A stretch of DNA of 58,627 nucleotides, from positions 1 through 58,627 of the forward strand of contig JAQSCZ010000004.1 in assembly GCA_029945665.1 (NCBI GenBank), read 5' to 3'. A program made the position numbers and the translations under genes. This document shows positions 1-58,627 of this stretch, piece by piece. The stretch comes from a bacterium (GTDB taxonomy: Bacteria; Bacteroidota; Bacteroidia; NS11-12g; UBA955). The notes under the pieces were generated by a model. It worked only from the letters and a program-made list of their open reading frames with translations, did not search any database and was not told where the DNA came from. Every line of letters starts with the position of its first letter. Within the stretch, counting starts at the first letter, position 1.

Positions 1-1
1 G

Positions 2-523
2 TTAAGAGCGTTTCATTCCATCATTTTTTACCTCATATAAATCTTTTTCTGTGGCATCTAATAATTTAAAAGCATCGGCCGTATCATCGAACGCATCGGT
101 AATTGTTTGACCGGCAATGCGAATCAATTCCCTTTGAATAAATTTTTGAATAACAATGTGGGCATGGTATTGCAAATTGGCTGCCGATGAAACACGACTG
201 GTCAACTTAGCAATAAAATAAGGTCCTCCAACGATGTCAAGAAACCCTTTTGTTTTTAGTTTTTCAGTTACCGTTAATATATCTACTGGATGATTGTCGT
301 TATAAATATCAATCATACATTCGAATACATACTGGTGTGCATCGACATAAAAATGTTTGGCTTGTAATGTTTCCATGGCATCTTTTAATGCCTCTTTTTC
401 TAACATAATGGCACCTAAGATTGCCTCTTCGAATTCGGGTGCTTGTGGCGGTAATTTTCCTCCTGCATCAAGTGCGGTATAATCGAGTCGTTTGGTCTTG
501 CGCACACTTGGTCTTTCTATCAT
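2..523 (-). CDS. dnaB: Replicative DNA helicase DnaB, N-terminal part only
   Basis: The 173 residues match the N-terminal primase-interacting domain of the hexameric replicative helicase DnaB: PQAPEFEEAILGAIMLE near residue 26, the VDILTVTEKL stretch, and a closing EKDLYEV where the linker to the RecA-like ATPase begins. Full-length DnaB is about 500 residues, so the Walker A/B motor is missing here. The reading frame closes with TAA at bases 2-4, right at the window edge, just where the linker should continue. Either the gene is broken or frameshifted, or an edge base is wrong. A near-consensus -7 element (TAATTTCG) lies just upstream of the start. Family assignment is firm; whether the gene is intact cannot be seen. 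Confidence 0.85.
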   Translation of the reverse strand: MIERPSVRKTKRLDYTALDAGGKLPPQAPEFEEAILGAIMLEKEALKDAMETLQAKHFYVDAHQYVFECMIDIYNDNHPVDILTVTEKLKTKGFLDIVGGPYFIAKLTSRVSSAANLQYHAHIVIQKFIQRELIRIAGQTITDAFDDTADAFKLLDATEKDLYEVKNDGMKRS

Positions 524-939
524 ACTGCGAAATTATCACCATTTATCTCAAATCACAACCTATATTATTGAATATTATAAACTGTTCGAATAGATTTCCT
601 ATCTTGGTATCACGTCGAATAAAATTTTAACCAAAAGTAGCAAGTGACTTATCAACAAAATTTTTGCGTATGTTAAGTATTTGTGAATAGTCAATTTGTC
701 ATTCTCTTTGCTTAGTTTGACGAATATAAGTACTTGATTATTGCCAATCTGACACAAACGCTGTGCATTTAAATTCAATTATCAAGCAGTTAACGATTGG
801 CATAAACTTAGCAAATGGATATACTTATTCACCAATTGGCATCCGTCAATCTCTAACCATTTTGAAGCCTGTATCAGTAAGGGTGATATTATCATTAAGT
901 TTGAAAAAATAAAATCAATTTCGTAAATTTGTTAGAACA
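524..939. other. Gene-free divergent region between dnaB and clpC
   Basis: This 416-bp stretch separates the divergent dnaB and clpC starts. It holds the clpC promoter at its right end and three TTGGCA-type half-sites: TGCCAATC at 742-749 inverted relative to GATTGGCA at 795-802, and ATTGGCAT again at 835-842. The middle half-site also forms a GG-N10-GC arrangement (797-813) like a sigma-54 -24/-12 element. No small gene or RNA gene was recognised. Confidence 0.5.
900..931 (+). promoter_or_regulatory. Bacteroidota-type promoter of clpC
   Basis: TTTG at 900-903, a 20-bp spacer and TAAATTTG at 924-931 match the Bacteroidota housekeeping promoter (TTTG, about 19 bp, TANNTTTG). Transcription would start around 936-938, only a few bases before the ATG at 940, so the leader would be almost absent. 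Confidence 0.65.
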
Positions 940-3486
940 ATGGAAGCTAAATTTTCACCACGCGTAAAAGAGGTTATCCAATTCAGTCGGGAAGAGGCCA
1001 TTCGCCTTGGACATGATTATATTGGAACCGAACATTTATTATTAGGCATCATTCGCGAAGGCGAAGGCACCGCGCTATCTACCCTTAAAAGCTTAGACAT
1101 CGATGTAATAAGACTAAAAAAATCTATTGAAGATACTATTAAAGGAACCGCTACTACGATTAGTAATCTTGGCAATATTCCTTTAACTAAGCAAGCTGAA
1201 AAAGCCTTAAAAATTACTTATCTCGAGGCCAAAATATTTAAAACCGAAACCATCGGAACTGAGCATTTATTGCTCTCTATTTTGAGAGATGAAGACAATA
1301 TTGCTTCTCAAATATTGGCACAGTATGGCATTACCTACGACTTCTTTAAGCAAACACTTTTAGACGGGGGTAGCTCGGGTTTCAGAACCAAGAACAATCC
1401 TTCCAATGCTTTGGATGATGAGAATGGAGAGCCATCTGAAGATCGCAAGATAGAAGAGATGAAAAAGAAGAATCCAAAATCTACGACACCTGTATTGGAT
1501 AATTTCGGAAGAGATTTAACCAAACTAGGTGATGAAGGTAAATTGGATCCTATTGTTGGTCGTGAAAAAGAAATTGAACGTGTTTCACAAATTCTTTCGC
1601 GTAGAAAAAAGAACAACCCAATTTTAATTGGTGAACCAGGTGTTGGTAAAACAGCCATTGCCGAAGGTTTAGCACTGCGCATTATTCAAAGAAAAGTTTC
1701 GCGTGTTTTATTTAACAAAAGGGTCGTTACTTTAGATCTTGCTTCATTAGTGGCAGGTACCAAATACCGCGGTCAGTTCGAAGAGCGTATGAAAGCCATT
1801 ATGACAGAACTTGAAAAAGCCGATGATGTTATTTTATTTATAGATGAAATACATACCATTGTGGGTGCAGGTGGCGCCAGTGGTAGCTTAGATGCTAGCA
1901 ATATGTTTAAACCCGCTTTGGCAAGAGGCGAAGTACAATGTATTGGTGCTACAACCTTAGATGAGTACAGACAGTATATTGAAAAAGATGGCGCTTTAGA
2001 AAGACGTTTTCAAATGGTAATGATTGAACCGGCCTCTCCTGAAGAGTCCATAGAAATATTACACAATATCAAAGATAAGTACGAAGACCATCACAATGTA
2101 ACCTATACCCCTGAAGCGATAGAGGCTTGTGTTCGCATGAGTACTAGATACATTACCGATAGAAACTTACCTGACAAAGCCATTGATGTAATGGATGAAG
2201 TAGGTGCAAGAGTGCATATTACAAACATTAATGTACCGCAAGAAATTGTAGATTTAGAAGCACAAATTGAAGCCATTAAATCCGAAAAAATAGCGGTTGT
2301 TAAAAGTCAGAAATATGAAGAGGCTGCCAAGTTGAGAGACAATGAAAAAAACCTGATCAATCAACTGGATGCTGCTAAATTGAAATGGGAAGAGGAAACT
2401 GGCAACAACCGTTTTGTGGTGACCGAAGAAAATGTAGCCGAAGTAATTGCAATGATGACAGGTATTCCTGTTAAACGCATTGGTCAAAGCGAAGGCAAAA
2501 AACTTTTAAACATGGAAGATGATTTGAAGAAAAGAGTCATTGGACAAGAAAAGGCTATCTCTAAGCTTTCGCGCGCTATTCAAAGAACCCGCGCTGGTTT
2601 AAAAGACCCTAATAAACCCATTGGTTCATTTATATTCTTAGGACCAACAGGCGTAGGAAAAACAGAATTAGCCAAAGCGTTAAGCGAATATATGTTCGAC
2701 AACAACGATTCATTAATTCGCATTGACATGAGCGAGTACATGGAGAAATTTGCTGTGAGCCGATTGGTTGGAGCACCTCCAGGCTATGTTGGCTATGAAG
2801 AAGGTGGCTTATTAACAGAAAAAGTAAGAAGAAAACCCTATGCAGTCATTTTATTTGATGAGGTTGAAAAAGCACATCCAGATGTTTTCAATATCATGTT
2901 ACAAATTTTAGATGAAGGTCATATTACCGATAGCTTGGGCAGGAAAATTGACTTTAGAAATACGGTTATTATCATGACTTCTAATATTGGTTCCCGTCAA
3001 TTAAAAGAATTTGGAACAGGCATGGGCTTTGGCACTGCAAATAAAATTTCAAACCAAGAATCAGACAGCAAGCAGGTTATTGAAAGTGCTTTGAAAAAAT
3101 ACTTCTCACCTGAATTCTTAAACCGTATTGACGATGTGATTGTATTTAACAGTCTTGAAAAACCAGAGATTGTAAAAATACTTGACATACAAATTGAGAT
3201 CATGTTAAAACGTATCAAAGAATTGGGATACTCTATTAAATTAAGCGATGAGGCCAAAGAGTTCTTAGCTGATAAAGGCTTCGATAGTAACTTTGGTGCA
3301 CGTCCGTTGCAACGCGCCATTCAAAAATACCTTGAGGACCCATTGGCTGAAGAAATTCTAAAAGGTGAAATACCAGAAGGCAGCGATGTTAAAGTAGACC
3401 TTGACAAAGAGAATGGCATTTTAAAAGTTAGCATTGGTGGTAGCGGCACACCAAAGAAAACAAAGAAGATAAAAACTGACGATTAA
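940..3486 (+). CDS. clpC: ATP-dependent Clp protease ATP-binding subunit ClpC
   Basis: An 848-residue Hsp100 unfoldase that feeds substrates to ClpP in the cytoplasm. Order of parts: double Clp_N repeat (about 1-145, with two GTEHLLL motifs), first AAA+ module with Walker A GEPGVGKT near residue 231, a central region with a UVR-type segment ([10 protein letters not shown], about 460), second AAA+ module with Walker A GPTGVGKT near residue 568, and the C-terminal D2-small domain with the GARPLQRAI sensor-2 arginine. MGFG near residue 695 fits the ClpP-docking loop, which separates ClpC from the ClpB disaggregase. Length is normal. The start is set by an ATG a few bases after a clear promoter. 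Monocistronic, closed by a strong terminator. Confidence 0.96.
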
Positions 3487-3508
3487 GTTATACCAATACA
3501 TTTTACAA

Positions 3509-3546
3509 TAAAAAAATCCCGAATAAAATTCGGGATTTTTTTTTTA
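3509..3546. terminator. Bidirectional intrinsic terminator between clpC and the convergent gene
   Basis: The stem AATCCCGAA/TTCGGGATT has loop TAAAA and is flanked by an A-run on the left and a T-run of more than ten on the right. It serves clpC on the plus strand and the gene ending at 3561 on the minus strand. Confidence 0.85.
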
Positions 3547-3560
3547 TCTGGCAGTGAAAC

Positions 3561-4067
3561 TCAATACTGTTTGGCTTCAATCAAACCTTCTTCAATCATC
3601 AATTCAAGTGCCTTATCTGTTGCTTGGGCACCGCCAGTAAGCGAACCGGGCATCAAAATTAAGCGTTGCTTAACTTGTCCTTTCTCATCTGTATAAGTTA
3701 CATTAAAGCGCGAGCGGGTTAAATAATTGATGCCACGAAAAAACTGGATACTTACAATACTTGTTTTATCAATAACATTCACGGCGGTATATTTCCAACT
3801 TTGTATAATGGCAGTCATATTCAAAAGCAAAAAGATGGCAAAAAAGGCCGTGAAGAAATATTTCTGGTCCATGTAGCTAGAATAACTCATGTAAAAATAC
3901 ACGAGGCTTAAAAGCAAATAAACAATGCGAAATCGGATAAGGTTCGAATGTGCGTTATCGTTAGTAATGCCAGCTACAGTCGCCCTTGTACTGAAAACAA
4001 TGCGGTCGGATAAAAGGTGACAAAATCCTTTTTTCATTCTAAATATTTTTCCGTTTTCTTCTTCCAT
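3561..4067 (-). CDS. Hypothetical membrane protein
   Basis: A 168-residue protein of no family I recognise. It has a charged N-terminus (about 1-45), two hydrophobic segments at about 46-65 and 70-90 that look like a transmembrane hairpin, and a soluble C-terminal half containing a short beta-rich stretch (VNVIDKTSIVSIQFFRGINY), YTDEKGQVKQRLILMPGS and an acidic tail. The overall form, a small PH-like or DUF-like domain after two membrane helices, is an inference. ATG start. It lies alone between two terminators, so it probably has its own promoter. Confidence 0.7.
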   Translation of the reverse strand: MEEENGKIFRMKKGFCHLLSDRIVFSTRATVAGITNDNAHSNLIRFRIVYLLLSLVYFYMSYSSYMDQKYFFTAFFAIFLLLNMTAIIQSWKYTAVNVIDKTSIVSIQFFRGINYLTRSRFNVTYTDEKGQVKQRLILMPGSLTGGAQATDKALELMIEEGLIEAKQY

Positions 4068-4110
4068 TTTATGTTAATTTACTCTGTTCAAAGGTAGACT
4101 TTAATGCATA

Positions 4111-4140
4111 AAAAAAGTCCCATCTTTTAAATGGGACTTT
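4111..4140 (-). terminator. Intrinsic terminator of the 4161-4697 lipoprotein gene
   Basis: The stem AAAGTCCCAT/ATGGGACTTT has a 7-base loop. Read on the minus strand it is followed by a T-run, and it lies 20 bp beyond the stop of the upstream lipoprotein gene. Confidence 0.8.
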
Positions 4141-4160
4141 AAATCAATTTTAAATTTCAA

Positions 4161-4697
4161 TTATTTGGCACTCGCCTTAATTGTCCAAGAAGCACTAACT
4201 GTTAAGTCCATAGGACCGAGTGGTGCATTGTTAGTTCCTATGGCTTGTAATGTATAAGTTTCAGACTTCAAGTATTCCTCTAAATTAGTAGAACTAGCGA
4301 CATCTAAAGATACAATGTTTAAACCCTTAAGGATAGGATTTTTAGTTGCCAATTTCAAAGGGGGTAAAGTTGGTGTGAATACCCACAATTCAATGGCATC
4401 AATTTTATCAAAATTATCGCTTGCTGTTGGCGCTGTAAAACCAATGGTTGCTGATTTTAAAGTTAATTCATCCAATAAATCAAGTGAAGTACCCTTCTTT
4501 TTCAACTCACTTTCTAAATCTGATTTTAAAGCAACGGTATCAATTGACTGAGTACCTACCGTTCGTAAAGAATCTGATTTCAGACTAGCTGTTGTGGTAT
4601 AATCAAAATTTACTGCAGTAATTTTTTCTAAACATCCGCCCATGAAGAGTACAGATGAGAAAATGGCTATTGCCAAGCTTGTGATTTTCGTTTTCAT
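4161..4697 (-). CDS. Hypothetical lipoprotein
   Basis: A 178-residue secreted lipoprotein. The N-terminus is a lipoprotein signal: MKTK, a hydrophobic run, then the lipobox LFMGGC with the acylated Cys near residue 22. The mature part is Thr/Ser/Leu-rich and ends in a beta-type stretch (DLTVSASWTIKASAK). It has no enzyme motif and I cannot assign a family. It is likely envelope-anchored, with periplasmic or surface location unresolved. It is transcribed alone and ends at a clear terminator. Confidence 0.75.
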   Translation of the reverse strand: MKTKITSLAIAIFSSVLFMGGCLEKITAVNFDYTTTASLKSDSLRTVGTQSIDTVALKSDLESELKKKGTSLDLLDELTLKSATIGFTAPTASDNFDKIDAIELWVFTPTLPPLKLATKNPILKGLNIVSLDVASSTNLEEYLKSETYTLQAIGTNNAPLGPMDLTVSASWTIKASAK

Positions 4698-4774
4698 TCT
4701 ATTATTTTATTTTGCAGTGCAAAAATAAGTATAAAAGTTTGGCTAGGCAATAAAAAACACTAAAACACTAATAA

Positions 4775-5224
4775 TCAGGCACTTAAAAGATTTCTCAAGA
4801 CTTCCTGAATGGCCTTTCCATCCGTTTTGCCGGCCAAAACCTTCATAGCAACAGGCATTACCTTGCCAACTTCCTTCATGCTGGTGGCTCCAGTTTCAGC
4901 AATTATTTTCTTTAATTCTACGGTTAACTCTTCAGTAGTCATCGCTTTAGGCAAATAGGTAGAAATGACAGACAATTCCTCTTCCTCCTTCTTAACCAAG
5001 TCTAATCTGTTTTCTTTGGTAAAAATTTCAATGCTATCTTTTCTTTGTTTGGCCATTTTCATCATGGCTTTCATAGCAATTTCATCTGATATATCTTTTG
5101 AACCGGTTTCTGTGCCGGCTAAGAGAAAAGCAGATTTGATAGCGCGGATGGCTCTTAATTTCGCCTCATCTTTGGCTTTCATTGCGCTAATAAGGTCTTG
5201 ACTTATTTGATTAACTAAACTCAT
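4775..5224 (-). CDS. yqeY: GatB/YqeY domain protein
   Basis: The 149-residue length and motifs are those of stand-alone YqeY: an N-terminal helical part with LRAIRAIKSA, then KQRKDSIE, the conserved LPKAMTTEEL and GKVMPVAMKVLAGKTDGKAI in the tail-like domain. The same domain forms the C-terminus of GatB in the tRNA amidotransferase, where it contacts tRNA. The stand-alone protein's exact role is unknown, so a tRNA-linked role is an inference. ATG start, preceded on its strand by a repeat-filled spacer. Confidence 0.9.
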   Translation of the reverse strand: MSLVNQISQDLISAMKAKDEAKLRAIRAIKSAFLLAGTETGSKDISDEIAMKAMMKMAKQRKDSIEIFTKENRLDLVKKEEEELSVISTYLPKAMTTEELTVELKKIIAETGATSMKEVGKVMPVAMKVLAGKTDGKAIQEVLRNLLSA

Positions 5225-5266
5225 ATATTTTTATTGATTGTATATTTTTGATTTATAATTTTTAAA

Positions 5267-5434
5267 GTCACACTGAGCTTGTCACACTGAGCTTGTCACA
5301 CTGAGCTTGTCACACTGAGCTTGTCACACTGAGCTTGTCAAAGTGTGATGATTTATAATTTCCATCGTCACACTGAACCTACCTATGTCACACTGAGCCT
5401 GAGTTTACACTGAGGCATCGCAGTGAAGTGTGAC
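5267..5434. repeat. Five-copy 14-bp tandem repeat plus REP-like hairpins
   Basis: GTCACACTGAGCTT occurs five times in perfect tandem at 5267-5336, then GTCA and AGTGTGA. The last copy with this tail makes the hairpin TCACACT...AGTGTGA. A second element at 5387-5434 starts GTCACACTGAGCC and ends AGTGTGAC, giving an 8-bp stem, with another GTCACACTGA half-copy at 5367. The form is a hairpin of the CACTGAGC...GTG type seen repeatedly in Bacteroidota genomes, whose left arm has been multiplied. It sits in the spacer between yqeY and the comA-like gene. Confidence 0.85.
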
Positions 5435-5465
5435 CTAAAAAGCAAAGCGTAAATATTTTTCTATC

Positions 5466-6251
5466 CTACTTCAATGGTACTTCCTTATTCAAAAAGAAAT
5501 CGAAACTATCGCCTCTTAATCCTAATCTCAAAGTTTCCAATGGAATAATTTCATTTGGTGCTATGTTACCAAGGTTGATGTTGGCTCCATATAATTTAAT
5601 GAACCAAACCTGTTGTGCTTTTAATGGCGCTTCCCAAATTACTTTTTCAATTGGAATTTTGCGAACAATTTCAGCAACCAAACCAGAACGAACTTCGCCA
5701 TCGCCTCTAAAAACCCCTACTGTGCCGCTTTCGCGCGCTTCTGCGATTACTTTCCAAACACCGGCCTCTAGTTCCTTCTCCATCATATCAATCCACTCAT
5801 AGGGCGGAATAATTTTCTCTGCATCTTTTGATCCCACTTCGGAAATAACAGTATAGTCTTTGGCCAAGGTGCGTATGTATTCACATTTTTTATCATGGGG
5901 AATATCCATAGAACCATCGCTTACTTCAACATGTTCGATGCCATAATAATCCATTACTCTTCTGTAATCATCAAATTGATTGCGGACAGCATAGGCTTCG
6001 AATAAAGTACCACCGAAGTAAACTTTAAAACCCGCTTTTTTGTAATGTCCTATTTTCTCTTTCAATTTTGGAGTCACATAGCTGGTTCCAAAACCCAATT
6101 TTAACAAGTCTGTTAAATGGCTGCCATGCTCAATAAAATCTAATGACTCGCGTATACTTAATCCCTTATCCATGACCATGGTCAACCCACTTTCTCTTGG
6201 TTGAGCTGGTCTTTCTGGTAATTGTGTTAATTTAAAAATTTCACTGTTCAT
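5466..6251 (-). CDS. Phosphosulfolactate synthase family (ComA-like)
   Basis: A 261-residue protein of the ComA/PF02679 family, a TIM-barrel fold that adds sulfite to phosphoenolpyruvate to give (R)-phosphosulfolactate. It is known from coenzyme M synthesis in methanogens and sulfolactate formation in Bacillus spores. Visible signatures include LTDLLKLGFGTSYV, KVYFGGTLFEAY, EVSDGSMDIP, VISEVGSKDA and a C-terminal LRGDSFDFFL. The 11-bp overlap with the TPR gene (its ATG lies inside that gene's end) indicates co-transcription and translational coupling. Bacteroidota make no coenzyme M. A role in sulfolactate or a route to cysteate for sulfonolipids is possible but inferred, and no other sulfonate gene is present nearby. 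Confidence 0.88.
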   Translation of the reverse strand: MNSEIFKLTQLPERPAQPRESGLTMVMDKGLSIRESLDFIEHGSHLTDLLKLGFGTSYVTPKLKEKIGHYKKAGFKVYFGGTLFEAYAVRNQFDDYRRVMDYYGIEHVEVSDGSMDIPHDKKCEYIRTLAKDYTVISEVGSKDAEKIIPPYEWIDMMEKELEAGVWKVIAEARESGTVGVFRGDGEVRSGLVAEIVRKIPIEKVIWEAPLKAQQVWFIKLYGANINLGNIAPNEIIPLETLRLGLRGDSFDFFLNKEVPLK

Positions 6252-7704
6252 CGTTGTTATCGCTTTTGTATAAGTTGTAATTTAATTTAAAATATTCATC
6301 ATTCATAAATAGCTCGGGGCAGAAAGTTCTTACACTTTCTACAGTATCGTCAAAATTAGCTATCATACATTTGACAATTTCTTCCTTGTGTTGCATGCTT
6401 GGTTGCTGATCGTAGCGAATCACTTTCATTACGATTTCTAATTCTTGATCATAAATTTTCAAGGCTCTTACTTCACCCAAAATTTCAGAAAATAAATCTA
6501 CAAACTCTGAGAGATAAAAAATGCTTGCAATTCCTCGCCAATTTTCAAAATACAAGTCACGCTGACTCTTTTTTAGTTTTTTAACAATAGCCTCTAAATC
6601 CTTTTTCTTATCTAATTCGGCATAGCACGCCATCAAGGCCTTGTAAGAAGCAAAATCTTTATCGTCGGTTTTAATGAGTCGCTTAAAGTAAGGCAAGGCA
6701 ATTAAAGGCTCTCTTTCTATCAGGTAAGAATAACCCAAAAGGTATTGATACTCTGGAATAAAATCACCATAGTACTGGGCTTTCTTTAAGAAGAACCTCG
6801 CCAATTTCGAATCGTTGAGAGCCAGATAACATCGCGCTACACAAATATATGGATAGACATCGCCATCGCTGCGAATACAAGCTTTATAACTTTCAATCGC
6901 TTTCGTATATTCTAATCTGCTTTCTAAAATTCCAGCTTTGCTAAAAAATGCATTGTCGGCTTTTTCGTTAATGAGACCTGCATAATCATAAGCATTCAAT
7001 GCTTCGGTATCCTGACCAGAAATTTCTAAATATTTTCCCAATTGGTGCCAATAATTGTCATTGAAAGGCTCATCATCTACTTTCCTTTTGAAATAATTAA
7101 TCGCATTTGTAAAATCATTCCCTTCAATAAAATTGAGACCCAATTGATTATAGAGCATTTCATTTAAAGGATATTTTTTGATTCCTTGTTCGGTGATACG
7201 AACTGCCTTGGTTCTGTTACCAGCCATAGAGAGCGATTGCGCATAATTAATATACACTTCAATTTCTAAATCATCTTCTTCATCTATGTTTTCAATAGCC
7301 CTTTCAAAGGCATATTCCGCTTCATCATATTGTTTCAATTCAGTTAAAACAACACCTTCCAAATTGGCAATAGACGAATCGTAAGGGGCAATGGTCTTAG
7401 CTTTGATTAAAATCTCTAATGCTTGATCATTCAGATTTTTCATGGAATAATAATTCGCCATTTCAATCATTATTTCAATATTTGATGGATATAATAGTAA
7501 TCCATGTTCAAGAATTTCCAATTGCTCGGCGCGCTTTCCTTCTATAAAAAAATGATACGATAAAGCTTCTATTTCTTCTTCTTTAAAGTAATAGGAACCA
7601 CTTTCTTTCCAAAGCTGATATTTCTCTAAGGCAGATTCTATTTCCTCGGCATCGAAGAAATCATCGAACTCTTCATTGTCTTCATTTCCAAAATTATCCA
7701 ACAT
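6241..7704 (-). CDS. Tetratricopeptide repeat protein
   Basis: A 487-residue cytosolic protein with no signal peptide. After a very acidic N-terminus (about 1-25, Glu/Asp rich) it is built from about ten 34-residue TPR-like helix pairs from roughly residue 45 to 400, for example YDEAEYAFERAIENI, YNQLGLNFIEGNDFTNAINYFKRK cores and YPYICVARCYLALNDSK. TPR arrays are protein-binding scaffolds, and no catalytic domain is present. Bacteroidota carry similar acidic TPR proteins of unknown function. It is the first gene of a two-gene unit with the ComA-like gene, overlapping it by 11 bp. Confidence 0.9.
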   Translation of the reverse strand: MLDNFGNEDNEEFDDFFDAEEIESALEKYQLWKESGSYYFKEEEIEALSYHFFIEGKRAEQLEILEHGLLLYPSNIEIMIEMANYYSMKNLNDQALEILIKAKTIAPYDSSIANLEGVVLTELKQYDEAEYAFERAIENIDEEDDLEIEVYINYAQSLSMAGNRTKAVRITEQGIKKYPLNEMLYNQLGLNFIEGNDFTNAINYFKRKVDDEPFNDNYWHQLGKYLEISGQDTEALNAYDYAGLINEKADNAFFSKAGILESRLEYTKAIESYKACIRSDGDVYPYICVARCYLALNDSKLARFFLKKAQYYGDFIPEYQYLLGYSYLIEREPLIALPYFKRLIKTDDKDFASYKALMACYAELDKKKDLEAIVKKLKKSQRDLYFENWRGIASIFYLSEFVDLFSEILGEVRALKIYDQELEIVMKVIRYDQQPSMQHKEEIVKCMIANFDDTVESVRTFCPELFMNDEYFKLNYNLYKSDNNDEQ

Positions 7705-7873
7705 ATACGCTTGTTATATTAATGATAGGCAAACCTAATGAACCTATTGCCAACTTTATCAATAAATTATACACTTACAAAGATAGTTCAAAATGCTCGG
7801 TCTACTTATCATTTTTACCTATATCCATAATATCCCTTGGTGCTTGCATTTAAAAATAAATATCTTACATAGA

Positions 7874-10774
7874 ATGCAGACCCAAACATACTATTTTTGC
7901 CTTGTGAAACAATTCATAGTATTTTGCTTTAGCCTTGGCTATTGCCTATTTTTAAATGCACAAAACAAACAAAAACAGGCGACCTGGCAACAGCAAACGG
8001 ATTATAAAATTACGGTGGAGCTGAAACCTATGCAAAAGATGCTATATGGCCATATCCGCATTACCTATAGCAACAATTCGCCAGATACTTTGAGGAATTT
8101 ATGGCTCCATGCTTGGCCCAATGCCTATAAAAACACACAAACCCCTTATGCCCTTCAACTATTAAAAAACAACAAAATAGATTTTCAATTTTCAGAAGAG
8201 GCTGACAAGGGTTGGATTGACAGCTTCAAATTTACCGCGAATGACAGCCCATTAAAATGGCAGTTCGATAGTTTATCAAATGAATTAATAAACATTCAAT
8301 TAGATGAACCATTACTACCAGGAAAAAAAATTACATTGGAAACCCCTTTTGTTGAAAAATTACCCAAATTATTTTCCCGGGGTGGCGTCTATAAAAGCTT
8401 TTTTGCCATTACCCAATGGTATCCGAAGCCAGCGGTATATGATGTGAATGGATGGAACACCATGCCTTACCTAGAACAAGGAGAATTCTACAGTGAGTTT
8501 GGCAACTTTGATGTTGAAATAACACTGCCCGAAAAATACTTGGTTGCCGCTACAGGGAATTTAGTAACTCAATCAGAACTAGCGATTTTAAATACACTGA
8601 TTAGTGAAAACAATGGCCAAAACAACAGCCATTCGAATACACTTAAAACCCTTGTTTTTCATGAAAACAATATCCATGATTTTGCATGGTTTGCAGATAC
8701 TACTTTTAAAATAAACAAAGATCAAACAACCCTTAAAAATGGGGAAGTTGTTCAAACATGGGTGTTCGAAAGTTTGGGCAATCGCCTTGCGCACCGAAAA
8801 GAAATTTCAGCAATTCCTGTTAGCAAAGCTGTTAAAGCATACAGCGACAAAATAGGTGAATACCCCTATAAAAACTGCACCTTGGTTATCGGTTCAATCA
8901 TAGCTGGCGGTGGCATGGAGTATCCAACCATTACTGTATGCGACGATGACGATATAGAAACCACCATGCATGAAGTGGGACATAATTGGTTTTACGGGAT
9001 GCTCGCAACCAACGAGCGCACTTATCCTTGGATGGACGAGAGTATCAATACTTTTTTCGAACAAAAATTTAGCGATAAATTACAAGGTGATGGTAATTTT
9101 TATAAAAAGTTTAAAGCCAAAGCATGGTCCACTAATTACGAAACCTTATTGGCCTACCTTTTTTCTGCGCGACAAGGAATAAGTCAACCTTTAAATTTAC
9201 CATCCGAAGCATTTTCGGATCTCAATTATGGTTCTATAGTGTATGCGAAAGGACCTTTATTATTTGCTTATTTGGAGCAACAACTGGGAGATAGTTTATT
9301 TGAACATTGCTTTAGAAATTACTTTAAAACCTGGCAATACAAACATCCTTTACCAGGCGATATGAAAGCCAGTTTCGAGCAAACCACTGGCCTTAATTTA
9401 GATTGGTTTTTCATAGATTTATTGAATGAGAATAACAGTATTGATTTGAAGAGCAAGTATTCCCAATTATACTTAGAAGGTTCGCTAGGCCTCGATTCAT
9501 TTTTGAAATCTAAAAATTATACAGGAGCCAATTCTTTTGGTTTTTTACCTGAAACAAATTACCAAAACAACGGACAGCAAAGACATTTAGTATCTCTGCA
9601 TATTCCATTTTACACACCCACTTATAACAGTCGTATTTCGACAAACCTTTGCCCAATGGTTGGCTATAATTTATACGATCAACTTTATGCGGGAGCGGTT
9701 ATTTTCAACCGTTCTTTATTTAGAAAAAAATATGAATATACGCTGATGCCGGCTTATGCATTTGGGAGCAAAAGTATGGTTGGTTATGGCAAAATAAATG
9801 GTTTGTTTTTCCCGCAATCAAATGTCATTCAGAAAATAGAAACGGGTGTTCAGGGGCAATCGTTTGGCATGCGGTATCAAAGTAACGAAAACCAGTATTA
9901 TCGCATCAATCCATACCTGCGCATCTATTTAAAACCACATCATAAACTCAATGAACAATACGAGAAACTATTGCAATTGAACTTTTACAATACAGGGTTG
10001 AGAGATAAAACTTACCCATATGGCGATAGCACTATCAATAGATTTCCAGAATATTATTTTTTCAATTACATCAACCTAAGTTATCGCTATGAGAATAAAC
10101 ATCCAATCAATTCTTTTAGTTATCAATTGAATACAGAAGGCGGATCAAATTACAAATTTGGACCAAATCAAAATCAATACATTAAAACATGGGTAAATGC
10201 AGAATACAAATATCAGTACGCCAAGAAAAAGTTTTTCAAAACGACATTTTTTGCCGGTTTGTTTTTGTATGAAAAAGGAAAAATAGAAACCCAGAAATTT
10301 TACTCAAGTGGCAACAATGGCAATAAAGATTACTTATACAATGAGGCAATGATCGGTAGAAATGAGAGATTCATTAGTAACAACATTTTGGGACATCAAA
10401 TTTTTAATACAAATGGCAGCATGCGCAATATCATTGAAAGTCCAGCAGCAAATAAATGGCTGATATCTTCATGTAATGAAACATCTTTACCAGGTTTGAT
10501 TCCTTTCAGAATTTATGCAGATTTCGGAATTTACAAACATCTTGTATCAAATTCTACTTTAGGCTTATATAGCAGCAATGCCTTTAACAGTACCACGGGA
10601 ATCATAGTGCCTTTATTTAGAGAAACCTTGCAGATTTATATTCCAATTATTCAAAGCAATAATTTCAAAAGTATAATTGTATACAATCAATATTCAATTT
10701 TTGACCAAATCGGATTCAAATTAAATTTAAACAAATTGGAACCAACCAAGCTCGTAGATAATTTCAGGCCATAA
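7874..10774 (+). CDS. Secreted M1-family metallopeptidase with long C-terminal beta-rich domain
   Basis: A zinc aminopeptidase-like protein of about 966 residues. The zinc site is complete: HEVGH near residue 366, followed after exactly 18 residues by the third ligand Glu in WMDES. GGMEYP in front stands for the GAMEN exopeptidase motif, and the YAKG tyrosine fits the transition-state residue. A signal peptide (QFIVFCFSLGYCLFLNAQ) shows export. After about residue 570 come some 400 Tyr/Asn-rich residues with alternating beta pattern, like a barrel or beta-sandwich, possibly an outer-membrane anchor. The frame is open from an ATG at 7793, but the signal peptide favours the ATG at 7874 or a GTG at 7904. 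A TATTTTTG at 7892-7899 would fit a later start. Confidence 0.9.
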   Translation: MQTQTYYFCLVKQFIVFCFSLGYCLFLNAQNKQKQATWQQQTDYKITVELKPMQKMLYGHIRITYSNNSPDTLRNLWLHAWPNAYKNTQTPYALQLLKNNKIDFQFSEEADKGWIDSFKFTANDSPLKWQFDSLSNELINIQLDEPLLPGKKITLETPFVEKLPKLFSRGGVYKSFFAITQWYPKPAVYDVNGWNTMPYLEQGEFYSEFGNFDVEITLPEKYLVAATGNLVTQSELAILNTLISENNGQNNSHSNTLKTLVFHENNIHDFAWFADTTFKINKDQTTLKNGEVVQTWVFESLGNRLAHRKEISAIPVSKAVKAYSDKIGEYPYKNCTLVIGSIIAGGGMEYPTITVCDDDDIETTMHEVGHNWFYGMLATNERTYPWMDESINTFFEQKFSDKLQGDGNFYKKFKAKAWSTNYETLLAYLFSARQGISQPLNLPSEAFSDLNYGSIVYAKGPLLFAYLEQQLGDSLFEHCFRNYFKTWQYKHPLPGDMKASFEQTTGLNLDWFFIDLLNENNSIDLKSKYSQLYLEGSLGLDSFLKSKNYTGANSFGFLPETNYQNNGQQRHLVSLHIPFYTPTYNSRISTNLCPMVGYNLYDQLYAGAVIFNRSLFRKKYEYTLMPAYAFGSKSMVGYGKINGLFFPQSNVIQKIETGVQGQSFGMRYQSNENQYYRINPYLRIYLKPHHKLNEQYEKLLQLNFYNTGLRDKTYPYGDSTINRFPEYYFFNYINLSYRYENKHPINSFSYQLNTEGGSNYKFGPNQNQYIKTWVNAEYKYQYAKKKFFKTTFFAGLFLYEKGKIETQKFYSSGNNGNKDYLYNEAMIGRNERFISNNILGHQIFNTNGSMRNIIESPAANKWLISSCNETSLPGLIPFRIYADFGIYKHLVSNSTLGLYSSNAFNSTTGIIVPLFRETLQIYIPIIQSNNFKSIIVYNQYSIFDQIGFKLNLNKLEPTKLVDNFRP

Positions 10775-10894
10775 AATATTTATGGTCCATTTATATTTTG
10801 TCCTATAAGCGACAAAAAAATCATTTGCAATATATTAAATTGAATACTTGTTTTAAAACGCCTTGTTGCTTTTAAAAACCATTGTAAAAAACAA

Positions 10895-10920
10895 AACCCG
10901 CATCAGGTAAGATACGGGTT
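10895..10920 (-). terminator. Terminator of the SET/H1-like operon
   Basis: The stem AACCCG-CATC/GATA-CGGGTT (one mismatch) has a 6-base loop and on the minus strand is followed by TTTTGTTTTTTAC. It lies 25 bp after the stop of the H1-like gene and is the first terminator after the SET gene, so both genes share it. Confidence 0.75.
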
Positions 10921-10944
10921 AGGTCATTGAGGTTAAGAGTAAAA

Positions 10945-11295
10945 TTATTTTTTACCTTTTTTCGCAACTGCTTTTTTAGCTGGAGCTTTTTTAGCTGGAG
11001 CTTTAGCAGATTTTTTTGCTTTCGCTTTTGCTTTTGGAGCTGCTTTTGCTTTTGGAGCCACTTTTGCTTTTGCTTTTGGAGCTACTTTCGCTTTCGCTTT
11101 AGGAGCTACTTTTGCTTTTGCTTTAGGAGCTACTTTTGCTTTAGGTGCTGCTTTAGCTTTTGCTTTAGGAGCTGCCTTTGCTTTTGGTGCTGCTTTAGCT
11201 TTAGCTTTTGGAGCTGCCTTTGCTTTAGCTTTTGCTTTTGGTGCTGCCTTTGTAGCTTTTGCTTTAGTTGCAGCTGGTTTTTTTGTTGTTGCCAT
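10945..11295 (-). CDS. Histone H1-like Lys/Ala/Pro-rich DNA-binding protein
   Basis: A 116-residue, extremely basic low-complexity protein. It starts MATTKKPAATKAKATK, continues with many copies of a short KAKAAPK / KAKVAPK unit (about residues 18-90), and ends in a KKAPAKKAVAKKGKK tail. Such sequences resemble eukaryotic linker-histone tails, chlamydial Hc1/Hc2 and the AlgP-type tails of bacteria, which bind and compact DNA through unstructured lysine-rich chains. There is no folded core here. It lies 25 bp downstream of the SET methyltransferase gene, and both probably belong to one transcript, so its lysines are plausible substrates (inference). Codon repetition makes a long mirror ORF on the other strand, which is an artefact. 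Confidence 0.85.
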   Translation of the reverse strand: MATTKKPAATKAKATKAAPKAKAKAKAAPKAKAKAAPKAKAAPKAKAKAAPKAKVAPKAKAKVAPKAKAKVAPKAKAKVAPKAKAAPKAKAKAKKSAKAPAKKAPAKKAVAKKGKK

Positions 11296-11320
11296 ATTTA
11301 TTTAAAATTTAAAATTGGGT

Positions 11321-11746
11321 CTAGTTATTGAGATCGGAATGCATATCACCATAGTCAATGGTAATTTCTTCTCCGGCCTTTATTTTTTTTATCGCCTTAA
11401 ATTCCATCACACCTTCTTTTATATTTTTAGTATAATCAGCGTTTGGTTTTTGTGTATGGTTGTATAAAGATCCAAAGCCTAATAAAATCCCAGCACTCTT
11501 TTTTCTAGTGTTCCATACAAACGTATAATTCTCTAAAATATGTCCGCTTAGCATTTGATGTTCTTTATAATTTATTTCGATTACAGGACAAATTTCAATA
11601 ACATCTCCTTTATTTAAAATTTTAGATGTAAACACCCCCCTCCCTTTATGTCCAGCATTCGCTACAAAAATAACTCCGTTTAGTATCTTGTCTATTTTCA
11701 ATTCTTTTTTATTTGACCGATTCAAAAATAAAGAATCGCTTAACAC
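11321..11746 (-). CDS. SET-domain protein-lysine methyltransferase
   Basis: A 141-residue protein consisting almost only of a SET domain, the S-adenosylmethionine-dependent lysine methyltransferase fold. Visible motifs are GRGVFTSKILNKGDVI (residues 35-50, SET-N), LYNHTQKPNA (94-103, the NHS-x-PNA cofactor-binding knot) and AGEEITIDYGD (124-134) with the catalytic-site Tyr132. No pre- or post-SET zinc cluster is present, as in other small bacterial SET proteins. The frame opens with GTG at 11746, with no in-frame ATG nearby, so the exact start is uncertain. It directly precedes the H1-like gene on the same strand. Chlamydial NUE is a precedent for a SET enzyme acting on bacterial histone-like proteins. 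Confidence 0.88.
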   Translation of the reverse strand: MLSDSLFLNRSNKKELKIDKILNGVIFVANAGHKGRGVFTSKILNKGDVIEICPVIEINYKEHQMLSGHILENYTFVWNTRKKSAGILLGFGSLYNHTQKPNADYTKNIKEGVMEFKAIKKIKAGEEITIDYGDMHSDLNN

Positions 11747-11797
11747 TATTGCATCTATTATTAAATATGTATTAACAACTTATCAAAATATTGTTTT

Positions 11798-11828
11798 AAA
11801 ATATAGTAAACTAAGTTTACTATATTTT
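11798..11828. promoter_or_regulatory. Perfect 15-bp inverted repeat upstream of the SET/H1-like operon
   Basis: The arms AAAATATAGTAAACT and AGTTTACTATATTTT are exact reverse complements around a single A. The site is centred about 67 bp upstream of the SET start and about 190 bp beyond the purQ stop. The one-base centre disfavours an RNA hairpin, because the loop is too small, and favours a dimeric-regulator operator. A remote terminator role for purQ cannot be excluded. Confidence 0.6.
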
Positions 11829-12005
11829 TTGTGTAATTATATTTTTCATCTTAGTTAGACACATTCAAATTCTAAAAATCAATTGTAATATATCCAATAT
11901 TTTTTTTTTGAAATAATATTGATGAAAATATTTTTGTATAAAACACAACAAAAACACCTTTTTCAAAGTGTGATTTTATAAAAACAAAAAGTAAAAAAAA
12001 GTAAA

Positions 12006-12689
12006 TTAAGAGACTAAAATACTTTCAAAGATGGATCGTCCATCTGAATTCAAAAGTAAATCATTTGCGCATCGCTCAGGATGTGGCATCATACCAAAAA
12101 CATTTTTGCCTTGGTTGCAAATTCCTGCAATATTATTTAATGAACCATTTGGATTTCCAGCTTCATTTAATACCCCATGCTCATCGACATATCTAAATAC
12201 TATTTGCTGATTTGCTTCCATTGCATGCAATGTATTTTCATCTGCATAATATCGGCCTTCGCCATGTGCAATCGGAATTTTATAAGTGCGTTCTGCCGAT
12301 AACAAGTTGGTTATTTTTAATTGGGTATTTTCAGGTTTTAAGAATACATTTTTACAAATAAATTGTCTATTTGTATTTCTTAACAATGCACCAGGCAACA
12401 AACCACTTTCGCATAAAATTTGAAACCCATTGCATATTCCCATTACATAGCCTCCAGCATTTGCATGCTCAACAATGCTCTGCATTACTGGACTTAATTT
12501 GGCAATGGCTCCACTGCGTAAATAATCTCCATAACTAAAACCGCCAGGTAAAAACACAAAATCAACCCCTTTGAGATCGGTGTCTTTGTGCCACAACTCC
12601 TCAACCTGTCCGTTTGAAACAGCACCAATGGTTTCTATTAAATCTCTATCGCAATTACTGCCCGGGAATATTACTACGCCAAATTTCAT
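12006..12689 (-). CDS. purQ: Phosphoribosylformylglycinamidine synthase subunit PurQ
   Basis: A 227-residue glutaminase subunit of FGAM synthase, which supplies ammonia to PurL in de novo purine synthesis. It is a class-I glutamine amidotransferase: FPGSNCDRD at the start, PGGFSYGDYLRSGA (48-61), nucleophile Cys86 in GICNGFQ, and the His/Glu pair in MMPHPER near the C-terminus. Length is normal for the small PurQ that works with separate PurL and PurS. ATG start. It stands alone on the minus strand; no other pur gene is in the window. Confidence 0.96.
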   Translation of the reverse strand: MKFGVVIFPGSNCDRDLIETIGAVSNGQVEELWHKDTDLKGVDFVFLPGGFSYGDYLRSGAIAKLSPVMQSIVEHANAGGYVMGICNGFQILCESGLLPGALLRNTNRQFICKNVFLKPENTQLKITNLLSAERTYKIPIAHGEGRYYADENTLHAMEANQQIVFRYVDEHGVLNEAGNPNGSLNNIAGICNQGKNVFGMMPHPERCANDLLLNSDGRSIFESILVS

Positions 12690-12827
12690 TGATGCAAAAG
12701 TAATATTTATTTTTTACTTATCCCCTCTTTTTAAGGCTATTTTAAACCTAATACGCTTTTATATTTGGTTTAATAATATTCAGAAAATCAAAAGTGATTT
12801 TACGCTAAGCCAGAAATAGTCGCTGGC

Positions 12828-13550
12828 TTAATATTCCACCCCTACCAGATACAGCCCACAGGCAGGTACCGATGTGCCAGCCATTTTCCGATCCTTACTT
12901 TCTAAAATTTCAACAAATTTTGCAACATCTATCTTTCCTTCACCGACTTGTGTAAGGGTGCCAACCATGGCGCGAACCATGCTGCGCAAAAAGCGATTGG
13001 CTGTTACTTCAAATATCAATAAATCGTTTCGATAATACCACCGGGCTGACATTAAATTACAACGAAAATGTGCAACCTCTGCACTCACTTTACTGAAACA
13101 ACTGAAGTCGCGGTCGCCCAACATGGCTTCGCAAGCTTTGTCCATTTCCGTTATATCCAAAGGCACATACCAGCGTGTTGCAAAATTTTGATAAAAAGGA
13201 TTTTTTTCAAATGTTATACAATATTCATAAGTACGCGCAATGGCAGAAAAACGCACATTAAAATCGGGCGCAACCAAACGCACCGCATATACGGTAATAT
13301 CATATGGCAAGATACCATTCAAACTTCTTAGAAATGTTTCCGGCAAATCATAATCGGTATCAAACTGAGCAAAATACTGACGGGCATGCACACCCGCATC
13401 CGTTCTACCGCAGCCTAAGGTTTCAATACCTTGACGCATCAAAACACTCAAGGCGTTGTTTAAAACACCCTGCACTGTTTGCCCATTGGGTTGCACCTGC
13501 CAACCTTGGTAGTTGGTGCCATTGTATGAAAGTTCTAATAAAAATCGCAT
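12828..13550 (-). CDS. truA: tRNA pseudouridine(38-40) synthase TruA
   Basis: A 240-residue enzyme that isomerises uridines 38-40 in the anticodon arm of many tRNAs. It begins MRFLLELSYNGTNYQGWQVQ, has the catalytic Asp51 in GCGRTDAGVHA, and the RFLRSMVRAMVGTL motif of the C-terminal half. The length is typical. It follows the ABC-F gene by 12 bp on the same strand, so the two form an operon, both linked to translation. No anomalies seen. Confidence 0.96.
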   Translation of the reverse strand: MRFLLELSYNGTNYQGWQVQPNGQTVQGVLNNALSVLMRQGIETLGCGRTDAGVHARQYFAQFDTDYDLPETFLRSLNGILPYDITVYAVRLVAPDFNVRFSAIARTYEYCITFEKNPFYQNFATRWYVPLDITEMDKACEAMLGDRDFSCFSKVSAEVAHFRCNLMSARWYYRNDLLIFEVTANRFLRSMVRAMVGTLTQVGEGKIDVAKFVEILESKDRKMAGTSVPACGLYLVGVEY

Positions 13551-13562
13551 GGCCTTTTAATT

Positions 13563-15443
13563 TTAAACTAATTCAGAATAAGCCAACCATTTTAAGGTTT
13601 TCACTTCCATCTCAGCATTTACTTTTTCGAGTTCCGAAGCCCACTCTGCCAGTTCAGTATGACTGTTACTTCCAGAATTTAAATTGGTTTCAAGTTTTAA
13701 TTTTTGACTTTCTAAAACTGCAATATCTTTTTCTAAACTATCAAATTCTGTTTGCTCTTTAAAACTTAATTTTCTTTTTTTATTGGTACTACTTTCCGTT
13801 ACGGCTATTACCCCAGCACTTGCTGCAGGTATTGCTTTTGCAACCAAAGGTTGTTTCTCCATTTGCTCTGCAAACTCTTTGTAATCGGTATAGTTTCCAT
13901 AAAAATCACGCACATTTCCTTCACCCTCAAAGACAAATAAATGATCAACTAAATGATCCATAAAATAACGATCGTGTGATACTAACAATAAACATCCATT
14001 AAACTCAGTTAAGAAATCTTCAAGTACATTTAAAGTATCTATATCCAAATCGTTTGTTGGCTCATCGAGTATTAAAAAATTAGGATTGCTTACCAATACT
14101 TTTAAAAGCTGTAATCTTCTTCTTTCGCCTCCACTTAATTTTTGAACAGGTGTATATTGAACAGCTGGTGGGAATAAAAACATGTCTAATAATTTCGAGA
14201 CAGATACCTGCTCACCTGTTCCCAAAGTTACATATTCAGCAATTTGTTTAACTTCATCAATAATGCGATTATCATTGTTCAAATTATTGGTGTGTTGGGT
14301 ATAATATCCAATTTTCAAAGTTGGACCTAACACAATAGACCCTTGGGTTGGTGTAATGGTTTGCGTTAAAATATCGAGCAAAGTTGACTTCCCAATACCA
14401 TTTTTACCAACTACGCCGATGCGATCTTTCTTCTTAAAAATATAAGTAAAGTCTTTGATTAAAACTCGGTCGCCATACTGCAATGAAATATTATCAGCTT
14501 CAATAATTTTATTCCCTAATCGGGTCGTTTGAACCGATATCTCCAATTCATTTTTATCTAAATTCTGCGTTGCCTTTTCTTTTAAATCATAAAAGGCTTC
14601 AATTCTACTTTTTGATTTTGTACCACGTGCTTTTGGCATTCTTCGCATCCATTCCAATTCTTTGGCCATTAGGTTACGCGCCTTGCTTATTTCGGCATGT
14701 TGAATGGTTTCACGCTGTGCTTTTTTCTCTAAAAAATAGGCGTAATTACCATGGTGTGTATACAATACACCTCGCTCTAATTCTAAAATTTGTGTGGCCA
14801 CACCATCTAAGAAATATCGATCGTGGGTAACCATTATAAGTGAAGTGTTGTGGGCCGTTAATAAATTCTCTAACCATTCAATGGCCTCTAAATCCAAGTG
14901 ATTCGTTGGTTCATCCATGATTAACAAATCGGGTTGTTTCAAAAGCAATTGTGCCAATGCCACCCTTTTACGCTGACCACCACTTAATGTACTATTTGAA
15001 ACATCTAAATTACCAATCCCCAATTTTGCTAAAATTTGCTCAGCCTTTTTCTCAAAATCCCAAGCATTTTTATCTTCCATCTCCTCTAAAATAGTTTGCA
15101 TTTTATCAGGTGAAAAATTTTCATCAAGAATTGCAGCTTCATAAGATCGCACTAATTTAACAACGGGATTGTCATCCGAAAAAATCGTTTGACGAATGCT
15201 GATTACGGGATTCAATTCAGGCTCTTGAGGCAAATAACCAAAGGTAGTTCCAGTTGCAAATGTTTTTTCACCACTATCTGCACTAATCAAGTCGGCTAAA
15301 ATTTTTAACAAGGTAGATTTACCAGTACCGTTACTTCCAACAAGGGCTAGCTTATCTCCTTTACTGATACCGAAACTAATACTTTTAAACAACCAACGCT
15401 CTGTAAAAGCCTTGGACAACTGATCAACTGAAAGAATATTCAT
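13563..15443 (-). CDS. ABC-F family ATPase, Uup-like
   Basis: A 626-residue cytosolic protein with two ATPase cassettes and no membrane domain. It has Walker A GSNGTGKST and GKNGIGKST, signatures LSGGQRKR and LSGGERRR, and Walker B with LIMDEPTNHLD and LILDEPTNDLD. A linker with EWMRRMPKARGTKSKSR lies between the cassettes. The C-terminal about 90 residues form a coiled coil (FKEQTEFDSLEKDIAVLES), which points to Uup rather than EttA. ABC-F proteins act on the ribosome, and Uup is linked to DNA repair and assembly phenotypes. The frame extends 18 codons further upstream, but the ATG at 15443 (MNILSVDQLSK) is the conserved start. Co-transcribed with truA. Confidence 0.93.
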   Translation of the reverse strand: MNILSVDQLSKAFTERWLFKSISFGISKGDKLALVGSNGTGKSTLLKILADLISADSGEKTFATGTTFGYLPQEPELNPVISIRQTIFSDDNPVVKLVRSYEAAILDENFSPDKMQTILEEMEDKNAWDFEKKAEQILAKLGIGNLDVSNSTLSGGQRKRVALAQLLLKQPDLLIMDEPTNHLDLEAIEWLENLLTAHNTSLIMVTHDRYFLDGVATQILELERGVLYTHHGNYAYFLEKKAQRETIQHAEISKARNLMAKELEWMRRMPKARGTKSKSRIEAFYDLKEKATQNLDKNELEISVQTTRLGNKIIEADNISLQYGDRVLIKDFTYIFKKKDRIGVVGKNGIGKSTLLDILTQTITPTQGSIVLGPTLKIGYYTQHTNNLNNDNRIIDEVKQIAEYVTLGTGEQVSVSKLLDMFLFPPAVQYTPVQKLSGGERRRLQLLKVLVSNPNFLILDEPTNDLDIDTLNVLEDFLTEFNGCLLLVSHDRYFMDHLVDHLFVFEGEGNVRDFYGNYTDYKEFAEQMEKQPLVAKAIPAASAGVIAVTESSTNKKRKLSFKEQTEFDSLEKDIAVLESQKLKLETNLNSGSNSHTELAEWASELEKVNAEMEVKTLKWLAYSELV

Positions 15444-15657
15444 AAATGCTCCGCAAAGGTAACGAAATAATATCTGATGGATGCACAACTTACACAATCA
15501 GGTTATATAATCGAATGTTATTCCAATTATCAACAGAATTTAGTCCAAATATTTTTCTGATACATGCCGCTACAATTTATTCAAAGTGTAATATACGGTT
15601 AGCAGAACTGAACCATAGATTAAACATAAGTGATACTAACTTCAAATGCTCGCATTC

Positions 15658-15882
15658 CTAACAAAACTTAACTTTGTTCAGATATTTAGGTACTTCAAGA
15701 AATTTATCCATCTGATATTTAAACGATCCTTTATTCTTATAGGCTCCTGAATATTGTTGTTATAATTATACGGTCTTATAATATGCTTCAATCGCATCCA
15801 TATAGTCACGCATAGAATTATTAACGTTTCCTATCTTAAAATATTCAATTACAGTTTGAGTAACCGCATAAATGGAGCAAAA
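15658..15882 (-). pseudogene. Decayed ORF remnant between gltA and the ABC-F gene
   Basis: One minus-strand frame gives two protein-like blocks broken by TAA-TTA-TAA: first ...IEYFKIGNVNNSMRDYMD... ending YYKTV, then QQYSGAYKNKGSFKYQ continuing to DKFLEVPKYLNKVKFC and TAG. Amino-acid composition and codon choice look coding rather than random, yet there is no start codon and an in-frame TAG sits just before it at 15883-15885. I read this as the remains of a gene, family unknown. It could be chance, because each block is under 40 codons. Confidence 0.35.
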
Positions 15883-15926
15883 CTACCTTAGTTGAGCTAA
15901 AATATTTTTTTTAGAATTTAAAAAAA

Positions 15927-15940
15927 GCAGGAGGACCTGC
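15927..15940 (-). terminator. Second, distal terminator hairpin after gltA
   Basis: The stem GCAGG/CCTGC with loop AGGA is followed on the minus strand by TTTTTTTAAA. It lies 10 bp past the main gltA terminator, giving a tandem pair. Confidence 0.55.
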
Positions 15941-15946
15941 GAATAA

Positions 15947-15984
15947 GAAAAAAAAAATCCCGCAATAATTTGCGGGATTTTTTA
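15947..15984 (-). terminator. Main intrinsic terminator of gltA
   Basis: The stem AAAAAATCCCGCA/TGCGGGATTTTTT has loop ATAATT and starts 15 bp after the gltA stop. Confidence 0.85.
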
Positions 15985-15998
15985 ATTTAATTTTTGTG

Positions 15999-17303
15999 TT
16001 ATTGTCTTTCGCCTCTTGGAACAAATGCTCTTGGTGTATGACCAGTATAAATCTGACGAGGGCGACCAATTGGTTGGTTCTCTTGTGTCATTTCTTGCCA
16101 TTGTGAAATCCAACCTGGAAGGCGACCTAATGCAAACATTACTGTGAACATTTCTGTTGGGAAGCCCATTGCTCTGTACATAATACCTGAATAGAAATCA
16201 ACGTTTGGATACAATTTTCTTTCTACAAAATATGAATCTGTTAATGCCGCTTCTTCTAATTTTTTAGCAATTTCCAAAACGGGATCATTGATACCTAATT
16301 TATTTAAAACATCATCACATGTTTTCTTGATGATTTTTGCGCGAGGATCAAAGTTTTTATAAACGCGGTGACCGAAGCCCATCAATCTGAAATTATCGTT
16401 TTTATCTTTTGCTTTGTCTACCCATTTTTGAACATTGCCACCATCGTTGCGTATGGCTTCCAACATTTCTAATACTTCTTGGTTCGCACCACCATGCAAT
16501 GGACCCCATAGTGCCGCTACACCTGCAGCAATGGTTGCATATAAATTCGATTGGGATGAACCCACTAGTCTAACAGTACTTGCAGAACAGTTTTGTTCGT
16601 GGTCGGCATGTAAGATTAGGAGTTTATTCATTGCGTCAACAATTACTGGATCCAATTGATATTCGCTATCACTTACGTGTCTGAATGTCATGTTTAAGAA
16701 ATTGCTCACATAATCCAAATTGTTATTAGGATAAACTATTGGATGACCTAAACTCTTTTTATAAATCATAGCGCAGATGGTAGGCATCTTAGCTAACAAA
16801 CGCAAAATTGTTCTATTTTTTGACTCTTGGCTGCGGTTAGGATCTAAAGAATTCGGATAATAAGCAGACAAAGAAGACAACATGGCGATTAACTGACCCA
16901 TTGGATGAGAACCGGTAGGAAATGTTTTGAAAATATTTTGCAAATCTTCATTCACCAAGGTATGGTGACGGATAGAATCATCAAAATCTTCAAACTCTTC
17001 CTTATTGGGCAACTCACCTTTCAAAAGCAAATAAGCAACTTCTAGGAAGTTTGCCTTTTCAGCTAAATCTTCGATGTTGTAACCGCGGTGTCTTAGGATG
17101 CCTAACTCACCATCTAAAAAGGTAATTTTAGATTTAGTGGCACCTGTATTTTTGTAACCCACATCAAGGGTTACATAACCTGTGGTGTCTCTAAGTTTAG
17201 AAATGTCAATGGCTTTCTCTCCTTCAGAGCCTACAATTATTGGAAATTCATAGGTTTTTCCTTCAATGGAAATGGTACAATTTTGGGTTTGTGATTCTGG
17301 CAT
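15999..17303 (-). CDS. gltA: Citrate synthase (type II)
   Basis: A 434-residue enzyme that condenses oxaloacetate and acetyl-CoA to citrate at the entry of the TCA cycle. The length and N-terminal beta domain (ISIEGKTYEFPIIVGSEGE) are those of the hexameric, NADH-sensitive type of Gram-negative bacteria. Active-site motifs are LHGGANQEVLEML, GFGHRVYKNFDPRA with the catalytic His, and NVDFYSGIMY with the catalytic Asp. It ends RPRQIYTGHTPRAFVP, as in the family. ATG start. It is monocistronic: upstream lies a divergent permease gene and downstream a terminator pair. A -7 element lies about 110 bp upstream. Confidence 0.97.
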   Translation of the reverse strand: MPESQTQNCTISIEGKTYEFPIIVGSEGEKAIDISKLRDTTGYVTLDVGYKNTGATKSKITFLDGELGILRHRGYNIEDLAEKANFLEVAYLLLKGELPNKEEFEDFDDSIRHHTLVNEDLQNIFKTFPTGSHPMGQLIAMLSSLSAYYPNSLDPNRSQESKNRTILRLLAKMPTICAMIYKKSLGHPIVYPNNNLDYVSNFLNMTFRHVSDSEYQLDPVIVDAMNKLLILHADHEQNCSASTVRLVGSSQSNLYATIAAGVAALWGPLHGGANQEVLEMLEAIRNDGGNVQKWVDKAKDKNDNFRLMGFGHRVYKNFDPRAKIIKKTCDDVLNKLGINDPVLEIAKKLEEAALTDSYFVERKLYPNVDFYSGIMYRAMGFPTEMFTVMFALGRLPGWISQWQEMTQENQPIGRPRQIYTGHTPRAFVPRGERQ

Positions 17304-17411
17304 GTTGATGACTGACTTATAAATATTTTATTAAGGGCTTAAATATTGTTGCGAATGTATAAATTAATTATTCATTGTACAATTTTTTCGCCAATAAAAG
17401 CAAAAGTTTTG

Positions 17412-17419
17412 CAAATATA
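17412..17419 (-). promoter_or_regulatory. -7 element for gltA
   Basis: TATATTTG on the minus strand fits TANNTTTG exactly, about 110 bp upstream of the gltA ATG. No clear TTTG -33 box was found at the expected spacing, so this is a candidate only. Confidence 0.4.
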
Positions 17420-17510
17420 ATAAAAGTAAAGCTTTCATCCTCATTTACCCCCCGTTCATAGAACAGAATTGGGGATTGATTGTTTTATCAATTTATTTGT
17501 TCCTCTAATT

Positions 17511-18746
17511 TTGAATACACTTCAGAACATAAAAATAGCACTTAGTTCAATTCGTGGCAATAAACTCCGCACCTTCATTACTTGTTTAATCATTACCATT
17601 GGCATTTCCGCCTTAGTCGGCATGCTCACAGCAGTCGATGGAATTGAGACCGGATTGGCCAAGACTTTCCAAAAAATGGGTAGTAATACCTTTAATATCC
17701 GCAACAGGGATGGCAATATCCGTTTTTCAGGAGGCCCACAAAAACGTTTGGACTATACACCCATCGACTATTTTCAAGCCAAACAATTCAAACAAAATTT
17801 CAAAGTCCCTTCTACCATTTCAGTAAGTACAAGCATTAGTTTTAATGCGACCTTAAAAAGTGGAAATAAAAAAACCAATCCAAATTGTAGAATTCTTGCA
17901 ATCGATGAAAACTACTTTCAAGTTAGTGGAACCGAACTTGCCTACGGCAGAAATTTTTCGCCCAACGAAGCCGCCAGCGGATGCAAACAAGTTATTATCG
18001 GCAAAGACATTGCAACACAATTGTTCAATAAAGAAAATGTGCTCGACAAAACGATCAATATTGCCAATGCACAATACAATGTGATAGGGATTATTAAAAG
18101 CAAAGGCAGCAGCATGGGGATGGGTGGCGAAGACCGCATTGTATATATTACTACCACCGAAGCCAAAGGCCGATTTTTAACATCCAGCAACTCATTCAAT
18201 ATTTCAGTGGCTGTAAATGATGTGAAACAATTAGATATGGCCGTGAGCGAGGCCGAAGGCACAATGCGCAATATCAGAAGGATTAAAGCAGGAGCCAATA
18301 ATAATTTCTCGGTAACTAAAAGCGAATCGGTAACCGAAAAACTAAAAGAAAATTTAAGTTCTTTAAAATTTGCTGCCATATTTATTGCAGCCATAACCCT
18401 GTTAGGAGCTGCCATCGGCCTAATGAATATAATGCTAGTAAGTGTTACCGAAAGGACCAAGGAAATTGGCACAAGAAAAGCATTGGGCGCTACACCTGCC
18501 ATTATTAAACAACAATTTTTAACCGAGTCGGCTGTAATTTGTCAAATCGGAGGATTAGGAGGAATCATACTTGGTATCCTATTAGGGAATTTAGTTTCAT
18601 TGGTTATGCAATCTGGCTTCATTATTCCATGGTTTTGGATAAGCATTGCAGTTATCGTTTGTTTTGTGGTTGGCATTTTGGCTGGCTACTACCCAGCTTC
18701 TAAGGCCGCAAAACTTGATCCGATTGAGGCTTTGAGGTATGAATAA
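17511..18746 (+). CDS. MacB/FtsX-type ABC transporter permease
   Basis: A membrane protein of about 411 residues with four transmembrane helices: one at the N-terminus ([17 protein letters not shown]), then a large periplasmic MacB_PCD domain (about 60-270), then three C-terminal helices in the FtsX domain ([17 protein letters not shown], two more near the end). [11 protein letters not shown] and the ending [18 protein letters not shown] are hallmark motifs of the family. MacB-type systems use mechanotransmission to move lipoproteins, peptides or macrolides across the periplasm. The ATPase partner gene is not adjacent. The frame opens at TTG 17469, but TTG 17511 gives the conserved [17 protein letters not shown] start, so the start is uncertain. 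Confidence 0.88.
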
Positions 18747-18912
18747 GGCCCAGATTTAATAACCCCGGGCATAAATTGCTTTCTGCCATTTTCCCCAACC
18801 ATTTTATCCATTCTGCAATCAATAATGACATTGTCAAAAACCAGTCATTTTATACCAATATGGCAATTTCTTACTTTATTAAAGGTTAAGGGAACAACTA
18901 TCTAATTAACAA

Positions 18913-19578
18913 TTGAAGTATTACATTCTATTAATCTCTGCTGTATTTGCCTTGTTATATACCGCTTGTAAAAAAAAAGAAGTTCAACCTAAACAAGTTG
19001 AGACACCAGCGACTGCAATGGCTTATTTCCCGCTATCAGTGGGGAATTATTGGATTTATGAACAGTTCGAAACAGATAAAAACAATGTGATTAAATCGCT
19101 CAATGTATATGACTCTGTATATATTGTAAAATCGGAAACATTAAATAACAAAACAGTATACACCGTTTGCGACCAAGACCGAATAAACCCAAAGCCAGAT
19201 AGCCTCAAGCAATACATCGTTGATGGCCCAAATATAATTGGAGCGGATAACCATGTACTACTTTCTACAACCGATTTCACAAGTATTTTGGAACAATACA
19301 TAATTAATTTCGGTTCCGACACCGTATACATTAGCAACACTCAAATGAGTGCTAAAGATGTATTAATTTCGACAAAATCTGGCACCTATCTCACCATTAA
19401 AAAGCAAACCACCTTTTCAAGTGTGAGTGCTGGTTGTCCAACGGTCAAACGCTATCCAATTTTCAATCAATACTTCGCCAAATCTGTAGGTAAAGTTTAC
19501 GAAAGAATACCAAGATACTGTGTAGAAAATGGCCATAAAAGATACCACAGAGAATTGGTGCGTTTCCTCATAAAATAA
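18913..19578 (+). CDS. Hypothetical lipoprotein
   Basis: A 221-residue protein starting with TTG, with a lipoprotein signal MKYYILLISAVFALLYTAC, where the lipobox is LYTAC. Downstream come a Lys/Gln/Pro linker and a beta-rich domain that begins MAYFPLSVGNYWIYEQ. This YFPL-x-x-GNYWxY pattern is common in Bacteroidota secreted lipoproteins of unknown function. Four cysteines in the mature part might form disulfides. It stands between the permease and the RND cluster with no clear link to either. Confidence 0.75.
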   Translation: MKYYILLISAVFALLYTACKKKEVQPKQVETPATAMAYFPLSVGNYWIYEQFETDKNNVIKSLNVYDSVYIVKSETLNNKTVYTVCDQDRINPKPDSLKQYIVDGPNIIGADNHVLLSTTDFTSILEQYIINFGSDTVYISNTQMSAKDVLISTKSGTYLTIKKQTTFSSVSAGCPTVKRYPIFNQYFAKSVGKVYERIPRYCVENGHKRYHRELVRFLIK

Positions 19579-19654
19579 GGCGTACAAATTCGACCTATTA
19601 TCGTTAAAGACGATTAGTTTCACGACTGTTATCAATTCCTATTTAAATTTTTGC

Positions 19655-19662
19655 TACCTTTG
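19655..19662 (+). promoter_or_regulatory. -7 element before the 19679 ORF
   Basis: TACCTTTG is an exact TANNTTTG, 17 bp before the ATG at 19679. The -33 box is not clear. The short distance supports 19679 as the true start of a real gene. Confidence 0.45.
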
Positions 19663-19678
19663 CGGTTGTCATTTTAAG

Positions 19679-20071
19679 ATGCGGAACCAATTGAACATAC
19701 ATAGAAATCTCGCAATTATCATTTGTTTGTTATTTATTTTCCGGATATTATTAATTAATATTCAAGTTCGCACTTATGCGCAATCTTCTCAAAATAATTT
19801 TCCTCCTATTTCTAAGACGCTTACAAAAGATCAAAGCGCTACTTTTTCAATCAAATCAAATTACAACCAAAACCGTGATATTGAAATTTGTGAAGAAAAA
19901 GATGACTTGGAAGAGGATTGGAAACGCTTTTTCACTTATGCATTAATTTCTAATTTCAATGCTTCCTTCAGGACATTTAACGTTCCTGTTGAAACCAATA
20001 CCTTATTTGATTTAATCAAATGCTATTTATATCCTAAAAAATATTTAGCACTCTCAATTCTCAGGATTTGA
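19679..20071 (+). CDS. Hypothetical protein with N-terminal membrane segment
   Basis: 130 residues, no recognised family. One hydrophobic segment (LAIIICLLFIFRILLINI, about 11-28) could be a signal or a single membrane anchor, followed by a Ser/Asn-rich linker, an acidic patch EICEEKDDLEED, and a C-terminus rich in Phe and Leu. The promoter-like element 17 bp before the ATG and the good ORF length support a real gene. It lies 295 bp upstream of the RND operon on the same strand and may be unrelated. Confidence 0.5.
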   Translation: MRNQLNIHRNLAIIICLLFIFRILLINIQVRTYAQSSQNNFPPISKTLTKDQSATFSIKSNYNQNRDIEICEEKDDLEEDWKRFFTYALISNFNASFRTFNVPVETNTLFDLIKCYLYPKKYLALSILRI

Positions 20072-20365
20072 TAACCCACATTGGGGTTTAAGCTACGTTC
20101 TTTTATTTAATCAATAAAAACATTCGAGTAGCTTCATACGATTTTAAAAATTTATGTTAATCGTATGGTCTTTCAAAAAGCATTTTTGCAAAATAAAGGA
20201 CATGCGACAGTTGCAATTCGAAGGCAGTTTCTAAGATTACATTTAAAAATATACCAACTCAAAACTAGACAAACTGTTTGCATGATGTTCCAAATTGGAT
20301 CACCTATCAAACTTTAATGATTACACAAAAAAAAATAAAAAAAGTTATTCGAAATAAAAATTATC

Positions 20366-21448
20366 ATGAAGAAAATCCACACCTTAGCCTGCTTGATTAC
20401 AGTATTATTTTACACAAGCTGCGGGTCAAACAAAGAAGCTAACGAAGAAGAAACACATTTCTTAGTTACCAGTCCACTTAAAAAAGACACTATGATTACA
20501 AGGAATTATGTTTGTCAAATACATGCCATCAGTCACATTGAATTGCGAGCACTTGAGAAAGGATACTTAGAACAAATATTTGTTGATGAAGGTCAATCTA
20601 TTCGCAAAGGACAAATGATGTTCCAAATTATGCCGTTGATCTATAAAGCAGAAATGCAGAAAGCGCAAGCGGAAGCAGATTTTGTAGGCATTGAGTACCA
20701 AAACACAAAAAGTTTGTTTGAAAGCAATGTTGTTTCAAAAAATGAATTGGCATTGGCTAAAGCAAAATTAGACAAAGCCATAGCCGAATTAGAATTAGCA
20801 AAAGTTCATTTGAGCTTTACAGCTATTAAGGCTCCATTTAGTGGCATCATGGACCATTTCAGCGTAAGACTGGGAAGTTTAGTAAACGAAGGTGATTTGC
20901 TTACAACGCTTTCTGACAACAGTGAAATGTGGGTATACTTTAATGTACCTGAAGCCGAGTATTTAAATTACAAATCACATACAACAGATGAAAATTTACT
21001 TAAGGTAAATTTATTGATGGCCAACAATCAATTATTTGAATATCCCGGCATTGTTAAAACGATAGAAGCAGACTTTAATAACGAAACGGGCAACATTGCT
21101 TTCAGGGCTACTTTTGCCAATCCAAAAGGGTTGTTAAGGCATGGTGAAACGGGAAATATACTGATGCGCATACCATTAAACAATGCGCTTATTATACCTC
21201 AAAAAGCCACTTTCGAAATATTAGAAAAGAAATTTGTTTTCGTAGTTGACAAAAACAATGTGGTGCACTCGAGAGAAATAACAGTTGCATCGGAAATGCC
21301 TGACTTATATGTAATCAAAGATGGTTTAACCGAAAACGAACGCATCTTATTAGAAGGTATTCGCAAAGTGAAAGACAATGACAAGATTACCTACACTTAT
21401 GAAGACCCTAAAACTGTGCTCCCTAAATTAAGTGTCTATGTTGAGTAA
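20366..21448 (+). CDS. RND efflux periplasmic adaptor (membrane fusion lipoprotein)
   Basis: A 360-residue AcrA/MexA-type adaptor bridging the inner-membrane pump and outer-membrane channel. The N-terminal signal ends in the lipobox FYTSC, so the protein is lipid-anchored. The barrel-sandwich (lipoyl) half-motifs EKGYLEQIFVDEGQSIRKGQ and IKAPFSGIMDHFSVRLGSLVNEGD flank a helical hairpin rich in Ala/Glu/Lys (about 95-150), followed by the beta-barrel and membrane-proximal domains. First gene of the efflux operon: 20 bp to the pump gene. No TetR or other regulator gene is adjacent. Confidence 0.93.
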   Translation: MKKIHTLACLITVLFYTSCGSNKEANEEETHFLVTSPLKKDTMITRNYVCQIHAISHIELRALEKGYLEQIFVDEGQSIRKGQMMFQIMPLIYKAEMQKAQAEADFVGIEYQNTKSLFESNVVSKNELALAKAKLDKAIAELELAKVHLSFTAIKAPFSGIMDHFSVRLGSLVNEGDLLTTLSDNSEMWVYFNVPEAEYLNYKSHTTDENLLKVNLLMANNQLFEYPGIVKTIEADFNNETGNIAFRATFANPKGLLRHGETGNILMRIPLNNALIIPQKATFEILEKKFVFVVDKNNVVHSREITVASEMPDLYVIKDGLTENERILLEGIRKVKDNDKITYTYEDPKTVLPKLSVYVE

Positions 21449-21468
21449 TAATATTAATTCCAAAAACA

Positions 21469-24400
21469 ATGTTTAGTAAATTTATTCAAAGACCGGTACT
21501 TGCTATCGTTGTCTCGCTCGTTATTTTATTTATCGGCATATTGGCAATTAATACATTGCCAACTTCTCAATTTCCAGAGGTTGCTCCTCCAGTGGTTATG
21601 GTAAGTGCATCTTACCCAGGCGCAAGTGCAAAATCATTGGCAGAATCGGTTATTATCCCGCTAGAGCAATCTATTAATGGCGCTTGGGGAATGCGCTATA
21701 TGACCTCCGATGCGACCAGTGCTGGGGAGGCCAATATTCAGGTTGTTTTCAATCCAGGCACAGATATCAATCAGGCCCTCGTGCAAGTTTCAAACCGTGT
21801 GCAACAAGTAACCAATAGGCTACCAACATTGGTTCAAAGAGAAGGTGTAATTATTACACCAGTCATTCCAAGCATGCTAATGTATGTAAACCTTTATAGT
21901 AAAGATAAGAATGCCAATATGAAATTCTTATTCAATTACGCAGGTGTAAACATGGTACCAGAATTACAGCGTATTAATGGCATAGGACAAGTAAGAATAC
22001 TTGGAAGCCGTCAGTATGCCATGCGTGTATGGTTAAATCCTGACCGCATGCGAGCCTATAAAGTTTCGCCAGAAGAGGTAATGGAAGCATTGAACGACCA
22101 AAGTGTTATTGGCAAAGCAGGTAGAATAGGCCGTGGAGATAGCAAACAAGCCGAAGCACTCGAGTATGTATTAACTTATAGCGATCGTTTTAGTGAACCC
22201 GAACAATACGACAATATTATCATTCGATCGAACCCCAACGGGGAAAATCTGCGTCTAAAAGATGTTGCGACTGTAAAATTAGGCAGTGAATATTACGATA
22301 TTTATTCTAGCATGAATGGTCACCCTTCGGCGGCCTTGGTTCTAAAACAAACTTATGGGAGTAACGCCAGTGCCGTTATCGAAAAAGTAAAACTGAAATT
22401 GGATGAATTAAAAAAATCATTCCCGCCCGGCATGGATTATGAAATTAGTTATGACGTTTCGAACTTCCTAGATGCATCGATAGAAAATGTGGTTCATACC
22501 TTAAGAGATGCTTTCATATTAGTTGCCATTGTTGTATTTATTTTCTTAGGCGATTGGCGTTCAACCTTAATTCCAACCTTAGCAGTGCCTATTTCACTTA
22601 TTGGGGCATTTTTCTGTATGCAAATATTTGGACTTACTATCAACATGATTACATTATTTGCACTGGTATTAGCCATTGGAATTGTGGTCGATGATGCCAT
22701 TGTGGTGGTGGAGGCTGTGCATGCTAAAATGGAGGAAGAGAACCTATCACCATACAATGCAGTTAGAAAAGTAATTGGAGAAATCAGTGGGGCTGTAATC
22801 GCTATTACCTTGCTGATGGTTTCGGTATTTGTGCCAGTATCCTTTATGTCCGGACCAGTTGGAACTTTTTATAGACAGTTTTCAATAACCATGGCGTCGG
22901 CCATTGTCCTTTCAGGCGTGGTGGCATTAACTGTAACTCCTGTGCTTTGTGCGATGATTCTAAAAAACAACCATGGCGTACCGAGAAAGAGAACATGGTT
23001 GAATCGTTTCCTCGATAGCTTTAATCGCCTTTTTGAAAAACTAACAGGAAAGTATGTTTGGTTATTGAAAAAGATTGCACATCGCAAATTAGTGACCATT
23101 GGTTTATTCGTAATTTTTGCGCTAGGCATTATTGGTGTTAGTAATAATTTACCATCTGGATTTATTCCCAGTGAGGACCAAGGTATGTTATATGCAATTA
23201 TTCAAACACCGCCAGGTTCAACACTCGAAAGAACCAACGACCTTTCCAATAAACTTGTAACAGTGATTAATGAAGTGGAAGGCGTAAAATCGGTTTCATC
23301 CATTGCCGGTTACGAGGTATTAACAGAAGGTAGAGGATCCAATGCTGGAACTTGTTTAATTAACCTAAAACCATGGTCGGAACGCACACACAGTGTGAGT
23401 GAGATAATAGAAGAATTAGAAGAAAAAGCGAAATCAATTCCCGGTGCTACCATTGAATTTTTCGACCCTCCTGCGGTACCTGGTTTTGGAGCAGCAGGTG
23501 GATTTGCTTTGCAATTATTAGACAAGACCAACACAGGCGATTTAAATCAACTTGAAAAGGTTAAAAATGATTTCATGGCTGCTTTGGAAAAGCGCAAAGA
23601 ATTAACGGGATTATTCACCTTCTTTAGTGCAAATTATCCACAATATGAAATTGAGTTTGATAACCAAGCCGCGATGCAAAAAGGTGTAACAATAGGCAAT
23701 GCCATGAATACACTTTCTATCTTTGTGGGAAGTACATACGAACTTGGTTTTATTAAGTATCAAAGATTCTTCAAAGTATTTGTTCAGGCCGCTCCAGAGT
23801 ATCGCCGATTGCCCACAGATATTATGAACTTATATGTTAAAAGCAACCGAGATGAGATGGTGCCATTTTCAGCATTTATGAAAATAAAAAAGAAACAAGG
23901 CGCCAATGAAATTAACCGATATAACATGTATAACACTGCCGCTATTAGAGGAGGACCATCCAAAGGGTATAGTAGTGGAGAAGCTATTAAAGCTGTGCAA
24001 GAAGTAGCAGCTCAAACATTGCCGCATGGATTTGATATTGATTGGGCGGCACTATCTTATGATGAAACAAGGCGAGGCAATGAAGCCATCTATATTTTCA
24101 TCATCGTTTTAATATTTGTATATTTTGTATTAGCTGCACAATACGAGAGTTTCATTATTCCACTAACAGTTATATTTTCATTACCTGCCGGTATTTTTGG
24201 ATCTTTCATGCTTATTAAAGGGTTTGGATTAGCCAACGATATATATGCCCAAGTTGGGTTGGTGATGTTGGTTGGATTATTAGGAAAGAATGCGGTATTG
24301 ATTGTAGAATTTGCTGTTCAAAAACAACACCAAGGCGCTACGGTTCTTGAAGCAGCCATTGAAGGTGCAAAGGTGCGTTTCCGTCCTATCCTAATGACAT

Positions 24401-24672
24401 CATTTGCATTTATTGCAGGATTGGTGCCGCTTGTATTTGCGCATGGAGCAGGTGCTATTGGCAACAGGACAATTGGCACATCAGCACTTGGTGGCATGCT
24501 ATTCGGGACTATCTTCGGTGTCATAATCGTACCCGGCTTATACTATATTTTTGGCTCGATGGCTGAAGGCCGAAAATTGATAAAAAATGAAGAAGACAGT
24601 TCTTTAACCGAAGACCTGGTGCATTCAATGGACAAATTTCCAACTCAATTAGAAACTGAAGACAATGAATAA
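21469..24672 (+). CDS. RND multidrug efflux pump, inner-membrane AcrB-like transporter
   Basis: A 1067-residue HAE1-family proton antiporter. It starts MFSKFIQRPVLAIVVSLVI (TM1) and has two large periplasmic loops and twelve expected helices. The proton-relay aspartates lie in TM4 (GIVVDDAIVVVE) and the partner lysine in TM10 (GLLGKNAVLIVEF). GxxGxFxIP-type loop motifs, AAQYESFIIPLTVIFSLP and RFRPILMTS are also present. Length matches full HAE1 pumps. It lies 20 bp after the adaptor and overlaps the channel gene by 8 bp, so all three are one operon. Confidence 0.96.
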   Translation: MFSKFIQRPVLAIVVSLVILFIGILAINTLPTSQFPEVAPPVVMVSASYPGASAKSLAESVIIPLEQSINGAWGMRYMTSDATSAGEANIQVVFNPGTDINQALVQVSNRVQQVTNRLPTLVQREGVIITPVIPSMLMYVNLYSKDKNANMKFLFNYAGVNMVPELQRINGIGQVRILGSRQYAMRVWLNPDRMRAYKVSPEEVMEALNDQSVIGKAGRIGRGDSKQAEALEYVLTYSDRFSEPEQYDNIIIRSNPNGENLRLKDVATVKLGSEYYDIYSSMNGHPSAALVLKQTYGSNASAVIEKVKLKLDELKKSFPPGMDYEISYDVSNFLDASIENVVHTLRDAFILVAIVVFIFLGDWRSTLIPTLAVPISLIGAFFCMQIFGLTINMITLFALVLAIGIVVDDAIVVVEAVHAKMEEENLSPYNAVRKVIGEISGAVIAITLLMVSVFVPVSFMSGPVGTFYRQFSITMASAIVLSGVVALTVTPVLCAMILKNNHGVPRKRTWLNRFLDSFNRLFEKLTGKYVWLLKKIAHRKLVTIGLFVIFALGIIGVSNNLPSGFIPSEDQGMLYAIIQTPPGSTLERTNDLSNKLVTVINEVEGVKSVSSIAGYEVLTEGRGSNAGTCLINLKPWSERTHSVSEIIEELEEKAKSIPGATIEFFDPPAVPGFGAAGGFALQLLDKTNTGDLNQLEKVKNDFMAALEKRKELTGLFTFFSANYPQYEIEFDNQAAMQKGVTIGNAMNTLSIFVGSTYELGFIKYQRFFKVFVQAAPEYRRLPTDIMNLYVKSNRDEMVPFSAFMKIKKKQGANEINRYNMYNTAAIRGGPSKGYSSGEAIKAVQEVAAQTLPHGFDIDWAALSYDETRRGNEAIYIFIIVLIFVYFVLAAQYESFIIPLTVIFSLPAGIFGSFMLIKGFGLANDIYAQVGLVMLVGLLGKNAVLIVEFAVQKQHQGATVLEAAIEGAKVRFRPILMTSFAFIAGLVPLVFAHGAGAIGNRTIGTSALGGMLFGTIFGVIIVPGLYYIFGSMAEGRKLIKNEEDSSLTEDLVHSMDKFPTQLETEDNE

Positions 24673-26098
24673 AAAAAGTAAATTTAAATACCTTGGCTTA
24701 ACATGTTTAATGCTAATGTTTACAGCCTGTATTGGCCCTTCCTTAGTACCTAGAAAAGAGAACAAAACACTTCCATCCGCCTTTGCGGGCTCAATGGATT
24801 CTACTAATTCGGCTAAAACCAAATGGAAGGTTTTCTTTACGGACCAAAGTCTTATTGCACTCATTGATTCTGCATTAAAATATAATCAGGAATTGAACAT
24901 CATGATGCAAGAAATAAACATTTCGAAAAACGAAGTCAAGGCGCGTAAAGGACAATACTTGCCATTTGGCAATATAGGCGCCGGCGCTGGCGTTGAGAAA
25001 GTTGGACGCTATACCAGTCAAGGGGCAAACGATGCGAATACTGATATTATGCCTGGCAAAAAATTCCCAGATCCCTTGCCAAACTGTGGCTTGGGTGCAA
25101 ACATTACTTGGGAAGTAGATATTTGGAAAAAACTGCGCAATTCAAAAAATGTAGCGATTGCAAAATATCTATCCACTGTTGAAGGCAAAAATTTCATGGT
25201 AACCCATTTGATTTCAGAAATAGCCAACGCTTACTACGAATTAATGGCCTTAGATAACCAACTGGAAATTCTTAAACAGAATATTGATATTCAGAAAAAT
25301 GCACTTGAAATGGTAAAACTCGAAAAAATTTCTACCAGGGTCACTGAGTTAGCTGTTCGTAAATTTGAAGCGGAGGTCTTAAAAAACCAAAGCCGTCAAT
25401 ATTACATCATTCAACAAATTACGGTCACAGAAAATAGAATTAACTTTTTGGTTGGACGTTTTCCTCAACCCGTAGTTAGAAATTCGAGCGGCTTTACAGA
25501 TTTGATACCTGATACCATTTATGCAGGTATCCCTTCTCAACTTTTACAAAACCGTCCTGATATTAGACAAGCTGAATTAGATTTAACCGCAGCTAAACTT
25601 GATGTTAAAGTAGCCAGAGCTAATTTTTACCCTTCATTCATAATCAATGCAGGACTGGGCTACCAAGCATTTAACCCTTCATTTTTGATTCAAACACCAC
25701 AATCTTTGATATACAATCTAGCTGGCGATTTAATGGCACCACTTATTAATCGGAATGCAATTAAAGCCAATTATTATTCTGCTAATTCAAAACAATTACA
25801 AGCCGTTTATAATTTTGAAAGAACTATTTTATCTGCACATATTGAAGTTGTGAATCAATTATCGAATATTGGAAATCTGAAAAAAAGTTATGATCTAAAA
25901 TCAAAGCAAGTAGAAGCACTCACGCAGTCGATAGATATTTCTACCGTATTATTTAAATCAGCGAGGGCTGATTACATGGAGGTATTATTAACCCAACGCG
26001 ATGCTTTGGAATCTAAATTTGAATTGGTTGAAACAAAAAAATTGCAGATGAATGCACTAATCAATCTTTACAGAGCTTTAGGTGGTGGTTGGAATTAA
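24665..26098 (+). CDS. RND efflux outer-membrane channel (OprM/TolC type lipoprotein)
   Basis: A 477-residue outer-membrane factor with lipobox LMFTAC after a short signal. It contains two OEP repeats of long helices and beta strands, including LENRPDI-like LLQNRPDIRQAELDL and ARANFYPSFIINAGLG, and ends MNALINLYRALGGGWN as in NodT-family proteins. It forms the exit duct of the pump. The ATG lies within the pump's last codons (8-bp overlap), so translation is coupled. It is the last gene; a bidirectional terminator sits at 26581-26616, after a repeat-filled spacer of about 480 bp. Confidence 0.94.
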   Translation: MNKKSKFKYLGLTCLMLMFTACIGPSLVPRKENKTLPSAFAGSMDSTNSAKTKWKVFFTDQSLIALIDSALKYNQELNIMMQEINISKNEVKARKGQYLPFGNIGAGAGVEKVGRYTSQGANDANTDIMPGKKFPDPLPNCGLGANITWEVDIWKKLRNSKNVAIAKYLSTVEGKNFMVTHLISEIANAYYELMALDNQLEILKQNIDIQKNALEMVKLEKISTRVTELAVRKFEAEVLKNQSRQYYIIQQITVTENRINFLVGRFPQPVVRNSSGFTDLIPDTIYAGIPSQLLQNRPDIRQAELDLTAAKLDVKVARANFYPSFIINAGLGYQAFNPSFLIQTPQSLIYNLAGDLMAPLINRNAIKANYYSANSKQLQAVYNFERTILSAHIEVVNQLSNIGNLKKSYDLKSKQVEALTQSIDISTVLFKSARADYMEVLLTQRDALESKFELVETKKLQMNALINLYRALGGGWN

Positions 26099-26185
26099 TA
26101 TTGTTGTTCTATAAATAACGTAAGTTCGTTTAAGTAAATCAATTAAATATAATATATCAAATATTTTAATCATATTCATTTTCTC

Positions 26186-26447
26186 CTACTTTTTTGTATG
26201 GACAAAAAAGTAGCAAAAAAACCACCACGCATAGAAAATTTCAATTGGTCTTCTCGCACGGGCTCACCCTTCATCCCTGACCAATTAAAATTTTTACGCA
26301 TGCGTGGACCCAGCCCGCAGATCCTGCCTTCGATAAAAGTTGTAAAATTTAAATGGGTAGTGGTTTTAGTTAAGGTATTTTCAATTCGCACAAATCTTAA
26401 TCCCTAACCAATTGAAATTTTTACGTATACGTGGACCCAGCCAGCAC
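26186..26447. repeat. Composite palindromic repeat: 12-bp hairpin plus three copies of a 47-bp unit
   Basis: At 26186-26213, CTACTTTTTTGT/ACAAAAAAGTAG is a perfect 12-bp stem with loop ATGG. A unit TCCCTGACCAATTAAAATTT... at 26274-26320 recurs at 26401-26447 with 41 of 47 bases equal, and a shortened inverted copy lies at 26224-26247. Each direct copy carries a 10-bp palindrome at the same place, ACGCATGCGT in one and ACGTATACGT in the other, so both changed positions keep the symmetry. Short overlapping ORFs on both strands here are by-products. The element resembles dispersed Bacteroidota intergenic repeats; mobility is not shown. Confidence 0.75.
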
Positions 26448-26577
26448 ATTCGGCCTAAAATGCCATTTTTATTTAAAATTTATTTCCTTCGATTATTTTT
26501 TTTAAATTATTTAGACAAGATTGGAGCAAAATAGTGAAGTCTAGTTGGGTATACTTCCTTAACCTGAACTCACTCTA

Positions 26578-26617
26578 AATAAAAAAACCACCGAAAATTT
26601 CGGTGGTTTTTTTTTAT
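26578..26617. terminator. Bidirectional terminator between the RND operon side and uvrA
   Basis: The stem AACCACCGAAA/TTTCGGTGGTT is flanked by seven A on the left and nine T on the right. It lies 36 bp after the uvrA stop on the minus strand. Confidence 0.85.
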
Positions 26618-26652
26618 AATTTAAATAAATATCGGAGTCTTTTTAAATACTT

Positions 26653-29484
26653 TTATTTACCATAAGCTAATTGCTTTGAACTTTGTTGATGAAGCTTCTC
26701 TTTCAAGAATTCAGCCGTGTAACTTTCTTTGCATTTGGCCAAGTTTTCTGGAGTCCCTTCAAATACAAGATTCCCTCCCGCATCACCACCCTCGGCACCT
26801 AAATCGATGACCCAATCTGCACATTTTATAACATCCATGTTATGTTCAATAATAATAACGGTATGTCCTTTTTCTATCAATGCATTAAAGCTTATCATTA
26901 ATTTTTTAATGTCTTGAAAATGCAACCCTGTGGTTGGCTCATCGAAGATAAAAACAGTATGCGTTTCTTTACTATTACCCTTGCCTAAAAAAGTAGCGAG
27001 CTTAATACGTTGCGCTTCTCCCCCGCTTAACGTATTACTACTTTGGCCCAAGGCTACATAACCCAATCCAACTTTCTGCAAAGGCTCTATTTTATTGGCA
27101 ATGGCCGGTGTATCCTCAAAAAACACCATGGCCTCATCGACCGTTAAATCTAAAATATCCGAAATACTTTTATCCTTATAAGTAATCTCTAAAATTTCTT
27201 CTTTAAATCGTTTGCCTTTGCAAAATTCGCATGGCAAAATAAGATCGGCCATGAATTGCATTTCAATGGTTACCTCACCTTCACCCTTGCAATGCTCACA
27301 TCTTCCGCCATCCACATTAAACGAGAAATGCGAAGGTTTTAATTTCTTTACTTTCGACCCTGGCAATTCTGAATACAAATCACGTATGCTATCATACGCT
27401 TTTAAATACGTAATGGGATTGCTTCTACTCGATTTTCCAATCGGATTTTGATCTATCATCTCCACTTGTTTTACAAGGTGCAAATCGCCCGTTATTTTTT
27501 CATGCTTTCCCGTTTTAGATCCCGTATAGCTGCCAATTACTTTTTGTAATGCTGGATAAAAAATATTTTTAACCAATGTGGTTTTGCCACTTCCACTAAC
27601 ACCAGTAATACACGTAATTACTTGCAATGGGAATTTAACTTGTATATTCTTTAAATTATGTTCTCTTGCACCAGAAATTTCAATGCTGTTTTTCCATAAT
27701 CTGCGCTTATCTGGCACTGCAATGGATTCTTTTCCGCTCAAGTATAAACCAGTAATGCTATGGTTATCTTTTAGTATTTCTTTAAAGGTACCGTTAAAAA
27801 CCAAGTGACCTCCTTTTGTGCCAGCTGCAGGCCCAATATCAATTAATTGATCGGCAGCCTTCATCATCTCATCCTCATGTTCAACAACAATAACAGTATT
27901 GCCAATTGACTGCAACGTTTTTAACACACCAATTAACCGCTGTGTATCTCGCGGATGCAAACCGATACTTGGCTCATCCAAAATATACATACTACCTGTT
28001 AAACTACTCCCTAAAGAGGTGGCCAAGTTAATTCTTTGCGATTCACCTCCACTCAAAGAGTTACTTAATCTATTCAGTCCTAAATAACCCAATCCTACAT
28101 TTTGCAAAAAATTTAAACGGTTTCTTATTTCTGTAAAAATACGTCCCGCTATTTTAATGTTGGTAGTATCTAATTCAACATTGCTAAAATAAAAATTGGC
28201 TTGTTCAACACTCATTAAAATAATCTCCTGCAATGAAACCATTGCGGGGATACCCTTTACAGGTTTATTTGAAATTAATTTGACATAAGCGGCATCCTTT
28301 CTCAGTTTAGTTCCCTTACAATCCGGACAAACTGTTCGGCCGCGGTAGCGACTTAACATCACGCGGTATTGGATCTTATATGACTGGGTTTCTATGTATT
28401 TAAAAAAATCATCTAGGCCTTGCACTTTGGAATTGCCTTGCCACAACAAATCCTTTTCCTTTTCGTTAAGGTCGTAGTATGAACGGTGCACTGGAAAATC
28501 GAAATGAATGACTTGTTTAACAAAACTCTCTCGCCATTCGCTCATGGCCTCGCCTTTCCATGGTTGCACACAACCCTCGAATACCGATAAACTCTTATCA
28601 GGTATTACCAAATCTTCATCAATACCAACCACCATACCATAACCTTCGCAAGTTTTACAAGCACCAATGGGGTTATTGAAACTTAGAAAATCTTGGGTGG
28701 GAATTTCAAAAGTGATACCATCTAATTCAAATTTATTAGAGTAGTTGCTCATTGTATCACCTATTTTTAAATAACAGGTACCCTCGCCTTCCCAAAAGGC
28801 ACTTTCTATAGAATCTGCAGCTCTGCTAAGCAATTCTTCGTCGGTACTATCTGTAACCAATCGATCGACAACCAAAAATACTTTTTTGCCTTTTAAATCG
28901 GCTTTAACATCCACTTCGCTGATTTTCTTTACCTCGTCTTCAATCATGACACGGGCGAATCCTTGTTGAATATATTTTTCAAGCGTTTCCTTTTCTTTCC
29001 CTTTAGAAAATTTCAATAAACTTAAAACTAAAATGGGTGTATCATTTTCTGTGGCTTGCACTGTTTTAACAACATCACCAACCGTATGTCGTTTAACTTC
29101 TTTTCCACTTATGGGAGAAATGGTTGTTCCAATTCTTGAAAACAATAACTTGAGGTAGTCGTATATTTCCGTACTCGTGCTCACAGTACTTCGCGGATTT
29201 CGCGTATTAACTTTTTGTTCTATGGCAATCGCTGGCGATAACCCTTCTATAAAATCGACTTCGGGCTTATTCATTCGACCCAAAAACTGACGCGCATAAC
29301 TGCTTAAACTCTCGACATACCTGCGCTGCCCTTCGGCAAATAAGGTATCGAAAACCAAACTACTTTTTCCGCTGCCTGATACACCGGTTACAACCGTAAA
29401 ACTTCCCTGCGGAATTTCTACATTTATATTCTTAAGATTATGTACCCTTGCGCCTTTTATGACGATATTCCTTTGCTTTGCCAC
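26653..29484 (-). CDS. uvrA: Excinuclease ABC subunit A
   Basis: A 943-residue damage sensor of nucleotide excision repair that loads UvrB on lesions. It has two ABC ATPase modules: Walker A GVSGSGKSS near residue 34 and GVSGSGKTT near 635, and signatures LSGGESQRI and LSGGEAQRI. The zinc module shows CKTCEGYG, CPDCKGTK, CEHCKGEGE and CEFCKGKRF pairs. Length is the family norm. ATG start. Alone on its strand; a weak -7 match (TAACTTCG) is just upstream. Confidence 0.97.
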   Translation of the reverse strand: MAKQRNIVIKGARVHNLKNINVEIPQGSFTVVTGVSGSGKSSLVFDTLFAEGQRRYVESLSSYARQFLGRMNKPEVDFIEGLSPAIAIEQKVNTRNPRSTVSTSTEIYDYLKLLFSRIGTTISPISGKEVKRHTVGDVVKTVQATENDTPILVLSLLKFSKGKEKETLEKYIQQGFARVMIEDEVKKISEVDVKADLKGKKVFLVVDRLVTDSTDEELLSRAADSIESAFWEGEGTCYLKIGDTMSNYSNKFELDGITFEIPTQDFLSFNNPIGACKTCEGYGMVVGIDEDLVIPDKSLSVFEGCVQPWKGEAMSEWRESFVKQVIHFDFPVHRSYYDLNEKEKDLLWQGNSKVQGLDDFFKYIETQSYKIQYRVMLSRYRGRTVCPDCKGTKLRKDAAYVKLISNKPVKGIPAMVSLQEIILMSVEQANFYFSNVELDTTNIKIAGRIFTEIRNRLNFLQNVGLGYLGLNRLSNSLSGGESQRINLATSLGSSLTGSMYILDEPSIGLHPRDTQRLIGVLKTLQSIGNTVIVVEHEDEMMKAADQLIDIGPAAGTKGGHLVFNGTFKEILKDNHSITGLYLSGKESIAVPDKRRLWKNSIEISGAREHNLKNIQVKFPLQVITCITGVSGSGKTTLVKNIFYPALQKVIGSYTGSKTGKHEKITGDLHLVKQVEMIDQNPIGKSSRSNPITYLKAYDSIRDLYSELPGSKVKKLKPSHFSFNVDGGRCEHCKGEGEVTIEMQFMADLILPCEFCKGKRFKEEILEITYKDKSISDILDLTVDEAMVFFEDTPAIANKIEPLQKVGLGYVALGQSSNTLSGGEAQRIKLATFLGKGNSKETHTVFIFDEPTTGLHFQDIKKLMISFNALIEKGHTVIIIEHNMDVIKCADWVIDLGAEGGDAGGNLVFEGTPENLAKCKESYTAEFLKEKLHQQSSKQLAYGK

Positions 29485-29735
29485 TCTATTTTAAACTAAC
29501 GGGCGAAGTTAAAGAATTGTTTTCAGAATAAATAAAAACTTACCAAATCAATATTCACTATTCAAGTGATGTAATAAATGCTAGTTCATGAGATAAAGAA
29601 ATATATAAAAACACTTTTAAACGCGTATCAATGTATGATTTATGTAAAAAATGTCAACAAAACCATAAGACATTTACAATCACACTTCTTGAATTTTGCA
29701 TACTAATTAAGATTGAAAAATAGCTTTTAAAATTT

Positions 29736-30476
29736 ATGATAAATGTAGCAAATAAAGTAGCAATTGTAACAGGCGCGGGTTCTGGTGTTGGCAAGGCCAT
29801 AGCAGTATTGCATGGAGTGAATGGAGCCAAAGTAGTTGTATCGGATGTCAACCGAAGAAAAGGAATAAAGACCGTGGAAGAAATAAAAAGCAAAGGCGGT
29901 GAAGCCATTTTTATTAAAGCAGACACTTCGATTCCTGAAGATCAAAAATCGCTGGTTGAAAACACCCTGAAACATTTTGGCGCTTTGCATATTGCCTGCA
30001 ATAATTCGTCAATTAAAGAATCCAAAGAATCCTTAGGTGAATATCCCAATGAAGGCTGGCAGGATATTATCATTTCGAATTTAGAAGGCGCTTACTATGG
30101 CATGCATTACCAAATCCCAGCGCTACTAGCCTCGGGGGGAGGGAGCATTGTGAATATCGCTTCGGTATTGGGTAAAATAGGCAATAAGAGCTTACCTGCT
30201 TATGTGGCCAATAAGACACATGTTGCGGCACTTGAATTGGCCAATCAAAAAATCAGAGTGAATGCCATTGGACCAGGCTATATAAATACGCCATTAAATC
30301 GCGGGGCCGAAGGCACTGATTCATTTTACGATTTGGCTGGCCTGCATCCTATCGGACACTTAAGCACACCCGAGGAAGTAGCTGAACTAACCTTATGGCT
30401 AAGTTCTCCTGTCGCCAATTTTGTGAGTGGTTTTTATTATATTATCAATGGCGAATATTCTGAGTCCTTTATTTAA
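29736..30476 (+). CDS. SDR-family oxidoreductase with shortened active-site helix
   Basis: A 246-residue classical short-chain dehydrogenase with a Rossmann fold. Cofactor motif TGAGSGVG (12-19), Asp-containing SDVNRRK near 36 (NAD-like, with Arg residues), NNS at 89-91 in place of NNAG, Asn115, Ser143, Tyr156 and Lys160 (YVANK) complete the catalytic tetrad. IRVNAIGPGYINTPL follows. The stretch from the catalytic Tyr to VN is about six residues shorter than in FabG-like proteins, so the helix after the active site is trimmed. The substrate cannot be told. Monocistronic, with a hairpin terminator at 30657-30684. Confidence 0.88.
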   Translation: MINVANKVAIVTGAGSGVGKAIAVLHGVNGAKVVVSDVNRRKGIKTVEEIKSKGGEAIFIKADTSIPEDQKSLVENTLKHFGALHIACNNSSIKESKESLGEYPNEGWQDIIISNLEGAYYGMHYQIPALLASGGGSIVNIASVLGKIGNKSLPAYVANKTHVAALELANQKIRVNAIGPGYINTPLNRGAEGTDSFYDLAGLHPIGHLSTPEEVAELTLWLSSPVANFVSGFYYIINGEYSESFI

Positions 30477-30892
30477 TAACACCCTTATTTTTTCAGTACT
30501 AAATTAGCTCCTCTCCTTTGCTGGCGAGTCTCTAAAATTCGGCCGCATATACTTTCCTGGGATTATCAATTCTATATGATTTCATTCCCATTGTTTTGCC
30601 ACTTTTTCAAAAGCCTTCTGAGCAAAACACCCTCTTTTAGCTTATAAAAAAATATTAAAAAGCCAATAATTCATTTTGGCTTTTATGTTGAAACATATAA
30701 TTCAAAAAGCCATGTTCTGTAATCAATTATTAATGAAGGGTAGATCGTTTGACAATTCAATAATTGCCCATACAAAGGCTATTTTTAAAACATCTTATGG
30801 TGTAAATGAAATGTTATTTGAAGTAGCAAACACCGCCATTCTATTTAGGCCAATCAAAAGACTCCATTGAATTCGCATCGCTTAAAACAAAA
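30477..30892. other. Gene-poor stretch with a possible relic
   Basis: Apart from the SDR terminator, this region holds a weak minus-strand reading (about 30490-30650) such as FAQKAFEKVAKQWE then a stop, then IIPGKYMRPNFRDSPAKERS. It looks slightly coding but is too short to name. A 64-codon plus-strand ORF from a TTG inside the terminator stem (30676-30870) has no supporting sign and was not called. Confidence 0.3.
30657..30684 (+). terminator. Terminator of the SDR gene
   Basis: The stem AAAAGCCA/TGGCTTTT has an 11-base loop and a T-run at the 3' side, 180 bp after the SDR stop. Confidence 0.5.
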
Positions 30893-30922
30893 AAAGCGCA
30901 AACCACTTTGGATTTGCGCTTT
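30893..30922 (-). terminator. Terminator of the CsbD-like gene
   Basis: The stem AAAGCGCAAA/TTTGCGCTTT has a 10-base loop and is followed on the minus strand by a run of seven T. It lies 65 bp after the stop at 30987. Confidence 0.8.
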
Positions 30923-30986
30923 CACGAATTACTAATATAAAGACCTTAAACTATTGCAATAGCTTGAGGGGATTTTAAGTAAATAA

Positions 30987-31211
30987 TTAAGCCGTAGCAG
31001 GTTGTGATTGCTTGATGATATCCATCACCTCTTTGCGATTTTTATGAAGTCTAGCTTCAACTCTCGTCAACATTTCCTCTTCTTTACCAGCTTCACAGCT
31101 TAAATCTGAATCGGTAAGTTGGGCATACTTTTCTTTTAACTGGATGCATTGTTTAGCCCAAGTTGCGGTAACTTTAAAAGCATCGTTTTGGTTGTTTTGA
31201 ACTTTGTCCAT
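30987..31211 (-). CDS. CsbD-like general stress protein
   Basis: A 74-residue acidic/basic helical protein starting at the ATG MDKVQNNQ (the frame runs 14 codons further but that part looks non-coding). The core WAKQCIQLKEKYAQLTDSDLSCEAGKEEEMLTRV matches the CsbD pattern W-x-x-LK-x-K-x-x-LTDDDL-x-x-x-x-GK-x-x-x-L. The function of CsbD is unknown, but it is strongly stress-induced in Bacillus (sigma B) and others. Two perfect palindromes lie just upstream. A second CsbD-like gene lies at 42556-42756. Confidence 0.72.
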   Translation of the reverse strand: MDKVQNNQNDAFKVTATWAKQCIQLKEKYAQLTDSDLSCEAGKEEEMLTRVEARLHKNRKEVMDIIKQSQPATA

Positions 31212-31226
31212 TTTGTTTTTATTTAT

Positions 31227-31262
31227 TGTGATTAAAATTAAATCACATAGCAAAGTTGCTAT
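31227..31262. promoter_or_regulatory. Two palindromes upstream of the CsbD-like gene
   Basis: TGTGATT/AATCACA (31227-31247, 7-base centre) and ATAGCAA/TTGCTAT (31247-31262, 2-base centre) abut each other 16-51 bp upstream of the ATG at 31211. They could be operator sites. The TGTGA/TCACA spacing of 11 does not fit a CRP site. Confidence 0.4.
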
Positions 31263-31353
31263 TTAACTCTTGACTATCACTTACAGAGAAGGTAACAAAT
31301 TTTACAACAATCGCAGGTTCATTTTATTTGAATACGAATTACAAATAAGCCAG

Positions 31354-31566
31354 TCACTTGTAGTTTTTTTGGATGTATTGATTCGAAAGCATATCGGACA
31401 ATGATTTATAATAATCATTTAAAACACGCGCATTTATTTCGGGCTCTTTTTCATTTGGAATTGTAACAGGCATTTCATTTATATATTTCATAAGCTCGGG
31501 CGTTTTTTCCTGAATGACTCTTAATATTGCTAGAATCTTAGCATTGATTTCTGTTTCGTTTTCCAT
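31354..31566 (-). CDS. Small hypothetical protein
   Basis: A 70-residue soluble protein with an ATG start. It contains ILAILRVIQEKTPELMKYINEM, then MPVTIPNEKEPEINARVL and a helical tail YYKSLSDMLSNQYIQ. The composition and the helix-turn-helix layout look real, but I cannot name a family. It lies on the same strand as, and 142 bp upstream of, the CsbD-like gene, so it may share stress control. Confidence 0.65.
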   Translation of the reverse strand: MENETEINAKILAILRVIQEKTPELMKYINEMPVTIPNEKEPEINARVLNDYYKSLSDMLSNQYIQKNYK

Positions 31567-31933
31567 AGTAATAATTTTTATGTGATAATTGAGGAGATTT
31601 TAAAAGCTGTATTTTAAAACAAGTCCATTGTTTAAAGACCCATTTCAATATACAAAAATCAACTTTTTAAGTACCTTTTTTTTTACAGTTTTAACGCTAT
31701 TTGTTACACAAATCACAGATTTAACCACAAAAGAATAGCCAAGATGTGTATTAAACCATTTTTGATTCCAAGTATTAAATCTTATAGCTTGATTACCCTT
31801 TTTAGATAACATAGAATTAGGTATAGCACCAAATCTAATTTCAGTGTTAGTCGTTTTTTAGCAAACGCTTGCTTGAATAGAATATCTGAAAAGCATAAGC
31901 ACTTTTTAGATATATTCCCATTTAAAATCCAAT
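31567..31933. other. Gene-free AT-rich spacer
   Basis: 367 bp between the CheB/CheR/kinase stop and the small 70-residue gene start. No ORF, RNA gene, clear hairpin terminator or consensus promoter was recognised. Confidence 0.5.
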
Positions 31934-34900
31934 TTATTTTAAAACCTCAGTGATTTTATGGTACAACAACTTTTCATCAATAGGCTTCGTTAAATAACCA
32001 TTCATACCTATTGCGTTACATTTATCAAGATCCATTGTCATTACATCGGCTGTCAATGCAATGATAGGAATTGTTAAATGCATTACATTCCGAATGTAAT
32101 CAGTGGCTTCAAAACCATCCATTTCGGGCATTTGCAAATCCATCAAAACCAAATCAAAATGACTAAGTGCTAATTTTTCTGTTGCTATTTTACCATTTTC
32201 AGCAATCTCATATCCAAATCCAAAATCATCTAATAAGGTTTGCATTAAAAGTTGATTCAATCGCACATCTTCCACCACAAGAATTTTAATATTTTTAAAA
32301 TCTAATTTTGTTAATTTTGTTTCCATTTTTATTGATTTATTTGGCTTTGCCTTCTTGAAATTTAATTGAAAGGTAAAGACAGACCCTTCACCAAAAACTG
32401 ATTGAACATCAATAGAACCACCTTGTGCTTCTACCAATTCTTTTACGATTGCCAATCCTAAACCTGTACCACCATAAAGACTTGAAGTTGCATTACTGGC
32501 TTGTTGGAATTTTTCAAAAATAGTTTCTAATTTATCCCCAACGATACCAATTCCAGTATCTTTCACTTGAAATCGAATGCTTACTGAATCCTTTTTTTCT
32601 TCCACTAAATCAACATTAAAAGTGATGGATCCGATGGATGTAAATTTTACCGCATTACTCAACAAATTTAATACTATCTGATGCAAACGCATAGAATCCC
32701 CAAGCAATATTGCGGGAATTTTTTTGTCATAAGCGTTCAAAAGCTTCAAATTTTTCTCTTGTATTTTTGTTTCAAAAAGATGTAACATAGAAGTTATAGA
32801 GACCTCCAATTTAAAAGGAGCTTCAACAAAAGTCATCTTGCCTGCATCTACTTTTGCCAAGTCTAATATATCATTAATCAAAACGATTAATGCATCACCA
32901 CTTGTTTTAATTGCTTCTAAATACTCTTGTTGTTTAATATCCAATTTTGTTTTTAACACTACCTTTGTAAAACCAATTATCGCATTCATAGGTGTGCGTA
33001 TTTCATGGCTCATATTCGAGAGAAACTGTTGTTTCGCTTTAACGGCATCTTCAGCCAACAAGGTTGCAATTTCTGCTTTAGCTTTCCCTTCCTCTGCAAT
33101 ATCGGTGGCGCGTTTTGCATTTAGTTCATGGTGCTTCCTCTCCGTAATATCCTCAATTGACAATAGAATAAACTGCTCCTTATTCCGTTCATCACTAATC
33201 ACTAAACGGGCATTCAACAATAAATTACATGTCCCAATAAGTTGCAGTTGAATGGTCATCTCATAATCCACTAGATTACTCCTTTTAGGAATTACTCTAT
33301 CCAATTGATTTCTGAATTCATCATTATCAAACAATCCATTTTTTATTTCATAAATCAATTTACCCTCGGCTTCTTGCTGATTTAACTTAAACTTCTTAAA
33401 AAAAGAGGCATTGATACTTTTAATGCATAAATTTTTATCCAAAACAACCAATGGTTCGCGGACTGTAGCAATAATATCCTCTGCGAATAAACGCATCATA
33501 TTTATTTGTTCTTGCTTATCTAGCAATTCCTGATTAATAATTATGAGTTCCTCATTTGTCGATTGCAATTCTTCTTTAGAGGTTTCCAACTCTTCATTCA
33601 AACTTTGCAATTCCTCGCTGCTACTTAACAATTCCTCGTTTGCACTTTGCAATTCTTCGTTTGCTATTTCTTGATCTTCTGTAATTGCTCGCATATCTTC
33701 GCGTGTCAATGCAATTTCCTTTTCTAATTGATTGATTCGTTGATGCGCTTCTAAATTCATTTTCTTTTCATTTGTAAGTTTGCCTTTGGCTGTCACTTTT
33801 ATTTCAGGCATGGCTGTTTTATGAAAAACAATCAGAAAATGCGGTTCAACACCATTCATCAAAGGCTCTATCTCGATGGTAAGCTGTAAAATTTTACCAT
33901 TACTTTTTACCAATATCCCTTCTTTAATTGCAGAGGAATTACTAGCTTTTGCTTTGTGCAACGTATTGCGCAACTCGAACGCGAGACCTTCGCGAGCCAT
34001 TTTGAGTAAGTTAAAGGTTGGTTTACCTTGAGGAGGTTCCAAATATGCATTAATAAAACCATTGATGTGTACGATGTCCATTTGGTCGTTAACAATAACA
34101 CTGGGCGGCGTAAATTTAGCAATTAAAATATTCTCTGCGCTTTTGCGAAAGTCATTTTGTTGCACCACTGGCTTAGATATTTTTTTTATTTTCTCATTGA
34201 TCCCTGCATCCTTTCGCTCGCTATAAAGCTGAACAAAACGACTAGGTACGGCCTTTCTAAGATAAATTTTATCATCCTTTAAGAATGTAGTGAACAATTC
34301 AGATGCGGGTCCAGTTGTTTCCGATTTCCCTAATAAAAGGAATCCATTATTTTTCAAAGAATAGTGAAATGTACTAAGCGCCCTTTTTTGCAAAAAGGTA
34401 TCCATATAAATTAGCACATTGCGACAACTTATTAAATCCATTTTGGCAAATGGTGGATCTTTTAACATATCGTGTACAGCAAATACACACATATCCCTAA
34501 TTTGCCTATTGACTTGATAGCCACCACTTGACTTGGTAAAATAATTTTTCAGTAAGTGATCGGACACATTTTTCAATTCAACATTGGTGTATGCTCCAAT
34601 ACGGGCTTTGACAATGGAGGGTTCTGAAATATCGGAGGCAAATATTTGAATCTGTCTACCTGAAATTTTTTCAAGAAACTGATGCAATGAAATAGCAAGT
34701 GTATAAACCTCCTCACCTGTTGAACAACCGGTAACCCAAATGCGAAAAGGATCGGCCACTGCTTTATTTTTAAGCAAGGCTGGAAAAACAAACTGTTTAA
34801 GATTTTGGAAAACCTTGGGATCACGAAAAAAAGCAGTGACAGAAATCAGCATATCATGAAACAGAAAAATTTGCTCTTCATGGTTCTTCTTTAAAAACTT

Positions 34901-35698
34901 TAAATAATCGCCAAGTGTGTTTTTCTCGCAAATTACCATTCTTCGCAGAATACGTCGCCTTACGGTTGTTTGCTTGTAATGTGTAAAGTCAACTCTACTG
35001 CTTTCTAGCAATACCAGAAGAATGTTATTATAAACAATCAACTCCGTAGGAGGCAAATCATCTTCTTGTGTAGCTTCTCCCAAATAGATTTGCATTAACT
35101 GCAAAATTTTCTCTGGCATTTTTTCGGGCAATAATTCAAAATCAACTATCCCCATCTCTAACGCACTGTTCGGCATACTAGGATAAGGTGAAGAGGAAAG
35201 GGATTGTGCAAAGGTAATTCCACCTTGTTCTCTAATGGCTTTCAACCCAAGTGTACCATCAGAGCCATTGCCCGAAAGTACGACACCTATTGCATAGGCT
35301 TTATGCACCTCGGCAAGCGATGTAAAAAAAATATCAATTGGCAAATGGTGTTTTATTTTATTCCTTGGTGTCAGTTTTAATTTACCATCTATCGATGTAA
35401 GTGTTTTATTTTCTGGAATAACATAAATATTATCTGGAGCTAGGTGAATCTCATCTATAATCTCAATAACTGGTATTTTGGTAACTTTAGCAAGAATTGC
35501 GGGCAATATGCTTTCGTGAGTTGGATCCAAATGTTGCACCAGTACATAGGCCATACCCGAATTAACAGGAATCGCTTTGAGGAATCTTTTAAAGGCCTCA
35601 ACTCCTCCAGCCGAGGCGCCTATGCCAACAATTGGGAAATTTTGCTCCGTCGCCTTAGGTGAAATATGATCGCCTTTTGTACTGATTGTTTTTTTCAA
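31934..35698 (-). CDS. CheB-CheR-PAS-histidine kinase-receiver fusion
   Basis: A 1254-residue single polypeptide. Order: CheB methylesterase (about 20-200: GASAGG, QHLDPTHES, GNGSDGTLG give the Ser/His/Asp triad), CheR methyltransferase (about 220-480: VTGCSTGEEVYTLA near 323, ISCRNVLIYMD), a PAS-like part, a long coiled coil of repeating ANEELQS/SSEEL/TNEEL units (about 650-750), a PAS domain (about 760-880), HisKA with phospho-His near 898 (SNMSHEIRTPMN), HATPase (DTGIGI, GGTGLGLAIVKEL near 1076) and a receiver with phospho-Asp near 1184 (LVLMDLQMP). There is no HPt and no transmembrane segment. The start is TTG. No chemoreceptor gene is nearby, so it probably serves a non-motility signal path. 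Confidence 0.94.
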   Translation of the reverse strand: MKKTISTKGDHISPKATEQNFPIVGIGASAGGVEAFKRFLKAIPVNSGMAYVLVQHLDPTHESILPAILAKVTKIPVIEIIDEIHLAPDNIYVIPENKTLTSIDGKLKLTPRNKIKHHLPIDIFFTSLAEVHKAYAIGVVLSGNGSDGTLGLKAIREQGGITFAQSLSSSPYPSMPNSALEMGIVDFELLPEKMPEKILQLMQIYLGEATQEDDLPPTELIVYNNILLVLLESSRVDFTHYKQTTVRRRILRRMVICEKNTLGDYLKFLKKNHEEQIFLFHDMLISVTAFFRDPKVFQNLKQFVFPALLKNKAVADPFRIWVTGCSTGEEVYTLAISLHQFLEKISGRQIQIFASDISEPSIVKARIGAYTNVELKNVSDHLLKNYFTKSSGGYQVNRQIRDMCVFAVHDMLKDPPFAKMDLISCRNVLIYMDTFLQKRALSTFHYSLKNNGFLLLGKSETTGPASELFTTFLKDDKIYLRKAVPSRFVQLYSERKDAGINEKIKKISKPVVQQNDFRKSAENILIAKFTPPSVIVNDQMDIVHINGFINAYLEPPQGKPTFNLLKMAREGLAFELRNTLHKAKASNSSAIKEGILVKSNGKILQLTIEIEPLMNGVEPHFLIVFHKTAMPEIKVTAKGKLTNEKKMNLEAHQRINQLEKEIALTREDMRAITEDQEIANEELQSANEELLSSSEELQSLNEELETSKEELQSTNEELIIINQELLDKQEQINMMRLFAEDIIATVREPLVVLDKNLCIKSINASFFKKFKLNQQEAEGKLIYEIKNGLFDNDEFRNQLDRVIPKRSNLVDYEMTIQLQLIGTCNLLLNARLVISDERNKEQFILLSIEDITERKHHELNAKRATDIAEEGKAKAEIATLLAEDAVKAKQQFLSNMSHEIRTPMNAIIGFTKVVLKTKLDIKQQEYLEAIKTSGDALIVLINDILDLAKVDAGKMTFVEAPFKLEVSITSMLHLFETKIQEKNLKLLNAYDKKIPAILLGDSMRLHQIVLNLLSNAVKFTSIGSITFNVDLVEEKKDSVSIRFQVKDTGIGIVGDKLETIFEKFQQASNATSSLYGGTGLGLAIVKELVEAQGGSIDVQSVFGEGSVFTFQLNFKKAKPNKSIKMETKLTKLDFKNIKILVVEDVRLNQLLMQTLLDDFGFGYEIAENGKIATEKLALSHFDLVLMDLQMPEMDGFEATDYIRNVMHLTIPIIALTADVMTMDLDKCNAIGMNGYLTKPIDEKLLYHKITEVLK

Positions 35699-35990
35699 AA
35701 TAGCTTCAATTAGATAACGAAGATAGAATTAATTAATTGGGATAAACTAAATATATTAATGAATTTCCTCACCTTCTCAAAATAGCGTCAAATAAAAGCA
35801 AACATTGCCTCACCGATTACAAGCACGTTTCAAAAAAACAGGCGATATTTGATTGATATCAATGCGTAAATTATGCAAAGCATTTTCAGAAAAGTATAAG
35901 AACTGAATTCAAAATAAAATTCATTTTTGCAGTCAATATTTAATATATCAATCAAGTTCAACTATACGCGATTTAATTTAACAAAATGAA

Positions 35991-36308
35991 ATGAAAAACC
36001 TTTTAGAAACACCCGAATTAAAAACAGCAACAATGCCTAGCAGCGAAGTAAAAGTCGCGAATATTATTGGATACGACTGGAGCTTTAAATATGAAAACGA
36101 TTCAATTAAAAAAATGAACGCCATTAGTCCCGAGAAATTGAGTAATGACATTAGCAGTATTATATATGATTCGACTGGTGGAAGTTCGAGCATACATGCG
36201 GTGAAAACACAACTAGAAAAACTGGGTTGCCAAATACTAAGCATTAGCAGCCCAGCTAACCAAAGCACTGTTTTCAGAATCGAGTTCAAATCAAAAAGGA
36301 CCGATTAG
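35991..36308 (+). CDS. Small protein resembling the end of a histidine-kinase ATPase domain
   Basis: 105 residues, ATG start, no full family match recognised. The C-terminal half, from STGGSSSIHAVKTQLEKLG to QSTVFRIEFKSK, echoes the last segment of HATPase_c domains (G-rich loop, a helix AV-x-x-x-x-EKLGG, then GSTF-x-I-x-F), but the N, F and true G boxes are missing, so ATP binding is unlikely. It lies 5 bp upstream of a stand-alone receiver gene, so the two are co-transcribed, and it is divergent from the CheB/CheR/kinase gene. A role as partner or antagonist of that receiver is an inference. Confidence 0.6.
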   Translation: MKNLLETPELKTATMPSSEVKVANIIGYDWSFKYENDSIKKMNAISPEKLSNDISSIIYDSTGGSSSIHAVKTQLEKLGCQILSISSPANQSTVFRIEFKSKRTD

Positions 36309-36313
36309 GTTTT

Positions 36314-36745
36314 ATGAATGCATTGAGATTTATAATCATCGATGATGATCGCGTGCACAACTATTTGTGTAAAATCAACATCATGTTACTTACAAATAAC
36401 AGATCGAGTGTACAAACTTTTACCGATGCCGAAGTAGGCCTCAGCTATATCATTTCGGAATATAGTCACTCTAAAACCAACCTGAGAACCATCCTATTTT
36501 TAGACTTAGAAATGCCATTGTGGAATGGCTGGCATTTCCTAGATAGCTTTGAACAACTTGACTTAGCAATTAAACAACAAATAAAAATATACATGGTATC
36601 TAGCTCGAATAATATTGCAGACATAGAAAGGGCTAGCGCCAATAAGAACATAGCGGCCCATTTTGTAAAACCATTGCCCAAAGGACTTATATCCTCTATT
36701 CTTAACGAGGAAGGAAGGCAGACCTGGCCATTAACAAATACATAA
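36314..36745 (+). CDS. Stand-alone response-regulator receiver protein
   Basis: A 143-residue CheY-like protein without an output domain. The acidic pocket is IIDDD (8-12), the phospho-Asp lies in LFLDLEMPLWNG near residue 56, MVSSSNN supplies the Ser/Thr switch, and HFVKPLP the conserved Lys. Such single-domain regulators of Bacteroidota usually pass phosphate among proteins rather than bind DNA. The gene follows the degenerate kinase-like ORF by 5 bp, and a 43-codon ORF follows it by 6 bp. Confidence 0.9.
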   Translation: MNALRFIIIDDDRVHNYLCKINIMLLTNNRSSVQTFTDAEVGLSYIISEYSHSKTNLRTILFLDLEMPLWNGWHFLDSFEQLDLAIKQQIKIYMVSSSNNIADIERASANKNIAAHFVKPLPKGLISSILNEEGRQTWPLTNT

Positions 36746-36751
36746 TTTAAC

Positions 36752-36883
36752 ATGCGCTTCTACCCTTTTATTTCAATTCGTACTTTATATAAGTCGATTA
36801 AAAAATTAAAAAAATACAATTTAGCGCGTTTGAAATTAATTTCAGAAATCAATACAAAATTAGAAAAGGAAACCTTAGAATAA
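36752..36883 (+). CDS. Possible 43-residue basic peptide
   Basis: ATG to TAA, six bases after the receiver gene. The product starts MRFYPFISIRTLYKSIKKLKK and ends in a charged helix NTKLEKETLE. The tight spacing and lack of a terminator before it suggest it is the third cistron. It has no homologue I recognise and is short enough to be chance. Confidence 0.35.
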   Translation: MRFYPFISIRTLYKSIKKLKKYNLARLKLISEINTKLEKETLE

Positions 36884-37380
36884 TTGTGGCCTAATAGGTT
36901 ATTTTACACAATGACTTTTTACACTGTTTTCAAGAACCAAGATAGTCAACCAAGTTGACTATTAAACAAATATTACTAGTGCTTCCAAAATCAGGGAAAC
37001 TATTAATTTGTAAGCTTTGGCAATCAATTAAATGAACCAAGCCTATTCATATCAATTTTAGACATGCTAAAATTGGCATTGGCTAGTAATTAACAATAAG
37101 GTTAAAACAACTGCTAATGGCGCCAAACACATTTGAAAACCATTAATTTTTAATTCGCAATTCTACATTGTTATTGTTGTAAATCCTCAGACAGATTTCT
37201 TTGCCTTCTGCCTTTGGTTATATTTTATCTGAAATGATACTAGCATGTTATGTGTAAATGCAGAATAAGAAAAAACAACCGTAATGTTCAATTAATTTTA
37301 AATGTTACAAGAAAGAGTTATACCTAATACGAATACTTAATCAAGCCCCTGTGATTAATAACTAAAGCTAAAATGGCACA
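36884..37380. other. Gene-free 497-bp region with two perfect palindromes
   Basis: ATAGTCAAC/GTTGACTAT (36942-36962, 3-base centre) and CAATTTTAG/CTAAAATTG (37053-37075, 5-base centre) are both 9-bp perfect inverted repeats without a T-run, so they look more like binding sites than terminators. Nothing else was recognised. The genes on both sides point into this region. Confidence 0.4.
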
Positions 37381-37827
37381 CTAACTACCTTTCATTTTAC
37401 GTAAATGACTAGCCTTTGCTTCATCAATTGAATGCGAAGTATGTATGTCATTTTCTACCTTTGAAAGGGCTGCAATTTTAACATAAAATAATTTAAGTTG
37501 ATTGAGTTCCTCTGGTGTCAATTCTTCTATTTCAATTAATCGATTACTGGCTGTTTGAGTACAGGCAATCAGCTCGTTTAATTTCAACTGAATGGCCATG
37601 GTATCCTTATTCTGCGACTGTTGGATAATAAACACCATCATAAAAGTAATGATAGTAGTGCCCGTATTAATGACCAATTGCCAAGTATCAGAAAAATGGA
37701 ATACTGGACCAAGTATAACCCAAACTAAGATAATGCAAAAAGCAAACACCGATGCCAAAGGATGACCAGTGGCACGGGTAACTTTGCTAGAAAAATTATT
37801 GAAGAATAACGAAAGTTTTAGATTCAT
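37381..37827 (-). CDS. Low-affinity iron permease family (PF04120) protein
   Basis: A 148-residue membrane protein. Two hydrophobic segments, HPLASVFAFCIILVWVILGP (about 22-42) and WQLVINTGTTIITFMMVFIIQ (about 49-69), are followed by the family signature QNKDTMAIQLKLNEL and a soluble helical tail. The family is named after yeast Fet4, but the short bacterial members have no proven iron transport, so substrate is uncertain. It lies 32 bp downstream of the porin-like gene on the same strand, possibly one transcript. Confidence 0.85.
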   Translation of the reverse strand: MNLKLSLFFNNFSSKVTRATGHPLASVFAFCIILVWVILGPVFHFSDTWQLVINTGTTIITFMMVFIIQQSQNKDTMAIQLKLNELIACTQTASNRLIEIEELTPEELNQLKLFYVKIAALSKVENDIHTSHSIDEAKASHLRKMKGS

Positions 37828-37859
37828 ATCATCCTAAGAAAATTGTCGCAAGAATTAGT

Positions 37860-38561
37860 CTAAAACAAAAACGTAAAACCAAGGTATAGCGATTCTGTTC
37901 TAACGTTGGCCTTCTTAATTGAATGGGTATCGCTATTTTGGGTGCTCGATTTACTTATGTTCATCAAACCATATACGCCTCGAAATCCAATATCAAAACG
38001 CATGGTATGCATTTCGTTAAGCGCAAATTCTAATCCTGCGCCATAAGCAAATCCAAAATCACTCTTTTTTAGCGCAATTACAGTTGTCATAGTATCGGTG
38101 CCATTGCCACTTGAAGATGAAATACTAGAGCCTGCATTTATTCCCAATTGTGGTCCAGCCACTAGATTGAAATTAATAGGACCTGTTTTATTCGTATTTA
38201 AAGAAATCATTAATGGGATTTTAAAATAACGCACATTTATTTTGCGATCTAAGTTTTCATCTTTGTATTTTTGAGAAAGGGAATTATACATTAATTCTCC
38301 TTGTATACCAACATGTTTACTGAAATTAAACGCTATCATACCGCCAACCCCATAACCTAATGTAACTTCACTTTTAACTGTGCCGCCAGAGGTTGTTTGC
38401 ATGTTAAAATGAGAGAAAGTTGGCATAAATCTAAATCCAAATTCAACGCGATGCAAATCACCATCTAATTGACGGAACATAAAGTTTTTGGGTACAGCAA
38501 CACTCATTCCATTAAGAATAAAAAGGAAAAAGCAAGTGCTAAAAAGAATAATTTTTTTCAT
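37860..38561 (-). CDS. Outer-membrane beta-barrel (porin-like, PF13568 type)
   Basis: A 233-residue exported protein with signal peptide MKKIILFSTCFFLFILNGMSVA. The mature part has alternating hydrophobic strands (FGFRFMPTF, GYGVGGMIAFNFSKHVGIQGELMYNSLSQKY, FGFAYGAGLEFAL) and ends in SLYLGFTFLF, an aromatic C-terminus typical of barrels. This Bacteroidota family is of unknown substrate. It probably heads a two-gene unit with the PF04120 protein, after the terminator at 38785-38810. Confidence 0.85.
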   Translation of the reverse strand: MKKIILFSTCFFLFILNGMSVAVPKNFMFRQLDGDLHRVEFGFRFMPTFSHFNMQTTSGGTVKSEVTLGYGVGGMIAFNFSKHVGIQGELMYNSLSQKYKDENLDRKINVRYFKIPLMISLNTNKTGPINFNLVAGPQLGINAGSSISSSSGNGTDTMTTVIALKKSDFGFAYGAGLEFALNEMHTMRFDIGFRGVYGLMNISKSSTQNSDTHSIKKANVRTESLYLGFTFLF

Positions 38562-38784
38562 GATATAAGGGTTTTAAATTTAAATGCCAAAAGGCATTGC
38601 AAATGTGCGACATGATTGAATAATTTTTGTTTCAAAAAATCAGCTCATTCTTACAAAATTCACACTAATTAGGTATTTAGATTTAAGCAATTCGCAACAA
38701 TCAAAATGGACCATAGAATAACTCAAAAACACCTGTCTGGATGCAAAATTAGGAGACCTTTATAAGTTAAAACAAGAACTCAAA

Positions 38785-38810
38785 AAAAACATACCAATCG
38801 GTATGTTTTT
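38785..38810 (-). terminator. CATACC hairpin, terminator of the AraC-kinase-receiver operon
   Basis: AAAAACATACC/GGTATGTTTTT with loop AATC is followed on the minus strand by a T-run and lies 37 bp after the receiver stop. The same stem recurs at 48490-48513 and 58528-58557. Confidence 0.7.
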
Positions 38811-38846
38811 GAAATATTAAATAGATTTAAAAGCAAGCATAATTCT

Positions 38847-39281
38847 TTACATGCGATCCATGTACCAGCTAATTTGCTTTTTCAATTTTTGTGTTTCCAT
38901 GAGGGTGGTCACTAGTTTTTGCAACCTCAGAAATGCAGTTTCGCTCTTTACGACATAATCGAATGCCTGGTGGTGCATACAATTAATAGCCACTTCAATT
39001 TTATCTTGCGATGACAACATAATGACAGGAATTTCAGGATTAAAACTCTTAATTTTATCAAGGGTTTCAATACCATTCATTGCATGCTCTACAATACCAT
39101 CTAAATGATAATCGAGAATAACTACTTGTGGCTGTTCACTGAGGCGAGCGATACAAAGCTCGCCAGTGGAGAATGTTTCGATTTCAAATCCAGGTATCGC
39201 ACGAAATTCAATTGAAAGTAATTTCAAGAATACGGCATCATCATCTACCAAAAAAATTTTTATTAAATTATCTTTGTTCAT
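38847..39281 (-). CDS. Response-regulator receiver protein
   Basis: A 144-residue single receiver domain: KIFLVDDDAVF (8-18), phospho-Asp in VVILDYHLDG near residue 57, MLSSQDK as the Thr/Ser switch and YVVKSE with the conserved Lys. A short C-terminal helix follows and there is no output domain. The ATG overlaps the hybrid kinase's TGA in an ATGA junction, so it is translationally coupled and most likely exchanges phosphate with that kinase through its HPt. Confidence 0.92.
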   Translation of the reverse strand: MNKDNLIKIFLVDDDAVFLKLLSIEFRAIPGFEIETFSTGELCIARLSEQPQVVILDYHLDGIVEHAMNGIETLDKIKSFNPEIPVIMLSSQDKIEVAINCMHHQAFDYVVKSETAFLRLQKLVTTLMETQKLKKQISWYMDRM

Positions 39282-41281
39282 ATATTTTTTGATTCTTTCA
39301 AACTGTTATACTCATGCTCCAATTCAATAAAGGATTGCTTGAAACCCTCTTCAAGTTTTACGACCAACGCCTCTATTCCTTCTAATCCAATTTGTTTAGA
39401 TGCAAATTCTTGAATTGATTTGGCGATGTTTTCAAAATTTGCATCCATCCCCATGATTGAAAAAGAGGGGATCATTTTATGAACAGCGGAATGCAGCAAT
39501 TTCCAATCCTTGTCTACTAAACTTTTTTTCATACTTGCTATTAAGGGCGGCGTTTGCTCTAAAAATAGACTTATCATTTCCATCATTAATTCCGGATTTG
39601 ATTTGGTGCGCGCTATCAGATAGGCCAAATTTATTGATTTCAGCTTTTCTATTTCCGGCAAAACTTCCGTTTTTATATTATCTGTATTATTAATTAAACC
39701 AATTATTTTACTGTAAAGTAAATCTTCATTTACAGGTTTTGCGAGATAATCATTCATCCCTACAGCTTTGCATTTTTCTAAATCAACTGTTGTCACATCG
39801 GCTGTTAATGCAATAATGGGAATATTAGAATGCATCTTGTTTCGAATGAAATCCGTTGTTTCAAATCCATTCATTTCAGGCATTTGAAGATCCATTAAAA
39901 TTATATCAAATTTATTTTTTTTCAATTTCTCTATTGCAATTTTGCCATTGGAGGCAATTTCCAATTTAAAACCAAAATCATCAAGAAGTGTTTTCATTAA
40001 CAATTGATTCAAAGCAATATCCTCTACTACTAAAACATTGATGTTTTCTATTTCAGATTTGACATAATTAAGCTCAGGTTCTAACACGGCCTTTTCTTTT
40101 GTTTTGTTAAAATTGAGCACAAAACTAAATGTTGACCCCTCATGGATTTTGCTTTTCAAGTTAATACTTCCCCCTTGGCCTTCTATCAATTGCTTAACAA
40201 TAGCAAGCCCCAAACCTGTGCCGCCATATAATCGTGATGTGTTACTCGAAGCTTGCTGAAAATTTTCAAATATACTTTCGGTCTTCCCTTCAGGAATGCC
40301 AATACCTGTATCACTTATTGAAAACTCAATAGTTACTTTTTGAACATCCTCTTTCAATAATTTTACACGCAGTGCAATACTTCCATGTTCAGTAAACTTT
40401 ACAGCATTGCTTATCAAGTTAAGTATTATCTGATGCAAGCGAACTGGATCTCCTGAGAGGACTTCAGGTATTTTGGTGTCATATTCCTGAACAAGTGTCA
40501 GGTTTTTTTCTTGAATCTTGGCCTCGAATAAATGCAACATAGCCGAAATTGAGGCAGACAATTTAAAGGGCGCTTTTTCAAATGTCATTTTACCTGAATC
40601 AACTTTTGCCAAGTCCAAAATATCATTAATTAAAACGATTAAGGAATCTCCACTCGTTTTAATGGCATTCAAATACTCTTTTTGTTTAACTGTTAAATCT
40701 GTCCTTAATACTACTTTTGTGAAGCCTATAATTGCGTTCATAGGCGTCCTAATTTCGTGACTCATATTTGACAAAAATTGCTGTTTAGCTTTAACTGCCT
40801 CCTCTGCAACACGGGTAGAATCTTCAGCTTTAATCGCGGCATTTTCAGCGTTTAGTTTCGCTTCCTCTGCTATCCCTGTGGCAAGCTCTGCAAAAACTCT
40901 CGCCTCTATTAATTCTTTAGCAATGCTTTTTTGATAGGTTATATCTCTTGCGACAACCACTGCTCCAATGACCTTTCCATTCTCGTCCTTATATACTGAA
41001 CCATTAAAAAGCACATCCGTCAATTTGCCATCCTTTATTGTTAAAGGATAATCTGCAACAGAACCCTTTTCAAAAACCTCTTCATACACTTCGCGTGCTT
41101 TTTGGGGATCCGTAAAATAATTTATGAAATTAGCGCCCGTTAATTCGACACGACTATAGCCCGTAACTTTCTCAAAAGCTTGATTCATATCTGTAATTAT
41201 TCCATTAACACTGATCGTAATCAAAGGATCTAAACTTGCTTCAATCAAACTTCTTGCATATCCTATTGGCTGTATTTTCAT
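39278..41281 (-). CDS. PAS-histidine kinase-receiver-HPt hybrid sensor
   Basis: A 667-residue cytosolic hybrid kinase. PAS domain about 8-125 (ARSLIEASLDPLITIS, VTGYSRVELTG), a short helical linker, HisKA with phospho-His near 175 (SNMSHEIRTPMN), HATPase (DTGIGIPEGK, GGTGLGLAIVKQL), receiver with Asp near 461 (IILMDLQMPEMNG), and HPt with His near 599 (LHSAVHKMIPSFSIMG). No membrane segment, so a soluble ligand or redox signal is likely. Its kinase core is very close to that of the CheB/CheR fusion 6 kb away, pointing to duplication. Middle gene of an AraC-kinase-receiver operon (6-bp gap, then 4-bp overlap). Confidence 0.94.
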   Translation of the reverse strand: MKIQPIGYARSLIEASLDPLITISVNGIITDMNQAFEKVTGYSRVELTGANFINYFTDPQKAREVYEEVFEKGSVADYPLTIKDGKLTDVLFNGSVYKDENGKVIGAVVVARDITYQKSIAKELIEARVFAELATGIAEEAKLNAENAAIKAEDSTRVAEEAVKAKQQFLSNMSHEIRTPMNAIIGFTKVVLRTDLTVKQKEYLNAIKTSGDSLIVLINDILDLAKVDSGKMTFEKAPFKLSASISAMLHLFEAKIQEKNLTLVQEYDTKIPEVLSGDPVRLHQIILNLISNAVKFTEHGSIALRVKLLKEDVQKVTIEFSISDTGIGIPEGKTESIFENFQQASSNTSRLYGGTGLGLAIVKQLIEGQGGSINLKSKIHEGSTFSFVLNFNKTKEKAVLEPELNYVKSEIENINVLVVEDIALNQLLMKTLLDDFGFKLEIASNGKIAIEKLKKNKFDIILMDLQMPEMNGFETTDFIRNKMHSNIPIIALTADVTTVDLEKCKAVGMNDYLAKPVNEDLLYSKIIGLINNTDNIKTEVLPEIEKLKSINLAYLIARTKSNPELMMEMISLFLEQTPPLIASMKKSLVDKDWKLLHSAVHKMIPSFSIMGMDANFENIAKSIQEFASKQIGLEGIEALVVKLEEGFKQSFIELEHEYNSLKESKNI

Positions 41282-41287
41282 TTCTAT

Positions 41288-41863
41288 TTAATTTGGTTCA
41301 TTGCCCAATTCTTCAATTGGTCGTCTTTGTTTATCTTTCAAATTTTTAAACTGGGAAGGAGATAAACCCGTCACTTTTTTAAACTGATTTGACAAATGAG
41401 CAACACTGCTATAATTCATTTTATCAGCAATTTCGGTAAAATTTAATTCTTCATAAAGTATCAATTCCTTCACCCTTTCGATTTTATGAATAATTATAAA
41501 TTGCTGAATGGTAATACCTTTTACCTCAGAAAAAACATTGGACAGATACGTGTAATCATGGTTTAGTTTTTCGCTTATAAAATCAGAATAATTAACCTTA
41601 GGCAATTCATCCGTATAATGCACCATCTGAACAATTACGTTTTGAATTTTTTCTATTAACACTGCTCGCTTGTCATCCATCAAATCAAGTCCAGAACTTA
41701 GCAATCCAGTTTTCAATGCAAGGCGTTGCTCGGAAGTAATATTTTCCATAATATCAACCTCACCTAAATCCACAACCACAAAATGCAATCCCAATTTTAA
41801 CAGCTCTTCCTTAACTGCCATTTTGCAGCGCTGGCTAACCATGTATTTAATGAATAGTTTCAA
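41288..41863 (-). CDS. AraC-family transcriptional regulator
   Basis: A 191-residue protein. The C-terminal 100 residues carry two helix-turn-helix motifs of AraC type: DYTYLSNVFSEVKGITIQQFIIIHKIERVKELI and NFTEIADKMNYSSVAHLSNQFKKVTGLSPSQFK. The first 90 residues (QRCKMAVKEELLKLGLHFVVVDLGEVDI) form a small alpha/beta part seen in other Bacteroidota AraC proteins, not the sugar-binding cupin. No effector is evident. First gene of the operon with the hybrid kinase and receiver, so it may be its transcriptional output. ATG start. Confidence 0.9.
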   Translation of the reverse strand: MKLFIKYMVSQRCKMAVKEELLKLGLHFVVVDLGEVDIMENITSEQRLALKTGLLSSGLDLMDDKRAVLIEKIQNVIVQMVHYTDELPKVNYSDFISEKLNHDYTYLSNVFSEVKGITIQQFIIIHKIERVKELILYEELNFTEIADKMNYSSVAHLSNQFKKVTGLSPSQFKNLKDKQRRPIEELGNEPN

Positions 41864-41973
41864 ATTAATTTTTCCTATTATTGGTAAATGTAGGCAAAAA
41901 GAATGTCATATTTATTTAAATTAAAAAACATCAAGAATAACAATCGAATTGATTACTTTTTTTAACCCCAATT

Positions 41974-42447
41974 TTAACTTAAGTATCTTCTTAAAATCCA
42001 AGCCATGGATTCGTGTTCTTGAATCAATCCAGTTAAGAAATCAGAGGTACCTACATCTTCAAATTTCTCTGTACATTTTTCAATATTCTCCCGCAATTGA
42101 ACAATGATTATTTCATGGTCTTGCAGAAGTTCTTTCAGCATATCTTTGGATTCAGGATATTTACCAGGATGTTCTTTTAATGTGGCCAATTTCAAAAACT
42201 CAGACATCGTGCCAATTGCATTCACCCCAAGTTTACTGGTGCGCTCGGCCAATAAATCGATGTTTTCTTCAATTGTATTGTATTGACTTTGAAAAAGCTT
42301 ATGGAGTTCCATAAAACTTTCGCCAGATACATTCCAATGAAATTTTCTTGTTTTAGTGTAAAGTAAAATCTCATTCGCCATTATTTCTGAAATTAATTCA
42401 GCTACAGCATTTAATTTTTTTTCGGATATTCCGATATTTGGTTTCAT
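41974..42447 (-). CDS. dps: Dps-type ferritin-like DNA-protection protein
   Basis: A 157-residue four-helix ferritin homologue of the Dps group. The inter-subunit ferroxidase residues are all present with Dps spacing: His37 (KFHWNV), His49, Asp64 and Glu68 (ENIDLLAER). Dps dodecamers oxidise and store iron, and protect DNA in oxidative stress. There is no Lys-rich N-terminal tail, so DNA binding is uncertain. It sits next to an AraC-kinase operon and a CsbD-like gene, fitting a stress block. It lies alone after the hairpin at 42480-42511. Confidence 0.93.
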   Translation of the reverse strand: MKPNIGISEKKLNAVAELISEIMANEILLYTKTRKFHWNVSGESFMELHKLFQSQYNTIEENIDLLAERTSKLGVNAIGTMSEFLKLATLKEHPGKYPESKDMLKELLQDHEIIIVQLRENIEKCTEKFEDVGTSDFLTGLIQEHESMAWILRRYLS

Positions 42448-42479
42448 ATTTTTTTATATTTAATTGTTGACAATTTCAA

Positions 42480-42511
42480 AAATGAAAACGACTTTTCAGC
42501 CGTTTTCATTT
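42480..42511 (-). terminator. Terminator of the small CsbD-like gene at 42556
   Basis: A perfect 11-bp stem AAATGAAAACG/CGTTTTCATTT with a 10-base loop, followed on the minus strand by TTTTTG, 45 bp after the stop. It also precedes dps by 32 bp. Confidence 0.65.
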
Positions 42512-42555
42512 CAATTTTAATAGAAATCTAGAACACTTTTTTTTAATATTTTAAT

Positions 42556-42756
42556 TTATTTACGAGCATTAAAGCTAGTTACAATTTTCATAATCTCGTC
42601 GTAATCTTTATTTAACAATTCAGCTAACCTATTTATTAGTTCATCTTCATTGCCAATGGTATAAGACAATTGCTCCTCTGTTAACTGAGGAAATAAGCAA
42701 ATTAAACGACTTGGGCTTAATTCCCAACAGCCTATGAAATTAGTATTGTTCTTCAA
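42556..42756 (-). CDS. Small CsbD-like protein
   Basis: 66 residues, ATG start. The middle PQLTEEQLSYTIGNEDELINRLAELL follows the CsbD pattern LT-x-x-D/Q-L-x-Y-x-x-G-x-EDEL, preceded by a Trp at position 11. The N-terminal Lys-rich helix of CsbD is replaced by NFIGCWELSPSRLICLF. Function is unknown; stress link is by family analogy. It is monocistronic with a strong terminator, and is the second CsbD-like gene within 12 kb. Confidence 0.6.
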   Translation of the reverse strand: MKNNTNFIGCWELSPSRLICLFPQLTEEQLSYTIGNEDELINRLAELLNKDYDEIMKIVTSFNARK

Positions 42757-43017
42757 GGTTTTATTATCATGTTAGTGCCTTAATTATCATATTACAATAT
42801 TCCATAAAATTCCAGACCATAAGCTTATACATATTTATTATATATTTACATAAATCATAGATTTCAAGAATTAAGGCCTATCAAAATCATTCGCTGTAAA
42901 GTGTGAATATTATAAAACAATTTATTGCGCATGTAAGGCTATATAACAATGCTTTGTCAAAATTTGTAGTGCTATTAATTAGCTTTATTTTATTATAGAA
43001 TTTTAAAAATATTTTAC

Positions 43018-44058
43018 ATGTTAGATATCAAAAAAGAAGGCATTGTATTGGAAATAACAACTCTCGATTTCGAGAGCGAAGCGGTATTAAATCCAGCAAT
43101 CCTGCAATTAAATAACGATGTCCACATGTTTTATAGGGCCGTCAGAAAAGGCAATTACTCTTCCATTGGCTACGCCAGATTTAATGGCCCACTTAATATA
43201 GCAGAAAGAAATGAAACACCAGTTTTAAGCCCTATTAGCAATGCCGAATCGCATGGCATAGAGGATCCTCGCATTGTTGAAATAGAAAATATGTATTATC
43301 TCAGTTATACCGCATACGATGGCCTAAATGCATTGGGGAGCTATGCTACTTCCAGCGATCTGCGTCATTTTGAAAGAAAAGGCATATTGGCGCCTCAATT
43401 AAGCTATGAAACATTTACAAGACTGGCTCAATGCAGCGGGCCACTCAATCAAAAATACGCAAGATTCAATGAAAACACCAACAACCATAAATACCCTACA
43501 AAAACAAATTTAGTTTGGGACAAGAACCTTGTATTCTTCCCAAGAAAAATTAACAATAAGTTTTACTTTCTGCACCGAATAAAACCAGACATCCAAATCG
43601 CATCCATTGCAAATCTGAACGAATTAAACAATGATTTTTGGGAAAATCAAATTTTGCATTTACACGATAATATTTTACTCTCCTCGGTATTTGACCATGA
43701 ATCTAGTTACATAGGAGCAGGCTGCCCGCCAATAGAGACTGAAAAAGGATGGCTATTAATTTACCATGGGGTACACGATACTGCCAATGGCTATGTATAC
43801 TCGGCTTGCGCATGCCTTTTAAGTCTCGAAGAACCGATTCATGAAATTGCGCGCCTACCCTATCCGCTTATTAAACCAGCATTGGAATGGGAAATAAATG
43901 GCGAAGTTAACAATGTTATCTTTCCAACTGGCACGGCGCTATTTAACGAAACTCTCTACATATACTATGGCGCTGCCGATAAATGTATCGCCTGCGCATC
44001 CGTAAATATCCACGAACTAATAAACACATTAATTAAATACCAAAGTTATGATAAATGA
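43018..44058 (+). CDS. Glycoside phosphorylase/hydrolase family GH130
   Basis: A 346-residue five-bladed beta-propeller of the GH130 family, mainly inverting beta-mannoside phosphorylases that split mannosyl linkages with phosphate. Signatures: NPAILQLNNDVHMFYRAVR, SHGIEDPRIVEIENMYYLSYTAYDG with the catalytic Asp, IGAGCPPIETEKGWLLIYHGV and the late FPTGTALFNETLYIYYGAADK. No signal peptide, so it acts in the cytoplasm. Its stop overlaps the start of the glycosyltransferase gene by 11 bp, so the pair is a coupled operon. Linkage and acceptor cannot be read from sequence. Confidence 0.9.
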   Translation: MLDIKKEGIVLEITTLDFESEAVLNPAILQLNNDVHMFYRAVRKGNYSSIGYARFNGPLNIAERNETPVLSPISNAESHGIEDPRIVEIENMYYLSYTAYDGLNALGSYATSSDLRHFERKGILAPQLSYETFTRLAQCSGPLNQKYARFNENTNNHKYPTKTNLVWDKNLVFFPRKINNKFYFLHRIKPDIQIASIANLNELNNDFWENQILHLHDNILLSSVFDHESSYIGAGCPPIETEKGWLLIYHGVHDTANGYVYSACACLLSLEEPIHEIARLPYPLIKPALEWEINGEVNNVIFPTGTALFNETLYIYYGAADKCIACASVNIHELINTLIKYQSYDK

Positions 44059-46489
44059 AATATTGCCAAGCAATTCCAACCAAAGAAGTTATTTTGAAAG
44101 CCATCTTCATTTTGGACAGGCCGCTGTAGCTAAACAAATGGACTTAAAAGCAGACCCCGTTTTACCTACAAAAGCGAACCATACTGAGATTCTAATCATC
44201 ACCTCTTATCCTCCAAGTGAATGCGGAATTGCAACCTATACACAGGATCTAAAAGACGCTATTTTTAATAAATTCAGCGATTCAATGCGCATTAAAATCT
44301 GTGCATTGGAGAATAACAATATTCACTACAATTACCCTTCTGAAGTAAAATACAAGTTGCAATCTAATGAGTTAAATGATTATGAAAAACTGGCTCATAA
44401 AATAAATGCCGACCCCAATATTCAATTGGTATTTATACAACATGAATTTGGATTATATGGTGGAAAATATGGCAGTTATATTTTACAGCTTTTCTCCTTT
44501 TTAGAAAAACCTATTATCACTACACTTCATACGGTATTGCCAAATCCTGAGATAGAAAGAAAAGAAACTATTTGCAAAATTGCGGATTTTTCAAAAAGTT
44601 TAATTGTAATGACTCAGAATGCAGCGCGAATTTTAGAAAAAGAGTATGGCATTGCAAAAGAAAAGATAGTGGTTATTCCACATGGCACACACCTTGTATC
44701 AGCGCCTTCAAGTCGAAAAATAAAACTAAAAGCCTACCTCGAAAATAGAATTATACTGAGCACATTTGGGCTACTTAGTCCGGGTAAAAGTATTGAAACA
44801 GCACTGATGGCTATGCCAGCCATTGTCAAAGAATTCCCAAACGCCTTGTACTTAATTCTCGGCAAAACACATCCCGGAATTATAAAAAATGAAGGAGAAA
44901 AATACCGCGATTTCCTGTACGAAAAAGTGAATGAATTAGAACTTACAAACAATGTCAAGTTTATAAACCATTATTTGGAGTTGAATGAAATATTAGATTA
45001 TTTACAACGTTCAGACATCTATCTTTTTACTTCTAAAGACCCCAACCAAGCGGTAAGCGGAACCTTAGCTTATGCAGTTGCTTGCGGCTGCCCTGTTGTG
45101 GCAACTCCAATTCCACATGCCAATGAATTACTAGGCAATAATCCTGAAGTTATTTTTGAATTTGGCAATTCAAATCAATTAAGCGAGGTAGTTAATAATC
45201 TACTTAAAAATCAGACTTTGCGAAAGGATATTAAAAACAACGGATTGCATCTAACAGCCGCTACTGCATGGCAAAATGCGGCCATAGCACATGCCCGTTT
45301 ATTCGAACAATTTGTATCTTCTAAAATAACATTGGATTATGCCATACCGCCTATCAATTTGAATCATATTAAACACATGACGACTGATGTCGGAATGATT
45401 CAATTTTCAAAAATAAATGAGCCAGATATCCATTCAGGGTATACACTGGATGATAACGCGAGAGCCCTAATAGCAATGTGTGCTAATTTTGAACAATCAA
45501 AAAGTAGCACCGATTTATCGATCATTAATACCTACTTAAATTTTATTGAATATTGTCAACAAAGTGATGGCAGTTTCCTAAACTACGTCGATGTAGACAA
45601 GAAATTCACATTACAAAATGAAGGTGAAAATTTAGAAGATGCCAACGGACGGGCGGTTTGGGCAATGGGATATATAATTTCCAAGGCCCCAATATTCCCT
45701 TCTTCTATGGTTGACAAAGCATCAAAATGCTTATTACTTGCTATCCCGAATTTAAATAATACACACTCTGCTCGCGCCATGGCTTTTGCAATTAAAGGCT
45801 TGTATTATTTCAACACCAATGAGGCATCAAATAATACAATATTTTTAATTAAAGTTTTAGCCAATCGCTTGGTGCAAATGTATCGCCATGAAAAAAACAC
45901 AGACTGGCATTGGTTTGAGAGCTATCTGACCTACGGCAATAGTATATTGCCAGAAGCATTATTATGTGCACACCTTGCAACTGGCGAACTCATATATAAA
46001 GATATTGCGTTCACCACTTTCGACTTTCTCTTGTCAATTATCTATAACCAAAATGGGATCCAGGTAGTTTCAAATCGTGGGTGGCATTTGAAAGGCGAAT
46101 CTGTCAATCAATATGGAGAACAGCCAATTGATGTTGCCTATACCATACTTGCCCTCGATCGCTTTTATGCAATCACTAAAAATCCTGAATACCTAACAAA
46201 ACTTAGAATTGGGTTTAATTGGTTTCTTGGCAACAATCATTTGAACCAAATTATTTATAATCCTTGCACGGGCGGCTGTTACGATGGCTTAGAAGAAACA
46301 CATGTGAATATAAACCAAGGGGCCGAATCAAGTGTAAGTTATTTAATGGCGCGTCTTGTTATGGAAAAATATATAGAACCAAAGTCTGCTTTTGAACAAA
46401 AACAAGACAATGAGCCTCATCAGATGCTTCCGAAAGCTATTGAAGCAATTATTAGGCGCTCAGAAATCAATGAAGCATTGCATGTGTAG
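44048..46489 (+). CDS. GT4 glycosyltransferase fused to an alpha/alpha-toroid domain
   Basis: An 813-residue two-part protein. The first half (about 45-430) is a GT-B glycosyltransferase of family 4: ITSYPPSECGIATYTQDL, QHEFGLYGG, VIPHGTHLV, STFGLLSPGKSIETAL, RSDIYLFTSKDPNQAVSGTLAYAVACGCPVVAT with the sugar-nucleotide Glu region. The second half (about 440-790) is helical and Trp/Asn rich (YTLDDNARALIAMC, GRAVWAMGYI, DWHWFESYLTYGNSILPEALL), like (alpha/alpha)6 barrels. Coupled to GH130 upstream, it may make or remodel a mannose-type polymer or solute (inference). ATG start by overlap. Confidence 0.88.
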   Translation: MINEILPSNSNQRSYFESHLHFGQAAVAKQMDLKADPVLPTKANHTEILIITSYPPSECGIATYTQDLKDAIFNKFSDSMRIKICALENNNIHYNYPSEVKYKLQSNELNDYEKLAHKINADPNIQLVFIQHEFGLYGGKYGSYILQLFSFLEKPIITTLHTVLPNPEIERKETICKIADFSKSLIVMTQNAARILEKEYGIAKEKIVVIPHGTHLVSAPSSRKIKLKAYLENRIILSTFGLLSPGKSIETALMAMPAIVKEFPNALYLILGKTHPGIIKNEGEKYRDFLYEKVNELELTNNVKFINHYLELNEILDYLQRSDIYLFTSKDPNQAVSGTLAYAVACGCPVVATPIPHANELLGNNPEVIFEFGNSNQLSEVVNNLLKNQTLRKDIKNNGLHLTAATAWQNAAIAHARLFEQFVSSKITLDYAIPPINLNHIKHMTTDVGMIQFSKINEPDIHSGYTLDDNARALIAMCANFEQSKSSTDLSIINTYLNFIEYCQQSDGSFLNYVDVDKKFTLQNEGENLEDANGRAVWAMGYIISKAPIFPSSMVDKASKCLLLAIPNLNNTHSARAMAFAIKGLYYFNTNEASNNTIFLIKVLANRLVQMYRHEKNTDWHWFESYLTYGNSILPEALLCAHLATGELIYKDIAFTTFDFLLSIIYNQNGIQVVSNRGWHLKGESVNQYGEQPIDVAYTILALDRFYAITKNPEYLTKLRIGFNWFLGNNHLNQIIYNPCTGGCYDGLEETHVNINQGAESSVSYLMARLVMEKYIEPKSAFEQKQDNEPHQMLPKAIEAIIRRSEINEALHV

Positions 46490-46624
46490 TCATTAACAGA
46501 GTATATCCTTTATTAAAAATTATGATTGTAGCGATTCAATTAATAATTTCCAGATTTTCGACTACCTATTTTTAATAAATATTTTTTGTCAAAAAACGAC
46601 CTCCTTTTTACCTTATTTTTGATG

Positions 46625-46632
46625 TACTTTTG
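46625..46632 (+). promoter_or_regulatory. -7 element before the glutaminyl cyclase gene
   Basis: TACTTTTG, an exact TANNTTTG, 27 bp before the ATG at 46660. No TTTG box at normal spacing was seen. Confidence 0.4.
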
Positions 46633-46659
46633 CATTTTAATTTTATTGTTCTCTAAAAA

Positions 46660-47757
46660 ATGAAAAGAATACGCTCAGCTGCCATCTTCACTACATTTGT
46701 AATATGCTTCATTTCAAGTTGCAATTTCATTAACAAAAATTCGACACCTGAAACAGGAGAGAGTAGCGAACTTGACTATTCCATTTCCAACTCCGATACC
46801 TCTATCAATTTACAATTTTACAATGGCCGTCTCGGTGACCTAAAAATCCAAGGCATCTTACTCAATCAAAAATCAGTAAAATACAACCAGGTCAATGAGG
46901 ATTTACTCAGGATTACACACGATACTTTATTACCCGGTAAAAATGAATTCGTTTTTATCTTTTCAAAAGAAAATAAAACAGACTCTATCAAAAAGACTTA
47001 TTTTTATTTAGTGAATATCGATTTTATTGTTAACAATACTTTCGAACACAATCGCACCTATTTTACGGAAGGCTTATTCTTCGACTCCAATGGCAATCTT
47101 GTTGAATCAACTGGGCTAGAAAACAATTCAAAAGTTTTATTTTACACACAAGGTTCCAAAGGGTTTAAAGTCAAGGATTCCATTACCAATCAAAGCAATG
47201 AATTTGGAGAAGGGGTTAGTATCATTAACAATCAGTTGGTGCAACTTCTTTGGAAAAATAAATATTTAAAAATTTACAATAGTTCTAACCACCAGTTTAT
47301 TCGCAACATGGGTTATGATAGCGAAGGCTGGGGACTATGTACGAATGGCAGCGAATTATTCGCGAGCAATGGTAGCAACGTGATCAATAAGTTAGATATA
47401 TCGGGCAACTTTGTAACAACAAAAGGCACTATCAACGTACAAGATGAAAACGGACCCGTTTCTAATCTCAATGAATTGGAATGGATAAACGGATACATCT
47501 ATGCTAATGTTTGGCAAACAAACCTCATTTATATCATTGATCCTGGTAATGGATATGTGGTAAGTAAAATTGACCTTGGAATTTTGGTAGATAAAGAAAA
47601 GAAGCAATCAGATTACATTGATGTTTTAAATGGCATTACTTGGAACAAAAGCAATAGTACTTTATTGGTTACAGGAAAATATTGGCAAAATTTTTATGAA
47701 CTAAAATTAAGCAAAGTCCTGAGTAAAAAAAGCAATTCAGAAATAGCAATTCCATAA
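46660..47757 (+). CDS. Glutaminyl-peptide cyclotransferase, lipoprotein
   Basis: A 365-residue beta-propeller of the Glu_cyclase_2 family (PF05096), which converts N-terminal Gln to pyroglutamate. The lipobox FISSC follows a signal peptide, so it is an envelope lipoprotein. Typical blocks: FTEGLFFDSNGNLVESTGLENNS, FGEGVSIINNQLVQLLWKN, YDSEGWGLCTNGSELFASNGS, LNELEWINGYIYANVWQTN, LNGITWNKSNSTLLVTGKYW. An extra N-terminal beta domain (about 30-125) precedes the propeller. Such enzymes often cap exported proteins whose signal cleavage leaves Gln, including many T9SS cargos. It converges on the T9SS gene at 47772, 14 bp away. Confidence 0.9.
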   Translation: MKRIRSAAIFTTFVICFISSCNFINKNSTPETGESSELDYSISNSDTSINLQFYNGRLGDLKIQGILLNQKSVKYNQVNEDLLRITHDTLLPGKNEFVFIFSKENKTDSIKKTYFYLVNIDFIVNNTFEHNRTYFTEGLFFDSNGNLVESTGLENNSKVLFYTQGSKGFKVKDSITNQSNEFGEGVSIINNQLVQLLWKNKYLKIYNSSNHQFIRNMGYDSEGWGLCTNGSELFASNGSNVINKLDISGNFVTTKGTINVQDENGPVSNLNELEWINGYIYANVWQTNLIYIIDPGNGYVVSKIDLGILVDKEKKQSDYIDVLNGITWNKSNSTLLVTGKYWQNFYELKLSKVLSKKSNSEIAIP

Positions 47758-47771
47758 AGGAAATATTACAT

Positions 47772-48371
47772 TCAATGCTGAATGATGACTACCTTTTGAA
47801 ACACTTGTTCATCGCTTAATATGCGAATATGATAGACCCCATTCGCAAATAGGTGCGTATCGATTACAGAATTTTGTCCAATATTAGCAGCATATACCAA
47901 TTGACCATTTGCTAAATAAACAAATACCTGTGCATTCGTTAATATTTCTGCCATTTGAATACTGATTTGATTATTGGCTGGATTTGGAAATAATTCTAAG
48001 TTGACTAATGAATTTTTCGTTAAATGAGTTGAAGGAATAAAATCACCAACTTTATAATATCGTTCGCATTTAACAACATTTCCACTCGTATCAAAAGCGG
48101 TAATTATTAAGGTGTAAATTCCCTTTACATTGGTGTTAATAGCACCATTCGAACCCCACTTTGAACTGATCATAATTTCAGCACTATCGGTCATATTATC
48201 TGTAACCCTAGGCAATTTCCATACATACACCGTGCCCACTTGTACTTTAATTGTATCGCCACATCCATGAATTTTAGGCGGAATTGTATCCGTTTGGGCT
48301 TTCAAAAATGTGCCGGTGAAGATAACAAACAAGAAAATTAGACCTTTTAATGCTGAGTAGTTTTTATTCAT
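47772..48371 (-). CDS. T9SS-sorted protein with HYR-like domain
   Basis: A 199-residue protein starting at the ATG MNKNYSALKG (the frame extends 36 codons upstream without coding signs). Signal peptide to about residue 25 (GTFLKAQ), a single Ig-like HYR domain (DTIPPKIHGC...IKVQVGTVYVWKLPRVTDN...GIYTLIITAFDTSGNVVKCERYYKV), and a C-terminal T9SS type A sorting domain (LELFPNPANNQISIQM ... LFANGVYHIRILSDEQVFQKVVIIQH). It is exported and attached to or released from the surface. It is a shorter paralogue of the next gene. Confidence 0.9.
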   Translation of the reverse strand: MNKNYSALKGLIFLFVIFTGTFLKAQTDTIPPKIHGCGDTIKVQVGTVYVWKLPRVTDNMTDSAEIMISSKWGSNGAINTNVKGIYTLIITAFDTSGNVVKCERYYKVGDFIPSTHLTKNSLVNLELFPNPANNQISIQMAEILTNAQVFVYLANGQLVYAANIGQNSVIDTHLFANGVYHIRILSDEQVFQKVVIIQH

Positions 48372-48489
48372 GATAATGCTATTTGTGGGACCAAAAATAA
48401 GTGTATTGCATTCTACTTTACCTTTCTCCCTTTTTTTTGACAAATTCATGACTGAATTAAGTTGCAATAAAAACTTCATTTAACTTAAA

Positions 48490-48513
48490 AAAACATACCA
48501 ATCGGTATGTTTT
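48490..48513. repeat. CATACC hairpin, second copy
   Basis: AAAACATACC/GGTATGTTTT with loop AATC, identical in stem core and loop to the copy at 38785-38810. It stands 119 bp upstream of the T9SS gene at 48371 and 236 bp beyond the stop at 48749, so it is not a simple end-of-gene terminator and may be an operator or a distal terminator. Confidence 0.6.
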
Positions 48514-48642
48514 CTCTTAAATTCTTAAATTGAATAATAGCAATTGAATGGTATAAATTTAATTGTACTTTTTTATGAGGGTATTTGAACAAAATGTAAC
48601 TCATCAAATAGCTGCAAAAAAAAACAGCAGCTATAAAAATTA

Positions 48643-48672
48643 CAAAACTCCAAACATTTGTTTGAAGTTTTG
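48643..48672 (-). terminator. Possible terminator after the 48749-49603 gene
   Basis: CAAAACTCCAAACA/TGTTTGAAGTTTTG is an inverted repeat with one mismatch, about 77 bp after the stop. The following T-run is short (TAATTTTTAT). Confidence 0.4.
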
Positions 48673-48748
48673 TCGGAGAGAGACTGACTATAATTAGCAC
48701 TTATTTGATCTTTTCAGGTGCTAGAACTGCACCTCTTTTTTTCGAAAC

Positions 48749-49603
48749 TTAATGTTGAACTACTATTACTTTATTCAATATTACACCTCCTCCAGTTAGA
48801 GCAAGCGTATATAATCCATTCGCTAGCCCATCACTATCAATTCTAATTGAACTATTCATTTCAGATTGGTATAATACCCTACCATCAACTGCTATCAAAC
48901 GAATCAACATTGGTTCAATCAAATTAAAATCGATCAATCCAACTTCAATATAAGTTTGCGCAGGATTTGGGAAAACAGTCATTTGTAACGATGAAAGTGT
49001 ATTTAAAGCGGCAGTCGGAGCGCATTCCAAAGCTACCTTTACAACCCTAATTTTGGTGGTAAGATTACCGCTAGGATCTGTGGCCTCATAAACATCCGTA
49101 TAGTACCCAATAATATTAGGATTGACATCACTCATTTTTAAATTAAGTGAAATTTGATTATTGGTATAATAATTATCACTTACCTTTGGTTGTATTCTAA
49201 TGTAAGCAGTTCTCCATTTCACACAAACGGTATCACTTGTTTGCAAGTCAATAGTGGGAGGAATACAATCATCTACCTTAAATGATACATACCTAACAGC
49301 CCTATTCCCATTGGTATCTATTGCCTCAAATTTAGCTACATAATTACCTCTTATTAGCGAATTTAATGGACCATTGGGTTGTTCCCATGTATTTGTTACC
49401 ATTATATCCATAGTCCGCGATTGATTGTCACTTACAATTGGATCCTTAAGAATAAACACAGAGCCTAATTGAATACAATTAGTGTCCGCTTGGGTTATAA
49501 TTATGGTTGGCGGGATCGTATCCTTTTGAGCCTTTAATGGATTGGCCAAAAGAAAAGCGAACCCCAGTAAAAGAAGTGTAGTTTGTAAATTTTTATTTTT
49601 CAT
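48749..49603 (-). CDS. T9SS-sorted protein with two HYR-like domains
   Basis: A 284-residue protein with signal peptide ending NPLKAQ. Two Ig-like repeats begin DTIPPTIIIT and DCIPPTIDLQ, each with DN, GNYVAKFEAID.. or GYYTDVYEATD.. and a closing R-V-V-x-V strand, as in HYR/DUF5011 cadherin-like domains. The C-terminus is a T9SS type A sorting domain (MTVFPNPAQTYIEVGL ... GLANGLYTLALTGGGVILNKVIVVQH). Cys residues recur at the start of each repeat. It probably arose by duplication with the downstream 199-residue gene. It may be an adhesin or matrix component, but no ligand is evident. Confidence 0.9.
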   Translation of the reverse strand: MKNKNLQTTLLLLGFAFLLANPLKAQKDTIPPTIIITQADTNCIQLGSVFILKDPIVSDNQSRTMDIMVTNTWEQPNGPLNSLIRGNYVAKFEAIDTNGNRAVRYVSFKVDDCIPPTIDLQTSDTVCVKWRTAYIRIQPKVSDNYYTNNQISLNLKMSDVNPNIIGYYTDVYEATDPSGNLTTKIRVVKVALECAPTAALNTLSSLQMTVFPNPAQTYIEVGLIDFNLIEPMLIRLIAVDGRVLYQSEMNSSIRIDSDGLANGLYTLALTGGGVILNKVIVVQH

Positions 49604-49798
49604 AAGCGAGGTTATTTAACTATTGTCAAAATTAGAATAATAATTTTATACATGTGAACACTTTCATTTTTATGACTTTACCTTGACAGAAATATTGCAG
49701 TAAAACGACAAATAAAAAAAAGACTACTTTTTTATTTTAGGTGTGAAAAATAGCGCTGTGTTTCAAAAATATTTTCTTAAATTTCACCTTTCAAATTT

Positions 49799-51196
49799 TT
49801 GTTTGCAGTAATAGATATAGAGACCACTGGCGGGCGCCCCGAGCGCGATAAAATTACCGAAATCGCCATACTTTTACACGATGGCGAAAAAGTCGTGCAA
49901 CGCTACTGCAAACTCATCAATCCCCGCTGTAAAATCCCTTATCAGATTACACAACTCACCGGAATTTCGGATGATATGGTGCGCGAAGCTCCTTACTTTT
50001 ACGAATTGGCCAAAGAGATTATTGAACTCACAAAAGATGCCATTTTTGTAGCCCACAATGTGCGTTTCGATTATGGTTTTGTTAAAGCGGCCTTTGCTGA
50101 CCTGGGTTATAACTACCAACGAAAAACGCTCTGCACAGTACGCCTTAGCAGAACAACTTTCAAAGGTCTTCCCTCCTATAGTTTAGGTCGGTTGTGCGAT
50201 AGCCTTGGCATAAAACTCAGCAACCGCCACCGTGCCCTGGGAGATGCTGAAGCGACTGCTATTTTACTCGGTAAAATATTTGAACAAAAACAAATCGATG
50301 AGCCCGATTGGATGAACAAGGAAACGAAGAAAACAAGTATTCCTCCGCTTCTTCAAGAATCAGTTTTAAATAACATATCAGAAGGCATTACTGGCGTTTA
50401 TTATTTTCACGACCAACTTGGCAATGTCATTTATATTGGCAAGGCCATTGATATCAAAAAACGCATCTTACAACATTTTGCACTCACCGCCAAAGGCAGT
50501 CGAAGTTCTATTCAATTAAAAAGTGAGATAGCCGATATTAGCTATGAACCAACAGGTAGCGAATTAGTCGCATTACTTTTAGAATCAGATGAAATAAAAA
50601 GAATCAAACCGCTCTACAACATCATGCAAAAACGCAGCAGGGCCATTCCCTACTACGGTATTTTTTCGCAATACGATTCCTTCGGCTACGTGACTTTGAA
50701 CATCGAAAAATTAAAAGAAGGATCAGAACCGATAAGCACAGCAGATAATATCGCATCGGCTCGCGAGCAGTTATATAAAATGATAGAAAGGTATAACCTA
50801 TGCTTAACCAAATGTAATTTGCATCAATTGGGAGGACCCTGTTTCGATTATCAATTGCACAAATGCAAAGGAGCATGTATTTCAAAAGAAGATGCCAACA
50901 ACTACAACGAAAGAGCGTTTGAAGCCATTCGCAAATACAGTTTTCAAAGTGAGAGTTTTTTGTTGATAGGAAAAGGGCGACATATTCAAGAAAAAGCAGT
51001 GGTTTGCATTGAACGCGGTCAATACAAAGGCTTTGGATACATTGATTTGAGTTTTGGCGAACCCGATATTGATGCAATGCGCGAAGCCATCAAAAAATAT
51101 CCGCATAACCGGGACATACAACAAATACTTTGCACCAATATGGGTAAACACCAAAAGGTGGTGTATGAGTTGGAAAAGCGCGAGACGCAAGGCTGA
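49799..51196 (+). CDS. DEDDh exonuclease fused to GIY-YIG nuclease (DnaQ/UvrC-like)
   Basis: A 465-residue protein starting with TTG. N-terminal 3'-5' exonuclease of DnaQ (epsilon) type: ExoI VIDIETTGG, ExoII AHNVRFDYGFV, ExoIII HRALGDAEAT. A GIY-YIG domain follows (about 195-280: GVYYFHDQLGNVIYIGKAIDIKKRILQHF, with the catalytic Glu in LLLESDEIK), as in UvrC or Cho. The C-terminal part has a Cys cluster (LCLTKCN, GGPCFDYQLHKCKGAC) like that after GIY-YIG in UvrC. The fusion is known in Bacteroidota and some others, with a probable repair role. No RNase H-like UvrC C-terminus is present. Confidence 0.9.
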   Translation: MFAVIDIETTGGRPERDKITEIAILLHDGEKVVQRYCKLINPRCKIPYQITQLTGISDDMVREAPYFYELAKEIIELTKDAIFVAHNVRFDYGFVKAAFADLGYNYQRKTLCTVRLSRTTFKGLPSYSLGRLCDSLGIKLSNRHRALGDAEATAILLGKIFEQKQIDEPDWMNKETKKTSIPPLLQESVLNNISEGITGVYYFHDQLGNVIYIGKAIDIKKRILQHFALTAKGSRSSIQLKSEIADISYEPTGSELVALLLESDEIKRIKPLYNIMQKRSRAIPYYGIFSQYDSFGYVTLNIEKLKEGSEPISTADNIASAREQLYKMIERYNLCLTKCNLHQLGGPCFDYQLHKCKGACISKEDANNYNERAFEAIRKYSFQSESFLLIGKGRHIQEKAVVCIERGQYKGFGYIDLSFGEPDIDAMREAIKKYPHNRDIQQILCTNMGKHQKVVYELEKRETQG

Positions 51197-51222
51197 GGAC
51201 GGAGAGGTGAACTAGTTTACCG

Positions 51223-51554
51223 CTGTTGGTGTTCTCACTGTTCCGTTGTTGGTGTTCTCACCAACAACATACTCATGACATACCCCCTTTGCATTGTTGG
51301 AGAGAACTCCAACAATCGCAGTATGTAAACCCAGTCATCCGCATCATGCACCCATACAAATTTTCGAAATAAAATTTGTCAACTTTGTTTACTATTTTCC
51401 AACTAAACACTAACCCAAATCCCACATGCATCACATACTGTTAACAACACCAAATGGTATCTTTTCCACCAACCACGAAGTGGTTGAATATGAATAACCC
51501 CCAATGTAATTGGGGCAATAATGGCAACGCGGATTCCCAACTCTGAAGGAGTTG
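51223..51554. repeat. Cluster of five hairpins in the intergenic region
   Basis: H1 GTTGTTGGTG/CACCAACAAC (51245-51268, loop TTCT), preceded by a direct repeat of TGTTGGTGTTCTCAC at 51224. H2 ATTGTTGGAG/CTCCAACAAT (51293-51316, loop AGAA). H3 CAACCAC/GTGGTTG (51470-51486, loop GAA). H4 CCCCAAT/ATTGGGG (51499-51515, loop GTA). H5 CAACTC/GAGTTG (51538-51554). H3 and H5 share the frame CAAC-N3-GAA-N3-GTTGAAT with compensating arms. None has a T-run, so they are not ordinary terminators. They resemble dispersed Bacteroidota intergenic repeats. Confidence 0.7.
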
Positions 51555-51565
51555 AATGCCATTTC

Positions 51566-53062
51566 TTAAAATGTATTAAAACATCCCTGATTATTGTTAA
51601 ACCTTGCCGCCTTCTTTTTCTTCCACTCTTTCCAAAAACTAAAATCAGGTAAATTACCAAAGGCCACACCTATAAAAAAATCAGCATCTCTTACACTTTT
51701 TGTGTAAGCAAAAGACATTAAACTATTCGTACCAAAATATAATGGCCCTAAACGCACAGCGCTTCCTACTCTTAAGGCACGGTAATCGTATTGCAACAAT
51801 ACAGGCATAGAAAATTCAAAGAACCGATACTCCAATCTTGGCGCTACCATCAAAGCACTCTGATAACGGGCGTTATTAGACAATTTACGCCTCAGACTCT
51901 GAGTTAAAACACCTGCAACAAACAAATGCTTTTTGATTTGAAAATCGGCAGTTAAAACCAATCGCGTAGGCAAACCAACGGCGTAAGTACCCTTGTAAGA
52001 TTGATAAGTACCAAACCGATTGAAGAACGAATCGGCCATGGCTTGATAATTGGTACTACCTGCAATGGTGTTTCGAAAAGAAGAATTAACATTGATGCCC
52101 ACTGGTTGGGTTACCACAACTTCATTGTATGTAGCATTTTGATAGGTTATTTTCCCGATATCCATAATAGAAAAGCCAAACTTACCTAAATAAAGTGTTT
52201 GATTTTTGCGATAAGCACCATTGCGTTTTGTGTCTTTTTTATTAAATACATAAGTGGCTCCGATATCCAACCCCATCCCTTTACCAACCTGATCACCATA
52301 AGTTACCAATTGCATTTTAGCTGGTTGAAATACCACACTATCGGCATTAATTGTGGTGAGCTTTAAACCAGAATTATGTAAATAAAAACCCGGCATACCC
52401 CAATTTTTTTTCAATGTGGCTCCTAATATCAATTGTCGCTTCCAATCGAGTTGAATAACCTTGGCCACATTAATGCCTGCCGCTATGCGCGAAGTACCAA
52501 CCACCGCAAACTCATTGATAGTATTAGCACCACCCTGAGCCAGGGTTCTAAATAAACTAAAAGCGCCTTGACTAGAATCTAAATCTTTATTCAAAGCATG
52601 CGCAAAATTTTCGGGCATATTGGCAACACGTGCGCCTGCATGGGCCGATGTAACTAAACCAAATCGCCATGTTTTAATTTGCACCGATGCCGAAGGGCCA
52701 TATACATCGCTGGCAACAGACACTTGTTTATTGCGACCATTTAATCTTTCGGTTAACCATAAGCGATCGAATCGCGCATTACCACTCTCGGTTTGATAAG
52801 CAACAGGAATATTATTATTAATAGTACGATAGGCTGAATAAGGCAATTTCAAGGTGAGATAATTGTTGTTCACATTCACCCATAAGCCAGCTAAATTAAT
52901 TTGCCATTTATAAGCACTGTAGCCACTTAGCGAAGGATTCAGATGAAGCGCATGCACTGCTCCATAATTACCAACGCCCATGGTTGTAATATTTTGGGCC
53001 ATACCCATTGTAGATTGTAATCCTAAAAAAAGCCCAATTAATTTTAAGTGTGTAGTTTTCAT
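51566..53062 (-). CDS. DUF5723 family outer-membrane-type protein
   Basis: A 498-residue exported protein, signal peptide MKTTHLKLIGLFLGLQSTMGMAQ. The start of the mature chain (GVGNYGAVHALHLNPSLSGYSAYKWQINLAGLWVNVNNNYL) and many beta strands (LYLGKFGFSIMDIGKITY, LEYRFFEFSMPVLLQYDYR, GPLYFGTNSLMSFAY) fit DUF5723, a Bacteroidota barrel-like family of unknown role. Length is typical. The short tail KEWKKKKAARFNNNQGCFNTF follows the last strand (FFIGVAFGNLP). ATG start. Monocistronic by spacing. Confidence 0.85.
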   Translation of the reverse strand: MKTTHLKLIGLFLGLQSTMGMAQNITTMGVGNYGAVHALHLNPSLSGYSAYKWQINLAGLWVNVNNNYLTLKLPYSAYRTINNNIPVAYQTESGNARFDRLWLTERLNGRNKQVSVASDVYGPSASVQIKTWRFGLVTSAHAGARVANMPENFAHALNKDLDSSQGAFSLFRTLAQGGANTINEFAVVGTSRIAAGINVAKVIQLDWKRQLILGATLKKNWGMPGFYLHNSGLKLTTINADSVVFQPAKMQLVTYGDQVGKGMGLDIGATYVFNKKDTKRNGAYRKNQTLYLGKFGFSIMDIGKITYQNATYNEVVVTQPVGINVNSSFRNTIAGSTNYQAMADSFFNRFGTYQSYKGTYAVGLPTRLVLTADFQIKKHLFVAGVLTQSLRRKLSNNARYQSALMVAPRLEYRFFEFSMPVLLQYDYRALRVGSAVRLGPLYFGTNSLMSFAYTKSVRDADFFIGVAFGNLPDFSFWKEWKKKKAARFNNNQGCFNTF

Positions 53063-53304
53063 AAGCGCCTTTCTATATTAGACTACATTTTTTTATAAAA
53101 AGTATCTGCGCTCGATCTTAAAAAATATAGCGCACTAGTATTCAATAACATAAAGTTAAAATTAGCATTGTGACGGATATTTTTGAGTTATTATAAAAAC
53201 GACAAATAGTTAGTAAATAAGATCATAAATCGAGGTCTCTAAAAATCCCCTTACATTCTAATCGACATATCAACAATTGAATAGCGATAAGTAGGGAATT
53301 ATAG

Positions 53305-53336
53305 TTGGTTCTATTATCCTAAAATTGTACCTTTGC
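53305..53336 (+). promoter_or_regulatory. Promoter of ahcY
   Basis: TTGG at 53305-53308 and, 20 bp later, TACCTTTG at 53329-53336, an exact TANNTTTG. Start of transcription is expected near 53342, about 16 bp before the ATG at 53358. No SAH riboswitch-like structure fits in this short leader. Confidence 0.6.
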
Positions 53337-53357
53337 ACCACTTTATATAAAAATCAA

Positions 53358-54674
53358 ATGACAACAGAAACAAGCTCTTACGTTCCTTTTAAAGTTAAGG
53401 ACATCAGCCTTGCAGAATGGGGTAGAAAAGAAATCAAATTGGCCGAAGCAGAAATGCCAGGTTTAATGGCCCTTAGAGCCGAATATGGCGCTTCTAAACC
53501 ACTGGCAGGTGCTCGCATCGCTGGTTGTTTACACATGACCATACAAACTGCCGTACTTATCGAAACCCTTACTGCACTTGGTGCCGAGGTTACTTGGTCG
53601 TCGTGCAACATATTCTCAACCCAAGACCATGCTGCTGCAGCCATTGCTGCTGCTGGTATTCCAGTATATGCTTGGAAAGGCATGACTGCAGAGGAATTCG
53701 ACTGGTGTATTGAGCAAACCTTGTTCTTTGGCGAAGATAAAAAACCATTGAACATGATTTTAGATGATGGTGGCGATTTAACCAATATGGTATTCGATGT
53801 TTATCCAGAATTGTCTGCGGGCATTAAAGGCTTAAGCGAAGAAACCACCACTGGTGTTCACCGTTTATACGAAAGAATGAAAAAAGGCACGTTGGTAATG
53901 CCGGCTATCAATGTAAACGATAGCGTTACCAAATCTAAATTCGATAATAAATATGGTTGCAAAGAAAGCTTGGTAGATGCGATAAGAAGAGCAACAGATA
54001 TTATGATGGCAGGTAAAGTGGCTGTTGTTGCTGGTTATGGCGATGTAGGAAAAGGTTCTGCAGAATCATTAAGAGGCGCAGGTTGCCGCGTATTGGTTAC
54101 CGAAATTGATCCAATTTGTGCATTACAAGCTGCCATGGATGGTTTCGAAGTTGTGCCAATGGACGAAGCTGTTAGCAGAGCTAACATTTTTGTGACTGCT
54201 ACAGGAAACGTTAATATCATCAAAGACAGACACTTTAAAGGCATGCGCGATAAATCAATCGTGTGTAACATCGGTCACTTCGACAACGAAATTGACATGA
54301 CTTGGTTAAACAATACCTGTGGTTCTACTAAATATACAATCAAGCCTCAGGTTGATGTATATAATGTTGATGGAAAAGAAGTTATTATATTGGCAGAAGG
54401 TCGTTTGGTTAACTTAGGCTGTGCCATGGGTCACCCTTCATTTGTAATGAGTAATTCATTCTCTAACCAAACATTGGCTCAATTGGAATTATGGGCTAAC
54501 AGTCAAAATTACAAAAACGAAGTATATGTATTACCAAAGCATTTAGATGAGAAAGTAGCTAAATTACACTTAGCACATATTGGTGCTAAATTAGAAACCC
54601 TTGACAGAGAGCAAGCAGATTATATTGGCGTTGCAGTTGAAGGTCCATTTAAAAAAGATACTTACAGATACTAA
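53358..54674 (+). CDS. ahcY: Adenosylhomocysteinase
   Basis: A 438-residue enzyme that splits S-adenosylhomocysteine into adenosine and homocysteine, removing the product inhibitor of SAM-dependent methyltransferases. NAD-binding loop [17 protein letters not shown] (about 225), substrate motifs [55 protein letters not shown], and the C-terminal [15 protein letters not shown] with the conserved Lys-x-x-x-Tyr end. The frame opens 11 codons earlier, but the ATG at 53358 ([12 protein letters not shown]) follows the promoter and is the family start. Stand-alone. Confidence 0.96.
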
Positions 54675-54735
54675 AACAATCTTTTTTTATGTTATACAAG
54701 TAGTAACGTAAAATTCAGATTTAATAATTCATTCT

Positions 54736-55263
54736 ATGAATTCGCATTTTAAAAACCTTCTGTTCTCGATTTGTTTATTGCCATTATTGGCAGTAACGAT
54801 AAAAGAGCAGGAGGTTTTTTCTTTCTCAAGTACAACTGTCCAATCCACCTGCGATGATACCGAAGTGAATACTGAGAAAGTTGATTCACTATTGGCTTTT
54901 GCAAACCGGTATTTAAACAAACCATATTGCTATGGCAGTAAACCACCCAAGTGTTTCGATTGTAGTGGATTTGTTCAATTTTGTTTCAGTCAGTTCAATG
55001 TCCAACTGCCCCACTCCTCTCACAGTTCTGCTTTCTTAGGTAAATTTGTAAGTGTAGAACACGCCCGCAAAGGGGATTTAATTTTCTTTACTGGCAGAAA
55101 CCATGCATCAGAAACCGTTGGTCATGTTGGCATCGTCACTGAATTAAAAGACGATAAAATTTATTTTATTCATGCGTCTGTTCAAGCCGGTGTTATCATC
55201 TCCAACACCGAAGAAGATTATTACAAAAAAAGATTCATGATGGTTAAGCGTTTCAAATTATAG
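54736..55263 (+). CDS. NlpC/P60 family cell-wall hydrolase
   Basis: A 175-residue exported cysteine peptidase that cuts peptidoglycan stem peptides. Signal-like N-terminus (LLFSICLLPLLAVTI), then an NlpC/P60 domain with the catalytic Cys76 in FDCSGFVQF, His130 in GHVGIVTE and His146 in FIHAS. A short linker with Cys39 precedes the domain and no SH3b domain is present. It ends six bases beyond the convergent marC stop, so the two mRNAs overlap tail to tail. Confidence 0.92.
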   Translation: MNSHFKNLLFSICLLPLLAVTIKEQEVFSFSSTTVQSTCDDTEVNTEKVDSLLAFANRYLNKPYCYGSKPPKCFDCSGFVQFCFSQFNVQLPHSSHSSAFLGKFVSVEHARKGDLIFFTGRNHASETVGHVGIVTELKDDKIYFIHASVQAGVIISNTEEDYYKKRFMMVKRFKL

Positions 55264-55833
55264 ATTGAAATTGCTTTTAAATATTTTCACTGCAATGGCA
55301 ATGAGGATTACACCAAAAAATTTACGAATCACTAGTAAGCCACCTTCCCCTAATATTTTTTCAATTCTATTCGTTGATTTTAAAACGATATAGATGAATA
55401 TTAAATTGGCAACAATGCCGATAAAAATATTTAATGGATGGTAATCTGCCTTTAAAGACATAATGGTGGTAAGCGTTCCACTACCAGCAATTATAGGAAA
55501 AGCAATAGGCACGACACTTCCAGTTTTGGCATTTGGGTCGGTTTTGAAAAAATCCCGTCCGAGTACCATTTCTAATCCAATAATAAATATAACAACCGAG
55601 CCTGCCAATGCAAATGAATGAATATCGATGCCTAAAAGGTTTAGAAATTGTTCTCCCACAAGAAAAAACAAGGTCATTAATAGCCCTGCTACTAAGGTTG
55701 CCACACCCGATTGAATGTGCCCCATTTTCTTTCTCATTGCAATTATTACTGGTACGGATCCAATGATATCAATAACTGCAAAGAGTGTAAAAGTAATTGT
55801 TAAGGATTCTCTGTAATCAAACATAGCACACAA
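55258..55833 (-). CDS. MarC family membrane protein
   Basis: A 191-residue integral membrane protein with about six hydrophobic helices (TFTLFAVIDIIGSVPVIIAM; VATLVAGLLMTLFFLVG; FALAGSVVIFIIGLEMVLG; GSVVPIAFPIIAGSGTLTTIMSL; IVANLIFIYIVL; FFGVILIAIAVKIF). The signature PIAFPIIAGSG is that of MarC. The family's substrate is unknown; the original link to multiple antibiotic resistance was withdrawn. ATG start; overlaps the convergent NlpC/P60 gene by 6 bp. Confidence 0.92.
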   Translation of the reverse strand: MCAMFDYRESLTITFTLFAVIDIIGSVPVIIAMRKKMGHIQSGVATLVAGLLMTLFFLVGEQFLNLLGIDIHSFALAGSVVIFIIGLEMVLGRDFFKTDPNAKTGSVVPIAFPIIAGSGTLTTIMSLKADYHPLNIFIGIVANLIFIYIVLKSTNRIEKILGEGGLLVIRKFFGVILIAIAVKIFKSNFNL

Positions 55834-56055
55834 AGGTAATACTTTGTTTACGATGCATCAATTTGTCCCTCTATCTGAAATATTAAGAATGCCTACCGCA
55901 ATGAAACTTACAAGTTCCATTGATTAACCTAAAAATCAATTTAGAGATTGATTTAATCAACTAATATGGGCCGATATAGGAAATTTCACAACGGGATTAG
56001 TGTTAATTATGATTTATTTTACATCGTATACAAATCAAAGAATTATCAAAAAAAA

Positions 56056-56081
56056 AGTCCCGCAAATAAATTTGCAGGACT
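56056..56081 (-). terminator. Terminator of the YceI gene
   Basis: The stem AGTCCCGCAAAT/ATTTGCAGGACT (one mismatch) is followed by a nine-T run on the minus strand, 30 bp after the stop. Confidence 0.8.
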
Positions 56082-56110
56082 CTCTCTGAATTTAATTAAT
56101 GAATATCAAA

Positions 56111-56770
56111 TTATCCTTTCTTCGCTTTAAGATCTATTACAACTTTAAACTCATCGTTAATTGCTTTATCTTTCAATTTAGCTTTTAAATTAGGGAATGC
56201 AGTAGTTGAATTGTATTTAACACCAAAATCTAAACGGTTTACCATAACAGAACCGGTAGCTTCAACAGCATCGCCATTGATAGTTACTTTTGCTGGAACT
56301 ACTATGTTTTTTGTAATACCTTTTAAAGTTAAGTTACCAGAAATAGCATGGGTATTGCCAGCCGTGTCATTGCTTAAAGCAGCAACACTTGTTACTTCGA
56401 ATTTACCTGTTGGATATAATTTTGTATTAAAGAAGTCTGTATCATTTAGGTGACCAACTAAGTATGCGTTTTTAGTAGGATCAGCTAAATCTAAATCTTT
56501 AATCGATTTGATATCGATAATAAAACTACCTGCAGTTAAATTACCATCTTTCACTGTAAGACTACCTTCACTTAATTTCATGGTACCGTTATGGCCATAA
56601 GACAAAGCCTCACCGGTCCAATTTAGAATAGAAGATGCTGTATCTACTAAATAAGTAGTTCCTAAGGAATCAGTTGCCACTACTTGTTCTGTTGTTGCTT
56701 CAGCAGCTGGTTGACTATTACAAGCCGCGAATAGAGCTGAAATAGAAATGATATAAAATATTTTTTTCAT
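56111..56770 (-). CDS. YceI family lipoprotein
   Basis: A 219-residue secreted protein. The signal MKKIFYIISISALFAACN has the lipobox LFAAC. The mature domain is the YceI lipocalin-like beta barrel (YLVDTASSILNWTGEALSYGHNGTMKLSEGSLTVKDGNLTAG near its start; GTANAFPNL-like TTAFPNLKAKLKDKAINDEFKVVIDLKA at the end) that holds an isoprenoid or other hydrophobic chain. The substrate here is unknown. A -7 element lies just before the ATG. It ends at a clear terminator. Confidence 0.92.
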   Translation of the reverse strand: MKKIFYIISISALFAACNSQPAAEATTEQVVATDSLGTTYLVDTASSILNWTGEALSYGHNGTMKLSEGSLTVKDGNLTAGSFIIDIKSIKDLDLADPTKNAYLVGHLNDTDFFNTKLYPTGKFEVTSVAALSNDTAGNTHAISGNLTLKGITKNIVVPAKVTINGDAVEATGSVMVNRLDFGVKYNSTTAFPNLKAKLKDKAINDEFKVVIDLKAKKG

Positions 56771-56777
56771 GTTGCTA

Positions 56778-56785
56778 CAAATGTA
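56778..56785 (-). promoter_or_regulatory. -7 element for the YceI gene
   Basis: TACATTTG on the minus strand, an exact TANNTTTG, eight bases before the ATG at 56770. Transcription would start at or next to the start codon, giving a near-leaderless mRNA. No clear -33 box. Confidence 0.45.
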
Positions 56786-56798
56786 CCTACAATCTTTG

Positions 56799-58427
56799 TT
56801 ATGACATATATCTATTACCTATCCATATATAGCGTCTATTTATAAAGTCGGCATTTGTAAATGATGCATTTCCGGAAGGATTACCGCCACTTACGTGCAA
56901 ATCGCTCCAAGCAGCATGTTGATTTACAAAAGCTGCCCCAGTAAAATTGAAAGAAACGGGGGTAAATACACTGTTCATTTCTTCCTCAATTGTAGCCATT
57001 CTATCTGCATCTGTGCAAAATGCTAAGCAAGTAATAGCTCCATTTTTTTCGGCTGAATTTTTAGCAATGGCTATGGATTGGTCTTTACTTTCAGTTTTCA
57101 CTATACAGATTAAAGGTCCAAAATATTCTTTCAAATAAATCGATTCATCTTTGGCATCAACCACTAATACATTGACAGATTTAATTCTAGCATGTTCGAA
57201 TTCAGCATTGTCAATTTTTAAGTCATTAAGTTGAATTTGATTTGGATATTTATCTTTAACCTCTTCAATTCTTTTTGAAGTTGCATCATTTTGAATGGCG
57301 CCAAGTGTCGGAGCGCCAGCCTTTGGATTGAGTAACAAAGCAGAGACAGCACCGATAATTTTATCTTTAACCTCATCGAAAGTAAGGTTTCCATCCTCTG
57401 TTGAAATACCATCCGCTGGCACATAAATATTTTGTGGAGCGGTACACATTTGTCCACTGTATAACGAGGCAGAGAAAGCAATATTTTGAGCAACAGGGTC
57501 AATATTATTAACACTTTCTATAATAACTGAATTGATTCCAGACTTTTCGGTAAAGCAAGTTTTATTCAAACTTTCAATATAATCACCCATTGTGTTGCCA
57601 CCCGTGTAATCAATCATTTTTACCTGTTCATGCGCTGCTAGTATTTTGGCCAAAGGATTTTGAGCACTATCGATTGCTAATTGAATCACATTGGTTGGCA
57701 AACCATTTGCTTTCAATTCCTTCTTCAATTCGTCAATAAAAATAGCAATAGGGTAAACGGCTTTAGGATGTGGTTTAACAATCACGGTGTTGCCTGTAAC
57801 AAGACTTGCATAAATACCTGGAACAGAATTCCATGTTGGAAAAGTAGAGCAACCTATTGCAAGACTGATACCTTTAGGAATTGGCTTAAAATTTTTATTA
57901 ATAGTTAATTCGAACTTACCCATGTTTTTAGTCCAAACGACATCCTTCGGGTAGACAGTCATTTGTTGATAGGCGGTAGCAAGTACTTCCAATGCTCTGT
58001 CACAAGCATGCGGCCCTGAAGCTTGGAAACTCATCAAGAAACTTTGACCCGTTGTATGCATGGTAGCATAAGCCATTTCGAAGAATCTTTCTTTGACGCG
58101 ATCGAGTGAATTTGTCAAAACTTTAATTCTCAGGTCAAGGTCAGTTTTTTTCCAAATATTGAAAGCTGAGGCACTATTATTTATAATTGTTTGCGTGTCG
58201 TATTGTGCGTATTTTATGCCGATACCTGTTTGAAGATAAGGAGATACTTCTTCACCAATAAAATCTGTTGCGTTGTCATCGATAAAAGTATAATTGGAAT
58301 TGAATCTTGCTTGAAAAGCGGCTAGACCAGCAGCTTGTAAAGACTCTTCGTAGGCTTTCGGATTTTCGGGATAAACTGCGAAAAATTTCCTTTCGGAATT
58401 TGATTTAATAAGTTCTGATAAATTCAT
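56799..58427 (-). CDS. PaaN-like aldehyde dehydrogenase
   Basis: A protein of about 542 residues in the aldehyde-dehydrogenase superfamily, closest to the long PaaN group of phenylacetate degradation. Motifs: the AIGCSTFPTWNSVPGIYASLVTGNTVIVKPHP cofactor and substrate loop, the Glu in SGINSVIIES, nucleophilic Cys near 325 in SLYSGQMCTAPQN, and the C-terminal TGAAFVNQHAAWSDLHVSGGNPSGN. The frame opens at TTG 58433, but a -7 element at 58431-58438 and the ATG at 58427 (MNLSELIKS) favour the later start. No other paa gene is in the window, so the substrate is not settled. Confidence 0.88.
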   Translation of the reverse strand: MNLSELIKSNSERKFFAVYPENPKAYEESLQAAGLAAFQARFNSNYTFIDDNATDFIGEEVSPYLQTGIGIKYAQYDTQTIINNSASAFNIWKKTDLDLRIKVLTNSLDRVKERFFEMAYATMHTTGQSFLMSFQASGPHACDRALEVLATAYQQMTVYPKDVVWTKNMGKFELTINKNFKPIPKGISLAIGCSTFPTWNSVPGIYASLVTGNTVIVKPHPKAVYPIAIFIDELKKELKANGLPTNVIQLAIDSAQNPLAKILAAHEQVKMIDYTGGNTMGDYIESLNKTCFTEKSGINSVIIESVNNIDPVAQNIAFSASLYSGQMCTAPQNIYVPADGISTEDGNLTFDEVKDKIIGAVSALLLNPKAGAPTLGAIQNDATSKRIEEVKDKYPNQIQLNDLKIDNAEFEHARIKSVNVLVVDAKDESIYLKEYFGPLICIVKTESKDQSIAIAKNSAEKNGAITCLAFCTDADRMATIEEEMNSVFTPVSFNFTGAAFVNQHAAWSDLHVSGGNPSGNASFTNADFINRRYIWIGNRYMS

Positions 58428-58430
58428 GCA

Positions 58431-58438
58431 CAAATCTA
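58431..58438 (-). promoter_or_regulatory. -7 like element at the aldehyde dehydrogenase start
   Basis: TAGATTTG on the minus strand matches TANNTTTG but lies directly before the ATG at 58427, so the message would start at the codon itself. Either the mRNA is leaderless or the match is by chance. Confidence 0.3.
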
Positions 58439-58527
58439 AAGTTTTTTATATAAATGTTGATGGATTTTAGTTAATAGTTATTGGCCATGCAGAAAGCGTG
58501 AATGTTTCTATTCAAGTGAGTCATTCT

Positions 58528-58557
58528 AAAAAAACATACCGTTTGGTATGTTTTTTT
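58528..58557. repeat. CATACC hairpin, third copy
   Basis: AAAAAAACATACC/GGTATGTTTTTTT with loop GTTT, a perfect 13-bp stem. It shares the CATACC/GGTATG core with the copies at 38785 and 48490. It is 100 bp upstream of the aldehyde dehydrogenase, with T-runs on both strands. Confidence 0.6.
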
Positions 58558-58597
58558 TATGAGCAGAGGTTTTTCTAAAAAAGTAGGGACATAAAAA

Positions 58598-58621
58598 AAC
58601 CCTGACGCGGAGGTCAGGGTT
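58598..58621 (-). terminator. Terminator at the right window edge
   Basis: AACCCTGAC/GTCAGGGTT, loop GCGGAG, with a run of seven T after it on the minus strand. It probably ends a gene that lies beyond the window. Confidence 0.7.
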
Positions 58622-58627
58622 AATAAA

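Follow-up and report, generated by a model that had tools for sequence, protein, structure and literature searches.

A GH130 protein and a GT4-like/toroid fusion form a recurrent gene pair with a possible role in intracellular mannoside metabolism

We describe two overlapping genes of a bacterium of the Bacteroidota (contig JAQSCZ010000004.1; the window is the whole stretch of 58,627 nucleotides that was analysed), one for a GH130 protein and one for a fusion of a GT4-like domain with an (alpha/alpha)6 toroid. The reading that we prefer, for which we judge the case to be evenly balanced, is a cytosolic two-gene module that makes and recycles an oligosaccharide or small polymer containing mannose, most likely in beta-1,2 linkage, which exchanges with the Man-1-P/GDP-mannose pool and is used under stress or in stationary phase. 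GH130 would shuttle mannosyl groups between a beta-mannoside and Man-1-P or another activated mannose. At a donor site unlike the standard nucleotide-sugar site, the GT-B domain would attach or remove the partner residue, and the fused toroid, with its acidic pair and late Glu, would trim or remodel the product. We infer the substrate, product and direction of the pair.

An earlier note on this DNA had called two genes with an 11-bp overlap, the first of them a GH130 gene. Both reading frames are present (Table 1), and the first protein matches PF04041 with 163.8 bits against a cut-off of 26. Overlap recurs among relatives, in 32 of 55 upstream GH130/fusion pairs in one set of fusion loci. The claim that neither protein carries a signal peptide also held, as the best 12-residue hydrophobic mean within the first 40 residues is 0.94 for GH130 and 0.30 for the fusion, whereas two exported-looking proteins of the window reach 2.57 and 2.77.

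Table 1. Positions in the window of the gene pair, its site residues and neighbouring genes
Feature	Position	Strand	Basis and conservation
Low-affinity iron permease	37381..37827	-	PF04120; same-family cluster at 7/75 loci
AraC-type regulator	41288..41863	-	Pfam; same ORF cluster at 6/75 loci
Dps-like ferritin, divergent neighbour	41974..42447	-	PF00210, E 7e-26; same ORF cluster at 6/75 loci
GH130, type A (the window's type)	43018..44058	+	346 aa; PF04041, E 6e-48
E82-D83, invariant catalytic-acid Asp after Glu	43261..43266	+	79/80 type A, the remaining one a gap
K169	43522..43524	+	Lys in 80/80 type A; aligned Lys in 9fj8, 7fip, 5b0p, 9erg
R187, putative phosphate ligand, kept	43576..43578	+	80/80 type A
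Y231, site of third basic phosphate ligand	43708..43710	+	Tyr/His/Asn in 79/80 type A
H250, putative phosphate ligand, kept	43765..43767	+	79/80 type A
GH130/fusion gene overlap, 11 bp	44048..44058	+	ORF coordinates
GT4-like/(alpha/alpha)6 toroid fusion	44048..46489	+	813 aa; Pfam and AlphaFold2
GT-B domain, residues 46-426	44183..45325	+	6kih Z 35.4, HepE 35.2, MshA and PimA 34.1
Q334-X7-Y342 in place of EX7E donor motif	45047..45073	+	Q-X7-Y in 147/149 fusions, Q-X7-D in 2/149
Toroid domain, residues 433-777	45344..46378	+	7TEM Z 39.8, rmsd 2.3, 336 residues aligned
D468-D469-N470, invariant acidic pair	45449..45457	+	65/65; DD aligned in 7TEM
G758-A-E760-S, invariant Glu	46319..46330	+	E760 65/65; GAES aligned in 7TEM

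The expectation that the pair is conserved was borne out by a neighbourhood search. Among 395 Bacteroidota genomes, GH130 is encoded in all 74 genomes with the fusion versus 52 of the 321 without it, an association beyond chance, and the fusion is encoded in all 23 genomes that have a type A GH130, next to it in 20. At the loci themselves, tblastn found GH130 at 58 of 75 Bacteroidota loci, the other 17 having none in the stretch analysed. ORF calling, a neighbour count that misses genes overlapping longer frames, found it at 54 of 73 full-length fusion loci; by the same method it lay at most 150 bp away on the same strand at 38/73 and 55/76 loci of two sets, and was missing from 13 of the 76 loci of the second set. 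Similar pairs are present across phyla (Patescibacteria, archaeal bins, Fusobacteriota, Deinococcus and Alphaproteobacteria), and in Patescibacteria and the archaeal bins GH130 again precedes the fusion.

The predicted GH130 model is a five-bladed propeller (pLDDT 94.1) that matches solved GH130 structures with Z 34-41 (9gph, Z 40.7, 37% identity), and the nearest solved relatives are the beta-1,2-mannoside phosphorylases Teth514_1788/1789. N25, D83 and D321, each kept in 79 of 80 type A proteins, are the counterparts, matched by motif, of Asn73, Asp131 and Asp344 described for BF0772 (PMC4264767), and the Glu-Asp pair corresponds to Glu141-Asp142 described for BT3780 (PMC4599007). K169 is likely a beta-1,2 determinant, judging from the alignment in which we equate it with BT3780 Lys199, described as such (PMC4599007); its position is Arg in the beta-1,4 protein TM1225 (1vkd), the single beta-1,4 sequence aligned. 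In the mannoside phosphorylases of GH130, three basic residues are described as holding the phosphate, and in the hydrolase BT3780 Glu227 and Glu268 stand in place of basic residues (PMC4599007). The window protein has R187 and H250, and its third residue is Y231, at a site aligned with Arg or Lys in 9fj8, 7fip, 5b0p, 1vkd and 9erg. Since this third ligand is missing, phosphorolysis by type A is not certain, and we call the protein phosphorylase-like rather than a proven phosphorylase. The hydrolase-type Glu pair is absent from the 80 type A proteins, in which R187 is invariant and site 231 is never Glu or Asp (sites matched by spacing). Type B proteins mostly have all three phosphate ligands; types A, B and C occur at 20, 21 and 25 of the 75 Bacteroidota loci.

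The stress-gene block that the earlier note had placed beside the pair is there, with Dps, low-affinity iron permease and AraC-type regulator genes and, by Pfam, a hybrid kinase. T9SS-sorted proteins are encoded downstream of the pair (47772-49603). A Bacteroidota promoter pattern had no match upstream of GH130. Over the whole window it matched 12 times versus 8.05 expected by shuffling, and we make no promoter claim because 13 of 100 shuffles reached 12. Elsewhere in the host's draft genome we found a ManC-like protein (TIGR01479, E 8e-90, below that model's cut-off) and two PGM/PMM-family proteins, and no type I mannose-6-P isomerase.

Loci on plasmids extend this context. Of 28 plasmid records found, 14 loci were read, several of them from closely related plasmids. 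GH130 adjoins the fusion in 13 and lies one gene apart in Deinococcus. Sphingobium plasmids carry the single gene run groES-groL-manC-MPI-fusion-GH130-PMM, although the Sphingobium protein annotated as mannose-6-P isomerase has no Pfam isomerase domain. Across the 14 loci, manC occurs in six, annotated MPI in four and PMM in two, so that eight have at least one gene for mannose-1-P guanylyltransferase, mannose-6-P isomerase or PMM; chaperone genes occur in six, all among these eight. The GH130s beside manC, MPI or PMM have 409-449 aa and Gln at the third ligand site, and are not of the window's type A. The Sphingobium genes after groESL and the eight mannose-gene loci support a stress-linked cytosolic mannoside formed via Man-1-P/GDP-Man. 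The idea of an intracellular mannose-type metabolite under stress gains support from these eight loci.

The pair could also be purely catabolic. GH130 and the toroid would then cleave imported beta-mannoside oligosaccharides in the cytosol, and the Man-1-P would be passed to glycolysis. Known GH130 phosphorylases are described as functioning in catabolism (PMC8950772). Three Bacteroidota loci (L088, L097 and L099) look catabolic, since an ABC sugar importer (recognised by eye) and a free toroid accompany the fusion and GH130, with a GH2-type protein in L097 (by Pfam) and L088 (by the same ORF cluster). Against this reading, the inspected neighbours of the window pair include no recognisable importer, SusC/D or glycanase, and the Sphingobium manC, annotated MPI and PMM point to mannose activation; we consider it unlikely. 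A dietary-glycan GH130 with exported partners had been named as a finding that would refute the original proposal. We reject such a locus for the window, because neither Pfam on ten neighbour proteins nor inspection by eye of the ORFs of 30000-43500 revealed SusC/D or an exported glycanase, and a single PF04041 match was found in the genome.

Alternatively, the pair may build or trim a mannosylated lipid or surface glycan precursor at the cytosolic face of the envelope. ORF clusters identified by eye as MlaE/MlaD-like and as ABC ATPases occur at 16-21 of the 75 Bacteroidota loci, loci of Patescibacteria and archaea carry a PIG-L deacetylase and a second GT4, and the GT-B folds closest to that of the fusion include MshA, BshA and PimA. 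However, the Mla-like genes accompany only some loci, the 14 plasmid loci have no annotated gene for a flippase, polymerase or polyprenyl-phosphate transferase, and a soluble GH130 recycler next to an envelope pathway would be unusual. We hold such a role to be just as improbable as the catabolic one.

AlphaFold2 models the two halves of the fusion as a GT-B domain and a toroid (mean pLDDT 89.9). The C-terminal domain of about 350 residues that had been guessed to be (alpha/alpha)6-like is recovered by the prediction as this toroid, and no Pfam family matches the C-terminal 385 aa at E<=0.01 (best 0.069). Within the domain, H440 is nearly invariant in 65 sequences. Its closest relative in both fold and sequence (profile E 2e-22) is YPO2471 (7TEM), which shares the DD and GAES motifs; unlike the fused toroid, it is a stand-alone protein, named putative exported protein and uncharacterised, and we found no paper on it in the open-access literature. 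Next in fold come GH9-like proteins (6gdt and 3h7l, Z about 31) and cellobiose 2-epimerases (Z about 29.7). In GH9-type inverting (alpha/alpha)6 glycosidases the base is an Asp pair and the acid a late Glu; D468-D469 with E760 form a candidate catalytic site. Cellobiose/mannobiose 2-epimerases act with GH130 in mannan breakdown, and AGE-type genes follow GH130 on two Rhizobium plasmids. AGE/cellobiose 2-epimerases, however, use a pair of catalytic His; we reject this activity for the fused toroid because no invariant His was found in residues 430-780 of the 65 sequences.

The N-terminal half matches PF00534 (E 7e-19, 68.5 bits) and shares its GT-B fold with the retaining GT4 transferases MshA, PimA, HepE and SPS (Z about 34-35). 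In a viral fold library the 50 matches listed were GT-B-like or unnamed viral proteins and gave nothing informative. Every GT4 structure is said to carry the EX7E donor motif (PMC3898925), whereas 147 of 149 distinct fusions have Q-X7-Y and two have Q-X7-D. These 149 come from two sets with organisms in common (L033 and L109 resemble each other), the sequences being distinct. No EX7E-like pattern occurs within residues 301-380 in any of them, and a broad one occurs anywhere in the sequence in 18. EX7E is present in 24 of 24 other GT4 ORFs of the same loci, a biased control picked by likeness to two EX7E-bearing neighbours. The label of GT4 transferase given by the earlier note holds for family match and fold, and needs a caveat because EX7E is replaced in 149/149 fusions. 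This replacement, and the apparent loss of the PimA-type Arg (the site equated by hand with PimA Arg196 is Leu, Met or Phe in 65/65), would suit a binding scaffold or regulator that is no transferase and instead offers GH130 and the toroid hydrolase an oligosaccharide, which we regard as very unlikely, since E133, H161, H212, K247, T274, H275, R287, Q334, S337 and G338 are invariant in 65/65 and the site looks like a working active site.

Two known systems resemble the proposed mannoside module. In the Thermoanaerobacter beta-1,2-mannan salvage locus Teth514_1786-1789, two GH130 phosphorylases are described next to manC and a GT4 mannosyltransferase (PMC4264767), so that the locus combines a beta-1,2-type GH130, a GT4 and a mannose-1-P guanylyltransferase. 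It differs in that its GT4 is described as GDP-mannose-dependent and an ABC importer is present, and the part of that description available to us mentions no toroid fusion (PMC4264767). In our alignment its GH130s keep three basic phosphate ligands, whereas type A keeps two. The Leishmania mannogen cycle has a GH130-like propeller (the GT108 mannosyltransferase/phosphorylases), an intracellular beta-1,2-mannan reserve and Man-1-P chemistry, but in a eukaryote and, in the text available, with no mention of a GT-B/toroid partner (PMC8950772). The likeness of the window GH130 to GT108 (6q50) is one of fold alone, with Z 24.9 and only 11% identity. A bolder proposal, which we consider a long shot, is a bacterial and archaeal counterpart of this cycle that depends on a so far unrecognised enzyme. 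Here the GT-B domain would be a nucleotide-independent, Man-1-P-exchanging phosphorylase-like enzyme with QX7Y for EX7E, coupled with a beta-1,2-mannosyl GH130 and an in-line toroid glycosidase, and the whole would form a stress-linked mannoside reserve from Patescibacteria and archaeal bins to Bacteroidota and Sphingomonads.

The GT4-like/toroid fusion seems undescribed so far, no recognisable description having been found in titles and abstract openings of the open-access literature. Our results point to a widespread, testable gene pair for a putative intracellular mannoside, annotated merely as "GT4 family" and "GH130", in some Patescibacteria as well. They delineate a large group of GT4-like proteins that lack the donor motif described from every GT4 structure (PMC3898925), define GH130 types with a changed phosphate site and place the uncharacterised toroid YPO2471 in a likely context. 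Should the product serve as a reserve or protectant, the pair would provide a mannose-based counterpart to glycogen and trehalose in bacterial stress survival.

The GH130 gene and its neighbour, which encodes a GT4-like domain fused to a toroid (here the fusion), share 11 bp in the window, and neither protein has a hydrophobic N-terminal stretch; both the overlap and the absence of signal peptides claimed in the earlier note are thus confirmed. A Pfam scan assigned no family to the C-terminal half of the fusion at E<=0.01. The fusion was modelled by AlphaFold2 on a 65-sequence alignment (mean pLDDT 89.9, pTM 0.87; residues 1-42, variable among relatives, have pLDDT <50). In the model, residues 46-426 form a GT-B domain similar to sucrose-phosphate synthase 6kih (Z 35.4), HepE (35.2), and MshA and PimA (34.1). 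Residues 433-777 form an (alpha/alpha)6 toroid whose best match is YPO2471 (7tem; Z 39.8, 336 residues), with lower scores for the GH9-like 6gdt and 3h7l (about 31) and for cellobiose 2-epimerases (about 29.7); the fusion profile also reached 7tem by sequence (E 2e-22). The fold previously proposed for this half is therefore predicted, nearer to 7tem than to GH9-like or epimerase toroids. The GH130 model (pLDDT 94.1) was closest to Teth514_1788 (9gph; Z 40.7, 37% identity), a beta-1,2-oligomannan phosphorylase, with Teth514_1789 tied. Beta-1,4 enzymes came next, scoring no higher than about 37, and GT108 enzymes of Leishmania scored about 23-25.

Features of the window and of relatives' loci (L numbers) carrying the fusion
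Feature	Sequence	Position	Strand	Remarks
GH130 ORF	window	43018-44058	+	PF04041, E 6e-48
GT4-like/toroid fusion ORF	window	44048-46489	+	GT4 domains in N-half
Large hybrid sensor kinase	window	31934-35698		near stress block; CheB-CheR-kinase-receiver by eye
Second large hybrid sensor kinase	window	39278-41281		near stress block; PAS-HisKA-receiver (Pfam)
DnaQ-type exonuclease joined to GIY-YIG/UvrC-like part	window	49799-51196		Pfam and NCBIfam matches
Three consecutive GH130 genes	L151, Lutibacter bin	4065-7983		upstream of fusion
Stand-alone toroid	L097	11728-13008		about 430 aa; ABC-importer locus with fusion and GH130s
Stand-alone toroid	L088	5441-6733		as L097
Stand-alone toroid	L099	11681-12982		as L097
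AGE-type epimerase gene (PF07221)	L203, Rhizobium plasmid	9658-10791		directly 3' of GH130
AGE-type epimerase gene (PF07221)	L205, Rhizobium plasmid	9661-10791		directly 3' of GH130

The fusion was present in 74 of 395 Bacteroidota genomes, in two cases as a pair of separate matches. GH130 (E<=1e-10) occurred in all 74 versus 52 of the 321 others (Fisher p 3e-46, uncorrected for kinship), and tblastn placed one within the fetched stretch at 58 of 75 Bacteroidota fusion loci. A wider scan of genome contigs found at least 583 relatives, of which the 80 best were kept; here, 55 of 76 usable loci, which include Patescibacteria and an Omnitrophota bin, had a same-strand upstream GH130 within 150 bp, overlapping in 32. 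Archaeal-labelled bins with the fusion (Lokiarchaeota, Woesearchaeota, Nanoarchaeota and Bathyarchaeota; bin contamination is possible) lacked a directly upstream GH130 in the last two. Among 14 plasmid loci read out of 28 records with the fusion, related plasmids not being independent counts, the genes adjoin in 13 and lie one gene apart in a Deinococcus record, whose GH130 is annotated as hypothetical (PF04041, E 2e-49). The pairing is thus kept across Bacteroidota, Patescibacteria, archaeal-labelled bins and plasmids. Within the window's own genus the full fusion was found in just one of the 12 other genomes, some of which are incomplete, and it is therefore accessory there. At L104 and L183 the GT4-like part and toroid are two adjacent ORFs, possibly through frameshift or nonsense, and the GH130 triplet of L151 is likely a local duplication.

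According to PMC4599007, the GH130 acid is an invariant Asp, preceded by Glu in BT3780 and Tyr in GH130_1/2; a Lys sets beta-1,2 specificity, and phosphate is held by three basic ligands missing from GH130 hydrolases. By alignment, the window protein carries E82-D83, K169, R187 and H250, and Tyr at site 231, a position held by Arg or Lys in five phosphorylases or synthases of known structure (9fj8, 7fip, 5b0p, 1vkd, 9erg). In 80 proteins assigned by score to the window GH130 (type A), K169 and R187 were invariant, H250 was kept in 79, and site 231 was Tyr (47), His (23), Asn (9) or Arg (1). Two further types accompany the fusion: type C (n=27, all >400 aa) has Gln at this site throughout, and type B (n=25, two partial) has Lys in 20, Arg in 3 and His in 2. 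With one of the three phosphate ligands lost, types A and C fit by sequence neither the usual phosphorylases nor the hydrolases, whereas most type B proteins resemble a usual phosphorylase. Of the 75 Bacteroidota loci, 20 contain type A, 21 type B and 25 type C, with B and C both present in 8; 17 contain none. All 23 Bacteroidota genomes with type A have the fusion, adjoining it in 20 (exceptions G080, G099, G150).

The EX7E donor motif, which PMC3898925 gives for all GT4 structures, is replaced by Q-X7-Y in 147 of 149 distinct fusion sequences and by Q-X7-D in two, and no EX7E-like pattern occurs in residues 301-380 of any. Plasmid fusions have Q-X7-Y in 14/14, with Q..SGT in 13 and SGS in the fourteenth. 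An EX7E-like motif is present in each of 24 other GT4 ORFs found at these loci; since they were chosen for their resemblance to two neighbours carrying EX7E, the control shows only that ordinary GT4s occur there too. At the site equated by hand with the diphosphate-binding Arg of PimA, 59 of 65 fusions have Leu, 4 Met and 2 Phe, and Lys247 is kept in all 65. The many residues without variation speak against an inactive GT-B domain. In the toroid, D468, D469, N470, R472, W620, W622, Y629, N631, Q692 and E760 are likewise invariant (65/65); its DD and GAES motifs are shared with 7TEM, and GAES reads GGES in two of the 14 plasmid fusions.

Of the 75 Bacteroidota loci, 6 have a Dps ORF cluster and 6 an AraC-type one, 7 have an iron permease cluster, and clusters identified by eye as MlaE/D-like or ABC ATPase are present in 16-21. 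In L088, L097 and L099 the pair is accompanied by an ABC importer and a stand-alone toroid, and in the first two also by a GH2-type protein (Pfam for L097); the toroids of L097 and L088, the two scanned, matched no Pfam family at E<=0.01. Patescibacterial and archaeal loci repeatedly contain a second GT4, a PIG-L deacetylase and a protein resembling GH100/amylo-glucosidases (Pfam for L170, others named by eye from N-termini). The deacetylase adjoins a GT4 of about 380 aa near the fusion in L164, L170, L174, L176, L179 and the Bacteroidota locus L059 (Pfam for L170), with EX7E in all four GT4s checked. These neighbours resemble the GT4/deacetylase pair used in mycothiol and bacillithiol synthesis.

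Mannose genes share the gene run in eight of the 14 plasmid loci: manC (mannose-1-phosphate guanylyltransferase) in 6, annotated class I mannose-6-P isomerase (MPI) in 4 and phosphomannomutase (PMM) in 2. AGE-type proteins do so in two, and chaperone genes (GroESL, Hsp20, DnaK/GrpE) lie near in six. In Sphingobium yanoikuyae the order on one strand is groES, groL, manC, MPI, fusion, GH130, PMM and response regulator; Pfam confirms ManC and PMM and finds no isomerase domain in the MPI-annotated protein. GH130s beside manC, MPI or PMM have 409-449 aa and Gln at the third ligand site and are not type A. In the plasmid loci L198, L200, L201, L202 and L208 the pair has genes for integrases or transposases, toxin-antitoxin systems, CsbD or chaperones nearby, which suggests mobile stress islands.

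The nearest described system (PMC4264767) is a Thermoanaerobacter locus with two GH130 phosphorylases beside manC and a GT4 mannosyltransferase. By analogy, the window pair may work like this locus or like the Leishmania mannogen cycle, from which its fused toroid and both donor sites differ. Any assignment of GDP-Man use to one of the two proteins, of the linkage formed and of a role to the toroid is inferential. Our main reading, held at about even odds, is a pair that makes and recycles a cytosolic mannoside through Man-1-P/GDP-Man under stress.
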